Of a DNA stretch of 64,000 nt, positions 1-64,000 are shown piece by piece. How positions within the stretch are numbered: the first letter of the stretch is position 1; every line of letters begins with the position of its first letter. The translations under genes were made by a program, and so were the position numbers. The DNA comes from Sandaracinaceae bacterium (GTDB lineage Bacteria > Myxococcota_A > Polyangia > Polyangiales > Sandaracinaceae), in NCBI GenBank assembly GCA_019637095.1, contig JAHBWG010000001.1, positions 1 through 64,000 of the forward strand, written 5' to 3'. The notes beneath the pieces were generated by a model, which saw only the letters and a list, made by a program, of their open reading frames with translations, did no database searches and was not told the origin of the DNA.

Positions 1-1
1 T

Positions 2-838
2 GTCACCCCAAGTCTCATCGGCGTCGCACGCCACTACCCCGACGTCACCCCGAGCGGCAGCGGCCCCCTCCGAGAGCAACTTGCGACGCCCGGGGCTTCG
101 CCCCCCGGTCTCCACTTCACGGAGTCTCTGCCTACCTATCCGGTGGCCCACGAATGCGCGGACTGCGGTGGCGAACCGCGACGCCGCCTGCACCATGACG
201 GCGGCGTCCACGCCGACTCCGCACTGCCGTCACTGGCCGCGCGCGAGGCCCTGCTGGCGGGCGACCTTAGAAGTTCGCGCGCAAAGACATTCGACCCGTA
301 TCGACCGGTGCGGAGTCCATGTGCCAACTTCGCGTTCCAGATAGGCGTCGGCGACCCTGAGTTCGTCGATTTCCGCAACGCTCTCATGATAGCGCTAGGA
401 CGAGCGAGCGACCCGAACCAGGGTGCAGGTCCTCCTGTTACGAGTTGGGTGGGCTGGGCCGGCGTGCGCGACGTCGTTTGGATCGAGGGCTTCTGTGCAG
501 AGCTGACACGCCAGATCGCCGTCAACCCCAGATTGCAGCTGTGGATGGACTTTCAAGCCCGCGGACAAGTCACGCCTGAGATAATCTGCAGATGTATTGC
601 AGAATCCACGCGAGACTGGGTCGATGTTTCCCTCAGTTACAACGAGTGCGTGATGGCCTACGGTGAACGAGCATGCGCGCGCTTCCGTCATGGCGTTGAC
701 TGGCCAACCGTTGCGGCCTATCAAGTCGGCGCAGACTTCCACACACTCCTCTTCTCGCCCGAGATCAGATGCGGGGCCCGGGTCTGTGGCTTAGTCGGCC
801 GGAGCCCGTATGTACAGAGTGGCTACCGCGTCCGGTAG
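2..838 (+). CDS. HYPDVTP-repeat cassette protein, copy 1 (5' partial)
   Basis: The gene enters from beyond the left edge, so its start and N-terminus are missing. The visible part opens inside the 14-residue tandem repeat shared with three later genes (VTPSLIGVA, then RHYPDVTP). It goes on with a Cys pair (CADCGG) and the motif LHHDGGVHAD, which recurs as LHHDGSVHTD in copy 2. About 200 residues follow that match nothing else in the window, with some eight further cysteines. No signal peptide or membrane segment is visible in this part. The stop overlaps the start of a lipoprotein gene by 29 bp, as in copy 3, so the two are probably translated together. The payload uses AT-richer codons (TTA, AGA, ATA) than the window average, which suggests separate ancestry. 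Function unknown. Confidence 0.75.
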   Translation, partial: VTPSLIGVARHYPDVTPSGSGPLREQLATPGASPPGLHFTESLPTYPVAHECADCGGEPRRRLHHDGGVHADSALPSLAAREALLAGDLRSSRAKTFDPYRPVRSPCANFAFQIGVGDPEFVDFRNALMIALGRASDPNQGAGPPVTSWVGWAGVRDVVWIEGFCAELTRQIAVNPRLQLWMDFQARGQVTPEIICRCIAESTRDWVDVSLSYNECVMAYGERACARFRHGVDWPTVAAYQVGADFHTLLFSPEIRCGARVCGLVGRSPYVQSGYRVR

Positions 839-1295
839 ACGACGAGGAAGCATTAGCGCGCTGCTACGCTACCTGTGTGGAGTGCTGGCACCTCTCGTCG
901 TCTGCATCTCTTGCACTCGCACCCCAGCCGGTGCACCGGTAGCGACCGCCGCCGCGAGTCGACTTCCCCGTGTCGCAGGACATTTCGTACCGTCATCACC
1001 ACGCTGCCCTCGGCCGATGTGGCGCTTTCGCGTTGGGGATACAGCGACCCCGGAGAGGTTTGACGTGCGAAGTGACGACGCACGAAGCCGCGTCTTTCTG
1101 CGGCTGCACGATTGGCATTGCGCGTACCACACAAGTCCGCCAGGGCATCATATCACGATTGCGTGTGGCACAGGCTCCACTGTGGTCAGCTACGCCGCCA
1201 CCTGCGGCCAAGCGCCGCTGTCGCTAGCTGTCTTTCAAACCGCGCCTGGCGGGGAGGTTGCTATCGTTCATGCTGTCTGCACCTGTGGCACCTAG
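810..1295 (+). CDS. small Cys-containing lipoprotein partnered with cassette copy 1
   Basis: This is a 161-residue protein with an Arg-rich n-region, a hydrophobic stretch (about residues 17-32) and a lipobox-like VCISC, so it is probably exported and lipidated. The mature part has several cysteines, including a C-terminal CTCGT. It is unlike the longer lipoproteins behind cassette copies 2 and 3 but holds the same position. It starts inside the end of the preceding gene (29-bp overlap), which argues for coupled translation. No family recognised. The choice of ATG is fairly safe because the lipobox lies about 35 residues in. A role as protector or outer-membrane partner of the upstream payload is only a guess from position. 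Confidence 0.6.
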   Translation: MYRVATASGRRRGSISALLRYLCGVLAPLVVCISCTRTPAGAPVATAAASRLPRVAGHFVPSSPRCPRPMWRFRVGDTATPERFDVRSDDARSRVFLRLHDWHCAYHTSPPGHHITIACGTGSTVVSYAATCGQAPLSLAVFQTAPGGEVAIVHAVCTCGT

Positions 1296-1343
1296 GCTCG
1301 CAGCAGCTATCGGGCCGGGAGGCCAACCATGTTAGAGCCTCGA

Positions 1344-1536
1344 ACTTCTTCACGAACCCCATCGGCGTCGTCATCCTCGACTCCAACTCCGTCCCCGCCG
1401 CCGGCACCTCCGCCTCGAGCGCGTCGACCCGCCCCTGGGCTCGATGCTCGCCGTGCGCGTCAAGGGCTCTCGCGACCAGACCGGGGGGAACATCCGCGCC
1501 CGCCTCAGCGTCGACCTCGTGATGAAGACCTCGTGA
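1344..1536 (+). pseudogene. 3' fragment of the 139-aa cassette-leading gene (before copy 2)
   Basis: This stretch is nearly identical to the last 190 or so bases of the intact gene at 6309-6728, starting at the FFTNPIGVV codons and running through the stop. It lacks the first two-thirds of the gene. It is also one base short in the run after CCGGCA (five bases where the intact gene has six), so the reading frame is broken. Similarity continues without a break through the spacer and ribosome-binding site into the next cassette gene. The fragment therefore travelled as the upstream flank of a duplicated cassette. Confidence 0.85.
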
Positions 1537-1579
1537 TGCCTGGACGTCGACGGCGCCGCCCTCTACCCTGGAGCTGCTC

Positions 1580-2290
1580 ATGATCCGTCTCTCCCAGGGG
1601 CTCGTCACCGCCGAGCCGCCGGCCACGCCTATGCCGCTCGCCGGACAACCCGCGCCCGTAGCCCTCCCGGCTCACGCGCCAACCCCGCGCGGCACGCGCC
1701 ACTACCCCGACGTCACCCCAAGCCTCATCGGCGTTGCGCGCCACTACCCCGATATCACCCCAAGTCTCATCGGCGTCGCACGCCACTACCCCGACGTCAC
1801 CCCCAGCCTCATCGGCATCGCTCGCCACTACCCCGACGTTGCGCCGAGAATGACGGCGGAGGTCCCGACGTGCACGTGCGGCGACTCGTGCCAGTGCGGC
1901 GCGCCTCCGAGGCCGCTGCATCACGACGGCAGCGTCCACACCGACTACGAGACACCTCCCGGACCGCTTCTCGAAGCATTCACGGAGACAGCCCAACGCG
2001 TTCCCAGGCTCCCCTGCCATGTCGAAGTCACCAGTCCCTGTGGTACCTGCCGTCCGGGGACGCGATGTTGGCGATTTCAGACGGTCGACGGAGCCGTCGC
2101 GGACTTCTTCTGCGACCCATGGGAGAACGAGCCGCTCCCTCTCGAACGGGGGCAGGCAGCATGCCGCGCACTACTTGGATCCAGCACGCGGTGCTTGCTT
2201 CCGCTGACGCGGCGGGCGAACCCGCGTGAAGACCCTTATCGCTTTCGCATCGCCTGCGATGCCCTCTCAGGCGCACGCGCCGTGCGATGA
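1580..2290 (+). CDS. HYPDVTP-repeat cassette protein, copy 2
   Basis: This 236-residue protein starts at an ATG preceded by GGAG. Residues 1-39 are a conserved Pro/Ala-rich leader (MIRLSQGLVTAEPPATP...). Residues 40-89 hold three full 14-residue repeats (RHYPDVTPSLIGVA, with V/I changes) and one partial repeat. A Cys cluster follows (CTCGDSCQCG), then LHHDGSVHTD as in copy 1, and a Cys-containing payload of about 110 residues found nowhere else here. There is no signal peptide. The leader and repeats are almost identical to copies 3 and 4, while the payload is unrelated to them, so the boundary looks like a recombination or domain-swap point. A lipoprotein gene begins 18 bp downstream. No known family recognised. 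Confidence 0.8.
   Translation: MIRLSQGLVTAEPPATPMPLAGQPAPVALPAHAPTPRGTRHYPDVTPSLIGVARHYPDITPSLIGVARHYPDVTPSLIGIARHYPDVAPRMTAEVPTCTCGDSCQCGAPPRPLHHDGSVHTDYETPPGPLLEAFTETAQRVPRLPCHVEVTSPCGTCRPGTRCWRFQTVDGAVADFFCDPWENEPLPLERGQAACRALLGSSTRCLLPLTRRANPREDPYRFRIACDALSGARAVR
1697..1846 (+). repeat. 42-bp in-frame tandem repeat, 3 full units plus a partial
   Basis: Each 42-bp unit encodes R-H-Y-P-D-V-T-P-S-L-I-G-V-A. Units start at 1697, 1739 and 1781, and a 24-bp partial unit starts at 1823. Units differ by a few third-position changes and by V/I substitutions. Copies 3 and 4 of the cassette have only two full units plus a partial, so the unit number varies, as expected from slippage or unequal crossover. 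Confidence 0.9.
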
Positions 2291-2308
2291 CAAAGACGAC
2301 GGCTGCCA

Positions 2309-3526
2309 TTGTTGAGCGTTAGACATCTCGCGGCCTACGGCATCGCTGCGTCCCTGGTGGGATGCCTCGCCCGACATACGCCGCCTGGCGACGACGCTGG
2401 CTCGTCATCCGGGGACGTCATCGCTCCAGTCGTGTGCCGTTCGGCAGCCACACTGGAGCAGTACGAGGAGGTTCGCGCGGCTCTCAGCGCTGGGTGGTGC
2501 GCCCACGCTTCGAGCTGCGGCCCTATCGAGGACGTGGGCGTCGCTGTCGTGGAGGGTTCGATGGATCGATGTCCCGGCGAAGGATGGCACCGGTTCTTGG
2601 TCGACTTGGTGTTGCCGGACCGGGCGGAGATCGGGGCTGGCCGTCGCGGATTCGACCCCGCTGCGGCCGCCGCCTGCCTCGCCGGAGTCGTGCCCGGTTG
2701 CCCCCAGTGGGGGCTGTTGGACTACGCCGAATGTCATCAAGTCTTTCCACCGCGATGCCCAGTGGGGCCTGGCTCACCCTGCCGCGGCCCGAGCGACTGT
2801 GGAGAGGCCATGTGGTGCCGGTTCGACCTCGACGTGTGTGAAGGAGCTTGCGAGCCGAGGCAGCCCGTCGGCGGAACGTGCTCGCGGCTCGAACAGTGCC
2901 TGCGCCCCACAGACGGTTCCGTTGCGTGGTGCCACATGGAGGAAGGGTCACTCCTCGGCGTCTGCGTCGGGCTTCGGCCCCGTGCGGAGCCCGCCGCCGT
3001 CGGCGAGCGATGCGCGCTGGTGGATGGGGAGCCTGTCTACTGTGCCGACGGACTGACCTGTCGACGACTCGCGGGAAGCGTCATGCAGGTCTGCGAGGTT
3101 TCGGATGGTCGCACCCCCTGCGGCCCGAGCACGGCATGCCCGACGGGGTCGCGTTGCGACAATCTCTGGACGCAGGGTAATGGACGTTGCGTCGAGTCTC
3201 CGCCCGTGAGAGTCGTCCGTATAGGAGAGAGCTGTACCCGAGGAGACGCCTGTGACCAAGCTTGGGGCTCCCAATGCATCGAAGGGCGTTGTCGGGAAGC
3301 AGGAACGGCGGAGAATGCTCCGTGCATGACCTACGGGAGCCTGGGCATCTGCGATGCTCCGCTGACCTGCGACCCCGGGACGCGCCGTTGCGCACGCGCC
3401 GGGGCTCTTCCGCTCGACACGGCGTGCCTTCGCGACTCCGATTGCTCCTCCGGCCGCTGTTGCCGCGTCACCGACGCCGTGAGTGATCAGCGCTGCTGCG
3501 ACGCGGCGACCTGTAGAGAAGGATGA
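2309..3526 (+). CDS. Cys-rich Dickkopf-like lipoprotein partnered with cassette copy 2
   Basis: This is a predicted lipoprotein of about 405 residues. A short n-region and hydrophobic segment lead to the lipobox LVGC near residue 19, followed by a polar linker. Residues 40-145 form a helical, Cys-containing N-terminal domain. The rest is a ladder of short Cys motifs of the type CxxGxxCxxxxC, similar to the Dickkopf-like Cys-rich proteins common in myxobacteria, and ends in SGRCC...CCDAATC. The same two-part layout is seen at 4552-5784 and 11295-12941. The likely start is TTG (2309 or 2312), because no ATG or GTG lies between the preceding gene and the signal segment. The gene follows the cassette gene by 18 bp and probably shares its transcript. 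Likely disulfide-bonded at the outer membrane; function unknown. Confidence 0.75.
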   Translation: MLSVRHLAAYGIAASLVGCLARHTPPGDDAGSSSGDVIAPVVCRSAATLEQYEEVRAALSAGWCAHASSCGPIEDVGVAVVEGSMDRCPGEGWHRFLVDLVLPDRAEIGAGRRGFDPAAAAACLAGVVPGCPQWGLLDYAECHQVFPPRCPVGPGSPCRGPSDCGEAMWCRFDLDVCEGACEPRQPVGGTCSRLEQCLRPTDGSVAWCHMEEGSLLGVCVGLRPRAEPAAVGERCALVDGEPVYCADGLTCRRLAGSVMQVCEVSDGRTPCGPSTACPTGSRCDNLWTQGNGRCVESPPVRVVRIGESCTRGDACDQAWGSQCIEGRCREAGTAENAPCMTYGSLGICDAPLTCDPGTRRCARAGALPLDTACLRDSDCSSGRCCRVTDAVSDQRCCDAATCREG

Positions 3527-3697
3527 CGTCGTCATCTTCGACTCCAACTCCGTCCCCGCCGCCGGCACCCCCGCCTCGAGCGCGTCGACCCGCCCCTGGG
3601 CTCGATGCTCGCCGTGCGCGTCAAGGGCTCCCGCGACCAGACCGGGGGGAACATCCGCGCCCGCCTCAGCGTCGACCTCGTGATGAAGGCCTCGTGA
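3527..3697 (+). pseudogene. 3' fragment of the 139-aa cassette-leading gene (before copy 3)
   Basis: This is a second truncated copy of the end of the 6309-6728 gene. Similarity begins directly after the TGA of the lipoprotein gene (TGA at 3524-3526) and runs through the old stop codon into the next cassette. It carries a one-base deletion at the same place as the 1344-1536 fragment (after CCGGCA), although the neighbouring base differs (CCCCC here, CCTCC there). No start codon or usable frame remains. Confidence 0.85.
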
Positions 3698-3740
3698 TGC
3701 CTGGACCTCGCCCCCGCCGCGCTCTACCCTGGAGCTGCTC

Positions 3741-4574
3741 ATGATCCGTCTCTCCCAGGGCCTCGTGACCGCCGAGCCCCCGGCCACGCCTCTGCCGCTC
3801 GCCGGCCATCCCCTGCCCGCGCCTCCGACGGCTCACGCGCCAACCTCGCGCGGCACGCGCGACTACCCCGACGTCACCCCAAGCCTCATCGGCGTCGCAC
3901 GCCACTACCCCGACGTCACCCCCAGCCTCATCGGCGTCGCTCGCCACTACCCCGACGTCACCCCGCGCGGACCTGAGGACGCCTCCGCGTTCGGCGGCTA
4001 CGGGAGCGTGCCCCGCTCGTCCGGAGCCCACGACTGCGGATGCGGGCCCTGCGGCGCGCAGGGAAGAGGCTGTGGTCGTGGCGGGAGGGCGGCACCGCCG
4101 GAGACCCTGAGCGGCCTCTCGCTGCCGCCGGCGCTCCCTCGCACGGGTCTCGCCGTGACCGCGGCGGTCGCCGAACGCATGATGGCGCTCCCCTCCCGAG
4201 GGCTCTTGCTCGACGACGACGCGCTCACCGCGCTCGACCTCCAGCCGCTCGAGCTCGCCGGGTTCCTGCGCGACCCGCGAACGCGTGGAGTCGTCACGGA
4301 CCGGCTCGTCGGCGGGCCCGAGCGCTCGTCGTTCTACACCTCGGGCTGCTGGCTCTCGATCATCCCGCCAGGGTGCGACGTCGCCGGCTCGAGCCCGCCG
4401 CGGGCCGCGTGCGCGCTGACCTCCTGCTATCGGTACGACAGCCTCCCTGTCTGTCTGGAGACGCTTGGCTTGCAGGATCTCTTGGTCCGCCAATCGGATG
4501 TCAACCGGCTGGAATTTCCCCGCATGTTCGAGCTCTTCCTCCGGTGCCCTGGTGACGACCTCTGCGCGCGCTGA
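3741..4574 (+). CDS. HYPDVTP-repeat cassette protein, copy 3
   Basis: This 277-residue protein has the same GGAG-preceded ATG and Pro/Ala-rich leader as copies 2 and 4. Residues 40-75 hold two full 14-residue repeats (the first begins RDYPDVTP) and a partial one. The Cys cluster is CGCGPCGAQGRGCGRG. After it comes a linker of the type PPET...PALPRTGLAV, shared with copy 4 but not with copies 1 or 2, and then about 150 unique residues with paired cysteines (GCW...PPGCD, ACALTSCYR, CPGDDLCAR). There is no signal peptide or membrane segment. The 3' end overlaps the probable start of the next lipoprotein gene by 23 bp. No known family recognised. Confidence 0.8.
   Translation: MIRLSQGLVTAEPPATPLPLAGHPLPAPPTAHAPTSRGTRDYPDVTPSLIGVARHYPDVTPSLIGVARHYPDVTPRGPEDASAFGGYGSVPRSSGAHDCGCGPCGAQGRGCGRGGRAAPPETLSGLSLPPALPRTGLAVTAAVAERMMALPSRGLLLDDDALTALDLQPLELAGFLRDPRTRGVVTDRLVGGPERSSFYTSGCWLSIIPPGCDVAGSSPPRAACALTSCYRYDSLPVCLETLGLQDLLVRQSDVNRLEFPRMFELFLRCPGDDLCAR
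3858..3965 (+). repeat. 42-bp in-frame tandem repeat, 2 full units plus a partial
   Basis: Units start at 3858 and 3900, and a 24-bp partial unit starts at 3942. They encode RDYPDVTPSLIGVA, RHYPDVTPSLIGVA and RHYPDVTP. Sequence and phase match the arrays at 1697 and 6889. Confidence 0.9.
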
Positions 4575-5784
4575 CCGCCGCTCGCTATCGGGTATCCTCG
4601 CCGCTGTCGCGTCCGTCGTCTTCGTAGGCTCGTGCCTGTCGGGATGTTTCGCCGCACACTCCCCGCCGCCCATCGGTGCCGCGCGCGACGCGTCCGTACC
4701 GGCCCCGGACGCGCTCGCGCCGGATACGGGGTCGACGTGCGGGGTCTCACGCGATGAAGCCATGGCGTTCGTCGATGCGGTGGGCGTGGCCTTCTGTCGG
4801 AGCCGCTCGCGGTGCGCGGCCTCGTTCGCGTCCGGCCCGACGGCGGCAGAGTGCGAGCATCGCGCCACGCTCGACAGTTCGATTCTTCCTCGGTTCTCCG
4901 TGCTCACTCGACTCGCTCGGGACGGCGTGCAGCTCGACCCCGCGGAGTCTGCGCGGTGCCTCGCAGCGGCGGAGGAGAGGTGTCAACGCAGCGACACTTT
5001 TGGTCGGAGCGACGGTGTCGCCACGTGGTGGCGAGTCCTCGACGCCTGCCGCGCCGCCATGCGACCGTGCGGTGCCTCGGTCGAGTGCCTCGCGGACTGG
5101 GAGTGCCCGTCGGACCACTACTGCGACCGCAGGACGGTGTGCGAGCCCGGGGTTTGCCGGCCGGGCGTGCCTTTGGGGGCGCCGTGTGAGCGCGACGCGG
5201 AGTGCCTCCCTACGGGCAGAGACGACGAGATCGCCGGATGCGGCTCCGACGCCCGATGCACCGCGTACGTGCTCGTCGATGGGCGCCTCGTGGGCGAGGC
5301 GTGCGGCCCCGGCGAGCGCGACGCGGAGGGCCGGCTCATCGTCGGTGGATGTAGCCCGGGAGCCGTGTGCGCTTGCCCGGACCGCGAAGAAGGCTGCCAC
5401 TGCCGGCCGATGGGCGGGTTGGGCGCACCATGCGATCTCGATGAGCTGTGCGAGCCAGATCTGCTCTGCGACGACTACACCGGCTCCGCTGGAAGCGGCC
5501 GGTGCATCGATCGCGCGAGCATCGATGGCCGGAGCCCCTGCTCCGCGCTCCTGTGCGACGGCACGACGAGCTACGTCTGCGGTGCGGACGACCGATGCAT
5601 GCCGGCGGAGGGTACCGAGGGTGCCCGATGTCTTTACTTCGAGCACTGCAATCGCGGGCTCTACTGCGGCGCACCCCACGGCGGACCTCACGGACAGTGC
5701 CGTGCGTTGCTGGAGTCTGGCGCCCCGTGCGAGTCTCTGTTGCAGTGTCAGTCGGGCTGCTGTCGTGCTGGCCGCTGCGCCTGA
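4552..5784 (+). CDS. Cys-rich Dickkopf-like lipoprotein partnered with cassette copy 3
   Basis: This is a predicted lipoprotein of about 410 residues. The GTG at 4552 places a short basic n-region (VTTSARADRRS) before a hydrophobic stretch ending in the lipobox CLSGC, whereas an upstream extension would bury the signal peptide. A helical N-terminal domain with spaced cysteines (residues 60-170) is followed by repeated CxxxxxCxxxxxC motifs, ending in CQSGCCRAGRC. It is a paralogue of 2309-3526 and 11295-12941. Its start lies inside the end of the cassette gene (23-bp overlap), which suggests coupled translation. Likely anchored in the outer membrane; function unknown. The pairing with the upstream payload repeats in copies 1-3 of the array. 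Confidence 0.75.
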   Translation: MTTSARADRRSLSGILAAVASVVFVGSCLSGCFAAHSPPPIGAARDASVPAPDALAPDTGSTCGVSRDEAMAFVDAVGVAFCRSRSRCAASFASGPTAAECEHRATLDSSILPRFSVLTRLARDGVQLDPAESARCLAAAEERCQRSDTFGRSDGVATWWRVLDACRAAMRPCGASVECLADWECPSDHYCDRRTVCEPGVCRPGVPLGAPCERDAECLPTGRDDEIAGCGSDARCTAYVLVDGRLVGEACGPGERDAEGRLIVGGCSPGAVCACPDREEGCHCRPMGGLGAPCDLDELCEPDLLCDDYTGSAGSGRCIDRASIDGRSPCSALLCDGTTSYVCGADDRCMPAEGTEGARCLYFEHCNRGLYCGAPHGGPHGQCRALLESGAPCESLLQCQSGCCRAGRCA

Positions 5785-6124
5785 CCTCCCGCCCCGGGCG
5801 CGGAGCGCCTCGCAGCTCTCGACACTAGCCAACCAGAGCGACGTCACGAGGGCGGAGAGCGATGAGAACCTCGGACAGCCGATGCCGTGCGTCGTGTTCT
5901 CCCGCAGCCGACCCGGAGCGCGCGGGCGAGCCGAGCTTCCCGCGCACGATGTGGTAGCGTTCTTGCAGCGTGGCCACGCCCTCCTCGGATGGCCGTCGAG
6001 TCCTCCGTGTGTCGTGTTCGAGCGAGCGTACGTCGCGTTCGAGCGAGCCATCGTGCCAGGGCGCAGAGCTGCAAAGGCATCTTGGCGACTTTGCGCCTTT
6101 GTGCGCGCCGCCGCGTCGCCGCGA

Positions 6125-6140
6125 TAACCCTAATGGGTTA
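6125..6140. promoter_or_regulatory. inverted repeat, possible operator
   Basis: TAACCC-TAAT-GGGTTA is a perfect 6-bp inverted repeat around a 4-base spacer. It is unusually AT-rich for this DNA and lies about 38 bp upstream of the TTGACA box. A repressor or activator site is possible but unproven. Confidence 0.3.
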
Positions 6141-6177
6141 ACGCCGGAGAAAAGCGCCGATCGAACGACAGTGTGCC

Positions 6178-6204
6178 TTGACAACTTCGGGGGGGGTGTA
6201 CGGT
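6178..6204 (+). promoter_or_regulatory. possible sigma-70-type promoter
   Basis: A perfect -35-like TTGACA at 6178-6183 is followed 15 bases later by a weak -10-like TACGGT. The spacer is short and holds a run of eight G. Only the -35 box is convincing. Confidence 0.25.
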
Positions 6205-6308
6205 GCGAGGGTTCCGGGCATCTCGCCCGGCACGGGGGAAGCGTGACGGGCCACCGCCTACGCCGTGGCGGCGCCTCGCCTCACGCACGCACAGACAGGA
6301 GATGAGAC

Positions 6309-6728
6309 ATGAGTGGACGTGTGATTCGGGTCACCCCGCCGCGGGACTTCTACTTCGACGGTCTCGCCGACCAACAGAGCCTCCAGGTCGTCGTCGCCGA
6401 GGGCATCGACGTCACCGGGTTCGACCTCCTCGACCTCCTCGTCCGGGTCCACGCGGACGCCGCGATCCCGAACGGCGCCTCGATCGAGGTCGCCGTCCTC
6501 TCGGACGGTCACACCCTCGACGACCCCTCGCGCGACTTCTTCACGAACCCCATCGGCGTCGTCATCTTCGACTCCAACTCCGTCCCCGCCGCCGGCACCC
6601 TCCGCCTCGAGCGCGTCGACCCGCCCCTGGGCTCGATGCTCGCCGTGCGCGTCAAGGGCTCCCGCGACCAGACCGGGGGGAACATCCGCGCCCGCCTCAG
6701 CGTCGACCTCGTGATGAAGACCTCGTGA
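6309..6728 (+). CDS. 139-aa protein leading the cassette array (only intact copy)
   Basis: This 139-residue protein has a good AGGAG site eight bases before its ATG. It has no signal peptide, no membrane segment and no cysteine. Alternating hydrophobic and polar residues (LQVVVAEGID, LLVRVHADAAI, TLRLERVDPP, MLAVRVKGS, RARLSVDLVMK) suggest an all-beta fold of about eight strands, as in small sandwich or coat-like proteins. It lies 43 bp before cassette copy 4. Its 3' end is found, broken, before copies 2 and 3, so the gene is an ancestral part of the cassette. It may be a scaffold or carrier for the repeat proteins, but that is inference from linkage. No family recognised. Confidence 0.85.
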   Translation: MSGRVIRVTPPRDFYFDGLADQQSLQVVVAEGIDVTGFDLLDLLVRVHADAAIPNGASIEVAVLSDGHTLDDPSRDFFTNPIGVVIFDSNSVPAAGTLRLERVDPPLGSMLAVRVKGSRDQTGGNIRARLSVDLVMKTS

Positions 6729-6771
6729 TGCCTGGACGTCGACGGCGCCGCCCTCTACCCTGGAGCTGCTC

Positions 6772-8034
6772 ATGATCCGTCTCTCCCAGGGCCTCGTCAC
6801 CGCCGAGCCGCCGGCCACGCCTATGCCGCTCGCCGGACAACCCGCGCCCGTAGCCCTCCCGGCTCACACCCCAACCCCGCGCGGCGCGCGCGACTACCCC
6901 GACGTCACCCCCAGCCTCATCGGCGTCGCACGCCACTACCCCGATGTCACCCCCAGCCTCATCGGCGTCGCTCGCCACTACCCCGACGTCACCCCGCGCG
7001 CACGCGAGGGCGCCTCCGCGCTCGGGGACTTCGCCTGCGCTCGAGACCAGGCCGGCGTCCTGGATTGCGCATGCGGGTCGTGCGCCGGGGACGGCGCATG
7101 TGAGTGTGGTGAGCAGGCCGACCCGCGAGAGACGCCCGGCAGCCCCACACCCGCTCTCCCGGGGCTCGCCGTCCGCCGAGCCATCGGCGAGAGCTCCCTG
7201 CCGGCGACCCGCGTGCCCATCACGCGGTGGTCCGTCTGCGGCCCGTTGCATACGATGGTCCGTCGAAGCTACGAGCTGACACCATCTGAGCATAGCTGCG
7301 TCGTGCAGGCCTTCCACGATGCAGATCGGGCGATGGGCACGCTCAGCTGCACCGACCTCATGGGATGCGGGGAGACGCCGACGGGGGACGAGGACGATGA
7401 TCGTTCACCTGAGGAGCGCGCGGCTGACCGCAACGACGAGTGGCTCCGCCGCTGGCGTGCGGCCTTTGCCGGAGCCCTCGAAGCGAGGGGGTGTGTCGTC
7501 CCCGCCGCGGCCATCAAAGCCCTCTTGGACGTCCTCCTTGTGACCGTCGGTTGCTACCTTGCCCGATGCCCGGGACGCCGCGATGACGCCCCGATCACAT
7601 TCGACTTCCAGCGCCCCTTCATCACGGTCGGCATCCCGACGCGCATCGACTACGAGGAGTGCGTTCCAAGCCACGGCTTCACGCCCCACGCGCCGACCCC
7701 TGGGCTCCCGTGGGACGGCGGCCGCCCGCGTCCCATGCCGCCACCCGAGGCGCCTCCCGGCGGGCCGGCGCCGCCCTCGCATCACCACCGCCTCATGCCG
7801 GAGACGCCCTTTGCACCCCGGTATCCGCTGCCCCCCATTGGGCCTGGGCACTGGCGAGAGTACTGCGATTGCATCAACTGCGGCTACCGAGGCGAATCGC
7901 GAGACTGTCGCTACCCGTGTCCCCATTCACAGTGGCGCTGCACTTGCCCCTTCCAGTGCCCGGTCCGCGTTCATGACGACGACTTTCTGTGGCGGGTCCG
8001 AACACCGTGCGACTGTACCTTCCTCTCGTTCTAG
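6772..8034 (+). CDS. HYPDVTP-repeat cassette protein, copy 4 (longest payload)
   Basis: This 420-residue protein has the conserved leader (residues 1-39), two full 14-residue repeats and a partial one (40-75), and a Cys cluster CACGSCAGDGACECG. A linker PRET...PALPGLAV follows, similar to copy 3. The payload is about 300 residues in three parts: a helical middle, a Pro-rich stretch with HHH (about 310-345), and a very Cys-rich tail (CDCINC, CRYPCPH, CTCPFQCP, CDCTF). The tail's CxC/CxxC spacing could bind metal or form disulfides. There is no signal peptide. This copy follows the only intact 139-residue gene and is not followed by a lipoprotein, unlike copies 1-3. Function unknown. Confidence 0.8.
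   Translation: MIRLSQGLVTAEPPATPMPLAGQPAPVALPAHTPTPRGARDYPDVTPSLIGVARHYPDVTPSLIGVARHYPDVTPRAREGASALGDFACARDQAGVLDCACGSCAGDGACECGEQADPRETPGSPTPALPGLAVRRAIGESSLPATRVPITRWSVCGPLHTMVRRSYELTPSEHSCVVQAFHDADRAMGTLSCTDLMGCGETPTGDEDDDRSPEERAADRNDEWLRRWRAAFAGALEARGCVVPAAAIKALLDVLLVTVGCYLARCPGRRDDAPITFDFQRPFITVGIPTRIDYEECVPSHGFTPHAPTPGLPWDGGRPRPMPPPEAPPGGPAPPSHHHRLMPETPFAPRYPLPPIGPGHWREYCDCINCGYRGESRDCRYPCPHSQWRCTCPFQCPVRVHDDDFLWRVRTPCDCTFLSF
6889..6996 (+). repeat. 42-bp in-frame tandem repeat, 2 full units plus a partial
   Basis: Units start at 6889 and 6931, and a 24-bp partial unit starts at 6973. They encode RDYPDVTPSLIGVA, RHYPDVTPSLIGVA and RHYPDVTP, as in copy 3. Confidence 0.9.
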
Positions 8035-8080
8035 AGTGTCGCCGACACTAGCCAGAAGCTAGCCACCTGTGGAGGAGCCG

Positions 8081-8851
8081 ATGGTTCTCGCACCGACTGC
8101 TCAGGAGCTCACACGGATGCGTCAAGAAGTCGCGTGGGTCGGCGCGGCGCTCGAGGAAGCGTGTCTCCTCGAGCAGGAGGTGTCACGCGATCCGTCACAC
8201 GGAGAGCTGCTCGGTGCCTTCCAGTGGCCGGCGCTTGCCAACGACTTCACGGTGAACACGACTGTGGCTCACTCGGGCGCCGCGCGAGTCTCATGCCGCG
8301 CGCTTACCGAACTCACGCATCGCCTGTTCGCGATCCCTTGCGTACGCTTCTCGTGGCTGCGGTTTGCCTCTGACGCTCTGACGGGCGGGCTCGCGATTGG
8401 CTCGGCGGGCTATCACGCCAGCCCGCTGGCGACCCTGATTGTCCAAGGCTGGCTCGAAGGTGCCATGGTGGCTTGGTACCAACTTGGGTGCCGAAATGAA
8501 ACGTCGAGAGACGAACTGGTCCTCTGCGCCAAGATGCTGCTCGAGCTGATTCGGTCCGACCTGGAGCCGAAGTGCTTCGATGAGGCTATTTTACGCGTGG
8601 AGCGCGCGCTCTTGCACCTGTGCGCATTTGCCATCTATCAGCCGGCCCGCAGCGCTCGGCTCGAACCGAGCGAGCGCGAGGAGCTGCGGCGTTGGCTGGA
8701 CGGTCGGGGCACGATCGAGCGACAGATACCGACCTTCGAGATCGTCGCGTCATCCTTCGAGCGTACGATCGCCGAGCGCATCCTGGCAGAGCTCGATCCT
8801 CACGCGCCAGATCCTCCCTTCGAGGGCGATACCCGCGGGCCGGATTCGTGA
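8081..8851 (+). CDS. unknown soluble protein downstream of cassette copy 4
   Basis: This protein has 256 residues if it starts at the ATG at 8081, which has GGAGGA five bases upstream. A GTG four codons earlier falls within that same site and is less likely. The protein appears soluble and largely helical, with no signal peptide, and it has a run of hydrophobic helices in the middle (about residues 85-150). The C-terminal part has charged helices (ERTIAERILAELD). It lies 46 bp after the copy-4 cassette gene, where copies 1-3 have a lipoprotein gene. No known domain recognised. Codon use is looser than in the 10-64 kb part of the window, which fits recent acquisition. Confidence 0.7.
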   Translation: MVLAPTAQELTRMRQEVAWVGAALEEACLLEQEVSRDPSHGELLGAFQWPALANDFTVNTTVAHSGAARVSCRALTELTHRLFAIPCVRFSWLRFASDALTGGLAIGSAGYHASPLATLIVQGWLEGAMVAWYQLGCRNETSRDELVLCAKMLLELIRSDLEPKCFDEAILRVERALLHLCAFAIYQPARSARLEPSEREELRRWLDGRGTIERQIPTFEIVASSFERTIAERILAELDPHAPDPPFEGDTRGPDS

Positions 8852-8902
8852 TGAGCTCTGTCCGCAGCACGCGGGGTCCAGCAGCGTGACCGTTGATGAG
8901 CG

Positions 8903-9628
8903 TTGTCATGGGGTGGGCGCCGAAACCCGTACCTCGGACGGACGACCTGTGAACCGAAGGTGCGTGGGGGCCTCGGGGGGCGAAGGGTGATTCGGGCCCA
9001 CGAGGTGGTAAGGGCCCTCGGCGGTTCTCCGCTCATGATTCGAACCGCACGGCTTCATCAGAGGTCTTGGCGGACGTTCTGGGACGCCATCGACAGGCCA
9101 TCCTGGCTGGGCAGCTTCATCACGCAAGTCGGCGGCTGCGAAGAGGCGGTTCCGCGAATCCTGTCTTTGGTTGAACCGCTGATCACCTCGGCTCTGGCTC
9201 GTGCCAAGAGCCCATCTGCCTGGAGCGCGGCGACCACCACCAACGAGAGTCTCCTGGAGGCTCGCACCCACTCGGATGCCCTCCCTGGAGTGCTCGCCGG
9301 TGTTGGCAACCTTCTCACGGTCGCGCCGGACAGCCGGGTCCAGCTCCGACAGATCTGCGACTCCATCCGCGAGATCGTGGGGGCTGAGAGAATGGCGGAG
9401 GCGTTTCTAACGAGCAGTTGGTGTACCCTCGAGTCGCCGCTGCGTCATGCCAAGACCGCGAGACTCAGTCGGCCACTGCTTCCGACGGGCCAGTATCGTG
9501 TGAGGGCGACGGCGAATCAGCGCATCTACGTGGTTGAGCCATGGCTCGTGGTCGAATACAGGACACACGAGGTGCATCATTCCATGCGCTGGGTGGAACA
9601 CCTCGAGTGGAGCGAGGAGCTGGAGTAG
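8903..9628 (+). CDS. unknown protein at the right end of the cassette island
   Basis: This open frame could encode up to 241 residues from a TTG. A GTG at 8987 (VIRAHEVVRALGG) or an ATG at 9035 (MIRTARLHQRS) are also possible starts. The part from about residue 45 on is the most protein-like: helical segments (LVEPLITSALARAKS, VQLRQICDSIREIVGAERMAEAFL) followed by a beta-rich end (YRVRATANQRIYVVEPWLVVEYR). No signal peptide or known motif is seen. It follows 8081-8851 in the same direction with a 51-bp gap and may share its transcript. No function can be given. Confidence 0.55.
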   Translation: MSWGGRRNPYLGRTTCEPKVRGGLGGRRVIRAHEVVRALGGSPLMIRTARLHQRSWRTFWDAIDRPSWLGSFITQVGGCEEAVPRILSLVEPLITSALARAKSPSAWSAATTTNESLLEARTHSDALPGVLAGVGNLLTVAPDSRVQLRQICDSIREIVGAERMAEAFLTSSWCTLESPLRHAKTARLSRPLLPTGQYRVRATANQRIYVVEPWLVVEYRTHEVHHSMRWVEHLEWSEELE

Positions 9629-9709
9629 AGTCAGGAAGGGAGCATCGGTCGCGAGCGATGGCGGGGAGCGATGCGGACCGTGGACATGCGGATGTCGGTG
9701 CGCCGTGCT

Positions 9710-10489
9710 CTACCGCGCGCGACCGGGAGCGCGCGCGCCCCGCAGGTGCTTCCAGAAACGCTCGGGCGACTCGAGGATCCCGCGCGTGATCTGGTAGTGC
9801 GAGGTTTCCTCGAGCCGCACGGGAGTCGGCGGCCCATCGTCGAGACTCAGGATCTCGGCGCCCGGGAAGGTCAGGAGGATCGGTGAGTGGGTCGCCACGA
9901 GGAGCTGCGTCTCGCCGTCTGCCACGAGATCCGCCATCCGCACGAGCAGGGCGAGCTGGCGCTGCGGCGAGAGCGCCGACTCAGGCTCGTCCATCAGGAA
10001 GAGCCCCTGCTCGAGGCGATCGGTGAACAGGTGGAGGAACGCCTCGCCGTGCGACCGCGTGTGTAACGACCGACCTCCGTATCGGGCGTAGGGATCGCCA
10101 GCGAAGTCCGGGTCGTCGCGACGTTCGTCGAGCAGGTCGGCGAAGTGCGCCATGTGCTCGGCGCGGAAGAAGTAACCATCCGGCGGTCGCCTGGCGAAGC
10201 TCGGCCGAAGCGCCCGTGCGAGGGGCGAGTGGTCATCCGGTCCCGTGCGGTCGGTCAGCTCGTTCTTGCCGCCCCCCGACGGAGGCAGACCGCACAGCTC
10301 GGCCAGCGCTTCGATCAGCGTCGACTTGCCGGAGCCGTTCTCGCCGACGAAGAAGGTCACTGGTGAGCCCAGCTCGAGGTCCAGGTGGCGAGCCATCGGC
10401 AGGTCGAACGGAAACCGCTCCGGGTCGTCGACTCGCTCGGGGACGAGCCGCGCGCCACGCAGGTAGGGAGGCGGTCGCATCGGTGGCAT
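9710..10489 (-). CDS. AAA/ABC-type ATPase (predicted, COG3910-like)
   Basis: This 259-residue ATPase is of the SMC/ABC-related AAA kind. It has Walker A GENGSGKST near residue 50, Walker B with the switch glutamate in LFLMDEPESALS (about 170), and an H-loop histidine in ATHSPIL (about 200). No coiled-coil or membrane part is present, so it is a minimal stand-alone head. The start MPPMRPPPYLRGARL was chosen because the further upstream in-frame extension is low-complexity and not typical of the family. It converges on the cassette island with 81 bp between stops and marks its right border. Cellular role not known; such ATPases often act in DNA or RNA metabolism or defence. Confidence 0.85.
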   Translation of the reverse strand: MPPMRPPPYLRGARLVPERVDDPERFPFDLPMARHLDLELGSPVTFFVGENGSGKSTLIEALAELCGLPPSGGGKNELTDRTGPDDHSPLARALRPSFARRPPDGYFFRAEHMAHFADLLDERRDDPDFAGDPYARYGGRSLHTRSHGEAFLHLFTDRLEQGLFLMDEPESALSPQRQLALLVRMADLVADGETQLLVATHSPILLTFPGAEILSLDDGPPTPVRLEETSHYQITRGILESPERFWKHLRGARAPGRAR

Positions 10490-10646
10490 CGTAGCGCACG
10501 AGCACTCGCGGGGCGGTGGCGTTCGCTCGGCGGTCACGTCGCCGTGACCTCGCGCGCGGACCTACGGCGGAGCCGCTCGCGCTGGACTGCGGATGCGCGG
10601 CGCCCTACTTTGGAGCCGCACCTCCCTCGACGCCGACGATGCTGAG

Positions 10647-11267
10647 ATGGCTACCTCCCATGCCACGCCCTTCGGGCGTATCGAGACCGTGCTCGTGGGC
10701 GCGCTCCTGATCGCGAGCGGGTCGTGCGCCGCCCACGTCCCGGCGCCGGCGCTCCCACCGCCCGAAGGACGGCCGGCGGGCGCGGCTGGCTCCGCGAAGG
10801 AGGCGGCGACGACGCGGGAGGTTCCACCGGATCTGCGGCGCGACCGGTTTCCGACAGCGCTCGCGGATCGAGCGACGTGCGGGGGAGCCGGCGACCCCGG
10901 GTGCGCTTGTTGGAATCGGACGTGCCAGATCGCGGCGCTCGCGCCGGGCGTGCACCTCTCGTGCTACCGGGCGGTCTGCGACGTCTCGTGCCCGCACGGG
11001 AACTGCGTACAGCGGTGCGCTGGACCCGGTCGATGCACGTTCACCTGCGATGGCGGCAAGTGTATGCAGGAATGCGCCGCCGACGCTCGGTGTCAGGCGT
11101 CCTGCGATGGGGGTGCGTGTCGCCAGGTCTGCCGGGGCTCCGAGTGTCACTTCGACTGCGCCGGCGCGGGCTGCGAGGAGATCCGCACGACGTGGCCTCC
11201 GCGCTACGACCCTCCGCGCCCGCCGCGCTGGGCTCCCGGCCCGGGCGAGGACGCGCCGAGGCCGTGA
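10647..11267 (+). CDS. Cys-rich lipoprotein
   Basis: This is a predicted lipoprotein of about 206 residues. The ATG at 10647 gives a compact signal peptide (MATSHATPFGRIETVLVGALLIASGSC), while the frame's upstream extension would displace it. After a Pro/Ala-rich linker the mature part carries a regular ladder of cysteines every three to five residues (CYRAVCDVSCPHGNC, CTFTCDGGKCMQECA and on), about 24 in all. It ends in a Pro/Arg tail (PPRYDPPRPPRWAPG). Such ladders suggest a disulfide-stacked rod outside the cell. It is transcribed toward 11295-12941, another Cys-rich lipoprotein, with a 27-bp gap, so both may be co-transcribed. Function unknown. Confidence 0.7.
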   Translation: MATSHATPFGRIETVLVGALLIASGSCAAHVPAPALPPPEGRPAGAAGSAKEAATTREVPPDLRRDRFPTALADRATCGGAGDPGCACWNRTCQIAALAPGVHLSCYRAVCDVSCPHGNCVQRCAGPGRCTFTCDGGKCMQECAADARCQASCDGGACRQVCRGSECHFDCAGAGCEEIRTTWPPRYDPPRPPRWAPGPGEDAPRP

Positions 11268-11294
11268 ACGGATGAGGCGATCACGAGGCGAGAG

Positions 11295-12941
11295 GTGGCG
11301 CTGTCGCCCGAGATCGTGAGGGCGACTGAGGCCGGTCGACGGGCGCGAGCGCGGAGCGGCGGGGCGCCAGCGCGGGCGGCGTTCCTCGGCCTGTGCGCCG
11401 TCGCGGCGCTGGGCTGTTCCGGGAGCGCGCCCGCGACCGAGCCCGCACGCCCGACGCCGCTCGCGTCGGCGCGGGGTGCGCCGCCGGCGGATGGTGTCGC
11501 CCCGAAGATCGAGCCGGACCCGGAGGTCGAGATCGTGTGCCGGCCGCGAACGACGCTCGACGAGGTCGCGGCCTGGCGGCTCCCTCACCAGCGCGTGCGC
11601 TGCGAGCGAGAGCCCCACTGCGGCGCGCGACGGTACGCCACCGTGGAGGAGTGCGTGCGCCGCCGCGCGCACCGCGACGAGGACGAGCGCGTGTTCCCTT
11701 CGGACGATCGGATCGTGAGCGGAGAGCTCGCCCTCGACCCGGTGGCGGCGCAGGCGTGCCTCGAGCGCCCAGCGCGTGACGTGTGCAGCCCCGACGGACG
11801 GCCCGAGCCGGTCTTCGTCGATGGGCTCGTCGACGATCCGTGCCGGCGGGTCTTCACCCGCCGGTGCACGACGCGGGGCGGGGAGTGGTGCCAGAACCTC
11901 GAGGAGTGTGGGCCGGGGTTCTACTGCGAGCTCCCCGATCGCCTGCAGCTCGCGCGGGAGGGCCGCGTGCCGGAGACGGCGTGCATGGCGGGACGCTGCG
12001 TCCCGACGCTGCCGCCGGGCGCCCGCTGCACGTCGGCGTCGCAGTGCCGGCGCGGGAGCGGCCGGCGGGCGCTCTGCCTCTCGCTGCGCCGCGGCGCGGC
12101 GCCGCCCGTCGATCTGCGCTCGGTGATCCGATCGGGGCGCGACCTCACGCGCGCCGCCGGGAGGACCTGCGTGGAGGTGGTCCTCGACGAGACCCGCGCC
12201 AGCGCCGGCGAGCGCTGCGCCATCGTCGCCATCGCAGACAGGCAGGTCGTGGCGAGGGACTGCGAACCTCCCGCGTTCTGCGAGCCCAACGAGCGTCTCG
12301 AGCCGCGCTGCCAGCTCGGGCGCCGGATCGGGGAGCCGTGCCAGCAATGGGGGCACGAGCGATGCGCGCGAGGGCTCTTCTGCAGCGGGCGGTGTACGGA
12401 CCGGCCGGGCATCGACGCCCGCGTCGCGGGAGGACCTTGCAGCGAACGTGGCGTGTGCAGCAGCGGCCTCGCCTGCCGCAACGGACGTTGCGTGGAGGCG
12501 TCGCGCGAGGGAGCGCCGTGCGAGACGAGGTACCTGGGCGGGGACGCGGTCGAGTGGTGCGAGCCACCGCTCGCGTGCGACCGCGCGACGTCGACGTGTC
12601 GGCCCAGCGCGGAGCTCGTCGACGGGCAACCGTGCTGGCGCGACGCGGAGTGCCGGAGCGGCTGCTGCCGCCGCGGCTTCGACGAGCGGCTGGTCTGCCT
12701 GCCCGAGCACGACTGCTGCTCCCCCGCCGACCGAGGAGGGTCGGCGCGAGCGGTTCAGCCGAGCGCGTCGATGGACGCGGTGGTCACCGCGAGCGCGAGC
12801 AGGCGGTCGAGCTCGGCGTCGTCGCGGCACGCGAGCACGCGCGCGCACAGCGCGTCGTCGGGGACGAAGCCGCGCGCGGCGAGCACGGACAGGATCGCGG
12901 CGGCCTTGCCCTCGGCCCGCAGCTCCTCGACGCTCGCGTAG
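11295..12941 (+). CDS. Cys-rich Dickkopf-like lipoprotein, third paralogue (C-terminal readthrough)
   Basis: This 548-residue predicted lipoprotein starts at GTG with an Arg-rich n-region, and its lipobox is AALGC near residue 41. It has the same layout as 2309-3526 and 4552-5784: a helical Cys-containing domain, then CxxxxxCxxxxxC repeats ending in CRSGCCRRGF...DCC. The relatives stop at that point. Here the frame continues for about 65 low-complexity Ser/Ala residues that lie antisense to the end of a Uma2 gene. The natural stop may have been lost, or a frameshift may hide it near 12735. Unlike its paralogues it is not attached to a HYPDVTP cassette. Probably surface-exposed; function unknown. 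Confidence 0.7.
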   Translation: MALSPEIVRATEAGRRARARSGGAPARAAFLGLCAVAALGCSGSAPATEPARPTPLASARGAPPADGVAPKIEPDPEVEIVCRPRTTLDEVAAWRLPHQRVRCEREPHCGARRYATVEECVRRRAHRDEDERVFPSDDRIVSGELALDPVAAQACLERPARDVCSPDGRPEPVFVDGLVDDPCRRVFTRRCTTRGGEWCQNLEECGPGFYCELPDRLQLAREGRVPETACMAGRCVPTLPPGARCTSASQCRRGSGRRALCLSLRRGAAPPVDLRSVIRSGRDLTRAAGRTCVEVVLDETRASAGERCAIVAIADRQVVARDCEPPAFCEPNERLEPRCQLGRRIGEPCQQWGHERCARGLFCSGRCTDRPGIDARVAGGPCSERGVCSSGLACRNGRCVEASREGAPCETRYLGGDAVEWCEPPLACDRATSTCRPSAELVDGQPCWRDAECRSGCCRRGFDERLVCLPEHDCCSPADRGGSARAVQPSASMDAVVTASASRRSSSASSRHASTRAHSASSGTKPRAASTDRIAAALPSARSSSTLA

Positions 12942-13507
12942 CCGCGGCGCTGGAGGAGGTTGCGGAGCGTCGCCTCGTGCGCCGCCTCGCGGTCGTACAT
13001 CGCGCGGACGGGCACCGCGTTCTCGAGGATGCCGGGCGCGACGAGCTCGCCGTCCTCGGCGACCGTGCGCGTGGGCTTGCCGGCCTCGTAGACCTCCACG
13101 CGCCGCGGGCCGACGAGACGCACGACCCAGATGAAGCGCGTCCCCGCGCCCATGAGATCGACGATCTTGTCCTGCAGCTCCTGCTCGTCCTGGCCGCTGT
13201 CCGCGTACTCCACCGCGAGCGGCGGGCTCCCCGCGACCCAGCCCGGCGCGTCGGGGACGTTGCCCACCGCGATGTCCGGCGCGCGCAGCGCGTTGGGCGC
13301 GGGCGAGTAGCCCGTGTCGATCCCCGCCTCGGTCACGAGCGGATCGGTGTCGAGCACCGAGCCGCCGATGAGGTTGCGCCGCGAGCCGCGACTGCCCGTC
13401 GGCGCGCAGTAGATCGGGTGCCCGTCGCTCAGCTCGTAGCGATCCCCGGGTCGGATCTGGTCGGCGCGAAACGGGCCGCGCTCACCCTTCGGTGCCGGCT
13501 TGCTCAT
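12755..13507 (-). CDS. Uma2-family (DUF820) PD-(D/E)xK nuclease-like protein
   Basis: This 250-residue protein has the Uma2/DUF820 core of the PD-(D/E)xK fold: PDIAV (about residue 90), PLAVEYAD with the second acidic residue (about 105), then a lysine in the helix ELQDKIVDLMGAGTRFIWVV. A family-typical C-terminal extension (LRNLLQRRGYASVEELRAEGK) follows. The family is abundant in cyanobacteria and myxobacteria, and its biological role is poorly defined. Here the gene stands head-to-head with an adenine methyltransferase gene, 89 bp apart, which recalls restriction-modification layouts. Its 3' end overlaps the preceding lipoprotein frame by 187 bp. Catalytic residues appear present. Confidence 0.85.
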   Translation of the reverse strand: MSKPAPKGERGPFRADQIRPGDRYELSDGHPIYCAPTGSRGSRRNLIGGSVLDTDPLVTEAGIDTGYSPAPNALRAPDIAVGNVPDAPGWVAGSPPLAVEYADSGQDEQELQDKIVDLMGAGTRFIWVVRLVGPRRVEVYEAGKPTRTVAEDGELVAPGILENAVPVRAMYDREAAHEATLRNLLQRRGYASVEELRAEGKAAAILSVLAARGFVPDDALCARVLACRDDAELDRLLALAVTTASIDALG

Positions 13508-13596
13508 GCGACCTCATTCTAGCGGCTCCAGAGGAGTGGGGCGACCGCGGCGCGCGGCGGTGCGCGTGGGGCGCGCTTCGCGTAGGGTCGGGGCAC

Positions 13597-14721
13597 GTGA
13601 TCAAGTACCTCGGGAGCAAGCGCGTGCTGTTGGGCCCGATCGTCGCGGCGGTCCGCGGGCTCGGGCCCGACGTGCGCTCGGCGCTCGATCTGTTCAGCGG
13701 GACGGCGCGCGTGGGCCACGCGCTCAAGAAGAGCGGGCTCTTCGTCACGGCGAACGATCACCTGACGTACGCGGCGACGCTGGCCGCCGCGTACGTGGCC
13801 GCCGACGCGCGCGTGTGGGCGGCGCCGGCGCGGGCGCTGCTCGCCGAGCTCGCGGCGATCCCCGCGGGGCCAGAGGGGTGGTTCACGCGGCAGGTCGCGC
13901 GCGAGGCCCGCTACCTCCAGCCGCACAACGCGGCGCGCGTCGAGGCGATCCGCGAGGCCATCGCGGCGCGCGCGCTGCCGGCGCCGCTCGAGGCGATCGC
14001 GCTCACGTCGCTGATGGAGGCGGCCGATCGCGTGGACTCGACGGCGGGCGTGCAGATGGCCTACCTGAAGTCCTGGGCCGCGCGCAGCCACAACGCGCTC
14101 GAGCTGCGGGTGCCCGCGCTGCTCGCCGGAGAGGGCGCCGCGCTCCAGCTCGACGCGAGAGACGCCGCCGCGACCGAGGCCGACGTCGCCTACCTCGACC
14201 CGCCGTACAACCAACACAGCTACCTCGGGAACTACCACGTGTGGGAGACGCTCGCGCGCTGGGACGCGCCCGAGACGTACGGTGTCGCGAACAAGCGCGT
14301 CGAGTGCAAGACGTACAAGAACGCGTTCAACTCGCGCGTCCGCATCGGCGCGGCGCTCGCCGAGGTCATCGCGCGCGTGCGCGCGCCCGAGCTCGTCGTG
14401 TCCTTCAGCGACGAGGGCTTCCTCGCGCGCGAGGAGCTCGAGGCGATGCTCGGCGCGCGCGGGCACGTCCGCGTGGTCGCGGCGCGCTACGAGCGCTACG
14501 TCGGCGCCAAGATCGGCATCTACGACCCGAAGGGGAACAAGGTCGGGCGTCCGTCGCACCTCGAGAACACGGAGATGATCTTCATCGTCTCGCCCGAGCG
14601 GGCGCGCGCCGAGGCGGCCGCCGCGCGCTGCCTCGCGGCGCTCGGCGAGCGGGCCGCCGGCGCGGCGAGCGCGGCAGGTACCGCGGGCACGAACGTGCAG
14701 CTCGAGCTGCCGCTGCGGTAG
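13597..14721 (+). CDS. DNA adenine methyltransferase, D12 class
   Basis: This 374-residue enzyme is predicted to transfer a methyl group from SAM to adenine N6 in DNA. The start GTG gives MIKYLGSKRVLL, the usual D12-class N-terminus. The SAM-binding motif DLFSGTARVG lies near residue 30, with AND at the end of the next strand, and the catalytic DPPY is in YLDPPYNQHSYLGNYHVWETL near residue 205. The region between them probably contributes to target choice. The closing strand ENTEMIFIVS is also typical. No classic restriction gene is adjacent, but a Uma2 nuclease-like gene diverges 89 bp away. It could be an orphan regulator, a self-protecting enzyme or half of an unusual R-M pair. Target sequence cannot be read from the protein. 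Confidence 0.88.
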   Translation: MIKYLGSKRVLLGPIVAAVRGLGPDVRSALDLFSGTARVGHALKKSGLFVTANDHLTYAATLAAAYVAADARVWAAPARALLAELAAIPAGPEGWFTRQVAREARYLQPHNAARVEAIREAIAARALPAPLEAIALTSLMEAADRVDSTAGVQMAYLKSWAARSHNALELRVPALLAGEGAALQLDARDAAATEADVAYLDPPYNQHSYLGNYHVWETLARWDAPETYGVANKRVECKTYKNAFNSRVRIGAALAEVIARVRAPELVVSFSDEGFLAREELEAMLGARGHVRVVAARYERYVGAKIGIYDPKGNKVGRPSHLENTEMIFIVSPERARAEAAAARCLAALGERAAGAASAAGTAGTNVQLELPLR

Positions 14722-14818
14722 ACTGCCGGCGCGCGCGGACCGATCCGCGCGAGGATGTGGTTCCTTGGCTGTCGGAGACGACCCGCCGCGAGGCCGGCCG
14801 CGCTCCATCGAGGTGCTC

Positions 14819-17383
14819 GTGACGATTCGCCCGGCTTGGCTCTTGGCTCTGACCCTCGTGGCGCCGCTCGGCGCGGGATGCGACGGCGACACGGCGACGG
14901 ACGGCGGCACCGACGCCGCGCCCGGCGACGCCGGCCCGGTCGAGCCCGCGTCGCTCGCGCACTGCTCGTTCGAGACGGCGCCGCCGACCGGCGGCGCGGG
15001 CGGCACGGTGAGCGCGGGCGCGCTCAGCGCCGGGGTCGCCGAGTCGTTCATCGACGTCCCGCTCGGCACGGCGGTCGGCTCGTACACCGCGCGCGCCGAG
15101 AGCTTCGGCAACCAGGGCTTCATCCCGCGCCCCGACAACCGGCGCACGCTGCTCGCCAACGCGTTCGCGCCGTCCGTCGGCCTCGAGACGATCCCGCGGA
15201 TCCGCGCGCTCGCGCTGCGCGCGGGCGGCGAGACGGTCGTGATCATGAAGGTGGACCTCTCGCTCAGTTACCAGGGCTTCGTGCACGACGTCGAGGCCGC
15301 GCTCGGGCCCGAGTACTCGGGCAAGGTGATCATCGCGGCGAGCCACTCGCACTCGTCGTTCGGCAACTACACCGGGCACAGCGGGATGAAGGTCGGCTTC
15401 GGCGACCTGCGCGGCACGGTGTACGGCGCGATGATCGATCAGCTCACGGCGACCGCGCGCGCCGCGATCGACGCGCTCGAGCCGGCCCGGATCGGCTTCT
15501 CGCTGAACGCGGGGTTCGACCCGGACAACCGCGTGAACCGCGACCGGCGCAGCGAGAACAACGAGCTCGCCGGGGGATCCTTCGACGACGCGCAGCTCTT
15601 CGTGATCCGCGTGGACACCGCCGGCGGCGCGCCGATGGCGATGCTGCCGGTGTTCGGGATGCACGGGATCATCCACGACGCGGACAACACGATCGTGTCC
15701 ACCGACGCGCCGGGCGGGCTCGAGCGCGTGCTCGAGGAGAGCTTCGATCGCGAGGTCCTGGTGATGCACCTGCAGGGCGCGGGCGGGGACGTCTCGCCCG
15801 CGGGCATGGGCTCGACCGACTGCGCCGGGGCGCGGGTGTGCACGGACTTCGCGCGCGCGGAGACGATCGGGCACTACGCGCTCGCCGAGGTGCGCGCGGC
15901 GTGGGAGGCGGCCGGCGCGGACATGCAGGCCGAGGTCGCGCTCGAGATGCTCACGCGCACGATCCCGCTCGGCCCCGACTGGCGCACCTTCTCGATCCGC
16001 GACGGCGCGCTCACGTACGCCGAGTTCGACGGGCGGCGCGTCGCCGACGGGCGCGTCTACGGCGACGACGGCCGGCTCCTGTCGCCCATCGACGAGTTCA
16101 ACGCGCCGCACGGCGCGGCCCTCTGCGGCGCGGGCGACGACCTCGGACTGCGCCTGCCGCGCGCGCTCCTGCCGGGGACCGACGACCTCTTCGAGTACTC
16201 CTACTACAACTGCCTCAAGGTCGATCAGATCGTGAACGTGCTGAGCTCGATCGTCGACGTGCCGTTCGAGCCGACGCCGCTCTGCGAGACGACGACGACG
16301 ACGGTGAGCGCGCTGCGCATCGGCGAGTGGATGATCGCGACGCTGCCCGGCGAGCCGGTGACGCTCCTGCGCGACCACGTCCAGACGCTCTCGCCGATGC
16401 CGCCCGAGCGCACGATCGTGGTCGGCTACGCGCAGGACCACGGCGGCTACCTGCTGCGCCCGGAGGACTGGCTCTCCGGCGGCTACGAGCCGAGCATCTC
16501 GTTCTGGGGTCCGCTCGAGGGCGAGTACGTCGCGGAGCAGCTCGCGGCCGTCATGCGGCTCGCGACGACGCCGGAGCGCGAGGACGGCAACGCGGGCGGC
16601 ATCGGGCACCCGGTCGTCGCGCGCGTGACCGACGACATCCCGCTCGACGACGCGCCGCTGCGCGGCACGGTGCCGAGCGCGGCGCCGGAGTACCTGCTCG
16701 CGCACCGCTTCCAGACGCTCACGACCGTGCAGCCGCCCGCGACGGTGCGGCGCATCGAGAACGTGTTCTTCACGTGGATCGGCGACGACCCGCTCCGCGG
16801 CACGCCGCGCGTGGTGCTCGAGCGCGAGGTCGCGCCCGGTGACTTCGAGCCGGTGCGGCGGCGCAGCGGGCGGCCCGTCCAGGACGGTGACCTGCTCCTG
16901 ACGTGGACGCCCAACCCGATCCTCCGAGAGGCGGGGGTCCCGCGGACGCACTACTACACGGTCGAGCTCCAGGTCGCCTCGCCGCTGGGCATGCCGGGCC
17001 TCGAGTCGCTGCCGGCGCGGCGCGGCTTCCCGCTCGGGCGCTACCGCTTCCGCGTGACGCACCGCAACTACGACGTCGCGAGCGATCCGTTCGAGGTGGT
17101 GCCCGCGACGCTCGAGGCGAGCGTGGAGCGCGCGGGCGCGGACGCGACGATCACCCTCGGGGTGCTCAACGCCGCGGGCTACCGCCTGCTCGACATGAGC
17201 GGCGCGCGCTCGAACCAGCTCGTGCCCCTGCGCGGCGCGACGATCGTGGCGACGATCCCGGGCGGCGGCGAGCCGCAGACGCTGACCGCCGACGATCAGG
17301 GCCGCGTGACCGTGACCGCGCCGGCAGGGACCACGGTCACGTTGACCGACGAGTACGACAACACCGTCACCGTCACGCTGTGA
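14819..17383 (+). CDS. neutral/alkaline ceramidase-like lipoprotein
   Basis: This predicted lipoprotein of about 854 residues resembles non-lysosomal neutral ceramidases. The GTG at 14819 follows GAGG and gives a clean signal peptide with lipobox GAGC; the frame's longer form would hide it. Ceramidase-like blocks are visible: IIAASHSHSSFGNYTG with likely zinc histidines, VNRDRR, MHGIIHDADN, and LQGAGGDVSPAGMG. The C-terminal third looks like Ig-like strands (YYTVELQVASPL, ITLGVLNAAG). The expected activity is cleavage of ceramide or related lipids, plausible for a predator that attacks membranes and for a sphingolipid-making myxobacterium. The His and Asp ligand set has not been aligned residue by residue. 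It stands alone, 97 bp after the methyltransferase. Confidence 0.8.
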   Translation: MTIRPAWLLALTLVAPLGAGCDGDTATDGGTDAAPGDAGPVEPASLAHCSFETAPPTGGAGGTVSAGALSAGVAESFIDVPLGTAVGSYTARAESFGNQGFIPRPDNRRTLLANAFAPSVGLETIPRIRALALRAGGETVVIMKVDLSLSYQGFVHDVEAALGPEYSGKVIIAASHSHSSFGNYTGHSGMKVGFGDLRGTVYGAMIDQLTATARAAIDALEPARIGFSLNAGFDPDNRVNRDRRSENNELAGGSFDDAQLFVIRVDTAGGAPMAMLPVFGMHGIIHDADNTIVSTDAPGGLERVLEESFDREVLVMHLQGAGGDVSPAGMGSTDCAGARVCTDFARAETIGHYALAEVRAAWEAAGADMQAEVALEMLTRTIPLGPDWRTFSIRDGALTYAEFDGRRVADGRVYGDDGRLLSPIDEFNAPHGAALCGAGDDLGLRLPRALLPGTDDLFEYSYYNCLKVDQIVNVLSSIVDVPFEPTPLCETTTTTVSALRIGEWMIATLPGEPVTLLRDHVQTLSPMPPERTIVVGYAQDHGGYLLRPEDWLSGGYEPSISFWGPLEGEYVAEQLAAVMRLATTPEREDGNAGGIGHPVVARVTDDIPLDDAPLRGTVPSAAPEYLLAHRFQTLTTVQPPATVRRIENVFFTWIGDDPLRGTPRVVLEREVAPGDFEPVRRRSGRPVQDGDLLLTWTPNPILREAGVPRTHYYTVELQVASPLGMPGLESLPARRGFPLGRYRFRVTHRNYDVASDPFEVVPATLEASVERAGADATITLGVLNAAGYRLLDMSGARSNQLVPLRGATIVATIPGGGEPQTLTADDQGRVTVTAPAGTTVTLTDEYDNTVTVTL

Positions 17384-17982
17384 TCGCGCGGGGCGCCCCG
17401 GGGCCGAGCGCCGCATCGTAGAGCGCGTCGACGTCGAGGACGGCGTCGACCGACACGAGCTCCACCTGCTCGCTCGGGCCCGCGACGACGCGCACCCAGG
17501 CGCCGTCGGGGCCGCGACGCCGCACCTCGATCGCCCGCTCGCGATGCGCGACGAGGACGTACTCGGCGAGCGTCGGGATCTGCGCGTAGTGGACATCGAA
17601 CTTGTCCCCTCGGTCGTCGTCCTCGGTGCTGTCGCTGGTGATCTCCACGAGCACCGTCGGAGAGAGCACGGTGTGGCCCTTCGGGTCGTTCGGGTCGAGC
17701 TGCGGCGCACCGCACAGCACCGTGATGTCCGGGTAAGTCGCCTTGCCCGTCGCGAGGATCCGCACGCGCAGATCCGACGTCGCGACGCGGCGAGGGCCGC
17801 CGCGGAGCTGCAAGCCGAGCTCGGTGATCAGCGCCCCCGCGAGGAGGGCGTGCTCCACGGTCCCTCCGGCCATCGCGTAGAATCTCGCCGTCGAGGTACT
17901 CGTGTCGGACGTTGCTGTCCGCCTCGAGGTCGAGGTAATCGTCGTAGGAGTAGCGGTTCCGGCGCGGCGCGACGGAGGTCAT
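17373..17982 (-). pseudogene. Uma2-family gene broken by a one-base insertion
   Basis: The first 35 codons (MTSVAPRRNRYSYDDYLDLE...HEYLDGEI) and the rest of the gene (YAMAGGTVEHALLAGA onward) are both typical Uma2, but they lie in different frames. Removing one base at 17880 restores the usual family sequence EIYAMAGGT. The downstream frame keeps the family features (PDITVLCG, PTVLVEITSDST, DKFDVHYAQIPTLAEYVLV). A downstream ATG at 17873 could still make a 166-residue N-truncated protein. The 3' end overlaps the ceramidase-like gene by 11 bp. Either a decayed gene or a sequencing error; the rest of the frame is well kept, so the change is recent in any case. Confidence 0.8.
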
Positions 17983-18028
17983 GCTTCGGGATAGCACGAG
18001 CCGGATCGACGCAGAAGCCGGGCCGGGC

Positions 18029-20233
18029 TCAGAACCGGCGGACCGGCACGGGCACCGGCGCGCCGCTCGGCTCGCCGGGCATCGCGATCTGCATCTGGAC
18101 GTCGAGCCCGCGGTCGCGCACGTGGGCGGTGCGGCTCGAGAGGTCGAAGCGCATCTCCGGGTCGCCGTCCTGGTGGGTCATCCCCGGATCGAACGCCGCC
18201 ACGAACTGCTGCCCCTCGGCGCGGCAGCGGTTGTAGCCGCTCGAGCCCGCACCGTACACGACGCGGCCGCCGCAGCGGATGTTGAACCTGCAATTGAAGT
18301 TGCCCGAGCGCACGGCGCGCACGGCGATGGTGCAGACGCCGCCCGAGCCGCCGATGACCCGGCCCTCGTAGACCGCGCCCGCGCGCTCGCGCGCCTGCGC
18401 GAGGAGCTGGTTGGCCTGCGCGAGCTGCGCCGGCGCGACGCCGCGCATGTAGGTGACCGACTGCGCGGCGAGGTACGCCGCGGCCGGGTCGGAGCCGAGC
18501 GACTGGCTCGCGCGCGCGAGCCGCTGGCTGGCGAGCTGCCCGGTCGCCTGCACGACCTCGGGCCGCGCGCGGTAGTTGCTCGTCGGCGGGAGCGTGTCGA
18601 ACGTGACGAACGCCGTCGACGGGTCCCCGCGCGTGAGCGCGGCGACGCCGCTCTGGTAGGTCGCCTCCTCCTGTTGGAGGGCCGACGCGCGGTCGCGACA
18701 GGCGGTCGCGTCGGCGTCGCCCGGACGCACGCGCAGCGCGGTGTCGGCGTGCCCGATCGCGACGGCCGGTGTCTCGGCGGTGATCGCGGCGTGGCAGTCG
18801 GCGAGCGCCTGCTCGTAGCTCGGGCCGGTGGGCGCCGGCTCGCGCGCGTCTCCGTCGCCGCTCTCGCCCTGCGCCGAGCGCGGCTCGTCGGAGTCGTCCG
18901 CGCGGTCCATCGCGACGACGATGCCGATGGCCGCGATCGCGCCGAGCGCGAGGACGGCCGCGGCGCCGAGCCCGAGGAAGAGCCCGAGGTTGCTCTTGGG
19001 CGGAGGCCCGAAGTGGTAGGCCGGCGGAGGCGTGACGGCGCCGCCGGGGTACGACGCGTAGCCGGGGCTCGTCATCGGGCCGGCGACCGAGCCCGCGCCG
19101 AACGGCGAGCCGTAGGGCACCGGGGTCGGCCCCCCGCCGGGCGGCGGCGTGTGCGGCGAGGGCGAGCCGTACGGCGGCGGCGTGTGCCCGCCGTACGGCG
19201 GCGGCGTGTGCCCGCCGTACGGCGGCGGCGTGTGCCCGCCGTACGGCGGCGGCGTGTGGCCGGGCGCCGAAGGCGCGAAGCCCGCCGCGCCGGGGAGCGC
19301 CGAGGCGTCGAGCGCCATCGTGCCCATCATCGCGGTGCCCGCGTAGTGCGCGGGCGAGAGCGCGACCTTCAGGCCCTCGAGGCAGTGCTGCGCGCTCGGG
19401 TAGCGCTCGCTCGAGTCGCGCGCGAGGCAGCGCGCGAACCACGAATCGAACGCGGGGGTGAGCGCGACGCCCACGCCGAGCTCGCGGATCCGCAGGCTCG
19501 GCGGCGTGATCGGCGCCACCACCGCCTCGTGGATGAACTGCGCGAAGCCGCCCTCGCGGCCCGGCTGCGCGCTCAGCCAGTAGGGGCGGCCGGCGAGCGC
19601 GTAGAACCCGATGAGCCCGAGCGCCCACACGTCGGTCTGCGGGCCGATGCGCCCCTGCGCCTGCGCCTGCTCGGGCGCCATCCAGAACGGCGTCCCGATC
19701 GCCTGGCTGCCCGACGCGGTCATCGCCTCCTGCGTGAGCTTGGCGATCCCGAAGTCGAGGATCTTCGCGACGAACGGGAGCCCGACGCGGCGCGCCTTCG
19801 CGACGAAGAGGTTCTCGGGCTTGAGGTCGCGGTGCACGATCCCCACCGCGTGCGCGGCGGCGAGGCCGTGGCAGGTCTGCTCGAACAGGCTGAGCACCTC
19901 GTTGGCGGGCAACGGCCCGCGCTGCGTGACGAGCTCATCGAGGCTCTGCCCCTCGAGCAGCTCCATCGCGAGCCACGGCTGCCGCGTGGCCTCGTCGACG
20001 CCCGCGCCCACGACCTCGACGATGTGCTCGCTCTGGATCTGCGAGCCCACGCGCGCCTCGGTGACGAAGCGCTCCACGTACGCCGGGTTCGCCACGTAGG
20101 TCGGGTGCAGCACCTTGAGCGCGCGCTGCCGGCCCGTCGCGAGCTGCGTCGCGACGTACACCGTCCCCATCCCGCCCTCGCCGAGCAGCCGCTCGACCCG
20201 GCAGCCCCCGATGACCGTGCCCGGCTGAAGCAC
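18029..20233 (-). CDS. membrane-anchored Ser/Thr protein kinase with extracytoplasmic domain
   Basis: This 734-residue Hanks-type kinase has a glycine loop GEGGMG (18-23), ATP lysine K40, HRDLKPEN (134-141), DFG (160-162) and MAPEQ (185-189), so it should be active. Residues 300-400 are a Pro/Gly/Tyr-rich linker with four copies of GHTPPPYG. A single membrane helix follows (about 425-450, LGLFLGLGAAAVLALGAIAAIGIVVAM). The outer part has TPR-like helices (about 480-630) and a beta-rich Cys-containing end (VCTIAVRAVRSGNFNCRFNIRCGG). The kinase thus probably senses something outside the inner membrane. It lies 9 bp after a MAPEG gene and may share its transcript. Confidence 0.93.
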   Translation of the reverse strand: MLQPGTVIGGCRVERLLGEGGMGTVYVATQLATGRQRALKVLHPTYVANPAYVERFVTEARVGSQIQSEHIVEVVGAGVDEATRQPWLAMELLEGQSLDELVTQRGPLPANEVLSLFEQTCHGLAAAHAVGIVHRDLKPENLFVAKARRVGLPFVAKILDFGIAKLTQEAMTASGSQAIGTPFWMAPEQAQAQGRIGPQTDVWALGLIGFYALAGRPYWLSAQPGREGGFAQFIHEAVVAPITPPSLRIRELGVGVALTPAFDSWFARCLARDSSERYPSAQHCLEGLKVALSPAHYAGTAMMGTMALDASALPGAAGFAPSAPGHTPPPYGGHTPPPYGGHTPPPYGGHTPPPYGSPSPHTPPPGGGPTPVPYGSPFGAGSVAGPMTSPGYASYPGGAVTPPPAYHFGPPPKSNLGLFLGLGAAAVLALGAIAAIGIVVAMDRADDSDEPRSAQGESGDGDAREPAPTGPSYEQALADCHAAITAETPAVAIGHADTALRVRPGDADATACRDRASALQQEEATYQSGVAALTRGDPSTAFVTFDTLPPTSNYRARPEVVQATGQLASQRLARASQSLGSDPAAAYLAAQSVTYMRGVAPAQLAQANQLLAQARERAGAVYEGRVIGGSGGVCTIAVRAVRSGNFNCRFNIRCGGRVVYGAGSSGYNRCRAEGQQFVAAFDPGMTHQDGDPEMRFDLSSRTAHVRDRGLDVQMQIAMPGEPSGAPVPVPVRRF
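19164..19261 (-). repeat. 24-bp tandem repeat, 4 units, in kinase linker
   Basis: Four near-identical 24-bp units encode GHTPPPYG in the flexible linker between the kinase domain and the membrane helix. They are in frame, so changes in copy number would only alter linker length. Confidence 0.85.
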
Positions 20234-20242
20234 GCCCCGATG

Positions 20243-20668
20243 CTACCCGCGCGTCAGGTGGAGCGCCACGAGGATCCCCATCCACACGACGCACACGATC
20301 TGCACGAGGAAGAACGTGAAGCGGATGTTGACGACGAGCCCCCGCCCCGACGCGACGTGCGCGATCGTCTGGCACACGCGGGCGCCGAGGTAGACCATCG
20401 CGAGCACGTCGAGGGTGCCGGAGCTCGCGCCGGCGACCGCCCCGGTGAGCACGACCGACGCGAAGACCGGAAGGTTCTCGACGCAGTTCGCGTGCGCGCG
20501 CATCGTGCGGCGGTAGCGCTCGCCGCCGTGCGGCGTGTCCGCGGGGAAGTCGCCCGGCCGCGCCGCGCCGGAGAGCACCCGGCTCACCCGCGGCGTACCG
20601 ATGCCGACCACGACGACGAGCAGGGTGTGCGCGGCGAACAGGAGCAGACAGATCAGCGGGATGCTCAT
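20243..20668 (-). CDS. MAPEG-family membrane protein
   Basis: This 141-residue protein has four hydrophobic segments. The family signature is present as RAHANCVENLPVFASVVL near residue 65, with the Arg-x-x-x-Asn-x-x-Glu pattern of MAPEG proteins (microsomal glutathione transferase and eicosanoid enzymes, plus many bacterial members). It ends in a helix VVWMGILVALHL. Most bacterial MAPEG proteins have no known substrate; glutathione-linked detoxification or lipid metabolism is the usual suggestion. It lies between the asparaginase gene (20 bp upstream) and the kinase gene (9 bp downstream), all on the same strand. Confidence 0.85.
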   Translation of the reverse strand: MSIPLICLLLFAAHTLLVVVVGIGTPRVSRVLSGAARPGDFPADTPHGGERYRRTMRAHANCVENLPVFASVVLTGAVAGASSGTLDVLAMVYLGARVCQTIAHVASGRGLVVNIRFTFFLVQIVCVVWMGILVALHLTRG

Positions 20669-20688
20669 CGCTCCCCGATAGCACGGCG

Positions 20689-21741
20689 TCAGGGGTCTTC
20701 GGTGAGCTCGCCGCGCAGCGAGCGGCCGGCGAGCGCGCGGACCTCGTCGAGCGGCAGGCCCTGGCCGAGGAGGTACGCGAGCTTGGTGAGCGCGGCCTCG
20801 GGCGTCATGTCGGCGCCGGGCACCACGCCCGCGTCGACGAGCGCCTGGCCCGCGGCGTAGCTCGGGCGCACGTGGCCCTTGAGGCACTGCGAGACGTTGA
20901 CGATCACGACGCCCCGCTCGCTCGCGGCGCGCAGGACCCCGATGAGGTCGTCGTCGCGATCGGGGGCGTTTCCCGCGCCGAAGCTCTCGAGCACGAGGCC
21001 GGCGAGCGGCGGCGCGAGGAAGTTCTCGAGGATGCGGCGCGTGATCCCGGGATAGAGGCGCAGCGAGGCGACGTGCGGATCGAAGCGCGTGTGCACGCGG
21101 AGCGGGCCCGCGGGCGCCGGCCGCACGAGGTGCCACGCGACCTTCACGTCCACGCCGACCTCCGCGAGCGGCGGCAGGTTCGGCGAGGCGAACGCGTCGA
21201 GCCCGACGGCGTCGACCTTCGTCGCGCGGCAGCCGCGCAGGAGCTTGTGGTGGAAGTAGAGGCCGACCTCGGGGATCGCGTAGTGCCCCGCGATGCCGAG
21301 CGCGCCGAGCAGGTTGTCGAGCGCGTCGTTGCGCAGCCGCTCGATCGGGATCTGCGCGCCGGTGAGGATCACCGGCTTGGCGAGCCCGTCGAGCATGAAC
21401 GCGAGCGCGCTCGCGGTGTACGCCATCGTGTCGGTGCCGTGCACGACGACGAAGGCGTCGTAGTCGTCGTACGCGCGCTCGATGTCGGTCGCGAAGCGCG
21501 CCCAGTGCGACAGGTCGAGGTTCGCCGAGTCGAGCGGGACCTCGTACGCCGCGACGTCGTAGTGGATGCGGCGGCCGCTCGCGGACGGGCGCGTCGTGAA
21601 CTTCGGCTGCGTCGGATCGTGGAGCTGCGGCTGCTGCGCGATCTGCTCGGCGAACCAGCCGGCGACGGGCTCGTAGACACCGCGCGCGTTCTTGCGCATC
21701 CCGATCGTCCCGCCCGTGTAGAGCACGAGCACGCGCGACAT
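20689..21741 (-). CDS. type I L-asparaginase
   Basis: This protein of about 350 residues is predicted to hydrolyse L-asparagine to aspartate and ammonia in the cytoplasm. The first catalytic block VLYTGGTIGM is at residues 6-15 and the second VVHGTDTMAYTASAL near 80-95; ILTGAQIPIE and VESFGAGNAP-like LESFGAGNAP also match the family. No signal peptide is present, as expected for the type I form. The start ATG was chosen because GGAG precedes it and the protein then begins one strand before the catalytic loop. It is the first gene of a run with the MAPEG and kinase genes and diverges from kbl. Confidence 0.93.
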   Translation of the reverse strand: MSRVLVLYTGGTIGMRKNARGVYEPVAGWFAEQIAQQPQLHDPTQPKFTTRPSASGRRIHYDVAAYEVPLDSANLDLSHWARFATDIERAYDDYDAFVVVHGTDTMAYTASALAFMLDGLAKPVILTGAQIPIERLRNDALDNLLGALGIAGHYAIPEVGLYFHHKLLRGCRATKVDAVGLDAFASPNLPPLAEVGVDVKVAWHLVRPAPAGPLRVHTRFDPHVASLRLYPGITRRILENFLAPPLAGLVLESFGAGNAPDRDDDLIGVLRAASERGVVIVNVSQCLKGHVRPSYAAGQALVDAGVVPGADMTPEAALTKLAYLLGQGLPLDEVRALAGRSLRGELTEDP

Positions 21742-21869
21742 GGGCTCCGTGGGCTCCGCCGGCACCATCGGCCGCCACGCTAGCACCGTGAGCTTCGTCC
21801 GTGGCGCGCGTCGACGCCGCCGGGGGCCCTGGATATGCTGCCGCCCCACCCGACCCTCGGAGGCCTGCC

Positions 21870-23069
21870 GTGAGTGATCCGTCCTTCCTCGAAGCGCTCG
21901 CGCGCGAGCTCGACTCGATCCGCGAGCAAGGGCTCTACAAGGCCGAGCGCGTGATCGTCTCGCCGCAGTCGGCGGACATCGAGGTCTCGACCGGCGAGCA
22001 CGTCCTGAACTTCTGCGCGAACAACTACCTCGGCCTCGCGAACCACCCGCGCGTCGTCGAGGCGGCGGCGAGCGCCGTGAAGAAGCACGGCTTCGGCATG
22101 AGCTCGGTGCGCTTCATCTGCGGGACGCAGGACGTGCACAAGGCGCTCGAGCAGCGGCTCAGCGCGTTCCTCGGGACCGAGGACACCATCCTCTACTCGA
22201 GCTGCTTCGACGCGAACGGCGGCCTCTTCGAGGCGCTCCTCGGGCCCGAGGACGCGATCGTGAGCGACGCGCTCAACCACGCCTCGATCATCGACGGCGT
22301 GCGGCTCTGCAAGGCCAAGCGCTACCGCTACGCCAACCGCGACATGAGCGAGCTGCGCGAGCGCGTGAGGGAGGCGCGCGCGGACGGCGCGCGGCACGTG
22401 ATGATCGCGACCGACGGCGTCTTCTCGATGGACGGCTACGTCGCGACGCTGCGCGAGCTCTGCGACATCGCCGACGAGCACGGCTGCCTCACGATGGTCG
22501 ACGACTCGCACGCGGTCGGGTTCATGGGCGAGCGCGGCCGCGGCACGCACGAGCGCTGCGGCGTGATGGGCCGCATCGACGTGATCACCGGCACGCTCGG
22601 CAAGGCGCTCGGCGGCGCGTCGGGCGGCTACACCTCGGGCCGCGCGAAGATCGTCGAGATGCTCCGGCAGCGCAGCCGGCCCTACCTGTTCAGCAACACG
22701 CTCGCCCCGGCGATCGCGGCCGCCTCGATCGCGGTGCTCGATCTGCTCGAGGGCGACGACGCGCTGCGGCGGCGCCTGTTCGACAACGGCGCGCGCTTCC
22801 GCGTGGGCATGGAGGCGCTCGGCTTCTCGCTCTTGCCCGGCGAGCACCCGATCATCCCGGTGATGCTCGGCGACGCGAAGCTCGCGACGCAGATGGCCGA
22901 CGCGCTCCTCGCCGAGGGGATCTACGTGATCGGCTTCAGCTACCCGGTCGTCCCGAAGGGCGCGGCGCGTATCCGCACGCAGATGAGCGCGGCGCACGAG
23001 CCCGCGCACGTCGATCGCGCGATCGAGGCGTTCGCGAAGGTCGGCCGCGCGATGGGGGTGATCGCGTGA
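21870..23069 (+). CDS. kbl: glycine C-acetyltransferase (2-amino-3-ketobutyrate CoA ligase)
   Basis: This 399-residue PLP enzyme converts 2-amino-3-ketobutyrate and CoA to glycine and acetyl-CoA, the second step of threonine breakdown through threonine dehydrogenase. The GTG start has GGAGG seven bases upstream. Family features are clear: [34 protein letters not shown] and the PLP lysine in [14 protein letters not shown]. Its stop overlaps the start of tdh by 4 bp, so the two steps are made together. The length matches the E. coli enzyme. It diverges from the asparaginase gene, with about 128 bp between the two starts. Confidence 0.96.
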
Positions 23070-24094
23070 AGGCGCTCGTGAAGGCCCGGCGCGAGGTCGG
23101 CATCTGGATGCAGGAGCAGCCCGTCCCCGAGATCGGGCCCAACGACGTCCTCGTCGAGATCGTGAAGACGGCGATCTGCGGGACGGACATCCACATCTAC
23201 AACTGGGACGACTGGTCGCAGCGCACGATCCCGGTCCCGATGATCGCGGGGCACGAGTACGTCGGGCGCATCGCGCAGGTCGGCAGCCACGTGAGCGGGC
23301 TCGCGGTCGGCGACCGCGTGAGCGGCGAGGGCCACATCACCTGCGGCTACTGCCGCAACTGCCGCGGCGGGCGCCGGCACCTGTGCCGCAACACCGTCGG
23401 CGTCGGCGTGAACCGCGCGGGCGCGTTCGCGGAGTACCTCGCGATCCCGGCGGTCAACGCCTACAAGCTGCCCGACTCGATCCCCGACGACGTCGCCGCG
23501 TTCCTCGACCCGCTCGGCAACGCGGTGCACACCGCGCTCTCGTTCGATCTCGTCGGCGAGGACGTGTGCATCACCGGCGCGGGACCGATCGGCATCATGG
23601 CCGTCGCGGTGTGCCGCTTCGTCGGCGCGCGCCACGTGGTCATCACCGACGTGAACCCGTACCGCCTCGAGCTCGCGAAGAAGATGGGCGCCTCGCGCGC
23701 GGTCGACGCGCGCACCGAGTCGCTGAAGGACGTGCAGCGGAGCCTCGGGATGACCGAGGGCTTCGACGTCGGCCTCGAGATGAGCGGCAACGGCGGTGCG
23801 TTCCGCGACCTGCTCCAGAACATGAACCACGGCGGGCGCGTCGCGATCCTCGGCATCCCGCCGAACGACACCGCGATCGACTGGGACCAGGTGATCTTCA
23901 AGGGGCTGGTGCTCAAGGGCATCTACGGCCGCGAGATGTTCGAGACCTGGTACAAGATGACCTCGATGCTCGCGAGCGGGCTCGACGTGACGCCGGTGCT
24001 CACGCACCACTTCCCGATCGACGAGTACCAGGCCGGCTTCGAGGTGATGCGCTCGGGCCAGAGCGGCAAGGTCGTCCTGGACTGGAAGGCGTGA
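23066..24094 (+). CDS. tdh: L-threonine 3-dehydrogenase
   Basis: This 342-residue zinc-dependent medium-chain dehydrogenase oxidises L-threonine to 2-amino-3-ketobutyrate with NAD. The catalytic zinc ligands are in AICGTDIH and AGHEYVG, the structural zinc cluster is [15 protein letters not shown], and the NAD site is [13 protein letters not shown]. The start is a GTG in the overlap GTGA with the kbl stop. Its own stop overlaps the start of the next gene in the same way. kbl-tdh is the classic pair that channels the unstable ketobutyrate to glycine. Confidence 0.97.
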
Positions 24095-25158
24095 GCGCGC
24101 CGCTCGAGGCGCTCGCGACGCCGTGCGCGCTCGTCGATCGCGCGCGGCTCGAGGCGAACTGCGCGCGGTTTCGCGCGCGCGCCGAGGCGCTCGGCGTCGC
24201 GCTGCGCCCGCACCTCAAGACCGCGAAGTCGGTCGACGTCGCGCGGCTCGCGGGGGGCCGCGGGATCGCCGTCTCGACGCTCGAGGAGGCACGCCACTTC
24301 GCGGCGCACGGCATCCGCGACCAGCTCTACGCGGTCGGCGTCACGCCGGACAAGCTCGACGCCGTCGCCGCGATCGACGCGGACGTCGCGGTGCTCACCG
24401 ACGACGTCGAGGTCGCCCGCGCGATCGGCGCGCGCGCGACGCCGGCTTGGATCGAGATCGACGCGGGACAGGGGCGCGGCGGGCTCGCCCCGGACGACCC
24501 GCGCGTCGTCGCGTGCGCGCGCGCGATCGGCGGCGCGCTGCGCGGCGTGCTCACGCACGCGGGCCACAGCTACGCGTGCCGCACGATCGAGGACGTGGCG
24601 CGCGTCGCCGAGGAGGAGCGCGCGGCCGCGGTCGGTGCGGCCGAGCGCGTCCGCGCCGCCGGCCTCGCGTGCCCCGGCGTGAGCGTCGGCTCGACGCCGA
24701 CCCTGGCCCACGCGCGCTCGCTCGAGGGCGTCACCGAGGTGCGCGCCGGCGTCTACGTCTTCTTCGATCGGTTCCAGCACGCGATCGGCTCGTGCGCGCG
24801 CGACGAGCTCGCGCTGAGCGTCCTCGCGAGCGTGGTGTCGCGCCGTGAGGACGCGCTCTGGATCGACGCCGGCACGCTCGCGCTGAGCTCGGAGCGCGCG
24901 ATGGACGACTTCGGCGGCGGCTACGGCGAGGTCACCCGCCCCGACGGCGCGCCCTTCGCGCAGGACCTCCACGTCGACGCGCTCAACCAGGTGCACGGCC
25001 GCGTCGTCGCGCGCGCCGGCGCGCTGCCCGCGCTGCCCGTCGGCGCGCGCGTCCGCGTCTGGCCGAGCCACGCGTGCATCACCGCGGCGATGTACGACCA
25101 CTACGAGGTGATCGAGGGCGGGCGCGCCGTCGCCCGCTGGCCGCGGCTCCGCGGCTAA
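24091..25158 (+). CDS. D-threonine aldolase / D-serine dehydratase-family PLP enzyme
   Basis: This 355-residue protein is of the fold-type III (alanine racemase-like) PLP family. The PLP lysine is in [10 protein letters not shown] near residue 40. The C-terminal metal site is in [15 protein letters not shown]. The His-x-Cys pair there is what zinc-dependent D-serine dehydratases use, whereas D-threonine aldolases usually have His-x-Asp, so dehydratase-type chemistry is somewhat favoured. The start is a GTG overlapping the tdh stop by 4 bp, which makes it the third gene of a tightly coupled operon with kbl and tdh. In that setting it could feed D-threonine into glycine or remove D-serine. It ends 4 bp inside the end of the convergent ABC-F gene. 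Confidence 0.88.
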
Positions 25159-26642
25159 CCCCCACCGGGGAGCGTGATCGCGCGGCGCGTGGTCCGCGCG
25201 GCGAGGCGCGCGTCGTGCGTGACGAGCAGGAGCGCGCCGCGATAGGCGGCGAGCGCGTCCTCGAGCCGCTCGATCGATGGAGCGTCGAGGTGGTTGGTCG
25301 GCTCGTCGAGCGCGAGGCAGTACACCCCGCGCGCGAGGCCGCCGGCGAGCAAGACCTTCTGCGCCTCGCCCGGGCTCGGCGCGTCGCTCGCGAGGACGCG
25401 CGCCGGGTCGGCGCCGAGCGCCGCCACGAGCGAGAGCGCGCGACCGCGCGCGGCGGGCGAGAGCGCGCGGAGCCGCTCCACGGCGGCGCGCCGCGCGGCG
25501 ACGTCGAGCTCCTGCGGCACGTGGAGGAGCCGCTCGGGGGCGTGCGGCCAGCGCGCGAGGATCGCGGCGAGCAGCGTCGTCTTGCCCGCCCCGTTCGGCC
25601 CCGCGAGGTGCACGCGATCGTCGCGGCGGAGCTGGAACGTGCGCGCCGGCAAGACGCGCGCGCCGAGGGCGAGCGGCCCGAGCTCGAGGGCGAGCAGCGT
25701 CGAGCACGGCGCGAGCGCGGCGTCGAACGCGAACGCGCCGCCGAGCTCGCGCGTGACGACGGCGTCCCCGAGCACGTCGCGCTGCGCCTCGACGCGGCCG
25801 CGCATCCGCCGCTGATCCTTGGCGTGTTGCTTCTGCGCCTTGGCGGCGCGGCCCTTGCGCCCCGCCTCGCGCGCGTCGGCGTCCTGCGGCGACTTCATCC
25901 GACGGCGCGAGGAGCGCTCGCGCGACGCCGACTCGTGCTCGCGACGGCGCGCGTCGTGCTCGCGCTCGAGCCGTCCGAGCTCGCGCCTCGCCTCGGCGCG
26001 CTCGCGCGCGGCGTGCTCCGTCGCCGCGCGCATGCGGGCGCGCACCTCGGTGTACGTCCCCGCGTGCAGCGCGGCGTGCCCGTCGGCGACCCACACGGTG
26101 CGCGGCGCGAGCGCGTCGAGGAGATCTCGATCGTGCGCGACGAGCACGCCGACCCCGGCGAACCCGCGCAGCATCGCGAGGAGGGTCTCGCGCGCCGCGG
26201 CGTCGAGGTGATTGGTCGGCTCGTCGAGCAAGAGGACTTGCGGCTCCACGTGGAGCGCCGCCGCCACACACCAGCGCTGCCGCTCGCCCGGCGACAGCGT
26301 GGGCCAGCGCTCGAGCGCGTCGGGATCGAGCGACCACCGCGCGCGCCGCCGGATCGCCGCGCGGCTCCAGTCGTCGGCGAGCGCGACGACCTCGGCGGGT
26401 CGCTCGAGGGTGCCCTGCCGCGCGCACACGACGCGAGCGCCTTCGGGTCGCACGCGCACGTGCCCCTCGGTCGGCGCGAGGGTCCCCTCGATCAGCGCGA
26501 GCAGGGTCGACTTGCCGGCACCGTTGGGACCGGCCACCGCGGTCCAGCCGCCGGACAGCTCGAGCGACACGGACGCCAGCACGGGGCACGGGGCGCCGGG
26601 ATACGAGAGCCCGGCCCGATCGAGCACGACGGACGGAGACAC
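25155..26642 (-). CDS. ABC-F family ATPase
   Basis: This protein of about 495 residues has two ABC ATPase domains in one chain and no membrane part. Domain 1 has GPNGAGKSTLL, signature LSPGERQRW and LLLDEPTNHLDA. Domain 2 has GPNGAGKTTLL, signature SPGEAQKV and LALDEPTNHLDAPS. The linker between them is long, charged and Lys/Arg-rich (about 235-290), as in ABC-F proteins that reach into the ribosome. Such proteins act in translation or give resistance to ribosome-targeting antibiotics. The start is a GTG preceded by AGAGG; the open frame extends further upstream but without similarity. It converges with the threonine operon. Confidence 0.9.
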   Translation of the reverse strand: MSPSVVLDRAGLSYPGAPCPVLASVSLELSGGWTAVAGPNGAGKSTLLALIEGTLAPTEGHVRVRPEGARVVCARQGTLERPAEVVALADDWSRAAIRRRARWSLDPDALERWPTLSPGERQRWCVAAALHVEPQVLLLDEPTNHLDAAARETLLAMLRGFAGVGVLVAHDRDLLDALAPRTVWVADGHAALHAGTYTEVRARMRAATEHAARERAEARRELGRLEREHDARRREHESASRERSSRRRMKSPQDADAREAGRKGRAAKAQKQHAKDQRRMRGRVEAQRDVLGDAVVTRELGGAFAFDAALAPCSTLLALELGPLALGARVLPARTFQLRRDDRVHLAGPNGAGKTTLLAAILARWPHAPERLLHVPQELDVAARRAAVERLRALSPAARGRALSLVAALGADPARVLASDAPSPGEAQKVLLAGGLARGVYCLALDEPTNHLDAPSIERLEDALAAYRGALLLVTHDARLAARTTRRAITLPGGG

Positions 26643-26868
26643 GAGGACCTCTTCGCGAGCGAGAGACGAACGACGGCGCGCCCGAGCGGGGAGGCTCGTG
26701 GGGCGCGGGCTTCGATGGCTCAGTGCGAGAGGGTCATGGGAGGCGCCCGGGTGAGCGCCGAGGAGCACTCTGCGCACGGGCACGCGACCCGTCAACCCGT
26801 CACCGAGCGCGAAGCAGATTCCCGCGCGGCGTACCTTCGCGTGGAGGGGCCCGTGCGGCTTTGCGAGC

Positions 26869-28146
26869 TCAGCGCGGCGGGATCGCGCGGACCTCGCGGG
26901 GCGGCAGGCGCGAGCACCCGGGGAGCGGCGCGCCGGCGAGCAGCTCGAAGGTGGCGCGCTCGTCCTCTCCCTGCATCGCGAAGCGGTGCACCGCGCCGCG
27001 CGCGTCCGGCCACCAGAGCTCCGTCCCACGGAAGTCGCCTTGCCCCAACGAGGCGCCGAACGCTTCCGTCCACGGCGCCTCGAGCAACAGCGTCGCGGCG
27101 TCCGAGCCGAGGTGTACGGCGATCACCGCGTCCGGGCGCGAGCCGTCGGGGTCACCCTCCGCGAGCACGGCGACCCATGCGCCGGCGAGCGCGACGAGCG
27201 CGCGCGAGGGCACCCGACCGCTGAAGAGCGAGCTCGCGAGCCGCGTGGACGCGACGGTGACGGGCAGGCCCGGCGGCGCCTCGAGCAGCGCGAGGCCGAC
27301 GCCCGCGCGCTCGGCGGGCTCGCGCGTGAGGTCCCCGACGCACAGCACCGCGACGCGCGCGACGCCGTCGGCGCTCGGCGCGAGCGCGACGACGGCGCCG
27401 CAGCGCTCGAGGCCCGGCAGATCGAGGCGCCGCGCCTCGCCGGTCGTCGTGTCGATCACCGCGACGGCGCCCGACGCGGGCTCGCCGGGGAGCGCGAGCC
27501 CGACGACCGCGCGCGTCGGCGCGCCGCCCTCCTCGACGAGCGCGATCGCGCCCGGCTCCACGGCGCCGGTCGAGAGCGCGCCGAGCGCGTAGGTGAAGAG
27601 GACCCCGCGCTCGCCGTCGTCGACGAGCAGGACGTCTCCGCCGACACCGCCCGGGGCGCGCCGGCGCGAGACGAGCGCGCGCCCGTCGCCGAGGGCCGCG
27701 AGGTCGACGAGCTGCCCTGCGACCTCGGGCGGGCTCGCGTAGGTGACGAGCTCGCCCGCACGCGCGCCGCTCGCCGCGTCGAGGCTCACCGCCGGGCGCG
27801 TGCCGTCGGCGAGCAGCACCGTGAGGACGCCCGGCGCGAGCCGCGACGGAATCGAGCAAGCCGCATTGACGGTCCCCGGGACGCGCGGCAGCGTCGTGTA
27901 GGTGTCGAGCCAGCGCTCGTTCGCGAGCAGGCCCGCGCCGTCGTAGAGCGCGAACGCCGCGTACGTCTGCATGCCCGGCGGATCGGTGAACGTCTCGCCG
28001 CCGGGCATCCCGACGGGGAGCGAGAGGTCCGGTGGCTCGTGCATCCGCACCACCCACGCGGGATCGGCGACCGGCGCGAGGGGATCGCGCGGGCAGGGCG
28101 TCCCGCACGCCGGCAAGATCAACAGGAGCCACAAGGCGCGCCGCAT
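26869..28146 (-). CDS. lipoprotein, possible beta-propeller, divergent from the B12 riboswitch
   Basis: This 425-residue predicted lipoprotein starts at MRRALWLL with lipobox LPAC at residues 11-14. The mature protein has repeated strand-turn-strand segments (GVLTVLLADGTRPAVSLD, DVLLVDDGERGVLFTYALG, GAVAVIDTTTGEARRLDLPG, VARVAVLCVGDL) that look like blades of a propeller. No named family recognised. The gene reads away from the cobalamin riboswitch and its downstream lipoprotein gene; their promoters share the 28147-28234 region, so a common role in ligand capture is possible. A gap of 226 bp without features separates it from the ABC-F gene downstream. Confidence 0.75.
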   Translation of the reverse strand: MRRALWLLLILPACGTPCPRDPLAPVADPAWVVRMHEPPDLSLPVGMPGGETFTDPPGMQTYAAFALYDGAGLLANERWLDTYTTLPRVPGTVNAACSIPSRLAPGVLTVLLADGTRPAVSLDAASGARAGELVTYASPPEVAGQLVDLAALGDGRALVSRRRAPGGVGGDVLLVDDGERGVLFTYALGALSTGAVEPGAIALVEEGGAPTRAVVGLALPGEPASGAVAVIDTTTGEARRLDLPGLERCGAVVALAPSADGVARVAVLCVGDLTREPAERAGVGLALLEAPPGLPVTVASTRLASSLFSGRVPSRALVALAGAWVAVLAEGDPDGSRPDAVIAVHLGSDAATLLLEAPWTEAFGASLGQGDFRGTELWWPDARGAVHRFAMQGEDERATFELLAGAPLPGCSRLPPREVRAIPPR

Positions 28147-28175
28147 CGCCGACGCATCATGGCGGACGCGGGGCG

Positions 28176-28204
28176 TTGACGTCGAGCCGAGGCGAGGGTA
28201 GGAG
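28176..28204 (+). promoter_or_regulatory. probable promoter of the B12-riboswitch transcript
   Basis: TTGACG (28176-28181), a 17-base spacer and TAGGAG (28199-28204) make a sigma-70-like promoter. Transcription would begin near 28211, about 25 bases before the riboswitch P1 stem. The -35 is good and the -10 is weak. Confidence 0.45.
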
Positions 28205-28234
28205 AGCCGCTCGATCCCCTGACAACCTGTAGAT

Positions 28235-28437
28235 GCGCGCGCGGCCCGTCGAGCGATCGACGGGGAGGAGCCCCTCGAGGGGCTTCGAAGAGGGAAGCCG
28301 GTGAGAGACCGGCGCGGCCCCCGCCACTGTGACCGGGGACGGCCCGGGCGAGAACGCCACTGAGGCTCCGCGAGGAGCGTCGGGAAGGCAGCCCGAGGCC
28401 GGAGGATCCGGCAGCCAGGAGACCTGCCGCGCGCGCC
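28235..28437 (+). ncRNA. cobalamin riboswitch
   Basis: The aptamer's conserved parts appear in order. GAAGAGGGAAGCCGGTGAGAG (28278 on) is the AAGGGAA...CCGGTG block, split here only by its usual spacing. CCCCCGCCACTGTGACCGGGG is the four-way core, then come GCCACTG and GGGAAGGC, and last the B12 box AGCCAGGAGACCTGCC (28413-28428). The P1 stem is perfect: GCGCGCGCGG at 28235-28244 pairs with CCGCGCGCGC at 28427-28436. Adenosylcobalamin or a related corrinoid should bind and lower expression of the gene that starts at 28544. Such RNAs usually control B12 uptake or synthesis, or B12-independent isoenzymes. Confidence 0.95.
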
Positions 28438-28508
28438 AGGCGGGCGAGCTCCCCGGGGCGTGGGAGTGTTCCCCGGGGCGCGTCCGTCGCCGCTCGTCCG
28501 CCTCCCGT

Positions 28509-28527
28509 GCTCCGCGGGGAGCGGAGC
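28509..28527 (+). promoter_or_regulatory. hairpin in the riboswitch expression platform
   Basis: GCTCCGC-GGGGA-GCGGAGC is a perfect 7-bp stem immediately before the purine-rich ribosome-binding site GAAGGAAG and ATG 28544. No U-tract follows, so control is more likely at translation than by termination. Two copies of TCCCCGGGGCG between 28450 and 28490 could form alternative pairings. Confidence 0.4.
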
Positions 28528-28543
28528 GAAGGAAGCGACAGCG

Positions 28544-29716
28544 ATGAAGACGACGATGTGGATGCCGAGCGCGTGGCTCGGCGGGCTGCTCTTGGTGTTG
28601 GCCGCGTGCGACGGAGGCGGCGGCGGCGACGCGGGGCCGATGAACGGCGACGCGGGGCCGATGAACGACGACGCGGGGCCGGTGGGCCACGACGCGGGGC
28701 CGATGAACGACGCCGGCCCGCCCCCCGAGTGCGAGCCCGCGTGCGGCGCGGGCGAGATCTGTCTGCGCAGTGTGTGCGTCGCGACGTGTGGCGCGGACGC
28801 GTCGGGCTGGGACGGGGCGCTCGCCGCGGACCTCGCGCCCGTGCGCGTGTTCTGCCGCAGCGCGAGCTCGTTCGGAACGCAGATCGACGGGACCACGACG
28901 ATCGTGCGCGACCTCGTCGCGACGGCGAGCGCGACCGGGACCGATCTGGTCGTGAGCGAGTGGGAGGCCGCCCTCTCGGCCACGCCGACGGCGACGGTGC
29001 TCGCGATGGCGAGCGTCGTGCACGACGCGGAGACGTTCCTCTTCCCCGGCGGCTACGTCGCGGGCGCGCGCGGGGACGTGGTGTTCGGCTACACGCTGAG
29101 CGACGCCGGCTTCAGCGGCGAGATCCTGCACGTGGGCGCTGGCGGCGCCCTCACGCGCCTCGCGGCGCCGGGGAACTTCGACGCCGCGCGCGCCGCCGCG
29201 GGGCGCTTCCTGCTGAACGGCCTCGGGCTCGAGGGCGCCGGTGACGGACAGGCGCTCTACGTGCTCGAGCCGAGCGGACCACGAGCCGCGCGCGTCGTCA
29301 CCGGCGTCGGCAGCTTCAGCGGCGGCGTGGCCCTGGAGTCGGAGTACGTGCTCGTCGGCGGGCTCGACGACTCCTTCGTCGGTCACGTCTACGCGATCGG
29401 CCGCGCGGCGCTCGACGCGGCGGCGGCGGGCGGCGCCCCGATCGCCGACCCGCGCGAGGCGACGCGCGCGGACGGCGGCCCGCTCGGCTCCGCGTTCGCG
29501 CTCGTGCACGGCGCGATCGTGGTCCCGCGCTACGACGCGATGTTCGCGCTCGAGGCGCTCGAGCGCCACCCCGTCCTCGGCTGGTCGGAAGCGGACGGGC
29601 TCGACGTCGGCGTCGCCGCGGATCTCACGAGCGGCGGGACCTTCAGCGCCGCCCACCCCGCCGCTGGAGGCCGCACGCTCCTGCAGTTCGGCGCGGGCTT
29701 GCTCCTCGTCGAGTAG
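28544..29716 (+). CDS. B12-riboswitch-controlled surface lipoprotein (unknown, propeller-like)
   Basis: This 390-residue predicted lipoprotein has signal MKTTMWMPSAWLGGLLLVLA with lipobox LAAC. Then comes a linker with four DAGPMN-type repeats, a small Cys motif (CEPACGAGEICLRSVCVATC) and a domain of about 310 residues. That domain is rich in beta segments (FLFPGGYVAGARGDVVFGYTL, ALYVLEPSGPRAARVVTGVG, YVLVGGLDDSFVGHVYAIG, HGAIVVPRYDAMFAL) and looks like a propeller. It resembles none of BtuB, BtuF or CobW in sequence. Because a cobalamin riboswitch directly precedes it, a role in corrinoid capture at the cell surface, as for the BtuG lipoproteins of Bacteroides, is the leading inference. The start ATG follows GAAGGAAG. 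The next gene begins 32 bp downstream. Confidence 0.85.
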   Translation: MKTTMWMPSAWLGGLLLVLAACDGGGGGDAGPMNGDAGPMNDDAGPVGHDAGPMNDAGPPPECEPACGAGEICLRSVCVATCGADASGWDGALAADLAPVRVFCRSASSFGTQIDGTTTIVRDLVATASATGTDLVVSEWEAALSATPTATVLAMASVVHDAETFLFPGGYVAGARGDVVFGYTLSDAGFSGEILHVGAGGALTRLAAPGNFDAARAAAGRFLLNGLGLEGAGDGQALYVLEPSGPRAARVVTGVGSFSGGVALESEYVLVGGLDDSFVGHVYAIGRAALDAAAAGGAPIADPREATRADGGPLGSAFALVHGAIVVPRYDAMFALEALERHPVLGWSEADGLDVGVAADLTSGGTFSAAHPAAGGRTLLQFGAGLLLVE

Positions 29717-29730
29717 TTGGACGACGAGTT

Positions 29731-29745
29731 GCAGGCTACGCCTGC
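29731..29745 (+). promoter_or_regulatory. hairpin between the riboswitch-controlled gene and the next gene
   Basis: GCAGGC-TAC-GCCTGC is a perfect 6-bp stem that ends three bases before the ATG of the next gene and occupies its ribosome-binding region. It could be a weak terminator or could lower translation of that gene. Confidence 0.3.
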
Positions 29746-29748
29746 TCC

Positions 29749-30552
29749 ATGACGCGGCGACACACTCTGACACTCGCGCTGCTCGTGTGGGCGGCGGGCT
29801 GCAACCTGACGCACTCGGCGGGCACGGACGCCGCCGTCCCCGGGCCCGACGGCGGCGGCGTCTGCTGCCCGCTCGCCGCGAGCGTGACGCCCTGCTCCGT
29901 CGGGCTCGATCCGCTCCCCGGCGGCGGCTGGGCGCCGTCGCTCGACGCGTGCGCCTACACCATCCGCGGCTTCGACGTCGACTTCGCGAGGAGCGTCGAT
30001 GAGCGCGGCTGTCCCGTGTGGCGCGAGACGTCCCGCTGCTGCCTCTGCCCGCCGGACGCGGGGCCGCCGCCGCCGCCGCCTCCGATCGACGCGGGCCCGG
30101 CGCCGTGCGCGGCGCTCTCGTGGACGAGCTGCCTCGCGCGCGCGCCGGACTGCGTGGCGACCTACCACGACGCGTGCTGCTCGTCGTGTGAGCCGGCCGG
30201 AGGCTGCGCGGACTGTACCGACTGGCAGTTCTGGACGTGTCGCGACGCGAGGGACGCCTGCGACGCGGCGCACTGCTCGACGCCCGCGCCCGGCGAGTGC
30301 GCGGGCGCGCGGCCGGGCTGCGAGGGCGCGCGCGTCGTCGGCCCGCGCTCGTGTGACATCCCGGGGTGTGTGCCCGCCGTCGCCGCCGACGGCTTCATGG
30401 ATCCGGTCGAGCCGTGCGTCCTGGTAACCCGCGAGACCTGCCAGGCGCTCTGCTTCGCGCTGCCCCCGAGCTGCCCGGACGGATGGTCCGCGGAGGCCGA
30501 CGGCTCGTGCTGGACGGGGCGCTGCATCCCGATCGACGTCTGCGCGCCTTGA
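29749..30552 (+). CDS. Cys-rich lipoprotein
   Basis: This 267-residue predicted lipoprotein has signal MTRRHTLTLALLVW with lipobox AAGC (C18) and a DAA/PGPDGGG linker. The mature chain has about 34 cysteines arranged in clusters (VCCPLAASVTPC, CCLCPPDAG, CCSSCEPAGGCADC, CDIPGC, CPDGW...CWTGRC) and a proline run in the middle. No known domain recognised; disulfide-bonded and extracellular is likely. It follows the B12-controlled lipoprotein by 32 bp in the same direction and could be on the same riboswitch-controlled transcript, though a hairpin sits in the gap. Confidence 0.75.
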   Translation: MTRRHTLTLALLVWAAGCNLTHSAGTDAAVPGPDGGGVCCPLAASVTPCSVGLDPLPGGGWAPSLDACAYTIRGFDVDFARSVDERGCPVWRETSRCCLCPPDAGPPPPPPPIDAGPAPCAALSWTSCLARAPDCVATYHDACCSSCEPAGGCADCTDWQFWTCRDARDACDAAHCSTPAPGECAGARPGCEGARVVGPRSCDIPGCVPAVAADGFMDPVEPCVLVTRETCQALCFALPPSCPDGWSAEADGSCWTGRCIPIDVCAP

Positions 30553-30609
30553 GCTCCGCGCGAGGGCCGAAAACTTGACGCGCAGAGGGGCGCGGCGTCC
30601 TCTCGACCC

Positions 30610-31899
30610 ATGCGCCGCCGCATCCTCTGGCTCTCCCTCGCGTTCACCGGCCTGAGCGCGCTCGTCGCGATCGGCTGGGGGGGCTACCGCGACCACCGCG
30701 CCGACGAGCTCGTCGAGCGCGCGCGCGCGCGCCTCGAGGCGCCGCTCACGGAGGCCGCCGGCCTCGATCGCATCCAAGCCTCGACCGCCGTGTCGTTGCT
30801 CGAGCGCGCGCAGGAGCTCGGCCGCGAGGACGCCGAGGTCGTCGGTCTGCTCGCCTACGCGCGCGCCCTCGAGGACTATCAGCGCGGCGACCTCGTGCTC
30901 GCCGAGAGCGAGCTGACGAGCGCGTGGCATCGGCTCGGCGATCGCGCGAGCGTGCTCGCGCTGCGCGCCGCGGTCGCGCGCGGCCGCTCGCAGCCCGACG
31001 CCGCGCGCGCCGCGCTGCGCGCCGCGCTCGCCCGCGATCCGGAGCACGTGCACGCGCACCTGCTCGCCGCCGACTTCGCGCTCGACGAAGAGGCGGGACA
31101 GATCGCGCTCGAGCACCTCGACCCGCTGATCGCGCGGGCGCCCGACGTGGCGCCGCTCCACAACCGCCGCGGGCTCGCGCTCGAGATCCTCGGCCGCGCC
31201 GACGCGCTCGAGGCCTACGAGCGCGCGGTCACGCTCGACGAGCGGGCGCACGAGGCGTGGATCAACCTCGGCCGGCTGCACCGCGTCGCCGGGCAGCACC
31301 GCGCCGCGCTCGAGTGCTTCTCGTCCGCGCTGCGCGCCGCCCCGACGAGCCCGGAGGCCACCCTGGGGCGCGGCCTCGCGCGCGCCGCCAACGGGGACGT
31401 GGCCGGCGCGCAGCTCGACTTCGCGCGCGCCGCGGAGCTCGCGCCCAACGACGCGGAGCCGCTCCTCGCGCTCGGCGATCTGCTGCGCGACACCTCGCGC
31501 TACGACGAGGCGGTCGAGACCTACCGGCGCGCGATCGCGCGCGAGGACGCGGACGCGGCGTCGTGGCTCAAGCTCGGCAACGCGCTCGCGCTCCTCGAGG
31601 ACTACCGCGGCGCGGCCGAGGCCTTCCGCGCGGCGCTTCGGCGCGCGCCCGAGCTCGCGGCGGCGCTCAACGGCCTGGGCATCTCGCTCATGCACCTCGG
31701 CGAGCGCGAGCCGGCCATCCGCGCGCTCGACCGCGCCGCCGAGCTCGACGCGGGCGACCCGAACCCCCTGATGAACCTCGCGCTCCTGCACGAGCGCGCC
31801 GGCGACGACGAGGCCGCCCGCGACGCCTGGACGCGCGCGCTCGCGCGCGATCCGCGCTCCGCGATCGCCCGCCGCCGCCTCGCCCGCCTGCGCGGCTGA
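30610..31899 (+). CDS. membrane-anchored TPR protein
   Basis: This 429-residue protein has an N-terminal membrane anchor (about residues 5-22, ILWLSLAFTGLSALVAIGW) and about ten tetratricopeptide repeats (for example AHEAWINLGRLHRVAGQHRAALECFSSAL, DAASWLKLGNALALLEDYRGAAEAFRAAL, PNPLMNLALLHERAGDDEAARDAWTRAL). It is a protein-binding scaffold, probably facing the periplasm. A shortened copy of the last 80 or so bases of this gene is found at 38377-38435, on the far side of a rearranged block. Confidence 0.88.
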   Translation: MRRRILWLSLAFTGLSALVAIGWGGYRDHRADELVERARARLEAPLTEAAGLDRIQASTAVSLLERAQELGREDAEVVGLLAYARALEDYQRGDLVLAESELTSAWHRLGDRASVLALRAAVARGRSQPDAARAALRAALARDPEHVHAHLLAADFALDEEAGQIALEHLDPLIARAPDVAPLHNRRGLALEILGRADALEAYERAVTLDERAHEAWINLGRLHRVAGQHRAALECFSSALRAAPTSPEATLGRGLARAANGDVAGAQLDFARAAELAPNDAEPLLALGDLLRDTSRYDEAVETYRRAIAREDADAASWLKLGNALALLEDYRGAAEAFRAALRRAPELAAALNGLGISLMHLGEREPAIRALDRAAELDAGDPNPLMNLALLHERAGDDEAARDAWTRALARDPRSAIARRRLARLRG

Positions 31900-32032
31900 C
31901 GACCACCGAACCCGCGCAGGCGCTCGAACCGGCGCTCGTCCGGTGAGCGTCGCGCGGCGGCGGCGCGAGCTCGGCTCGACAAGACGGGAGGCGATCCCTC
32001 ATCTTGGAGGCGTCTGGAGCCGAGGAGCCCGA

Positions 32033-35000
32033 ATGCCCCCCCGCAACTACCGTTCCGCAATACTGCTCATCGGGATCGCGCTCACCGGGTGCGTGAGTGA
32101 GCCCACCGAGGAGATCGCGAGCGCCGGCTCCGAGCTGCGCGGAACGCTCGGTGTCGACCTGTTCGACGACCCGCCCGGCCCGATCTCGAGCGCGACCGTC
32201 TGGCTGCAGCAGTCGGCCGGTGGCAACTGCACCGGGACTCTCGTCGCGCCCCGGGTCGTGCTGACCGCGGCGCACTGCGTTCGAGCGGGCCGCCTACCTC
32301 GGGTGATCGTGCGTACCGTCGCGAGCACCGGTCTCGTCACCGACGTCACGCGGGTCGCGGTGGGCTGCTGGGCGCACCCGGGCGCGCTATCCGGCGACCG
32401 GCCCATCGCGGCCTGCGACGACCTCGTCGGCAGAGCTGACGGTGAGTTCGATGGAGCGCACGACATCGCGCTGCTCGAGCTCGACGCCCCGGCCCCTGCC
32501 CTGCCCCGCGCGCTCGGACCACCCAGGCTCTGTCTCGCAGGCGAGCCCTCGCCGGGGCTCCGCTCGCGCGAGCGCACGGGGAGCCCCCCGAACCTCCGCG
32601 CACGCCGGCGCGAGCGCATCCGCGCCTTCTCCCCCGCCGGGCAGACGGTCATCTGCTTCCAGGACGATGTCGTGCAGCCAGGCGACTCGGGCGGCACCAT
32701 CGACGCCCAGGAGGATCCGGGGGGCCCCGTGGTCGGCGTCAACTCGGCGTACGGAGCGGCCGGTGGATGCCGGCGCCAGCCGCTGCTCTGGCAGGGCGCC
32801 ACGGACTTCGGCAAGCAGCCCAACATCGAGTGGATCTGGTCGGTGCTCGACCCCGTCGGCACCTGCGCGCTCGGCAGCACGGTGCCGTGCGACCCCGCGA
32901 GGCTGCCCGGGCCGCTCGCCGACTCCGACGGTGACGGACTGCCGGACATCCGCGATCTCTGCCCGCACCAGGCGCCATCGCGGGTGTGCGGCGGACAGCA
33001 CTGCGACGCCGACGGGGACTGGGTGGGCGACGAGTGCGACGAGTACGACGGCCTCGACGACTTCGCCGGCACACCCAACGACGAGCTCGCCGCCTGCGAC
33101 CACGACGACCCCGACGGCGACGGCATCCCGAGCGCCGCCGATCCTTGCCCGAGCCTCCACGCATCGCGCACCGACGTCGCCGCGGACGCCGACCGCGACG
33201 GCGTGCCCGACGCGTGCGACGTGTGCCCGGGAATCGACGACGCGACCGTCGACTTCGACGCGGACGCCGACGAGGACGGCATCCCCGACGCCTGCGACAA
33301 CTGTCGGGACGAGCCAAACCGACTGCAGGAGGACTGCAACCTCGACGCGGAGCTCGCGCTCTGGGAGGTGGACTGCCCGCCCGATCCGACGGGGGAGCCG
33401 TCGTGCCCGCGGCGCGACTTCGTGCACGGCGACGCGTGCGACCCGACGCCGTGCGGCGAGACCACGGTCGGGACGGAAGTCGTCGGCGTGCGCGCCGCCG
33501 AGGAGGTGGTCCCGAACGCGGTGCGCGTCGACGCGCGCTCCGCGGTCGGGCACGACGGGCGTACTGGCTTCCGGTTCTGCCGGTGCCGCTTCGTGAACCG
33601 CCTCGACGACATGGAGGAGCGCGGACGGTGCATCCCGGAAGACAACTTCACGGTCCCGGGCGACGGTGGTGAGGACGTCGAGGTCCGCCTCGGCAACTGC
33701 GGCCCCCTCGACACCGAAGCCTACGACAACGAGTCGATCGAGCCTCCCAACTGGCGCTGGACCACGATGGCCTTCGCGAACAACCCGGCGAGCCCCGAGG
33801 GCGATCGCTCGTCGCCGCTGCTGCGGACCGAGCGTGACCTCGCCTACACCCCGGTCACCGACGGCGGCACGCGCTTCGTCACCGACCTCTGGGCCGCGTG
33901 GCACGTACGCGACGAGGACGTCCCGCGCTGGCGCACCGCGTTCGCCGAGCCGATCGTCGACGGTCCGATCGCGAACCTCCCCGGCGTCTTCTGGACCCAC
34001 ACGCCGGGGCCGCCCTCGGGCGGCGAGGCGACGGAGTGGGGGCGCCTGCTCGCCAGCCACTTCTGGTCCGGCCGCGGGCGCATGCCGAACGATCCACCGG
34101 TCCCGGTGCGCGAGCCGTACCCATGCATCCAAGGCATCGCGCCCGCCTTCGGCGCCGCGGGCTTCGGGCCGATCCCGATCCTGTGGATCGGCCTGGCCGC
34201 CGTGCGCTGCCCGCCGCTGCTCGACCCGCGGCTCGTGCTGCGCCTGGGCCCGTTCGTGTTCGAGCCGCAGCCGGGCCTCGACGCGCCGTGGCTGGGGCTC
34301 TTCGCGCGCCCGAGCACGCGCTGGGTGGCCGCGGCCGAGTCGGGCGGCTGGCTCCCCGAGGACGACGTCCGCTACGCGGGCCTCTCGCCCGATCTCGCGC
34401 TCGCGAGCCTGCTCGTCGCGGCCGGCGACGACCTCTACGATCGCTACGCGCAGCAGCCGTGTCCTCCCGAGCAGTGCAACGCGATCCCGGTCACGCTGAC
34501 GGCGGCGAGCGGGCCGGCCACGCCCCCACCCGTCCTCGTCCTGTCGGCGCGGCGGCGCGTGCTCTGGGCGCTCGAGCAGGACGGGGCGAGCACGCGCGTG
34601 CGCGCGCTCGACCTCGACCAGCCGATCTGGCGCGAGCTGCCGCCTGCGGGCGCGCCGCTCGGTCGCGTGCTCGCCGCGACCTACTCGGCGCCCGACGACG
34701 CGCTCTACGTCCTCGACGAGCTCGCCGGCCCGGGCCGGAGCCGCCACGCGCGCCTCGTGCGCGTCGAGACCGGCCCCCGAGACGCCACCGCCGAGGTCCT
34801 GGCCCGCTGGCCGCGCGCGACGCCGCACGACGTCTTCGCGCTCGCGACGGACCCGGCCGGCGCGCTCTACCTCGCGAGCGGGCGGGCGCACGGCCCGCTC
34901 GTCGCGCTCGTCCGCTTCGGGCGCGATCGGCGCGAGCGCGCCGTGCCCACCGGCCTCCTCGTCCGTCCGGGCCGGCTCGTGCCCGAGGGCCTGCGCGCGA

Positions 35001-35113
35001 ACGAGCACGGGCTCACCCTGCTCCTCGACGATCCGCGCGAGGGCGCCTTCCCGGTCGCGGTCGGCTACGACGCGCTGCGCCCGGCGGCGGGAGCGATCGG
35101 GCGGTGCCTCTGA
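32033..35113 (+). CDS. trypsin-like serine protease lipoprotein with calcium-binding TSP3-type repeats
   Basis: This lipoprotein of about 1026 residues has lipobox ALTGC (C20). The ATG at 32033 follows AGGAG. Residues 50-290 are an S1 protease domain with the full triad: His in LTAAHC (81), Asp in HDIALLELD (144) and Ser in QPGDSGGT (219). Residues 305-460 hold thrombospondin type 3-like Asp-rich repeats (DSDGDGLPDIRDLCP, DPDGDGIPSAADPCP, DADRDGVPDACDVCP), which bind calcium. The last 600 residues are a large unassigned part whose end resembles propeller strands. A secreted or surface protease of a predator is a reasonable role. Bases 34407-35047 of this gene are repeated exactly at 36567-37207. 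The stop overlaps the next gene by 10 bp. Confidence 0.92.
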   Translation: MPPRNYRSAILLIGIALTGCVSEPTEEIASAGSELRGTLGVDLFDDPPGPISSATVWLQQSAGGNCTGTLVAPRVVLTAAHCVRAGRLPRVIVRTVASTGLVTDVTRVAVGCWAHPGALSGDRPIAACDDLVGRADGEFDGAHDIALLELDAPAPALPRALGPPRLCLAGEPSPGLRSRERTGSPPNLRARRRERIRAFSPAGQTVICFQDDVVQPGDSGGTIDAQEDPGGPVVGVNSAYGAAGGCRRQPLLWQGATDFGKQPNIEWIWSVLDPVGTCALGSTVPCDPARLPGPLADSDGDGLPDIRDLCPHQAPSRVCGGQHCDADGDWVGDECDEYDGLDDFAGTPNDELAACDHDDPDGDGIPSAADPCPSLHASRTDVAADADRDGVPDACDVCPGIDDATVDFDADADEDGIPDACDNCRDEPNRLQEDCNLDAELALWEVDCPPDPTGEPSCPRRDFVHGDACDPTPCGETTVGTEVVGVRAAEEVVPNAVRVDARSAVGHDGRTGFRFCRCRFVNRLDDMEERGRCIPEDNFTVPGDGGEDVEVRLGNCGPLDTEAYDNESIEPPNWRWTTMAFANNPASPEGDRSSPLLRTERDLAYTPVTDGGTRFVTDLWAAWHVRDEDVPRWRTAFAEPIVDGPIANLPGVFWTHTPGPPSGGEATEWGRLLASHFWSGRGRMPNDPPVPVREPYPCIQGIAPAFGAAGFGPIPILWIGLAAVRCPPLLDPRLVLRLGPFVFEPQPGLDAPWLGLFARPSTRWVAAAESGGWLPEDDVRYAGLSPDLALASLLVAAGDDLYDRYAQQPCPPEQCNAIPVTLTAASGPATPPPVLVLSARRRVLWALEQDGASTRVRALDLDQPIWRELPPAGAPLGRVLAATYSAPDDALYVLDELAGPGRSRHARLVRVETGPRDATAEVLARWPRATPHDVFALATDPAGALYLASGRAHGPLVALVRFGRDRRERAVPTGLLVRPGRLVPEGLRANEHGLTLLLDDPREGAFPVAVGYDALRPAAGAIGRCL
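34407..35047 (+). repeat. 641-bp exact direct repeat, copy A (inside the protease gene)
   Basis: Every base from 34407 to 35047 is the same in 36567-37207 by line-by-line reading, at an offset of 2160 bp. Similarity stops abruptly on both sides. Copy A lies in the 3' part of the protease gene. Confidence 0.95.
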
Positions 35114-36453
35114 GGACGATCGCAACGTTCGTTGCCCTGCTCGCCGCCTGCGACGGCCCGGGCGTCGAGGACGCTGGCGCGCGCGACTCGGGCGCCGACG
35201 CCGGCCGCGACGCGGGACACGACGCCGGCCGTGACGCGGGGCTCGACGCCGGCCACGACGCCGGCCGCGACGCGGGCGCCGACGCCGGCCCGCGCGACGG
35301 CGGCCCCGACGACCCCGGCTGGGTGCGCCTACCGGGCCTGCCCGACGAGTGCCCCATCGAGCGCGCGCTCCACCCCGAGCGCGTGTGGCAGATCCGATGG
35401 GTGCCTTGCGTCGACGCGGCGGGCGAAGAGATCCCGGGGTGCACCACCACCCCGACCCGCGCGACCGGCATCATCGGCGCATGGCCCGACGGAGACGACG
35501 TGTGGCTCCGGATGATCGGCGGCGACGCCCTCGCGGTGGGCGGGCGGATCGTCGGCATCGGTCACGTGGACGGCCGTGTCACCGCGGCATGGCGCGAGCC
35601 GATGGTGTCGACCGAGCCAGGTTCGGTCCACTGCCTCGTCAGCGCTCGTGCCGTGGGAGGCGGCCGAGCCACGTTCGTTGTGCAGTCCTCGAACTGGGCC
35701 GACATGACCCGATCGCGCGCGTGGCTCTACGTCGGAACGCCCGAGACGATCGGCGAGACGACCGAGTGGGTGCACGAGTTCCCCGCGAGCTTCGTCTCAC
35801 GAGACCGCTTGATCGTCGGACTGTGGATCAGTGCCGAGCTCATCGCGCTGCAGGCGAGCCCTGACGGCAGCCTCTACAGCTACCGCGATGGCGAGTGGGC
35901 CACCCTCACCGGCCGAGGCACCGTCGAAGGACTGCCTCGCGGCACCGTCATCATCGGTGACCACCTTCTCTGGGAGGCGTGGCGCAGCGTCAACGACGTT
36001 CGCCTCGTCCACGCTCGCTGGAGTGAGCCGGCCGCCCTTTGGCGGGACATAGCCCCATCCGACACCAAGGGCTTCGGGACCGATGGCATCGACATGGCAT
36101 GGTTCGATGTACACAATCGCCAGCCCGATGACACCTACGCACGCACGGAGCTGTGGACCGCACAGTATCGACGCGACATCGAAGATGTCGAGCCGCGGAT
36201 GGTCCGGGTCGTGGACGTGCGCTCGAACCGGCCGGCTGTCGGTGGTGGCTGGGTCGCACGCCGCTCGGGGGATCCACAGCGCGTCGAGGTGTTCAGCTTG
36301 CTGGACGGCTCGCGTCGCACCTTCGTCCCCCCGCGTGGCTACGTGACGGAGGAGCCCTACTACGCCCGCGAGCGAGACATCATGATCGCCGGCGCAGGTA
36401 CGGAAGCGATCCGCTTCGATCCCACGCTCCTCCCACCGGACCCCGAGCCGTGA
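35104..36453 (+). CDS. lipoprotein of unknown function, paralogue 1 (propeller-like)
   Basis: This 449-residue predicted lipoprotein starts at a GTG inside the end of the protease gene (10-bp overlap), with lipobox LLAAC near residue 15. A linker of about ten DAG-x repeats (DAGRDAGHDAGRDAG) leads to a domain of about 370 residues with repeated WxxDGDDVWL, GGGRATFVV, SPDGSLYSYRDGEW and GGGWVARR-like strands. These suggest a six- or seven-bladed propeller. It ends in GAGTEAIRFDPTLLPPDPEP, identical to the end of paralogue 2 (36464-38272). The coupled start suggests the protease and this protein act together outside the cell. No family recognised. Confidence 0.82.
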   Translation: MPLRTIATFVALLAACDGPGVEDAGARDSGADAGRDAGHDAGRDAGLDAGHDAGRDAGADAGPRDGGPDDPGWVRLPGLPDECPIERALHPERVWQIRWVPCVDAAGEEIPGCTTTPTRATGIIGAWPDGDDVWLRMIGGDALAVGGRIVGIGHVDGRVTAAWREPMVSTEPGSVHCLVSARAVGGGRATFVVQSSNWADMTRSRAWLYVGTPETIGETTEWVHEFPASFVSRDRLIVGLWISAELIALQASPDGSLYSYRDGEWATLTGRGTVEGLPRGTVIIGDHLLWEAWRSVNDVRLVHARWSEPAALWRDIAPSDTKGFGTDGIDMAWFDVHNRQPDDTYARTELWTAQYRRDIEDVEPRMVRVVDVRSNRPAVGGGWVARRSGDPQRVEVFSLLDGSRRTFVPPRGYVTEEPYYARERDIMIAGAGTEAIRFDPTLLPPDPEP

Positions 36454-36463
36454 GGCCGAGAGG

Positions 36464-38272
36464 GTGACCGTGCTTCCAGGTGACTGCGGCCGCCTCGACA
36501 CGGAGCGTGCGACCTCGGAGACCAAGCGCGCGCCCAGACAGGGCGACGAGGCGACGGCGTGGGAGCGCCTGCTCGTCGCGGCCGGCGACGACCTCTACGA
36601 TCGCTACGCGCAGCAGCCGTGTCCTCCCGAGCAGTGCAACGCGATCCCGGTCACGCTGACGGCGGCGAGCGGGCCGGCCACGCCCCCACCCGTCCTCGTC
36701 CTGTCGGCGCGGCGGCGCGTGCTCTGGGCGCTCGAGCAGGACGGGGCGAGCACGCGCGTGCGCGCGCTCGACCTCGACCAGCCGATCTGGCGCGAGCTGC
36801 CGCCTGCGGGCGCGCCGCTCGGTCGCGTGCTCGCCGCGACCTACTCGGCGCCCGACGACGCGCTCTACGTCCTCGACGAGCTCGCCGGCCCGGGCCGGAG
36901 CCGCCACGCGCGCCTCGTGCGCGTCGAGACCGGCCCCCGAGACGCCACCGCCGAGGTCCTGGCCCGCTGGCCGCGCGCGACGCCGCACGACGTCTTCGCG
37001 CTCGCGACGGACCCGGCCGGCGCGCTCTACCTCGCGAGCGGGCGGGCGCACGGCCCGCTCGTCGCGCTCGTCCGCTTCGGGCGCGATCGGCGCGAGCGCG
37101 CCGTGCCCACCGGCCTCCTCGTCCGTCCGGGCCGGCTCGTGCCCGAGGGCCTGCGCGCGAACGAGCACGGGCTCACCCTGCTCCTCGACGATCCGCGCGA
37201 GGGCGCCGTCGAGTGGGTGGCGTGTACCGATGCCGTCGGTACGGAGGTCCCGGGCTGCTCAGCCTCACGTAGACGCGATCTGGGGATCTCCAGTGCGTGG
37301 GTCGATGGAGACGATGTCTGGCTCGACATGCTCCGCGGCAGCGCCCTCGTCGGACGCGTCGTGGGCATCGCCCGAGACGACGGCACGATCGTTGCTGCGT
37401 GGCGAGAGCCCCCACTGGAGGGCGACGATCCTTCGGTCTATTGCGCCGTGACGGCGAAGACGGTGGGCGGCGGCCGCGCTGCGTTCGTCGTTCACTACAG
37501 CAACTGGCGCGAGTCGAGTCGCTCTCGGATCTGGCTCTACGTCGGAACCCCCGAGACGATCGGCGAGACGCCCGAGTGGGTGCACGAGTTCCCCGCGAGC
37601 TTCGTCTCGCGCGACCGCACCATCCACGATCTCTGGATCAGCGCCGAGCTCCTCGCGCTCCAAGCGAGCCCTGACGGAAGTCTCTACACCTATCGCGATG
37701 GCGAGTGGACCACGCTCACCGGCCGAGGCACCGTCGAAGGCTTGCCTCGCGGCACCGTCGTCGTCGGTGACCACCTTCTCTGGGAAGCCTGGCTGAGTCT
37801 CGAGCGGCTGCGGCTCGTCCACGCGCATTGGGGGAGCCCGGCCACCGTCTACTACGATCCCATGCCACGGACGCTCTATGGCTTCGGCACCGACGGAGTC
37901 GACCTCGCATGGTTCGAGAACGATGGCCCGCGCGGCGATGGGAGCTTCGAGCGAAGCGAGATCTGGGCCGCGCCCTATCGGCGCGACCTCGCTTCGATGG
38001 AAGCTCCACGGCGAGTCGCGCGCGTCGACCTGCACAGCACGCGCCCGGCGGTGGGCGGCGGATGGATCGCGTGGCGTCGCATCACCGAAGGCCCCCAGCG
38101 CGTCGAGGTGTTCAGCCTGCGGGACGGCTCGCGCCGCACCTTCGTCCCGCCGGGCGGTTACGTGATCGACGAGCCCTACTACGCCCGCGCGCGCGACATC
38201 ATGTTCCGCGGCGCCGGCACCGAAGCGATCCGCTTCGATCCCACGCTCCTCCCACCGGACCCCGAGCCCTGA
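36464..38272 (+). CDS. chimeric gene: protease 3' segment fused in frame to lipoprotein paralogue 2
   Basis: This 602-residue open frame is a mosaic. Residues 1-35 look like scrambled remains of the protease middle (GDCGRLDTE against GNCGPLDTE; GDEATAWERLL against GGEATEWGRLL). Residues 36-248 come from the exact 641-bp copy of the protease end. Residues 249-602 are homologous to the propeller-like domain of 35104-36453 (VEWVACTDAVGTEVPGC against IRWVPCVDAAGEEIPGC; same C-terminus). The signal peptide, lipobox and DAG linker of the paralogue are gone, so the product would stay in the cytoplasm. The frame is open throughout, but the gene may be non-functional. The start GTG at 36464 is tentative. 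Confidence 0.75.
   Translation: MTVLPGDCGRLDTERATSETKRAPRQGDEATAWERLLVAAGDDLYDRYAQQPCPPEQCNAIPVTLTAASGPATPPPVLVLSARRRVLWALEQDGASTRVRALDLDQPIWRELPPAGAPLGRVLAATYSAPDDALYVLDELAGPGRSRHARLVRVETGPRDATAEVLARWPRATPHDVFALATDPAGALYLASGRAHGPLVALVRFGRDRRERAVPTGLLVRPGRLVPEGLRANEHGLTLLLDDPREGAVEWVACTDAVGTEVPGCSASRRRDLGISSAWVDGDDVWLDMLRGSALVGRVVGIARDDGTIVAAWREPPLEGDDPSVYCAVTAKTVGGGRAAFVVHYSNWRESSRSRIWLYVGTPETIGETPEWVHEFPASFVSRDRTIHDLWISAELLALQASPDGSLYTYRDGEWTTLTGRGTVEGLPRGTVVVGDHLLWEAWLSLERLRLVHAHWGSPATVYYDPMPRTLYGFGTDGVDLAWFENDGPRGDGSFERSEIWAAPYRRDLASMEAPRRVARVDLHSTRPAVGGGWIAWRRITEGPQRVEVFSLRDGSRRTFVPPGGYVIDEPYYARARDIMFRGAGTEAIRFDPTLLPPDPEP
36567..37207 (+). repeat. 641-bp exact direct repeat, copy B (inside the chimeric gene)
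   Basis: This is identical to 34407-35047. The right junction replaces the 5' part of the second propeller-like gene; the left junction lies in protease-like remains. Zero visible mismatches over 641 bases point to a very recent event, gene conversion or an assembly artefact. Confidence 0.95.
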
Positions 38273-38620
38273 GCTCCGCGACGCGCGCGCAGATCGCCTC
38301 GCACCCACACGGAGCGCCCGGATGCACATGGGGAGCAGCCCCCCAGCCGCAGCGGTCGAAGGCCTCGGCCTGGACGCGCGACGCCTGGCCGCGCGCGCTC
38401 GCGCGCGATCCGCGCTCGCCCGCCTGCGCGGCTGAGCAGCGTCGCGCCACGCGGCAGACCGGAGGCGGTGTGGCGCGCGTGTCGCGGGGCGCGGACCCGA
38501 GGACACGGCGCGGCGGGCCGGCGTGAGGCTGGGCGGCGAAGTGGCCGCGTGGAACGCGGCTTGCGACACTCGTCATCAGAGGTGATGGACGACGGATCGG
38601 AGGGCTCGCGCTGCCAGGGG
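38273..38620. other. intergenic region with rearrangement debris
   Basis: No gene is seen here. The stretch holds a degenerate copy of the end of the TPR gene (38377-38435) and otherwise unremarkable GC-rich DNA before the esterase gene. Confidence 0.5.
38377..38435 (+). pseudogene. degenerate 3' end of the TPR gene
   Basis: This stretch matches 31819-31899, the last codons of the TPR gene including the stop, with one mismatch in the first 41 bases and one 24-bp internal deletion. It lies just after the second propeller-like paralogue. It implies that the TPR-protease-lipoprotein block was once duplicated. Confidence 0.7.
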
Positions 38621-39499
38621 ATGAAGCGACCCCCGCGGGGCCCGTCCCACCGCGACGCGGTGCGCACCGGGCGCGCGCGGCTGCCGGGAGCCGAGGCGAC
38701 GCGAGCGCTCGCCGCGCTGGTGATCTTCGCGACGACCGCGAGCCTGGCGATCCCCGCCGAGCCCTCCCCGACCGCCGCGGCGCGCAAGTCGGAGATGCGC
38801 GTCACGCGACACTTCGCGGACGGGCTCGAGTACCTGCTCGTCGAGCCACGCGACGCGGCGCCCGACGCGGAGCTCCCGATGATCGTGGTGCTGCACGGCC
38901 GCGGCGCGCGCCCAGAGCCGCCGACGCGGCCCTACCTCGACCTCGACCTGCCCGTCCGCGTGATCCTGCCGCGCGCGCCGCTCCGCTCGGGGGACGGCTA
39001 CGCCTGGATGCCGGTGAGCGCGCACCGCGGCGAGAGCCCCGCCCTGCGCAGCGCGCTCGACGCGCGCGCGCACGAGCTCGCCGCGGCGATGGCGACGTGG
39101 CGCGCGCGCCACCCCACGCGCGGCCGGCCGATCGTGACGGGCTTCTCGCAGGGCGGGATCCTCGCCGCGACGCTCGCGCTGACCCACCCGGACGCGATCG
39201 AGCGCGCGTTCCCCGTCGCCGGCTGGGTCCCGCCGTCGTTCGAGCCGGCCCGGCTCGACCCGCTCGCGCGACAGGCGCCGATCCACGCGCTCCACGGCGC
39301 GCGCGACGACGTGCTCGGCGCGGCGCGCACGCGGAGCGGGCTCGCGCGCCTGCGCGCGATGGGCTTGCCCGTCGTCTACGAGGAGATCGAGGACGCCGGC
39401 CACGAGATGCACCCCCGCATGACCGAGCGGCTGCGCGAGGAGATCCGCCGCGCGCTCACGGAGCTTCCCGACACGAGCGCCCCAGCGGGTCTGAGCTGA
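38621..39499 (+). CDS. exported serine esterase (phospholipase/carboxylesterase family)
   Basis: This alpha/beta hydrolase has about 292 residues when started at MKRPPRGPSH. A long basic n-region and a hydrophobic stretch (ALAALVIFATTASLAIPA) suggest export. The oxyanion-hole region is VVLHGRGAR, the nucleophile elbow is GFSQGG (about residue 180), the acid is in HGARDDVLG and the base in EDAGHEMHP, so the triad is complete. The closest group is the lysophospholipase/carboxylesterase family (esterase_phb/AB-hydrolase 2-like). An ATG 36 bases upstream is an alternative start. It stands alone between the rearranged block and the RCC1 lipoprotein. Confidence 0.85.
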   Translation: MKRPPRGPSHRDAVRTGRARLPGAEATRALAALVIFATTASLAIPAEPSPTAAARKSEMRVTRHFADGLEYLLVEPRDAAPDAELPMIVVLHGRGARPEPPTRPYLDLDLPVRVILPRAPLRSGDGYAWMPVSAHRGESPALRSALDARAHELAAAMATWRARHPTRGRPIVTGFSQGGILAATLALTHPDAIERAFPVAGWVPPSFEPARLDPLARQAPIHALHGARDDVLGAARTRSGLARLRAMGLPVVYEEIEDAGHEMHPRMTERLREEIRRALTELPDTSAPAGLS

Positions 39500-39654
39500 T
39501 CGGTCCCGAGCGGCGGCGGACGTCGAGCTCCGACGACGACCGTCGTCACATCGAGGGGCCGCTCCCCTCAGTCGCGACCGGAGCTTCGACCCCTCGGGCC
39601 GGCACGACGCGTGCGATGGCAGCCGTCTCGAGCGCGCTCGAGCGGGAGGTGGAG

Positions 39655-41238
39655 ATGCGTCTGCGATGGTTGGGGTTCTTGGTCGGCGTCGGGCTGCTCG
39701 GCTGCGGCTCGTCCGGCTCGGACGAGTCGAGCGGCGCGACGCGAGGTGAGGAGCCCGCGGGTGCGGGCGGAGGTGGGCCCTCGGTCACCCCCATCCAGGT
39801 GGCGGCCACCGCGACCCATGCGTGCGCGGTGATGAGCGACGGGACGATCCAGTGTTGGGGTCAGAACGGGTTCGGCCAACTGGGCAACGGGGGGACGACC
39901 GCGAGCCCCACGGCCGGCGTGCCCGTCGCGGGGATCAGGGACGCGGTCGAGGTGGACGTCGCGTTCGGCGTGAGCTGCGCCCGCACCCGCGGCGGCCAGA
40001 TCTACTGCTGGGGCCGAGCAGCGAGCGGGCTCCTGGGCTCGGCCCAGGACGTGGACGTCCGCACGCCCATCCTCGTGCCGGGCATCGACGACGCGGTGGA
40101 TCTCGATCTCGCGCGCATGCGCGCCGCGGCGGTGACTCGTGACGGCACCGTGCTCGGGTGGGGCCAGAACGTCCTCGGCGGCTTCGGCTGGCCCGACTGG
40201 GTCACCGGCGCGGCGCAGCCGATGGCGGTAGCTCGCGTGGAGAACGCGGCCGAGGTCGCCGTCTCCACCGCCGGAGTGACGGTCCGGACGAGCGGGGGTG
40301 CGCTCCAGGCCGTCGGGCTCACGCCGCTGTGCCGCATCCCCGCACGTGGGGTCGACGCGCTGACGACCTCGATCCACGGCTGCTTCCAGGGTGGCGGCGC
40401 GTGGATGTGCTGCGGCGGCAACGACCGAGGCCAGCTCGGTTTCACGGGCGAGGGCCCGCTGACGCCGATGCCGTTCCCGCGTGCCGGCGCGCGCGTCCTG
40501 ATCGCGCAGGGCTCGTCGACCTGGTCGATCACCGCCGAGGGAACGGCTGCATGCACGGGTGACTGCACGCTGGCGGTGATCCCGCCGGCGCTGGGCGCGG
40601 TGGACGAGCTCGCGCCGGGCGAGACGTTCCACTGCGCGCGCCGCGAGCGCGCGGTCCAGTGCTGGGGCTCGCAGGGTGAGGTGCCCGAGGTCGCCGCGTG
40701 GACCGGGCACTCTCCGATCACGTTCGCCCCCCCTGGGCCGCCGGCCCCGCTGCCGCCGACGCCACCCACCACGCCCATCCCGGGCCTGCGCGTGGTCGGT
40801 GTCCCGCGGCACACGAGCTTCGTGGATCCGGCATCCGACGCCGTCGAGCCCCCGCCCGACGCGCCGCTGCAGGTCGGACAAGTGGTCGCCGCGCGCTTCC
40901 GCGGCGGCGGAGTCTTCCAAGCGCGGGTGACAGAAACGCTCCCGGACGGCCGGGTCTCGCTGCGATGGGAGAGCAACGAGCGGGGCACCGTGAACCGCTC
41001 CGAGATCCGCATCGGCGGGTTCACGCCCATGCCGTCGGGACGCTCCCGCCACGACGGCGCCCCGCTCTCCGAGACGCCGGTCGCCGCGGGCACCGTCGTC
41101 TGGGTGCGCGACGGGCGCTATTGGTTCCGCGCCTCGGTCCTCAGTGACGAAGGGGGCCCCGTGCGCGTGCGCTTCTTCGGGTACTTCGAGCCCGATCGGC
41201 GCACCTTCCCGCGATCCTCGGTGCGACTCGACGCCTGA
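39655..41238 (+). CDS. RCC1-repeat lipoprotein with two SH3-like domains
   Basis: This 527-residue predicted lipoprotein starts MRLRWLGFLVGVGLLGCGSS, with lipobox LLGC at C17. The ATG has GGGAGG upstream; another ATG 13 codons earlier is less likely. Residues 45-350 are an RCC1-type seven-bladed propeller (HACAVMSDGTIQCWGQNGFGQLGNG, CARTRGGQIYCWGRAASGLLG, WMCCGGNDRGQLGF, HCARRERAVQCWGSQG). After a Pro-rich linker come two short beta-barrel domains of the Tudor/SH3 kind (QVGQVVAARFRGGGVFQARVTE and PVAAGTVVWVRDGRYWFRASVLS). The propeller is a protein-binding platform; the pairing with SH3-like domains in a lipoprotein is unusual. Target unknown. Confidence 0.85.
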   Translation: MRLRWLGFLVGVGLLGCGSSGSDESSGATRGEEPAGAGGGGPSVTPIQVAATATHACAVMSDGTIQCWGQNGFGQLGNGGTTASPTAGVPVAGIRDAVEVDVAFGVSCARTRGGQIYCWGRAASGLLGSAQDVDVRTPILVPGIDDAVDLDLARMRAAAVTRDGTVLGWGQNVLGGFGWPDWVTGAAQPMAVARVENAAEVAVSTAGVTVRTSGGALQAVGLTPLCRIPARGVDALTTSIHGCFQGGGAWMCCGGNDRGQLGFTGEGPLTPMPFPRAGARVLIAQGSSTWSITAEGTAACTGDCTLAVIPPALGAVDELAPGETFHCARRERAVQCWGSQGEVPEVAAWTGHSPITFAPPGPPAPLPPTPPTTPIPGLRVVGVPRHTSFVDPASDAVEPPPDAPLQVGQVVAARFRGGGVFQARVTETLPDGRVSLRWESNERGTVNRSEIRIGGFTPMPSGRSRHDGAPLSETPVAAGTVVWVRDGRYWFRASVLSDEGGPVRVRFFGYFEPDRRTFPRSSVRLDA

Positions 41239-41284
41239 AGCGCCCGCGCTCACGGAGCTGCGCCGATTGGTCTAGAGTCGCGTG

Positions 41285-43945
41285 ATGGCGCGCGAGCGGG
41301 TGGTCCTCATCGACGGCAGCTCGATGATCTATCGGGCGTTCTTCGCGATCCCGAGCAGCTTCCAGACGTCGCGCGGGCTGCCGACGAACGCGAGCTACGG
41401 CTTCGCGCTGATGTTCCGCAAGATCCTCGCGGGCAAGAAGCCGGCGATGGGCGCGGTGGTGTTCGACCCGCCCGGGCCGACATTCCGCGACGAGCGCTAC
41501 CCCGAGTACAAGGCGCAGCGCCCGCGCATGCCGAGCGAGCTGCGCGCGCAGCTGCCGTGGATCGACAAGATCGTCGAGGCGCACGACTTCCCGACGCTGC
41601 GCGTCGAGGGCTTCGAGGCAGACGACGTGATCGGTACGCTGACACGGCAGGCGCTCGAGCGCGGGCACGAGGTCCACATCATCAGCGCGGACAAGGACTT
41701 CGCGCAGCTCGTCGGCGACGACGTGAAGATGATCGACACGATGCGCGACGTCACCTACGACGCCGAGCTCGTGAAGAAGAAGTGGGGCGTCGCGCCGGGC
41801 TCCATCGTCGATCTCTTCGCGCTGATCGGCGACAAGGTCGACAACGTCCCGGGCGTCGCCGGCATCGGCCAGAAGGGCGCCGCGAAGCTCCTCGAGACCT
41901 ACGGCGATCTCGACGGCGTGCTCGCGCACGCGGGCGAGCTGAAGGGCAAGCAGAAGGCCGCCCTCACCGAGCACGCCGACACCGCGCGGCTCTCGCGCGA
42001 GCTCGTGCAGATCCGACAAGACGTGGAGCTGCCGCTGGCGATCGACGCGCTGGTGATCCCCGAGCCGTCGATCGAGCGCATCGACGCGCTCTACAAGGAG
42101 CTCGAGTTCTACTCGCTCTTGACCGCGGGCGACGAGGTGGAGCAGGCGGCGGAGGAGGCGGACTTCGGCGCGGTGCGCTCGATCGCCGAGCTCGAGGCGC
42201 TGCTCGCCTCGTTCGGCGAGGCGCCCGTCGCGATCTACTCGGTGAGCGAGGCGCCCTCGCCGGTGACCGGCGCGCTCGCGGGGATCGCGCTCGCGGCGAG
42301 CCCGACGCGCGCGCGCTACGTGCCGATCGCGGGCGAGGGCGGGCTCGGACGCGACGCGCTCGGCGTGCTCGCGCGCTGGCTGGCCGACCCGACGCGGCCG
42401 AAGGTCGGCCACGACCTGCGCGACCAGGAGACGCTGTGGCTCCGGCACGGCGCGCCGATCGAGGGCGCGCGCTTCGACACGCAGCTCGGCTCGTTCCTCG
42501 TCGACCCGGTGCGCATCATCCCGCACCCGCTCGAGCAGGTCGTGCGCGAGTTCCTCCATCGCCCGGTGACGACCGACAAGACGATCCTCGGCAGCGGGCA
42601 GAAGGCCAAGCGCTTCGCCGAGGTGCCGCTCGACACGCTCGCGCCGTGGGCCTGCCACCTCGTCGCGGCGATCGCGGAGCTGTGGCCGCGGGTCCGCGAG
42701 CGCGTCGACGAGGAGGGGCAGACGAAGCACCTCGCAGAGGTGGATCTGCCGCTCGCGCGCGTGCTCGCGCGGATGCAGCGCGACGGCATCCGCGTCGAGC
42801 CCGCGACGCTCGACCGGCTCGGCGTCGAGTTCGAGGCGCGCAAGGCCGAGGTCGAGGCCGAGATCTACGCGCTCGCCGGCAAGCCCTTCAACATCGGCTC
42901 CGCCAAGCAGCTCGCGTCCGTCCTGTTCGAGGACCTCGGGCTGCCCGTCATCAAGCGCACCAAGACCGGCTACTCCACCGACGCCGAGGTGCTCGAGCGC
43001 CTCGCCGATCAGGGCCACGCGATCGCCGCGCAGATCGTGAGGCAGCGCGCGCTCGCCAAGCTCATCAACACCTACACGCGCGTGCTCGCCGAGGCGGTCC
43101 ACCCCGAGACGGGCCGCGTCCACTGCACGATCCAGCAGACGACGGGGCGCTCCGGTCGGCTCATCACGACCGACCCGGATCTGCAGCGCACGCCCATCCG
43201 CACCGAGGACGGCAAGCGCATCCGCGAGGCGTTCGTGCCGCGCGAGGGCTGGGTCCTCGTGAGCGCGGACTGGAGCCAGATCGAGCTGCGGATCCTGGCG
43301 CACTTCAGCGAGGACCCGCTCTTGATGCGCTCGTTCGTCGAGGGCGTCGACGTGCACCGCCGCACCGCGAGCCAGCTCTTCGAGGTGCCCGAGGCCGAGG
43401 TCGACCCCAAGCAACGCAACGTCGGCAAGACGGTGAACTTCGCGACGATCTACGGGCAGGGCGCGACCGCGCTCGCGCAGCAGCTCGGGATCGATCGCAA
43501 GGACGCCAAGGCCTACATCGACCGCTACTTCGAGCGGTACGCGAGCGTGAAGGCGTGGGTCGATCGCACCGTCGCCGATGCGCACGTGAACAAGTACGTG
43601 GAGACGATCCTCGGCCGCCGCCGGTACGTGCCCGAGCTGTCGAGCAACAACTTCACGGACCGCAGCTACGGCGAGCGCATCGCGGCGAACACGCCGATCC
43701 AGGGGAGCGCGGCGGACCTGTGCAAGGTGGCGATGCTCCAGATCGACGCGGCGATGCGCGAGGCGAAGCTCGAGTCGAAGATGCTGCTGCAGATCCACGA
43801 CGAGCTCCTGTTCGAGTGCCCGCCGAGCGAGCTGGCGACGCTCGAGGCGATCGCGCGCGATCGCATGCAACACGCCTTGCCCCTGCGCGTGCCCCTCGTC
43901 GTCGACGTCGGCCACGGCGCGAGCTGGGCCGAGGCGAAGGAGTAG
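41285..43945 (+). CDS. polA: DNA polymerase I
   Basis: This 886-residue family A polymerase fills gaps and removes RNA primers. The N-terminal 5'-3' exonuclease is complete in appearance (VVLIDGSSMIYRAFFA, GFEADDVIGTL, SADKDFAQLV, GDKVDNVPGVAGIGQKGA). The polymerase domain has motif A SADWSQIELRILAH, motif B KTVNFATIYGQGA and motif C QIHDELLFE. The middle 3'-5' exonuclease fold seems to have lost its metal-binding acids: the first motif reads VAIYSVSEA and the second VGHDLRDQE, so proofreading is probably absent, as in Taq polymerase. A GTG one codon earlier is an equal start. The gene is single and ends at a palindrome shared with the convergent lipoprotein gene. Confidence 0.97.
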   Translation: MARERVVLIDGSSMIYRAFFAIPSSFQTSRGLPTNASYGFALMFRKILAGKKPAMGAVVFDPPGPTFRDERYPEYKAQRPRMPSELRAQLPWIDKIVEAHDFPTLRVEGFEADDVIGTLTRQALERGHEVHIISADKDFAQLVGDDVKMIDTMRDVTYDAELVKKKWGVAPGSIVDLFALIGDKVDNVPGVAGIGQKGAAKLLETYGDLDGVLAHAGELKGKQKAALTEHADTARLSRELVQIRQDVELPLAIDALVIPEPSIERIDALYKELEFYSLLTAGDEVEQAAEEADFGAVRSIAELEALLASFGEAPVAIYSVSEAPSPVTGALAGIALAASPTRARYVPIAGEGGLGRDALGVLARWLADPTRPKVGHDLRDQETLWLRHGAPIEGARFDTQLGSFLVDPVRIIPHPLEQVVREFLHRPVTTDKTILGSGQKAKRFAEVPLDTLAPWACHLVAAIAELWPRVRERVDEEGQTKHLAEVDLPLARVLARMQRDGIRVEPATLDRLGVEFEARKAEVEAEIYALAGKPFNIGSAKQLASVLFEDLGLPVIKRTKTGYSTDAEVLERLADQGHAIAAQIVRQRALAKLINTYTRVLAEAVHPETGRVHCTIQQTTGRSGRLITTDPDLQRTPIRTEDGKRIREAFVPREGWVLVSADWSQIELRILAHFSEDPLLMRSFVEGVDVHRRTASQLFEVPEAEVDPKQRNVGKTVNFATIYGQGATALAQQLGIDRKDAKAYIDRYFERYASVKAWVDRTVADAHVNKYVETILGRRRYVPELSSNNFTDRSYGERIAANTPIQGSAADLCKVAMLQIDAAMREAKLESKMLLQIHDELLFECPPSELATLEAIARDRMQHALPLRVPLVVDVGHGASWAEAKE

Positions 43946-43955
43946 CGCGCTACTC
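43940..43955. terminator. palindrome between convergent genes, likely bidirectional terminator
   Basis: GAGTAGCGCGCTACTC is a perfect 16-bp palindrome that contains the stop codons of both polA and the opposing lipoprotein gene. There is no T-tract. Confidence 0.4.
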
Positions 43956-44588
43956 GATCAGGTCGTCGGCGACGGCGCCGCCGCCGTCGTCCGCGGGCTC
44001 GTCGGCGGCGTCGGGCTCGTCGGCGGCGTCGGCCGGCGGCAGGGCATCCGCGCCGCCGTCGACGGGCGCCGGCGCCGCGGGGGCGCCGACGCGGTACGCG
44101 ACCAAGCGTTCGCCCGAGAACGCCTCGAGGGCGATGTGATCGGCGACGAGCTCGCCGACGCACGCACGCGACGCGGGCTCGAGCGCGGGGTGGGACGCGA
44201 GCCCGTCGGCGTGCCCGTCGCGATCGAACCGCACCTGCAGGGTGAACGGCTCGCCGCCGTTGCACGCGAGGGCGCGCTCGCCGATCGACGCGAAGAGCTG
44301 CTCGGCCTGCGCCACCCAGCCCGTGTCCGCGCCGCCCGGCGCGGGGGTGCACGCGCCGGACGCGCACGCGAACACACCGTCGGCTCCACAGCCGCTCGCA
44401 GCGAAGCCGCGCCACCTCCGCGAGCGCCGCCTCGTCGAAGGAGAGGCGGCGCCCAACGTCTCGGTCAGCGTCAGCTCGGCGGGGTCACAGCCGCGGTCGG
44501 CCGCGATGACGCGCGCGGCGTCGACGATGGCGGGAGCGCCGCATCCGGCGGCGAGCAGAACGAGCGAGAGCGAGGTTCGAACGATCAT
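43950..44588 (-). CDS. small lipoprotein of unknown function
   Basis: This 212-residue predicted lipoprotein has signal MIVRTSLSLVLLAAGC with lipobox LAAGC. A short Cys-containing N-terminal domain (RGCDPAELTLTETLG, CGADGVFACASGACTPAPGG) precedes a part of about 90 residues with LQVRFDRDGHADGLASHPAL, reminiscent of TonB-C/AgmX-like energy-linked lipoproteins of myxobacteria. The tail is acidic and Ala/Asp-rich (ADEPDAADEPADDGGG). It is separated by 80 bp from the next lipoprotein gene upstream on the same strand. No named family. Confidence 0.7.
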   Translation of the reverse strand: MIVRTSLSLVLLAAGCGAPAIVDAARVIAADRGCDPAELTLTETLGAASPSTRRRSRRWRGFAASGCGADGVFACASGACTPAPGGADTGWVAQAEQLFASIGERALACNGGEPFTLQVRFDRDGHADGLASHPALEPASRACVGELVADHIALEAFSGERLVAYRVGAPAAPAPVDGGADALPPADAADEPDAADEPADDGGGAVADDLIE

Positions 44589-44668
44589 CGCTCCGACGAT
44601 GTATCACGTCCCGGGCGGACGCGGATCGTCGGAGCGACGTGGAGGTGCGCGCGGCTCGCGCGCGCGGC

Positions 44669-45232
44669 TCAGAGGCAGCCGGGGTGGTACGTGATCAGCT
44701 CCTCGAGCAGGATGCGCTCGGCCGGCGTGCCGAGGCGATCGAGGAAGTCGATGATCGCGAGCGCGCCGGGGTGCTCCGTCACGCTGAGCTGGATGTCGAA
44801 GCTCTGGCGGTTCTCGCGGACGTCCCCGCTGCCCTCGTAGGTCGTCGCGGTGCCGACGCCGGGCGTCCGCGTCTCCGGCGCGTCGCTCCCGCGGACGTCG
44901 TCCGAGACGTGCACGCGCTCGACGGACCAGAGCGCGACGATCCAGTCGCCGCCGATGCGCGCGACGCCGTCGGGCGCGAACCACGCGACCGCGACGCCGT
45001 CGAACAGCTCGACGCGCACGGGGATCGCCTCGCTGACGTCCGTGCCTTGCGCCGCGAGCTCCGCCGCGGTGAACGGCACCTGCGAGACGTCCGGCAACAT
45101 GTAGAGGACCTCGGAGGTCACCCGCGCCTCGTCCACGACGAGCCGCGTCCCATGCTCCCCCACGTCCGCGCCGCACGCGGCGACGAGGGCACCCGAGAGC
45201 GCCAGCGTGATGTTCCTAATCGACGTTCGCAT
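44669..45232 (-). CDS. small lipoprotein of unknown function
   Basis: This 187-residue predicted lipoprotein starts MRTSIRNITLALSGALVAACG with lipobox VAAC. The mature part has alternating strands (VRVELFDGVAVAWFAPDG, GGDWIVALWSVERVHV) and a final helix (LAIIDFLDRLGTPAERILLEELI), and ends in CL. No known motif recognised. It diverges from 45415-45765 across a 180-bp region with a possible promoter and reads toward 43950-44588. Confidence 0.7.
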   Translation of the reverse strand: MRTSIRNITLALSGALVAACGADVGEHGTRLVVDEARVTSEVLYMLPDVSQVPFTAAELAAQGTDVSEAIPVRVELFDGVAVAWFAPDGVARIGGDWIVALWSVERVHVSDDVRGSDAPETRTPGVGTATTYEGSGDVRENRQSFDIQLSVTEHPGALAIIDFLDRLGTPAERILLEELITYHPGCL

Positions 45233-45348
45233 CCCAGCCTCCGCGGGCCGCGCATCCCGGAGCGGCCCGAGGGGAGTATGACAGAAGCCGGCGCCGAAGC
45301 GAAAGGGATCGACGAACCCGCCGGCCCGGGCACCCGAACGCGCAATAA

Positions 45349-45378
45349 GTTGCCGAACGGGCGCCCACTCCGGACAAT
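45349..45378 (+). promoter_or_regulatory. possible promoter
   Basis: TTGCCG (45349-45354), an 18-base spacer and GACAAT (45373-45378) lie in an AT-richer patch about 35 bp before the ATG of a lipoprotein gene. Match to consensus is only moderate. Confidence 0.3.
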
Positions 45379-45414
45379 TTCGTGGTAACGGTGGCCCACC
45401 GGGCCGGAGGACCC

Positions 45415-45765
45415 ATGCTGCGGAACCGAGCACTCTCGACGATCCTGGCCTCGCTGGTGTGCGCGGGCGCGCTCGCGCTCGGCGCGTGCGGCGGCGACGA
45501 AAGCCCGCGGCGCGAGACCACCTGGCAGGCGAGCGATCGGTTGCCGATCTACCGGACGCACTGGTGGTACGAGCCGAACGAGCGCGCGTGCGAGGAGGAC
45601 TCGCACTGCCGCTCGGGCGAGCGCTGCCGCACGATGCGGCTCGGCACCTGCCCCGGCTGCCCGCGCGGGGAGGACGCGCGCGTCTGCGTTCCCCGCGAGG
45701 GCAACGCGACGGCGGGCGGCGGCGGCGCGGCGACCAAGCGCGGCGGCACCACCGGGCGTCGTTGA
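45415..45765 (+). CDS. small Cys-containing lipoprotein
   Basis: This 116-residue predicted lipoprotein starts MLRNRALSTILASLVCAGALALGAC, with lipobox LGAC. GGAGG lies four bases before the ATG. The mature part contains one compact Cys motif (CEEDSHCRSGERCRTMRLGTC and on to CPGCPRG...CVPR), a single Dickkopf-like unit as seen repeated in the large lipoproteins of this window. The tail is Gly/Ala/Thr-rich. It ends at a strong hairpin shared with the convergent zinc-ribbon gene. Function unknown. Confidence 0.75.
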   Translation: MLRNRALSTILASLVCAGALALGACGGDESPRRETTWQASDRLPIYRTHWWYEPNERACEEDSHCRSGERCRTMRLGTCPGCPRGEDARVCVPREGNATAGGGGAATKRGGTTGRR

Positions 45766-45771
45766 GCGTAC

Positions 45772-45794
45772 CGAGGGGCGCGTCGCGCCCCTCG
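45772..45794. terminator. bidirectional terminator hairpin
   Basis: CGAGGGGCGC-GTC-GCGCCCCTCG is a perfect 10-bp stem with a 3-base loop. It fills the gap between two convergent genes. It lacks a T-run, as is common in very GC-rich genomes. Confidence 0.6.
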
Positions 45795-45795
45795 C

Positions 45796-46281
45796 TCAGG
45801 CGCCGCCGAGCTTGCGCTTCTCGTCGGGATCGAGCGTCCAGGGGATCGCCGGGCTCTCGGGATCGACGGGGACGCGGTGCGCGGCCTCGGGGAACGCGTG
45901 CGCCTTGGGCTCGTTCGCGCCGAGGAAGTAGACGACGCCGGACGTCGGCGCGTCGAGGCCACCGGCGAGGAACCGCTCGACCGCGTACGGCGCCACCGAG
46001 TACCAGCCGTCGCTCGCGCGGCAGAGCGGCGTACGCCCCGTGTGCTCGCAGACGATGCACCACGCGATCAGGCCGTCGCCGAACCCGAACCAGCCGCGGC
46101 CGTGGCAGCGCCCGCAGTCGACCTCGCGCTCGACGCGCTCGCGGCTCGCGACGTGCTGCGCGCGCACCTCCGCGTCGCGCCGCTCCGCCATCACCTCGGC
46201 GATCGGGCACTGGCAGTCGGGACACACCTTGGCGCGGTCGGAGATCTGCCGGCCGCAGTCGGGGCACTCGATCAGGGGCAT
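45796..46281 (-). CDS. zinc-ribbon protein
   Basis: This 161-residue cytoplasmic protein has an N-terminal zinc ribbon (CPDCGRQISDRAKVCPDCQCP, residues 6-26). A second cluster is of DnaJ type (CGRCHGRGW and CIVCEHTG, residues 56-80). The C-terminal half is unassigned (YSVAPYAVERFLAGGL, VVYFLGANEPKAHAFPEA). No signal peptide. Two zinc sites suggest a protein- or RNA-binding role. It shares its strand with the MYXO-CTERM gene upstream, 10 bp apart, and may be the last gene of that operon. Confidence 0.8.
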   Translation of the reverse strand: MPLIECPDCGRQISDRAKVCPDCQCPIAEVMAERRDAEVRAQHVASRERVEREVDCGRCHGRGWFGFGDGLIAWCIVCEHTGRTPLCRASDGWYSVAPYAVERFLAGGLDAPTSGVVYFLGANEPKAHAFPEAAHRVPVDPESPAIPWTLDPDEKRKLGGA

Positions 46282-46291
46282 GATGTCCTCG

Positions 46292-48667
46292 TCAGCGTCC
46301 GAAGCGGCGCCGCACCACGACGAGCGCGACGACTCCGAACAGGAGCAGGAGCGTCGGGGCTCGCGCCGGGCTGCTCGCGCGGCAGCTGCAGCCCTCGCCG
46401 CCCATGGGCATGCCCCCGTCGATCGGCACGCCGCCGTCGCCGCACGTCGGCATCGGCGTGCGCACGCAGTTGCCGCTCTCGCGATCGCACGCGTCCACGG
46501 TGCAGGAGTTTCCGTCGTCGCACACGTCGTCGGACATGCACACGCACTGCGAGTCGTCGTAGTCGATGTCGCCGTCGCAGTCGTTGTCGATGCCGTCGTC
46601 GCAGACCTCGCGCTGGCGGCTGTTGACCATCGGGTTGCGCTCGTCGCAGTCGCGGCCGAAGCGATCCTCGCCCTCGTCGAGGCAGTCGCCGTCGCCGTTG
46701 TCGTCGACGCCGATCCCGCACACGCCGTCCCCGTCGAGGTCGAGCAGGTAGAAGCAGTCCTCGTCCCTGGTCCCGACGCGCCCGTCGCAGTCCGCGTCGA
46801 CCGGCTCGCGGCAACGCTCCATCTGCCCGGAGTTCACCGTGCGATCGGAGTCGTTGCAGTCGAGCCCGGCGCTCTCGCCCGGGTCGTCGCAGTCGCCGTC
46901 GCCGTTGAGATCGGTGCCGATCGGGCAGAAGCCGTCGTTGTCGGCGTCGACGTCGGTGCGGCAGTACCCGGCCTCGTCGACGAGCCCGTCGAGGTCCTCG
47001 TCGACCATGTTGCGGCAGTGCTCGGGGGCGCCGGGGTACCGAACGGGAGAGGCCTCCGTCCCGAGGACCCCCTCGGTCGTGAACGGATCCTCTTCGGTCG
47101 TCCACTCGCTGAGCTCGCCGGGCTCGCCCTCGCTGTGGCAGAAGCCGTCGCCGTCACGGTCCTGTCCGGCGTGACACCAGCCGTCGCCGTCGATGTCGCG
47201 GTACGCGTCGCACTGCCCGCGCTCGGCGCCGTCGACCGAGCCGCTGCAGTTGTTGTCGACGCCGTCGTCGCAGATCTCGCGCGCCGTCGGGCGGATCTCG
47301 GGGTTGGTCTCGTCGCAGTCGCCGCGCCCGCTCTGCTCGCCGGGGCTGATGCAGAGCCCGTCGCCGTCCATGTCGGCGCCGACGTAGCAGAAGCCGTCCC
47401 CGTCGCGGTCGATGTAGATGTCGCAGTCCGGGTCGGCGAGCCCGACGAGCCCGTCGCAGTCCTCGTCCACGGTGCTGAGGCAGTCCTCCATCGCGCCCGG
47501 GTTCACGCGCGCGCTCGTGTCGTCGCAGTCGCCCTGCTCCGCGAGCTCGGCCGGCGTCAGGCAGCTCCGGCTGCCGCTCAGGTCGCGGCCGTCCGGGCAC
47601 CAGCCGTCTCCGTCGGCGTCGTAGAAGCCGCCGCAGGCCGCGGTGTCGCGGAAGTCCACGAGCCCGTTGCAGTCGTTGTCGAGCCCGTCGTCGCAGATCT
47701 CCGACGCGGCCGAGTTCACGGTCGGCTCGGTGTCGTTGCAGTCGAACCCGGCCGTCGCCTCGCCTGGATCATTGCAATTCCCGTTGCCGTTGAGGTCGCG
47801 ACCGATCGGGCAGTAGCCGTCCATGTCGGCGTCGACGTCGCTCGTGCACATCGGGTCGGCGCCGTCGGTGAGGCCGTTGCAGTTGTTGTCGAGCCCGTCG
47901 AGGCAGTTCTCGCCCGCCGCCGGGTTCACCGCCGGGTTCGTGTCGTCGCAGTCGCTGTCCGTCGTGTTCTCGCCCGCGCCCAGGCAGTTGCCGTCGCGGT
48001 TCAGATCGATCCCCATCGGACAGAAGCCGTCGCCGTCGCGATCGACGATCGACGCGCAGTCCGGATCGAACAGGGGCAGGAGGCCGTCGCAGTCGTTGTC
48101 CACGCTGTTCGTGCAGATCTCCATCGCCCCGGAGTTGGCCGCGGCGTTCATGTCGTCACAGTCGTGCGACATGCCGTCGTTCTCGCCCTCGTCGAGGCAC
48201 TGCCCGTTGCGGTTCGCGTCGCGCCCGACGCAGCAGAACTGGTCCATGTCCCCGTCGCGATCGCCCGGCGTGAACGCCGCGAAGCCGGGCCGCGTCGCGC
48301 AGGCGCACGTGCGCGGGTTCGTCATCCCTGGGCGCCACGTGCCCATCGGATCGCCGAGCTCCTGCCCGTTCGTGTAGCCGTCGCCGTCGGAGTCCGCCAT
48401 CGCGAGGGCCGCGTTCCACACGCGGCCGTTCGCGTTGAACGCCTCGCCGAAGGCGTTGAAGCACGGGCTCATGTCGCAGCCCGAGCCGCCGTCGGGGTTG
48501 TTGTGGCACGTGATGCACGGGCGCACGGTGCCGACGGTGTTCGGCGCGGTGGCGCGACACGGGATCAGGAGCGCGAACGGCTCGAACGCGCGCGCGGTCC
48601 CCGCCGTCCCGAAGAGGGCGGTGGCGAGCGCGAGAGCGGCGAGGCGCGACGACGTTCGGTGGAGCAC
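46292..48667 (-). CDS. MYXO-CTERM surface protein with temptin-like domain and MopE-type metal-binding repeats
   Basis: This 791-residue exported protein has a signal peptide (residues 1-27, ending ARA). Next comes a domain with CITCHNN (51-57, a c-heme-like CxxCH) and DSDGDGYTNGQELGDP (92-107), which resembles the temptin-like domains common in myxobacteria. About eight repeats of the MopE metal-binding motif follow (DCDD...EICDDGLDNDCDGLVD). The C-terminus is a textbook MYXO-CTERM signal: GCSCRASS, a hydrophobic helix (LLLLFGVVALVVV) and RRRFGR. It should be cleaved and displayed on the outer membrane by the myxosortase route. It is the third gene of an operon after a TPR protein and a lipoprotein. 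Confidence 0.92.
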   Translation of the reverse strand: MLHRTSSRLAALALATALFGTAGTARAFEPFALLIPCRATAPNTVGTVRPCITCHNNPDGGSGCDMSPCFNAFGEAFNANGRVWNAALAMADSDGDGYTNGQELGDPMGTWRPGMTNPRTCACATRPGFAAFTPGDRDGDMDQFCCVGRDANRNGQCLDEGENDGMSHDCDDMNAAANSGAMEICTNSVDNDCDGLLPLFDPDCASIVDRDGDGFCPMGIDLNRDGNCLGAGENTTDSDCDDTNPAVNPAAGENCLDGLDNNCNGLTDGADPMCTSDVDADMDGYCPIGRDLNGNGNCNDPGEATAGFDCNDTEPTVNSAASEICDDGLDNDCNGLVDFRDTAACGGFYDADGDGWCPDGRDLSGSRSCLTPAELAEQGDCDDTSARVNPGAMEDCLSTVDEDCDGLVGLADPDCDIYIDRDGDGFCYVGADMDGDGLCISPGEQSGRGDCDETNPEIRPTAREICDDGVDNNCSGSVDGAERGQCDAYRDIDGDGWCHAGQDRDGDGFCHSEGEPGELSEWTTEEDPFTTEGVLGTEASPVRYPGAPEHCRNMVDEDLDGLVDEAGYCRTDVDADNDGFCPIGTDLNGDGDCDDPGESAGLDCNDSDRTVNSGQMERCREPVDADCDGRVGTRDEDCFYLLDLDGDGVCGIGVDDNGDGDCLDEGEDRFGRDCDERNPMVNSRQREVCDDGIDNDCDGDIDYDDSQCVCMSDDVCDDGNSCTVDACDRESGNCVRTPMPTCGDGGVPIDGGMPMGGEGCSCRASSPARAPTLLLLFGVVALVVVRRRFGR

Positions 48668-48682
48668 GGTTCCTCGTGGGGG

Positions 48683-49777
48683 CTATGGTGCCGTGATCAA
48701 GACGCGGAGCTGATAGGGGACGATCCGATCCTCGATCGGCGCGTCGTGCTCGAGGTAGAGGTAGAACGTGGCCGCCGACAGGCCGGTCACGGTGAGCTCG
48801 GCGCAGCCGCTCACCGGGTCGGTCATCGGGCCCGCGCGGACCTCGCCCGCCGCGTTGCGAAGGACGATGTCGAACGGCGTGAGCACCGCGCTGTCGCAGA
48901 CCGAGCCATCGGTCTTGAGGATCTCGACGGTGAGCGAGGAGCCCTCGACGGGGACGCGGAACGTGAACACATCCGGGTACGTGCAAGTGTCGCCGCCGAT
49001 CGCGCCGCCGATCGTCAGCGGCGCGCCGGCGGGGAGCATCAGGAAGTTCGCCTCGATCTCGTTGTCGTTGGCCTCGATCTCGTTGGGCCGAGCGGCCGAG
49101 AGGATCTCCTGACAAGCCGTGTTGCAGTTCGCGGTGCCGTCGCAGGCCTCACCGTGCACCTTCATGCCGTCGCCGCAGTTCAGCCGGACCGCCTCGATCT
49201 GGTAGACGCCACCGCCCGGGTTCACGTCGTCGATCCCGAGGTACCAGATCCCGTCGGCAGGCGCGGTGAAGGCGAAGTGCTCGTCGCCGCCGCCGAGGCA
49301 CGCGTTGGACGAGTGCCGGCACGCGCGCGTGTCGCAGGAGGACCCCTGCGCCTGGACGAGGTAGAGGAACGGGTTGCGGTCCTGGCCCGGGGTCGCCGGG
49401 TCGGGGATGACGTGGAAGTGCCAGAGATCGCCCGCCGTCACCTCGATCGCGAGGAAGCCGTCGTTGCCCGGCGCCGTGCCGGCGCCGCAGCTCGAGATGC
49501 GGTTGAACAGATCGCGCGTGTCGACGATGAAGGGCGGGCGCGAGTCGCGCAGGATCTCGTAGCGCACCGTCGGGTCGCCGCAGCGGTCCTGCAGGAGGTT
49601 GGGCATGCCGCCGGCGTCGACGCCGGTGTCGGTCTCCTCCACGGCGCCGTCGCGCGGACCGGCGTCGCGCCCGCCGCCGCCGAGCACGGAGTCGCGGTGG
49701 TCGGGGTTGACGATGAAGCAGCCGCCGGCGCCGAGCGCCGACAGGACGAGCAGCACGCGCATCGTGGCGTCGTTCAT
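48683..49777 (-). CDS. lipoprotein of unknown function in the MYXO-CTERM operon
   Basis: This 364-residue predicted lipoprotein has lipobox GAGGC near residue 20 and a DAG-rich linker. Two beta-sandwich-like segments follow, with FLAIEVTAGDLWHFHVIPDP and DGIWYLGIDDVNPGGGVYQIEAV, then DVFTFRVPVEGSSLTVEIL and AATFYLYLEHDAP. These resemble pre-peptidase C-terminal (PPC) domains. A short internal repeat NEIEANDNEIEAN lies between them, and a Cys-rich patch (CGDGMKVHGEACDGTANC) is of the DUF4215 type. The ATG overlaps the upstream stop by one base (TGATG), so it is coupled to 49777-50586. Confidence 0.8.
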   Translation of the reverse strand: MNDATMRVLLVLSALGAGGCFIVNPDHRDSVLGGGGRDAGPRDGAVEETDTGVDAGGMPNLLQDRCGDPTVRYEILRDSRPPFIVDTRDLFNRISSCGAGTAPGNDGFLAIEVTAGDLWHFHVIPDPATPGQDRNPFLYLVQAQGSSCDTRACRHSSNACLGGGDEHFAFTAPADGIWYLGIDDVNPGGGVYQIEAVRLNCGDGMKVHGEACDGTANCNTACQEILSAARPNEIEANDNEIEANFLMLPAGAPLTIGGAIGGDTCTYPDVFTFRVPVEGSSLTVEILKTDGSVCDSAVLTPFDIVLRNAAGEVRAGPMTDPVSGCAELTVTGLSAATFYLYLEHDAPIEDRIVPYQLRVLITAP

Positions 49778-50586
49778 CAGAAGCTCCCTTCGAGGCCGAT
49801 GCGCCCACCCGTCACGTCGGCCGCGAACGTCGGCCGGACCCGCGCCGCCGAGCCCGAGCCGCCGCCGAACGCGTCCCAGTCCGTGAAGATCGCGAGCACC
49901 ACGGCGACCGCCGCGAGCCCCGCGGAGCTGAAGATGAAGACGTTCGCGAGGGTCTGCATCGACTCCGCGTCGCTGTACGCCTGGCCCACCATGGCCGGGT
50001 CGCTGGTCGCGCGGTACCGGTCGTTGAGCGCGCTCGTCTCGAGCCCGGACCAGATCGCCAGCCCGCCGCCGACCAGCGCGACGCCGCCGACCGCGATGAA
50101 GATCGCCGGATGCAGCACGCCGAGGCCGCCGCCCGGAGGAGGCGGAGGCTCGGTGCCGTCGCGCCGCGCCTGCTCGACCGCGCGCTCGTGATCGCGCTGC
50201 TCGCGCGCGCGCCGCTGCTCGTCGGCCGCGACCGACTGCTCGAGCACGCGGATGCGCGCCTCGACCTCGGTGCGGTTCGGCGCCTCGGGGTACGCCTCGA
50301 GGTACTCGCGCAGCGCCTGCAGCGTCTCGGCGTCGCGCCGCAGCCGGTCGAGCGTCTGCGCGATGTTGTAGAGCAGCCCCGGCCGCGGGCTGAGGTTGTA
50401 GGCCTGGCGGAAGAGCCCGAGCGCGCGCTCGTAGTCGCCGGCGACGAACGCCTCGCGGGCCGACTCGAACGTGAGGCGCGCCGCCTCGTCGAGCTGCTCG
50501 GTCGGTTGCTGAGCGGCGAGCGGAGCGACGGAAGCGAACGTGACGGTGGTCATCGCGACCACGAAGGCCGCGCAGAAGCGAATCAT
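49777..50586 (-). CDS. exported TPR protein with C-terminal membrane helices
   Basis: This 269-residue protein has a signal peptide (MIRFCAAFVVAMTTVTFASVAPLAA). TPR units are at about residues 38-110 (ARLTFESAREAFVAGDYERALGLFRQAYNLSP, LLYNIAQTLDRLRRDAETLQALREYLEAYP), then a charged coiled region (about 120-150), and two membrane helices (ILHPAIFIAVGGVALVGGGLAIW-like, VFIFSSAGLAAVAVVLAIF). This layout is common in myxobacteria. It is the first gene of the operon with 48683-49777 and 46292-48667. The ATG was chosen because the signal peptide begins there; a longer frame upstream is not protein-like. Confidence 0.85.
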   Translation of the reverse strand: MIRFCAAFVVAMTTVTFASVAPLAAQQPTEQLDEAARLTFESAREAFVAGDYERALGLFRQAYNLSPRPGLLYNIAQTLDRLRRDAETLQALREYLEAYPEAPNRTEVEARIRVLEQSVAADEQRRAREQRDHERAVEQARRDGTEPPPPPGGGLGVLHPAIFIAVGGVALVGGGLAIWSGLETSALNDRYRATSDPAMVGQAYSDAESMQTLANVFIFSSAGLAAVAVVLAIFTDWDAFGGGSGSAARVRPTFAADVTGGRIGLEGSF

Positions 50587-50731
50587 GGAACCCCCGGTTG
50601 ATGAGGCGGGGGCCAGTCTAGCAGGGGCGGCCGACGGCGTGAACCATCGCGCACGACAGATGGGTTTCACGCCTGGCCGGCCGCGCGCCGGCCGGGCTAT
50701 GATCCGCGCCGTCTTCTCCCGGGAGGTCCGC

Positions 50732-51820
50732 TTGCGTTTCGCCGTCCTGACCGCTCTCTGCCTCGCCCTCACCCTCGGCTGCGACGGCGATCCCGTCACC
50801 GACGCGGGGCCGCCCCCGACCGACGCGGGCGCTCAGGACGCGGGGACGGACGCCGGGCCCGAGGACGCGGGCGTCGACGCGGGCCGCGCATGCGACGGAC
50901 CGCCCGGGCTCTACGTCGACCCGGACTGCACCATCGTCGACCCGGCGCTCGAGCCCTTCGAGCCCCGCTTCGAGCTCTGGACGGACGGCGCGCACAAGGA
51001 CCGCTGGATCTACCTCCCGCCGGGCATGCAGATCGACACGACCAACCCGGACCAGTGGGTCTTCCCGGTCGGCACGCGCGTCTACAAGAACTTCACCGTC
51101 GACGGGATCCGCGTCGAGACGCGCCTCCTCGAGAAGACGAGCGCCGGCGTCGGCGTCGCCGCGTGGACGGCGCGCACGTTCCTCTGGAACGCGGCCCAGA
51201 ACGCGGTGATGGACGTGACGAACGCCGCGCCCGCCGTGCGCGAGAACGTGCTCGGCACCAACCACGACATCCCCGATGGCGCGACGTGCCTGCGCTGCCA
51301 CATCGGCCAGAACGGCAACGACATGGTCAACGGCTTCAGCGCGTTCCAGCTGAACCACGGCGAGGCGGGCGTCACGCTCACCGCGCTCAACGCGGGGCGC
51401 CTCACCGCGATGATCCCGCTCGCCAACGCGCAGGTGCCGGGCGGCGCCGACGACGTGGCCGCGCTCGGATACCTCCACACGAACTGCGGCAACTGCCACC
51501 GCGAGGGCGGCGACCCCGCGGCCGCGCTGCGCATGTTCTACATGCGCCTGCTCGTGGGTCAGAGCGCGACGGTCGAGGACACCACGACCTTCCGCACCGG
51601 CGTGAACGTGCCGAGCTCGATCACCTTCGGCGCGGCCCTCTGCCGCTTCATGCCCGGCGACGCCGCGAACAGCGTGGCGATCCACCGCGCGAGCACGCGC
51701 GAGCCCGGCGTGCTCATGCCACCCGTCGGGACCGAGGTGGTGCACGAGGCGGGGATGACGATCCTGCGGACGTGGGTCAACGGGCTGACCGTGCTGCCCG
51801 ACGCCGCCTGCACGCCCTGA
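50732..51820 (+). CDS. diheme c-type lipoprotein (HNE_0200-like)
   Basis: This lipoprotein of about 362 residues has two c-heme sites, CLRCH and CGNCH (about residues 188 and 254). TTG at 50732 has a perfect GGGAGG site six bases upstream and gives the signal peptide LRFAVLTALCLALTLGC; an ATG 33 bases earlier is the alternative. A DAG-rich linker leads to a domain with FELWTDGAHKDRWIYLPPG and WVFPVGTRVYKNF, which fits the SO2930/HNE_0200 group of heme-binding proteins of unknown role. Expected location is the periplasmic or outer face of a membrane, with electron transfer as the likely activity. It diverges from the TPR operon. Confidence 0.85.
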   Translation: MRFAVLTALCLALTLGCDGDPVTDAGPPPTDAGAQDAGTDAGPEDAGVDAGRACDGPPGLYVDPDCTIVDPALEPFEPRFELWTDGAHKDRWIYLPPGMQIDTTNPDQWVFPVGTRVYKNFTVDGIRVETRLLEKTSAGVGVAAWTARTFLWNAAQNAVMDVTNAAPAVRENVLGTNHDIPDGATCLRCHIGQNGNDMVNGFSAFQLNHGEAGVTLTALNAGRLTAMIPLANAQVPGGADDVAALGYLHTNCGNCHREGGDPAAALRMFYMRLLVGQSATVEDTTTFRTGVNVPSSITFGAALCRFMPGDAANSVAIHRASTREPGVLMPPVGTEVVHEAGMTILRTWVNGLTVLPDAACTP

Positions 51821-51829
51821 CGAGCGCGA

Positions 51830-51862
51830 CGACGGTCGCCACCGACGCGACGACGACCGTCG
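51830..51862 (+). terminator. possible terminator hairpin
   Basis: CGACGGTCG and CGACCGTCG form a perfect 9-bp stem around a 15-base loop, starting 10 bases after the stop of the diheme gene. No T-run follows. Confidence 0.35.
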
Positions 51863-51929
51863 CGCCGCGCCGTGGCTCGACGCCCGCTCGCGATGCGCGC
51901 CGCCGCGGCACGCCGCATGCGTGATGATC

Positions 51930-51962
51930 GCGCGTGCACGCGCAGATTAAGCACCGGTTAAG
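51930..51962. promoter_or_regulatory. palindrome and direct repeat upstream of the AAA+ regulator gene
   Basis: GCGCGTGCACGCGC (51930-51943) is a perfect 14-bp palindrome. It is followed by two copies of TTAAG (51947 and 51958) exactly 11 bp apart, one helical turn, in an AT-rich patch. This is a likely binding site for a regulator, possibly the downstream gene's own product. A TATCTT lies seven bases before the GTG start and could be the -10 of a leaderless transcript. Confidence 0.4.
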
Positions 51963-51986
51963 ATCGGCCCCGCATATCTTCGTCCC

Positions 51987-53588
51987 GTGGGTATGGGAGG
52001 GCAGGCCATCGACGAGGGCTTGGGGGCGCAGCTCGATCCGGGACCGGAGGCGCTGTGGCACGCGATCCGAGACGTGCTCGACGCCGTCGGCCGGCGCGGC
52101 GAGCCGTCGGCCGTGATCGACGACGTGCTCGACGCGATGGTCCGCGCGCTCGGCGCCGACCGCGTCGTGCTGTTCCTCGCGCAGGACGGCGCGGACGTCG
52201 TGATCGGCGCGCGCGGCGCCGCCGGCTCGCTGTCGGCCGCCGAGCGCGAGGAGGTCAGCCGCACCGTGGTGGCCGAGGCGCTGCGCTCGGAGGCGCCGGT
52301 CGCGATCGACGGGGTCGGGGACGCCGGAGAGAGCGCGACGGTGCTCGGGATCGTGTCCGCGTACGCCGTGCCGCTGACGGGTCGCGCGCGCGGCGTGCTG
52401 TACGTGGACGTGCGCGACCCCGGCAAGCTGCTCGGCCCCGCGCACCGCGAGCTGGTGCGCGCCGTCGCCGGGCTGCTCACCACGGTCGTCGCGCAGCGCC
52501 TCGACGCGGAGCGGGTCGAGAACGCGCTCGCGGCGGCGATGGCGAGCGAGGTGCGCGCGCCCTCCCCCTCGCTCGGGATGCTCCTGGCCGCGCGCTCGTT
52601 CGAGCCGGTGCACCGCGACGTGATGGCGGCGCTGCGCAGCGACTCGCCGATCCTCATCCTCGGCGAGTCCGGCGTCGGAAAGACGCTCGTCGCGCGCGCG
52701 TTCGCCGACGCGTCGCGGCGCACCCCGGTCGTGCGCGCGACGCTGGGCTCGAGCGACGATCTCAACACGATCACATCGGAGCTGTTCGGTCACCTCCGCG
52801 GCTCGTTCTCCGGCGCGACCTCGACGCGGCGCGGGCTCGTCGAGCACGCGCACGGCGGCACGCTGATCCTCGACGAGATCCTCACGTTGCCGCCGCACGC
52901 GCAGCAGCTCCTGCTCGACTTCACGCAGTTCGGCACCTTCCGCCCGCTGGGCTGGGACCGCGCGGAGCCCAAGCACGCGAGCGTCCGGATCGTGGCGGCC
53001 ACCAACGGCGACCTCGACGCGGCGATCGCGGACGGCCGCTTCCGCCGCGACCTCTACTACCGGCTCGCGGGTCTGGTCGTGCGCATCCCGCCGCTGCGCG
53101 AGCGCCGCGACGAGATCCCGGAGCTCGCGCGCCTGCTCGCGGCCGAGCTCGATCCGAGCCGGGTGTGGGCGCTCGCGCTCCCGCTGCGGCGCTTCTTGGC
53201 GGGCCACCCCTACGACTGGCCGGGGAACGTGCGCGAGCTGCGCTCGCTCGTGCGCCGCGCGATCGATCGCGCGCTCGCCGACGACCCCGAGGCCACGACG
53301 CTCGGCGTCGGTCACCTCGCGGCGTCGGACTTCGGGCTCGACGGGGAGCTCGCCCCCGGCGCCGCGCCCGGGACCAGCTTCCGCCTCGACGCCTCGTCGA
53401 TCGACGCCGACTGGGCGCGGCTGCGCGAGGAGCGCGCGCGGCTCGACGACGTGGAGCGCCGCCTCCTCTCGCTCTGCCTCGACGCGCACGACGGAGTGCT
53501 CAGCCACGTCGCGCGCCGCCTCGGCGTCCCGCGCACGGGCCTCGCGTCGCGCCTGCAGACGCTGCGCGTGGGTGACGAAGGGCACTGA
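51987..53588 (+). CDS. AAA+ sigma-54-activator-like regulator with GAF domain
   Basis: This 533-residue regulator has a GAF-like sensor (about 25-175) and an AAA+ domain (about 195-430), with Walker A GESGVGKT (226-233) and Walker B GGTLILDEI (290-298). R-finger-type residues follow in FRRDLYYRLAGL. A short C-terminal Fis-type helix-turn-helix ends it (LSHVARRLGVPRTGLASRLQTL). The loop that should read GAFTGA and touch sigma-54 reads GSFSGA (272-277), so contact with sigma-54 may be weakened or the protein may act otherwise. The next gene, a kinase-ATPase fusion, starts 3 bp later, so both are co-expressed. Start GTG or the ATG two codons later. Confidence 0.9.
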   Translation: MGMGGQAIDEGLGAQLDPGPEALWHAIRDVLDAVGRRGEPSAVIDDVLDAMVRALGADRVVLFLAQDGADVVIGARGAAGSLSAAEREEVSRTVVAEALRSEAPVAIDGVGDAGESATVLGIVSAYAVPLTGRARGVLYVDVRDPGKLLGPAHRELVRAVAGLLTTVVAQRLDAERVENALAAAMASEVRAPSPSLGMLLAARSFEPVHRDVMAALRSDSPILILGESGVGKTLVARAFADASRRTPVVRATLGSSDDLNTITSELFGHLRGSFSGATSTRRGLVEHAHGGTLILDEILTLPPHAQQLLLDFTQFGTFRPLGWDRAEPKHASVRIVAATNGDLDAAIADGRFRRDLYYRLAGLVVRIPPLRERRDEIPELARLLAAELDPSRVWALALPLRRFLAGHPYDWPGNVRELRSLVRRAIDRALADDPEATTLGVGHLAASDFGLDGELAPGAAPGTSFRLDASSIDADWARLREERARLDDVERRLLSLCLDAHDGVLSHVARRLGVPRTGLASRLQTLRVGDEGH

Positions 53589-53591
53589 CGC

Positions 53592-57083
<3,492 letters not shown>

Positions 57084-57094
57084 CGCGAGACGGC

Positions 57095-57122
57095 GCGCGC
57101 GACGACGTCCGTCGTCGCGCGC
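57095..57122 (+). terminator. strong hairpin, likely terminator
   Basis: GCGCGCGACGAC-GTCC-GTCGTCGCGCGC is a perfect 12-bp stem with a 4-base loop, 11 bases after the stop codon of the kinase fusion. No T-run follows. It probably ends the two-gene transcript. Confidence 0.5.
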
Positions 57123-57275
57123 ACCCGCCGACGAGGTCGCCGTGGCCGGCGAGCGCTCGCATCGCGACACGGCACGCCGAATGCCATCCCGTCGTGCGCG
57201 AGTCGCGCCTCGCAGGAAGGAGCACCGCCCGCGAATGCCTCGATCACCCATCCGCCGGCGCAGCGTCGGGCGCCC

Positions 57276-58544
57276 GTGAGCTTCGACCAACGCAAGCCGT
57301 CGACCCGCGAGCCCCACGAGGAGGCAGCGCCCGGGACGCCCCGCACGGCCTGGGAGCGCGCCATCCTCGCCGCCGGAGCCATGCCACCGAGCCCGCCCCG
57401 CGTCCTGCGCGCGAGCCACGCGTTCCGCCTCCTGCTCGTCGAGGGCGGGGTCCGCGTCGAGGCCGTCGAGCCGAGCGAGGCCGCGCGGCGCGCCCTCGCA
57501 CGCCTCTACGCGGTGCACTCGCGCGCCCCGCACCCGGTCATCGCACGCGCGGTGGCCTTCGACTCACGCCGCGGCGTGGTCGAGCTCGACTGCCCGGCGG
57601 TCACCGACCTCGAGGCGGTGGTCCGCCGCGCCGGGCAAAAGACGTTGCGTGCCTCTCACTCCGAGGCAGACGGGCTCATCGTCGAGCTGCGCGACGCGCT
57701 CCGCGCCGCGGCCCGCGTGACCACGCCCGATGGACGCCCGGGCTGCGTGGGCACGCTCGGCTACGGCAACGTCCTGTTCACGTCGACCGGGCACTTCTTC
57801 CTGATCGGGCTCGGCCACAACGTCGCGTACTGCGACGAAGCGGGCGCGCCGATCGGCGACTCGCCCGTGTTCCAGGCGCCCGAGGTCGCGGTCGGCGCGC
57901 CGGCCAGCGAGAAGGGCGACTTCGTCGCGCTCCTCAAGATGACCCGGGCGCTGATCCCGTTCGTGCGCCTCGAGCCCGCGATCGCGCGTTGCCTCGCCGG
58001 CAACTCGCTCGGCGAGGACGCCGAGCTCGTGCGCCGGATCCTGTGGATCGAGCGCAACGTGATCTCGGCGGAGCCGAGCGTGCGCGCGAGCATCGCGAAG
58101 ACCATCCGCGTGTCGGACCGCATCCGCACGCTGCTCGGCGTGTGGCCCGACCCCGACGCGTTCCGCGCGCGCATCCGCGAGACGCTCGGCTCGGCCGCCG
58201 AGCCCACCGCGCCGATCCGGATCCACCGCCGCGGCGCGTACTTCGAGCGCGCGGGGCTCGGGCGCGTGGACCTGACGCGCCGCCGGGTGATGGCTCGCCT
58301 GCTCGAGGCGCTCGTGCTCGCCCGCTCCGTCGCGCCGGACGCGGTGCTCGACGTCGCCACCCTGCGCGAGGCGGGCTGGCCGGGCGAGCGCATGGGCGTG
58401 CGCGTCGGCGCCAACCGCGTGTACGTGGCGATCAACGGCCTGCGCAAGCTCGGGCTGGGTCCGGAGCTCGAGCGCGCCGGACGCGGCTACCGCCTGCGCC
58501 CGGGGACGCCGATCGAGATCGTCGAGGGCGACGCCGCGCTCTAG
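57276..58544 (+). CDS. pseudokinase-like protein fused to a winged-helix DNA-binding domain
   Basis: This 422-residue protein seems to combine two parts. Residues 40-240 follow the order of a Hanks-kinase C-lobe but without its catalytic residues: GYGNVLFTSTGHFFLIGLGHN (163-182) stands where KPENVLL...DFG would be, then FQAPEVAVG (199-207, for the APE motif) and SEKGDFVALLKM (for DxxALG). No HRD Asp or DFG Asp is present. Residues 325-410 look like an OmpR/PhoB-type winged helix (VDLTRRRVMARLLEALV, LREAGWPGERMG, NRVYVAINGLRKLGL, RAGRGYRLRPG). It may sense a ligand or kinase partner and act directly on promoters. It lies downstream of an AAA+ regulator and a kinase fusion. No named family. Confidence 0.7.
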   Translation: MSFDQRKPSTREPHEEAAPGTPRTAWERAILAAGAMPPSPPRVLRASHAFRLLLVEGGVRVEAVEPSEAARRALARLYAVHSRAPHPVIARAVAFDSRRGVVELDCPAVTDLEAVVRRAGQKTLRASHSEADGLIVELRDALRAAARVTTPDGRPGCVGTLGYGNVLFTSTGHFFLIGLGHNVAYCDEAGAPIGDSPVFQAPEVAVGAPASEKGDFVALLKMTRALIPFVRLEPAIARCLAGNSLGEDAELVRRILWIERNVISAEPSVRASIAKTIRVSDRIRTLLGVWPDPDAFRARIRETLGSAAEPTAPIRIHRRGAYFERAGLGRVDLTRRRVMARLLEALVLARSVAPDAVLDVATLREAGWPGERMGVRVGANRVYVAINGLRKLGLGPELERAGRGYRLRPGTPIEIVEGDAAL

Positions 58545-58564
58545 AGCCCACGCGGCGCGGGCTC
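58544..58564. terminator. hairpin between convergent genes, possible bidirectional terminator
   Basis: GAGCCC (58544-58549) and GGGCTC (58559-58564) form a perfect 6-bp stem with a 9-base GC-rich loop. It touches the stop codons of both flanking genes. Confidence 0.4.
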
Positions 58565-59564
58565 AGATCCAGCCGCGATCGCGATACCAGCGCAGGGCGC
58601 GAGCGACGCCTTCCTCGACCGGGACCTCGGGCGCGTAGCCGAAGTCGGCGCGCGCTGCGTCGTGCGTGCAGGTCCAGGCGGGCTGCGCCCCCATCTTCGC
58701 CTTCTGCCGGTTGAAGAGGCGCGGCTTCTTGTCGATGCGCGTGACGAGCTCGCCCCCGAGCGCGGCGACGCCGACGAGCGCCTCGGGCAGGTGGAGCGTG
58801 AGCACGCGCTTGCCGTGGGCGTCGACGATCGCCTGCTGGAACTCGCCCCAGGTCAGCGGCCGCCCGTCGCAGACGAAGTAGCCCTTGCCGACCGTGCGCT
58901 CGCTCGTGGCCGCGCCGACGATCGCGCGCACGCAGTCGTCGACGTACACCGCCGAGAACCACCGCTCGCGGTTGCCGAAGAACACGTTGCGGCCGCTCGC
59001 GATCTCCTTGAAGAGGTTGAAATAGTCCACGTCGCCCGGGCCGTACACGCCGCCCGGTCTCACGATCGTCCACGGGATCGCGTCGCCGAGCGCGCGCACG
59101 ACGTCCTCCGCCTCGAGCTTGCTGCGCCCGTAGTGCTCGATCGGCTGCGGCGGGTCGGTCTCCCGGAGCGGCCGGTCCGGCGCGGACGGACCGTACGCGG
59201 TGAGCGACGAGACCAGCACGAAGCGGCGGACCTCGCGGTGCCCCTCGAGGAGCGCGCAAGCCAAATTGCGCGTCGGCATCACGTTCGCGCGCTGGAAGTC
59301 CTCGTAGGTCACGCCCTTGGTCGCGCCCGCGACGTGGAACACCCAGTCCGGTCGCTCCTCGGCGACGAGCGCGGTGAGCCCCGCGACGTCGTCGTACTCG
59401 AGCGCGACCGAGCGCCCCTCCTTCGCCTCGGGCGATCCGCCGCGGCGGATCGCGAGCACGTCGACCCCCGCGTCGAGCAGCGCACGCCGCAGGTTGCTCC
59501 CGATGAACCCGCTCGCGCCCGTGATGAGCGCCTTGCCCTCGAGCTTCTCCTTCAAGACCGCCAC
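58563..59564 (-). CDS. NAD-dependent epimerase/dehydratase (extended SDR)
   Basis: This SDR enzyme has about 333 residues. The Rossmann start is ALITGASGFIGSNL, the catalytic serine lies in LVSSLTAYG and the Tyr-Lys pair in EHYGRSKLEAED, all in extended-SDR order. Substrate-side features include TIVRPGGVYGPGD and WFSAVYVDDCVRAIV, usual for sugar-nucleotide or steroid/3-beta-HSD-like SDRs. The start is uncertain: GTG at 59564 (VAVLKEKLEGKALITG) fits the family best. It diverges from the small gene at 59618. Substrate cannot be told from the sequence. Confidence 0.88.
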   Translation of the reverse strand: MAVLKEKLEGKALITGASGFIGSNLRRALLDAGVDVLAIRRGGSPEAKEGRSVALEYDDVAGLTALVAEERPDWVFHVAGATKGVTYEDFQRANVMPTRNLACALLEGHREVRRFVLVSSLTAYGPSAPDRPLRETDPPQPIEHYGRSKLEAEDVVRALGDAIPWTIVRPGGVYGPGDVDYFNLFKEIASGRNVFFGNRERWFSAVYVDDCVRAIVGAATSERTVGKGYFVCDGRPLTWGEFQQAIVDAHGKRVLTLHLPEALVGVAALGGELVTRIDKKPRLFNRQKAKMGAQPAWTCTHDAARADFGYAPEVPVEEGVARALRWYRDRGWI

Positions 59565-59617
59565 GACGCGGGTTCTGCGCGCTCGGGCGGCCCTCCGCAA
59601 GCTGGTATGGTCGACCG

Positions 59618-59986
59618 ATGACCACCGAGACCATCGACCCGCGCCGGCTCAAGGAGATCACCATCCAGCTCGACTGGTCCGACGAGCCCGCGCCCGCCTT
59701 CGCGAACGGCGCGCAGGTGGCGGCGACGACGCGCGAGTTCGCCCTGTTCTTCACCGAGTTCTGCCCGCTCGCCGGCCGCGGCGGCGCGACCGAGGAAGAT
59801 CCCCCGCTCGCGAAGATCGTCGCCAGCGTGCGCATGACCCCCGACGGGTTCTTCCACATGATCTCGACGTGCGCGTCGAACTGGAACCGCTACGCCAACC
59901 ACGTCGAGACGACCCAGGGTCCGCGCCCGAAGTTCAAGCTGATGGGCGCGGGCGGCTTGCAGCTCGAGGGCCTCGCCGCCGAATGA
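59618..59986 (+). CDS. small DUF3467-like protein
   Basis: This 122-residue soluble protein has the order of short motifs seen in DUF3467 proteins: an early strand with FANGAQVAATTREFALFFTEF, then LAKIVASVRMTPDGFFHMISTCASNWNRYANHV, which matches the family's RxxxTPxxAxxLxxxLxxNxxxYE. Function of that family is unknown. The gene starts 53 bp from the start of a divergent SDR gene and precedes a kinase gene by 61 bp. Assignment by eye only. Confidence 0.65.
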   Translation: MTTETIDPRRLKEITIQLDWSDEPAPAFANGAQVAATTREFALFFTEFCPLAGRGGATEEDPPLAKIVASVRMTPDGFFHMISTCASNWNRYANHVETTQGPRPKFKLMGAGGLQLEGLAAE

Positions 59987-60047
59987 CGCGGCGGCGTCGC
60001 ACCCGTGTCGGCCACCCGAGCGATGGGTTATCCTCGCGGAGGTAGGG

Positions 60048-61805
60048 ATGCGGGCCGACGAGGGGGTCGAGGACGAGAGCGAGGGTGCGCGCGACGACGA
60101 CGTCGGCGCGTCGCACGCGCGCGGCAACGGGCGGCGTAGCGACGCCGACGAGATGGCGCAGACCCTCCGGGCCTCCGGCCCGGGCGCCTCGGGCACGCAC
60201 CTCGCGCCCGGCGCGCTCCTCGAGGGCACCTACCGCGTCGAGGAGCTCCTCGGCAAGGGCGCGATGGGGGCCGTCTACCTCGTCGAGCACATCGCGCTCG
60301 GGACGAAGTTCGCCGCCAAGATCGTCGCGGGGACCGGCGGATTGGACGCCGCCTCGATCGCGCGGCTGCGCAACGAGGCGCGGATGGCGAGCGCGATCGA
60401 TCACGACCACATCGTGCGCGTCACGCACCTGGGCACGACCGAGAGCGGCAACGTCTTCGTCGTGATGGAGCGCCTCCACGGCGAGGACCTGCGCGCGCGC
60501 ACGCAGCGCCACCGGGACGAGGCGGCGACCTCGGGAGACGACCTCTGGCTCCCGGATCGCGACGTGCGCGCGATCATCGGCCCGGTGTTGTCCGCGCTCG
60601 ACGCCGCGCACGCGGCGGGCGTGGTGCACCGCGACCTCAAGCCCGAGAACGTCTTCCTGCACGAGCGCCAGGGGCGGATCGTCCCGAAGATCGTCGACTT
60701 CGGGATCGGCAAGCAGCGCGCCGGCGACGAGGACGTGCGGCTCACCGCCACCGGCCAGATCGTCGGCACGCCGCTCTACATGGCGCCCGAGCAGACGCGC
60801 TCGACCTCGCTCGTCGATCACCGCGCGGATCTCTACGCGATGGGCGTGATGATGTTCGAGCTCTTGACCGGGCGCCTGCCCTTCGAGGCCGCCGGCGTCT
60901 ACGAGATCGTGGTCAAGCACGTGACCGAGGCGCCGCCCGATCCGCGCACGTTCCGGCCCGAGCTGCCGGAGGCGCTCGCCGCGCTCGTGCTGAGGTGCCT
61001 CGCGAAGAAGCCCGAGGACCGCTTCCAGAGCGCGGCGGAGCTGCTCGAGGCGTGGGAGGACGCGTGGGGCCTCGGCGACGAGGTGCCGGTGCTCGCGTCG
61101 AGCCGCACGTCGGGGCGCTACGAGCGCGTGAGCCGCGTCGGCAGCGGCGGCGGCGCGCGAGGGAGCGACGCGGCGCGCGCGGCGCGAAGCGAGCCCCGCG
61201 AGGACGCGAGCGCCGAGCGCGGGACGGTGGAGCGCTCGGGGGCGCGCTCGCGCGCCGAGACGCTGGCGGCGCCCGCGACGGTCCCCCCGCCGGCCGACGC
61301 CCCGCGTCCGAGCGCGCCCGGGCGCTGGGTCGCCCTGGGCGTCACCGGCGTGCTCGCGCTCGGCGGGCTCGCGCTCGCGCTGCGCGGGGCGTGGGGCAGC
61401 GCACCGAGCGCGCCCGACGAGCCCCCGGCGGCGGAGTCGAGCGCGCCGAGCGCGCCGAGCGCGCCGACCGAGCCGACCGAGCCGACCGCCGCGACACCCG
61501 AGGCGCCCGCAGCGCCCGCCCCGACCGAGGAGCCGGGCATCGTCGAGGCGGCGCCCACGGCGATCACGCGCCGCCTCGTGAGCAGCCCGTCGGGCGCCGA
61601 GGTCTTCGCCGCCGGCGAGCGGCTCGGCGCGACCCCGCTCGACGTCGCGCTGCCGGACGGACGACCCCGGCGCGTGGAGCTGCGCCGCCGCGGCTACGCG
61701 ACGGTCGAGCACACGATCGATCCAGGCGACCCGGAGCCGATCGAGGTCGCGCTCCCGCGCCGGCGCGCGGGCTCCGACGCCTTCCCCGGCCTCGCGCCGC
61801 AGTGA
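60048..61805 (+). CDS. membrane Ser/Thr protein kinase with PEGA-like C-terminus
   Basis: This 585-residue Hanks kinase has its glycine loop in LLGKGAMGAVY (68-78), ATP lysine K91, HRDLKPEN (194-201), DFG (217-219) and MAPEQT, so it is probably active. The linker (about 345-425) is Arg/Ser/Ala-rich and low-complexity. A membrane helix follows (WVALGVTGVLALGGLALAL, about 425-443), then a Pro/Glu/Thr-rich spacer built of short APS/TEP repeats, and a PEGA-type beta domain (SSPSGAEVFAAGERLGATPLDVAL). The PEGA domain would sit outside the inner membrane. ATG has AGGTAGGG upstream. The next gene, with TPR and PEGA domains, follows 24 bp later, so the pair may work together. Confidence 0.93.
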   Translation: MRADEGVEDESEGARDDDVGASHARGNGRRSDADEMAQTLRASGPGASGTHLAPGALLEGTYRVEELLGKGAMGAVYLVEHIALGTKFAAKIVAGTGGLDAASIARLRNEARMASAIDHDHIVRVTHLGTTESGNVFVVMERLHGEDLRARTQRHRDEAATSGDDLWLPDRDVRAIIGPVLSALDAAHAAGVVHRDLKPENVFLHERQGRIVPKIVDFGIGKQRAGDEDVRLTATGQIVGTPLYMAPEQTRSTSLVDHRADLYAMGVMMFELLTGRLPFEAAGVYEIVVKHVTEAPPDPRTFRPELPEALAALVLRCLAKKPEDRFQSAAELLEAWEDAWGLGDEVPVLASSRTSGRYERVSRVGSGGGARGSDAARAARSEPREDASAERGTVERSGARSRAETLAAPATVPPPADAPRPSAPGRWVALGVTGVLALGGLALALRGAWGSAPSAPDEPPAAESSAPSAPSAPTEPTEPTAATPEAPAAPAPTEEPGIVEAAPTAITRRLVSSPSGAEVFAAGERLGATPLDVALPDGRPRRVELRRRGYATVEHTIDPGDPEPIEVALPRRRAGSDAFPGLAPQ

Positions 61806-61829
61806 GGCGCCCGTGGTAGGGTCGCCGCG

Positions 61830-63131
61830 ATGACCGGGCGGCTCGCCCTGCTCGCGCTCGCGCTGCTGTTCGTGGCCCCTGTCGCGCGGGCCGACGACGC
61901 GGCGATGGCGCGGTTCCATCACGAGCAGGCGGGTCAGCACTACCGCGCCGGCCGCTTCGACCGCGCGGTGCAAGAGTTCTTCCTCGCGCAGCGCCTCAGC
62001 CCGAACTCGCGCACCGTCTACAACATCGGCCTGTGCTTCCTGCGCATGCGCCGGCCCGCCGACGCCTTCTTCTTCTTGAGCGAGTACCTCGCGCTCGACG
62101 ACGACGGCGATGGCGCCGAGGCGCGACGGGGCTTCGCCGAGTCCTCGCTGCGCACCCTCGCGCCGAGCGTCGCCCGCGTCGCGGTGCGCGTGGAGCCGCC
62201 GCGCGAGGGCGCGGTGATCTACGTCGACCAGCGCGAGTACGGCAGCTACGGCACCGCGCCGCGCGTGCTCGCGCTCGCGCCGGGCCCGCACCGCGTGTGG
62301 GTGGAGCTCGAGGGGCACCGGCGCGCGACGGCCGAGGTCGTCGCGGTCCTCGGCGAGGAGGTCGCGCTCGTGCTCGCGCCCGAGCTCATCGTCGGCACGA
62401 TCGCGCTCGAGGGGCCGCCGGGCGCCGCGGTGCGCGCGTTCGACGCGCGGGGCGTGGAGGTCGGCGCGGGGCGCCTGCCGCTCGACCTCGCGACCCCGCC
62501 CGGCCGCGTCGAGGTCGAGGTCGTCGCGGACGGCTACCGCCCGTGGCGCGGCTTCGTCGTCGTCACCGCGGACGAGCGCACGACGCTCGTGGTCGATCCC
62601 GAGCGCGCGCCCGGGCCGACCGGCGACGTCACGGTCACCGCCAACGTGGCCGAGGCGGTGATCGAGCTCGACGGCGAGCCGGTCGGGCTCGCGCCGCTCG
62701 TCCTGACGGACCTGCGCGTCGCGTCGCGCCGCGTGCGCGTGAGCGCGCCGGGCGCGCAGCCGTGGGCGGGCGAGCTCGAGATCGAGGCCGACACGCGCGG
62801 GTGGCTCACGGTGCAGCTCGCGCCGCTGCCCACCGGGCCCTCGCCGCTCACCTGGGTGATCGGCGGGCTCGGGCTCGCGGCGCTCATCACGGGAGGCGTG
62901 ACCGCGGGCCTCGCGCTCGAGCGCGCGGACCAGTTCCGCGCGCGATGGAGCGCGCCGGGCGGAGGCGCGGTCGCGGGCCTTCGCGACGAAGCGAGCGCGC
63001 TCGCGCTCGCGTCGGACGTCGCCTTCGGGATCGGCCTCGTCGCGCTCGGGGCCGCCATCGCGATCTACTTCGCCACCGACGACGCGAACATCGCCGCGTC
63101 GAGCGCGACGTTCACCCGGAGGCCGCGGTGA
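61830..63131 (+). CDS. exported TPR/PEGA membrane protein
   Basis: This 433-residue protein has a signal peptide ending ARA (about residue 21). Two TPR units (AGQHYRAGRFDRAVQEFFLAQRLSP, VYNIGLCFLRMRRPADAFFFLSEYLAL) are followed by about three PEGA-like beta domains (GAVIYVDQREYGSYGTAPRVL, AAVRAFDARGVEVG, AVIELDGEPVGLAPLVL). Two membrane helices near the end (LTWVIGGLGLAALITGGVTAGLAL, VAFGIGLVALGAAIAIYF) complete it. The architecture suggests a cell-envelope structural or scaffold role. It follows the PEGA kinase by 24 bp and overlaps the next gene by 4 bp (GTGA). Confidence 0.88.
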   Translation: MTGRLALLALALLFVAPVARADDAAMARFHHEQAGQHYRAGRFDRAVQEFFLAQRLSPNSRTVYNIGLCFLRMRRPADAFFFLSEYLALDDDGDGAEARRGFAESSLRTLAPSVARVAVRVEPPREGAVIYVDQREYGSYGTAPRVLALAPGPHRVWVELEGHRRATAEVVAVLGEEVALVLAPELIVGTIALEGPPGAAVRAFDARGVEVGAGRLPLDLATPPGRVEVEVVADGYRPWRGFVVVTADERTTLVVDPERAPGPTGDVTVTANVAEAVIELDGEPVGLAPLVLTDLRVASRRVRVSAPGAQPWAGELEIEADTRGWLTVQLAPLPTGPSPLTWVIGGLGLAALITGGVTAGLALERADQFRARWSAPGGGAVAGLRDEASALALASDVAFGIGLVALGAAIAIYFATDDANIAASSATFTRRPR

Positions 63132-64000
63132 GGCGCGCCGCCGCGCTCGCGCTCGTGGCGAGCGGCTGTACGCTGGTCGTGGACCTCCCGAGCGCGGCCC
63201 CCGAAGAGAGCCCGCGCGCCTGCATGAACGGCATCGATGACGACCTCGACGGAGAGGTCGACTGCGCCGACCCGTCCTGCCGGGCGTTCTGCTGGAGCGA
63301 GTCGCGGCTCACCCCACCGAGCGTCGAGGACTGCTTCGTCGACGCCGCGCACGGGCTCGCGTTTCGGGTCGTGACGACCGCCGGCACGAACACGCGCTGT
63401 GAGCCCGACCCCGACGAGACGCCGCCGTGCGAGGGCGGCGCGCACCGTCCGCCCGGCGCCGCCTCGTGCCGCACGCCGGGGACGGACTGCCCCGAGGGAG
63501 ACTGGCCCGCGCCGATCGACGACGGCCGCGCCACGCTCCACGTGCGCGCCGGCGCGAGCGGCGGCGACGGCAGCGCGGGCGCACCGTTCGGCACCCTCGC
63601 CGAGGCGCTCGCGGCGGCGCCCGACGGCGCGCGTGTCGTGCTCGCGCGCGGCGCGCACGACGCCCCGCCGCCGATCGAGCGCGCGCTCGAGCTGCGCGGC
63701 GCCTGCGCGAACGAGACGACGATCCTCGGCGCGGTGGCGGTGCGCGCCCCGGGCGTCGCGCTCGCCGATCTCTCGCTCGTCGGGCCCGAGGACGAGCCCG
63801 CGCTCGACGCCGGCGCGGACACCGCGCTCGCGGGCGTCGCGGTCGAGGGCGCGGTGCTCGTGCGCGGCGCGCTGCTCGAGGCCGAGGATACGAAGTTCAC
63901 GCACGCCGGCGGCCTCGCCATCACGGCGCGCGAGGGCGCGCGCGTGCGCGTCGTCGCCTCGACGATCACCGCCGCCAGCGGCGTCGACGCCGAGGCCAGC
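63128..64000 (+). CDS. lipoprotein with right-handed beta-helix (3' cut by window edge)
   Basis: The frame opens at a GTG in the GTGA overlap with the preceding stop and stays open for 291 codons to the window edge. The signal is very short (VRRAAALALVASGC, lipobox ASGC). A MopE-like unit NGIDDDLDGEVDCADPSCRAFC follows, then HVRAGASGGDGSAGAPFGTLAEALAAAPDGARVVLARG, the usual start of a DUF1565-type parallel beta-helix. Regular short strands continue (LELRGACANETTILGAVAVRAPGVALADLSLVG). Coupled translation with the TPR/PEGA protein suggests a shared envelope role. The C-terminus, where any MYXO-CTERM tail would be, is not in view. Confidence 0.8.
   Translation, partial: MRRAAALALVASGCTLVVDLPSAAPEESPRACMNGIDDDLDGEVDCADPSCRAFCWSESRLTPPSVEDCFVDAAHGLAFRVVTTAGTNTRCEPDPDETPPCEGGAHRPPGAASCRTPGTDCPEGDWPAPIDDGRATLHVRAGASGGDGSAGAPFGTLAEALAAAPDGARVVLARGAHDAPPPIERALELRGACANETTILGAVAVRAPGVALADLSLVGPEDEPALDAGADTALAGVAVEGAVLVRGALLEAEDTKFTHAGGLAITAREGARVRVVASTITAASGVDAEAS

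What the first reader, a model, noticed from the sequence alone, without database searches (positions are those of the whole stretch)
1..9628. Array of four exchangeable-payload cassettes built on a HYPDVTPSLIGVAR repeat protein
Four genes share an almost identical leader, a tandem 14-residue repeat and a Cys cluster, then switch abruptly to four unrelated Cys-containing payloads. Copies 1-3 are each followed by a lipoprotein gene. One intact 139-residue gene leads copy 4, and its 3' end survives as a fragment in front of copies 2 and 3. Constant front, variable back and a paired downstream gene recall polymorphic-toxin or modular-effector arrays, yet no known trafficking or toxin domain is visible. 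The constant part may be a docking or sorting tag for the 139-residue protein or an export machine. I know of no described system with these parts.
Basis: partly seen in the sequence, partly recalled or inferred. Interest (0 to 1): 0.78.

Follow-up and report, generated by a model that had tools for sequence, protein, structure and literature searches.

The report
Shared-front, swappable-back cargo genes with jellyroll
A soil bacterium of the predatory myxobacterial type carries a row of genes whose fronts are nearly identical and whose back halves differ completely, sharing one small partner protein of an undescribed family that turns up across the phylum next to varied enzymes, so it looks like an undescribed swappable-weapon or swappable-enzyme system.

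Summary
Blocks of ~460 nt, 93-97% identical, recur at 1344-1803, 3527-3994 and 6535-7025 and end abruptly; each carries the 3' end of the 139-residue gene plus leader and 42-nt repeats, followed by unrelated backs. Copy 1's leader is not visible: the window starts at a contig end inside a repeat. The 139-residue protein belongs to an undescribed family: AlphaFold2 gives a confident 8-strand jellyroll (pLDDT 93.8); no Pfam, NCBIfam or PDB sequence relative. Profiles find it in scattered Myxococcota, directly upstream of diverse signal-less proteins (beta-lactamase/polyglycine-hydrolase-like, PLD, beta-helix, Cys-rich), often followed by a lipoprotein. A distant family independently shows one constant front (89% over 45 residues, then nothing) on different backs behind this gene. 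Best reading: a modular cargo/effector system whose backs are exchanged by recombination in the front, with the jellyroll as shared partner or carrier. Docking, export, toxicity and immunity are unproven; window payloads match nothing. Closest in logic: polymorphic-toxin arrays with orphan modules.

The parts
2..838 (+). cargo copy 1, N-terminus off the contig: 1.5 repeats, CxxCG cluster, 220-residue back
   Evidence: open frame; no database match
810..1295 (+). putative lipoprotein after copy 1 (lipobox-like LVVCISC)
   Evidence: fails two strict lipobox tests, so uncertain
1344..1536 (+). 3' fragment of the jellyroll gene before copy 2 (5' end lost, out of frame at first, in frame from about 1399)
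1344..1803 (+). homologous block of copy 2 (jellyroll 3' end + spacer + leader + repeats)
   Evidence: 96.7% identical to 6535-6995
1580..2290 (+). cargo copy 2, 236 aa: leader, repeats (1695-1839), CTCGDSCQCG, back
2309..3526 (+). Cys-rich lipoprotein after copy 2
   Evidence: lipobox LLSVRHLAAYGIAASLVGC; weak EB-module match below the Pfam cut-off
3527..3697 (+). 3' fragment of the jellyroll gene before copy 3; homology starts at the base after the preceding stop codon
3527..3994 (+). homologous block of copy 3
   Evidence: 93.6% identical to 6557-7025
3741..4574 (+). cargo copy 3, 277 aa: leader, repeats (3858-3964), CGCGPCG, back
4552..5784 (+). Cys-rich lipoprotein after copy 3 (start codon uncertain)
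   Evidence: lipobox ILAAVASVVFVGSC; DUF7107 and Dickkopf_N matches
6309..6728 (+). intact jellyroll protein, 139 aa, no signal peptide, no Cys
   Evidence: AF2 pLDDT 93.8, pTM 0.88, 8 strands
6535..7025 (+). homologous block of copy 4
6772..8034 (+). cargo copy 4, 420 aa: leader, repeats (6881-6995), CACGSCAGDGACECG, back with Pro-rich linker and Cys-rich tail
   Evidence: no match
8081..8851 (+). soluble protein of unknown family in the place of the lipoprotein
8960..9628 (+). unknown protein; membership of the array doubtful

Best explanation
This is an array of modular cargo cassettes. Each cassette is, or was, [jellyroll partner] - [cargo protein: constant leader with DVTPSLIG repeats, CxCG cluster, variable back] - [usually a lipoprotein]. 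SHOWN: the jellyroll 3' end, spacer, leader and repeats form one near-identical block with sharp ends; backs plus the following gene differ; one intact jellyroll gene was found for at least five cargos in this genome; the jellyroll family stands upstream of diverse signal-less proteins across Myxococcota. INFERRED: new back + follower pairs entered by homologous recombination in the block, leaving 5'-truncated jellyroll genes as scars; the single intact jellyroll serves all cargos in trans, as an oligomeric partner or carrier that recognises the leader (repeats would give avidity); the cargo acts outside the producing cell, because cargos of relatives include hydrolases of kinds used on cell envelopes or polymers; the lipoprotein is a surface partner or a protector. 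The export route is unknown.
For: Blocks of 93-97% nucleotide identity with sharp ends. The jellyroll 3' fragments are the best conserved part (0-1 synonymous differences in 129 nt) although they cannot make the protein, as expected from recent recombination; the fronts look constrained (pS 0.13-0.21, pN 0.025-0.069). Family members sit in the same place beside PGH/beta-lactamase-like, PLD, beta-helix and weakly PETase-like proteins. One constant front with unrelated backs at several G375 loci behind jellyroll genes. Jellyroll-like domain fused to a hydrolase-like cargo at G268 C98. Cargos: 0 of 26 with a lipobox; followers 8 of 22 versus 36 of 243 background, Fisher p 0.016 (8 of 22 vs 32 of 265, p 0.005). 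Two G183 contigs both begin inside a jellyroll gene with 141 identical nt, and 5 of 39 jellyroll matches lie within 100 nt of a contig end where 0.64 are expected.
Against: No binding or secretion evidence. The four payloads and both proteins after copy 4 match nothing, so 'effector' rests on relatives. The front repeat itself is confined to one genome. The family is patchy (10 of 184 genomes of the order). Several jellyroll loci have no lipoprotein follower, and PGH-type cargos have no constant front. G317 has a CxCG-cluster protein but no jellyroll was found there (draft genome). The follower list was drawn up by me, not blind. An intact jellyroll gene upstream of copy 1 cannot be excluded.
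Confidence: 0.5

Rival explanations
1. A true polymorphic toxin/immunity system: backs are toxins, the following lipoproteins (or 8081-8851 for copy 4) are cognate immunity proteins, the jellyroll is the delivery part, and truncated copies are orphan modules.
For: Constant front/variable back, displaced tandem modules with residual core sequence, one follower gene per cargo, as described for orphan CDI modules (PMC4927057) and polymorphic toxins (PMC3482391); PLD and hydrolase cargos in relatives.
Against: No toxin domain recognised in the window; copies 2 and 3 have unrelated payloads but similar Cys-rich lipoproteins; the same lipoprotein type occurs alone at 11295-12941; follower lipoproteins are large and of generic types.
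Confidence: 0.2
2. Not weapons: expanding surface or matrix proteins and degradative enzymes displayed on the cell, with jellyroll and lipoprotein as structural partners (anchor, fibre or coat).
For: Cargos of relatives include degradative enzymes, beta-helices and Cys-rich proteins; the jellyroll model resembles, among others, fibre- and coat-forming jellyrolls (Ena appendage protein Z 8.3, BPP-1 cement protein Z 10.1).
Against: Exchange of backs at a conserved block suggests selection for diversity; no cargo has a recognised export signal; the jellyroll resemblance is generic (IBDV, meprin and Eph receptor also rank high).
Confidence: 0.22
3. Phage-derived genes: the jellyroll is a capsid- or tail-decorating protein and the cargos are accessory genes of degraded prophages.
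For: A strong whole-length fold match is the BPP-1 cement protein (114 of 140 residues, Z 10.1); in G015 three tandem family members lie a few kb from baseplate and tail genes.
Against: No relative in PHROGs, the phage records or, with three queries, IMG/VR; no phage genes noticed near the array in the window (one search list, not exhaustively annotated); many non-phage jellyrolls rank alike.
Confidence: 0.08

Closest known systems
Polymorphic toxin systems with displaced orphan modules (CDI/Rhs type; PMC3482391, PMC4927057)
   Same: constant front, variable back, following partner gene, tandem displaced modules that keep a piece of the upstream constant gene
   Different: no CdiA/CdiB, Rhs or other trafficking domain recognised, no recognised toxin domain; the constant part also includes a separate small jellyroll gene and a 14-residue repeat; displaced cargos keep their own start codon and whole front
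SitBAI of Myxococcus xanthus (PMC5562445)
   Same: myxobacterial three-gene cassettes, variable C-termini, lipoprotein involved
   Different: there the toxin itself is the lipoprotein and SitB carries a type I signal; here cargos have no signal, the first gene is a signal-less jellyroll and the lipoprotein comes last
BPP-1 cement protein Bbp16 (PMC3863775)
   Same: single 8-strand jellyroll of 140 residues; Z 10.1, rmsd 3.1 over 114 residues
   Different: 13% identity, no sequence-profile link found, neighbours are not capsid genes
Polyglycine-hydrolase-like / beta-lactamase family (PF17660 + PF00144)
   Same: cargo type in several relatives
   Different: not present in the window array

Membership tests
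Polymorphic toxin systems | constant N-terminal part joined to different C-terminal parts | tested here: met
Polymorphic toxin systems | tandem or displaced cassettes formed by recombination with a partner gene downstream | tested here: met
   form only, the partner's role is unknown
Polymorphic toxin systems | recognisable toxin domain in the variable part | tested here: inconclusive
   no Pfam or NCBIfam match for any window payload; absence of a match is not proof
Polymorphic toxin systems | known trafficking/secretion domain or signal in the constant part | tested here: not met
   no lipobox, no hydrophobic signal, no family match
Polymorphic toxin systems | downstream gene confers immunity | not testable with these tools
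   needs an expression assay
SitBAI | toxin carries a lipoprotein signal | tested here: not met
   0 of 26 cargos
SitBAI | first gene has a type I signal sequence (SitB) | tested here: not met
   jellyroll N-terminus MSGRVIRVTPPRDFYF is strand 1 of the model, no hydrophobic segment
CDI / Rhs | CdiA/CdiB or Rhs-repeat core gene | tested here: not met
   no such Pfam or NCBIfam family among the array proteins
Phage capsid cement/decoration jellyroll (Bbp16-like) | single jellyroll of about 140 residues | tested here: met
Phage capsid cement/decoration jellyroll (Bbp16-like) | sequence relationship to phage proteins | tested here: inconclusive
   no match in PHROGs, phage records, IMG/VR or PDB sequences
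Phage capsid cement/decoration jellyroll (Bbp16-like) | neighbouring capsid genes | tested here: inconclusive
   none noticed in the window gene list (not fully annotated); G015 copies lie near baseplate genes
Endospore appendage (Ena) pilins | Cys-bearing N-terminal connector on the jellyroll | tested here: not met
   the window jellyroll has no Cys; fold similarity only (Z 8.3)

The most novel reading that the evidence does not exclude
The jellyroll protein is the carrier of an undescribed, phylum-wide delivery or display system of Myxococcota. It recognises a short leader on signal-less cargo proteins, lets unrelated enzymes or toxins be plugged in behind one leader, and is paired with a lipoprotein that receives or protects; the window shows the exchange caught in the act, with truncated jellyroll genes as scars.
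Probability: 0.25. Interest if true: 0.85.

Novelty: new variant of a known kind. Interest (0 to 1): 0.64.

Why it matters
Predatory myxobacteria release many proteins by routes that are poorly known. A small protein family without any database name that marks cargo cassettes gives a handle to list candidate effectors genome by genome, and a constant front with swappable backs could be a ready-made tag for moving proteins out of these cells. If the jellyroll is a carrier, it is a delivery principle without a described counterpart; if not, it still exposes a recombining, diversifying gene system.

Tried and rejected
Payload identity: Pfam, NCBIfam, PHROGs, PADLOC, PDB sequences, plasmid records, 57 related genomes and a GTDB scan gave nothing; AlphaFold2 of the copy-1 back without homologues gave pLDDT 35 and was not used. 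GTDB, phage and IMG/VR searches for the jellyroll by single sequence gave nothing; only whole-genome searches worked; A3 had no stretch conserved enough for the viral scan. A shared docking motif between the window repeat (DVTPSLIG) and the G375 leader (EVAPTLFG) looked attractive, but two EVAPSLFG hits in other genomes proved to be chance, so the resemblance is noted, not claimed. Disulfide docking as in Ena fibres was rejected: no Cys in the window jellyroll. One large payload search failed for technical reasons and was repeated smaller. Simple duplication plus drift was rejected: identity steps from about 0.4 to about 1.0 within one or two 40-nt steps. The lipobox tests miss some plain cases because gene starts were miscalled; two strict versions are reported; visual inspection would give about 14 of 22 followers and is not used as evidence.
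Full report
What was checked. The window is G000:C1:1-64000, the start of a 227,779-base contig in a 9.25-Mb draft genome of 197 contigs. Its first base falls inside a repeat, so copy 1 has lost its front to an assembly break.

Anatomy. Three complete and one truncated cargo genes follow each other on the + strand. Copies 2-4 begin MIRLSQGLVTAEPPATP...RG, followed by 2.5-3.5 units of a 42-nt repeat (RHYPDVTPSLIGVA) and a Cys cluster (CTCGDSCQCG, CGCGPCG, CACGSCAGDGACECG; copy 1 CADCG). BLASTN shows blocks 1344-1803, 3527-3994 and 6535-7025 at 93-97% identity. Sliding identity steps sharply at the upstream end: about 0.33-0.45 to 0.97 around 1349 in copy 2, and 0.23 through 0.62 to 0.95 between 3470 and 3550 in copy 3; downstream it falls to 0.4-0.6. 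Each block contains the 3' end of the jellyroll gene. The fragments before copies 2 and 3 have lost the start and are out of frame at first, yet they differ from the intact gene by 0-1 synonymous and 2-4 nonsynonymous changes in the last 129 nt, while the coding fronts differ at 13-21% of synonymous sites. I read this as recent homogenisation by recombination. In copy 3 the homology begins on the base after the stop codon of the preceding lipoprotein.

A fifth cassette lies on contig C115: 5'-truncated jellyroll gene (84% nt identity), 14 residues of front (VIRLSRGLVTE...), an unrelated back and a lipoprotein. No second intact jellyroll gene was found in the genome, although one may lie upstream of copy 1 beyond the contig end.

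The 139-residue family. Single-sequence search of 57 related genomes gave relatives in two of them. A five-row profile extended this to further Myxococcota, and a 37-row alignment A3 found members in 10 of 184 genomes of the order and 9 of 22 of a distant family, f27. None of 37 members has a credible Pfam match; NCBIfam (window member) and PDB sequences are also empty. AlphaFold2 on A3 gives pLDDT 93.8, pTM 0.88, eight strands. VIA-align ranks the IBDV VP2 projection domain (Z 11.2), the BPP-1 cement protein (Z 10.1, 114 residues), YomS (9.3) and the Ena spore-appendage protein (8.3). It is a jellyroll; the spread of hits means that the fold does not give the function.

Context elsewhere. Gene lists around the members (approximate gene finder) show them, alone or in tandem, directly upstream of varied proteins without a signal: beta-lactamase/polyglycine-hydrolase-like (G183, G181, G097, G268), PLD (G005), right-handed beta-helix (G268, G375), a PETase-like hydrolase with a weak score (G268) and unknowns. 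In G268 C98 the hydrolase-like protein itself begins with a jellyroll-like domain, E about 1e-8. A lipoprotein often comes next: 8 of 22 by strict test against 12-15% background. In G015 three tandem members lie a few kb from phage baseplate and tail genes.

Independent test of constant front/variable back. In G375 the leader M..GxRQFGAHSEVDWRSL.GGVREVAPTxFG...EHPCKxGGxCxCGG is found at C117, C28, C56 (first 29 residues) and, weakly, C387, each right behind a jellyroll gene. C117 and C28 are 89% identical over 45 residues and then share nothing by BLASTP. The same leader occurs in G284. A Cys cluster HPCxSGGxCxCGGxCGG without that leader occurs in G225 and G317. A CxC cluster at the junction is thus a recurring feature, of unknown role.

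Recombination elsewhere. Two contigs of G183 both begin inside a jellyroll gene with 141 identical nt, the signature of a repeat that broke the assembly; 5 of 39 matches lie within 100 nt of a contig end where 0.64 are expected.

Mechanism. Shown: sharp-ended near-identical blocks, unrelated backs behind them, one intact jellyroll gene for several cargos, adjacency across the phylum, no recognised export signal on cargos. Inferred: jellyroll-leader binding, action in trans, extracellular action, protective or partner role of the lipoprotein. The exchange logic matches the model for orphan CDI modules, in which a new toxin/immunity pair integrates and displaces the old one downstream while a piece of core gene remains (PMC4927057). 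One difference matters: here every displaced cargo keeps its start codon and a whole front, so all copies could be used at once, as long as the jellyroll works in trans.

Novelty. It works like a polymorphic-effector array, but membership is not claimed: the trafficking feature was tested and not met, and toxin and immunity are open. The jellyroll family and the leader/repeat are undescribed in the libraries searched; literature searches found nothing on them, though only open-licence papers were searched.

Noticed in passing
window 34407-38273: Recent tandem duplication: 300 nt at 34407-34706 and 36567-36866 are 100% identical, with further stretches at 80-89%; it involves large predicted lipoprotein/secreted genes.
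   Followed up: no
window 11295-12941: A Cys-rich lipoprotein of the same general type as those after copies 2 and 3, with no cargo gene; lipoproteins are common in this genome (10 of 37 window genes beyond 9.7 kb pass a lipobox test).
   Followed up: partly
L055 5948-7350 (G015:C115), also G015 C3, C45, C78: Three tandem jellyroll-family genes repeated on four contigs, on C115 a few kb from contractile-tail baseplate genes.
   Followed up: partly
L061 8043-9593 and L062 2928-4499 (G003): Two 516-523 aa cargo-type proteins of an unknown family, 32% identical over 417 residues, each followed by a lipoprotein-like gene; no Pfam match.
   Followed up: partly
L050 7380-9839 (G268:C98): Natural fusion of a jellyroll-like domain to a hydrolase-like cargo with a CGC cluster.
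   Followed up: partly
window 8081-9628: Two proteins of no known family after copy 4, in the place where other copies have a lipoprotein.
   Followed up: partly
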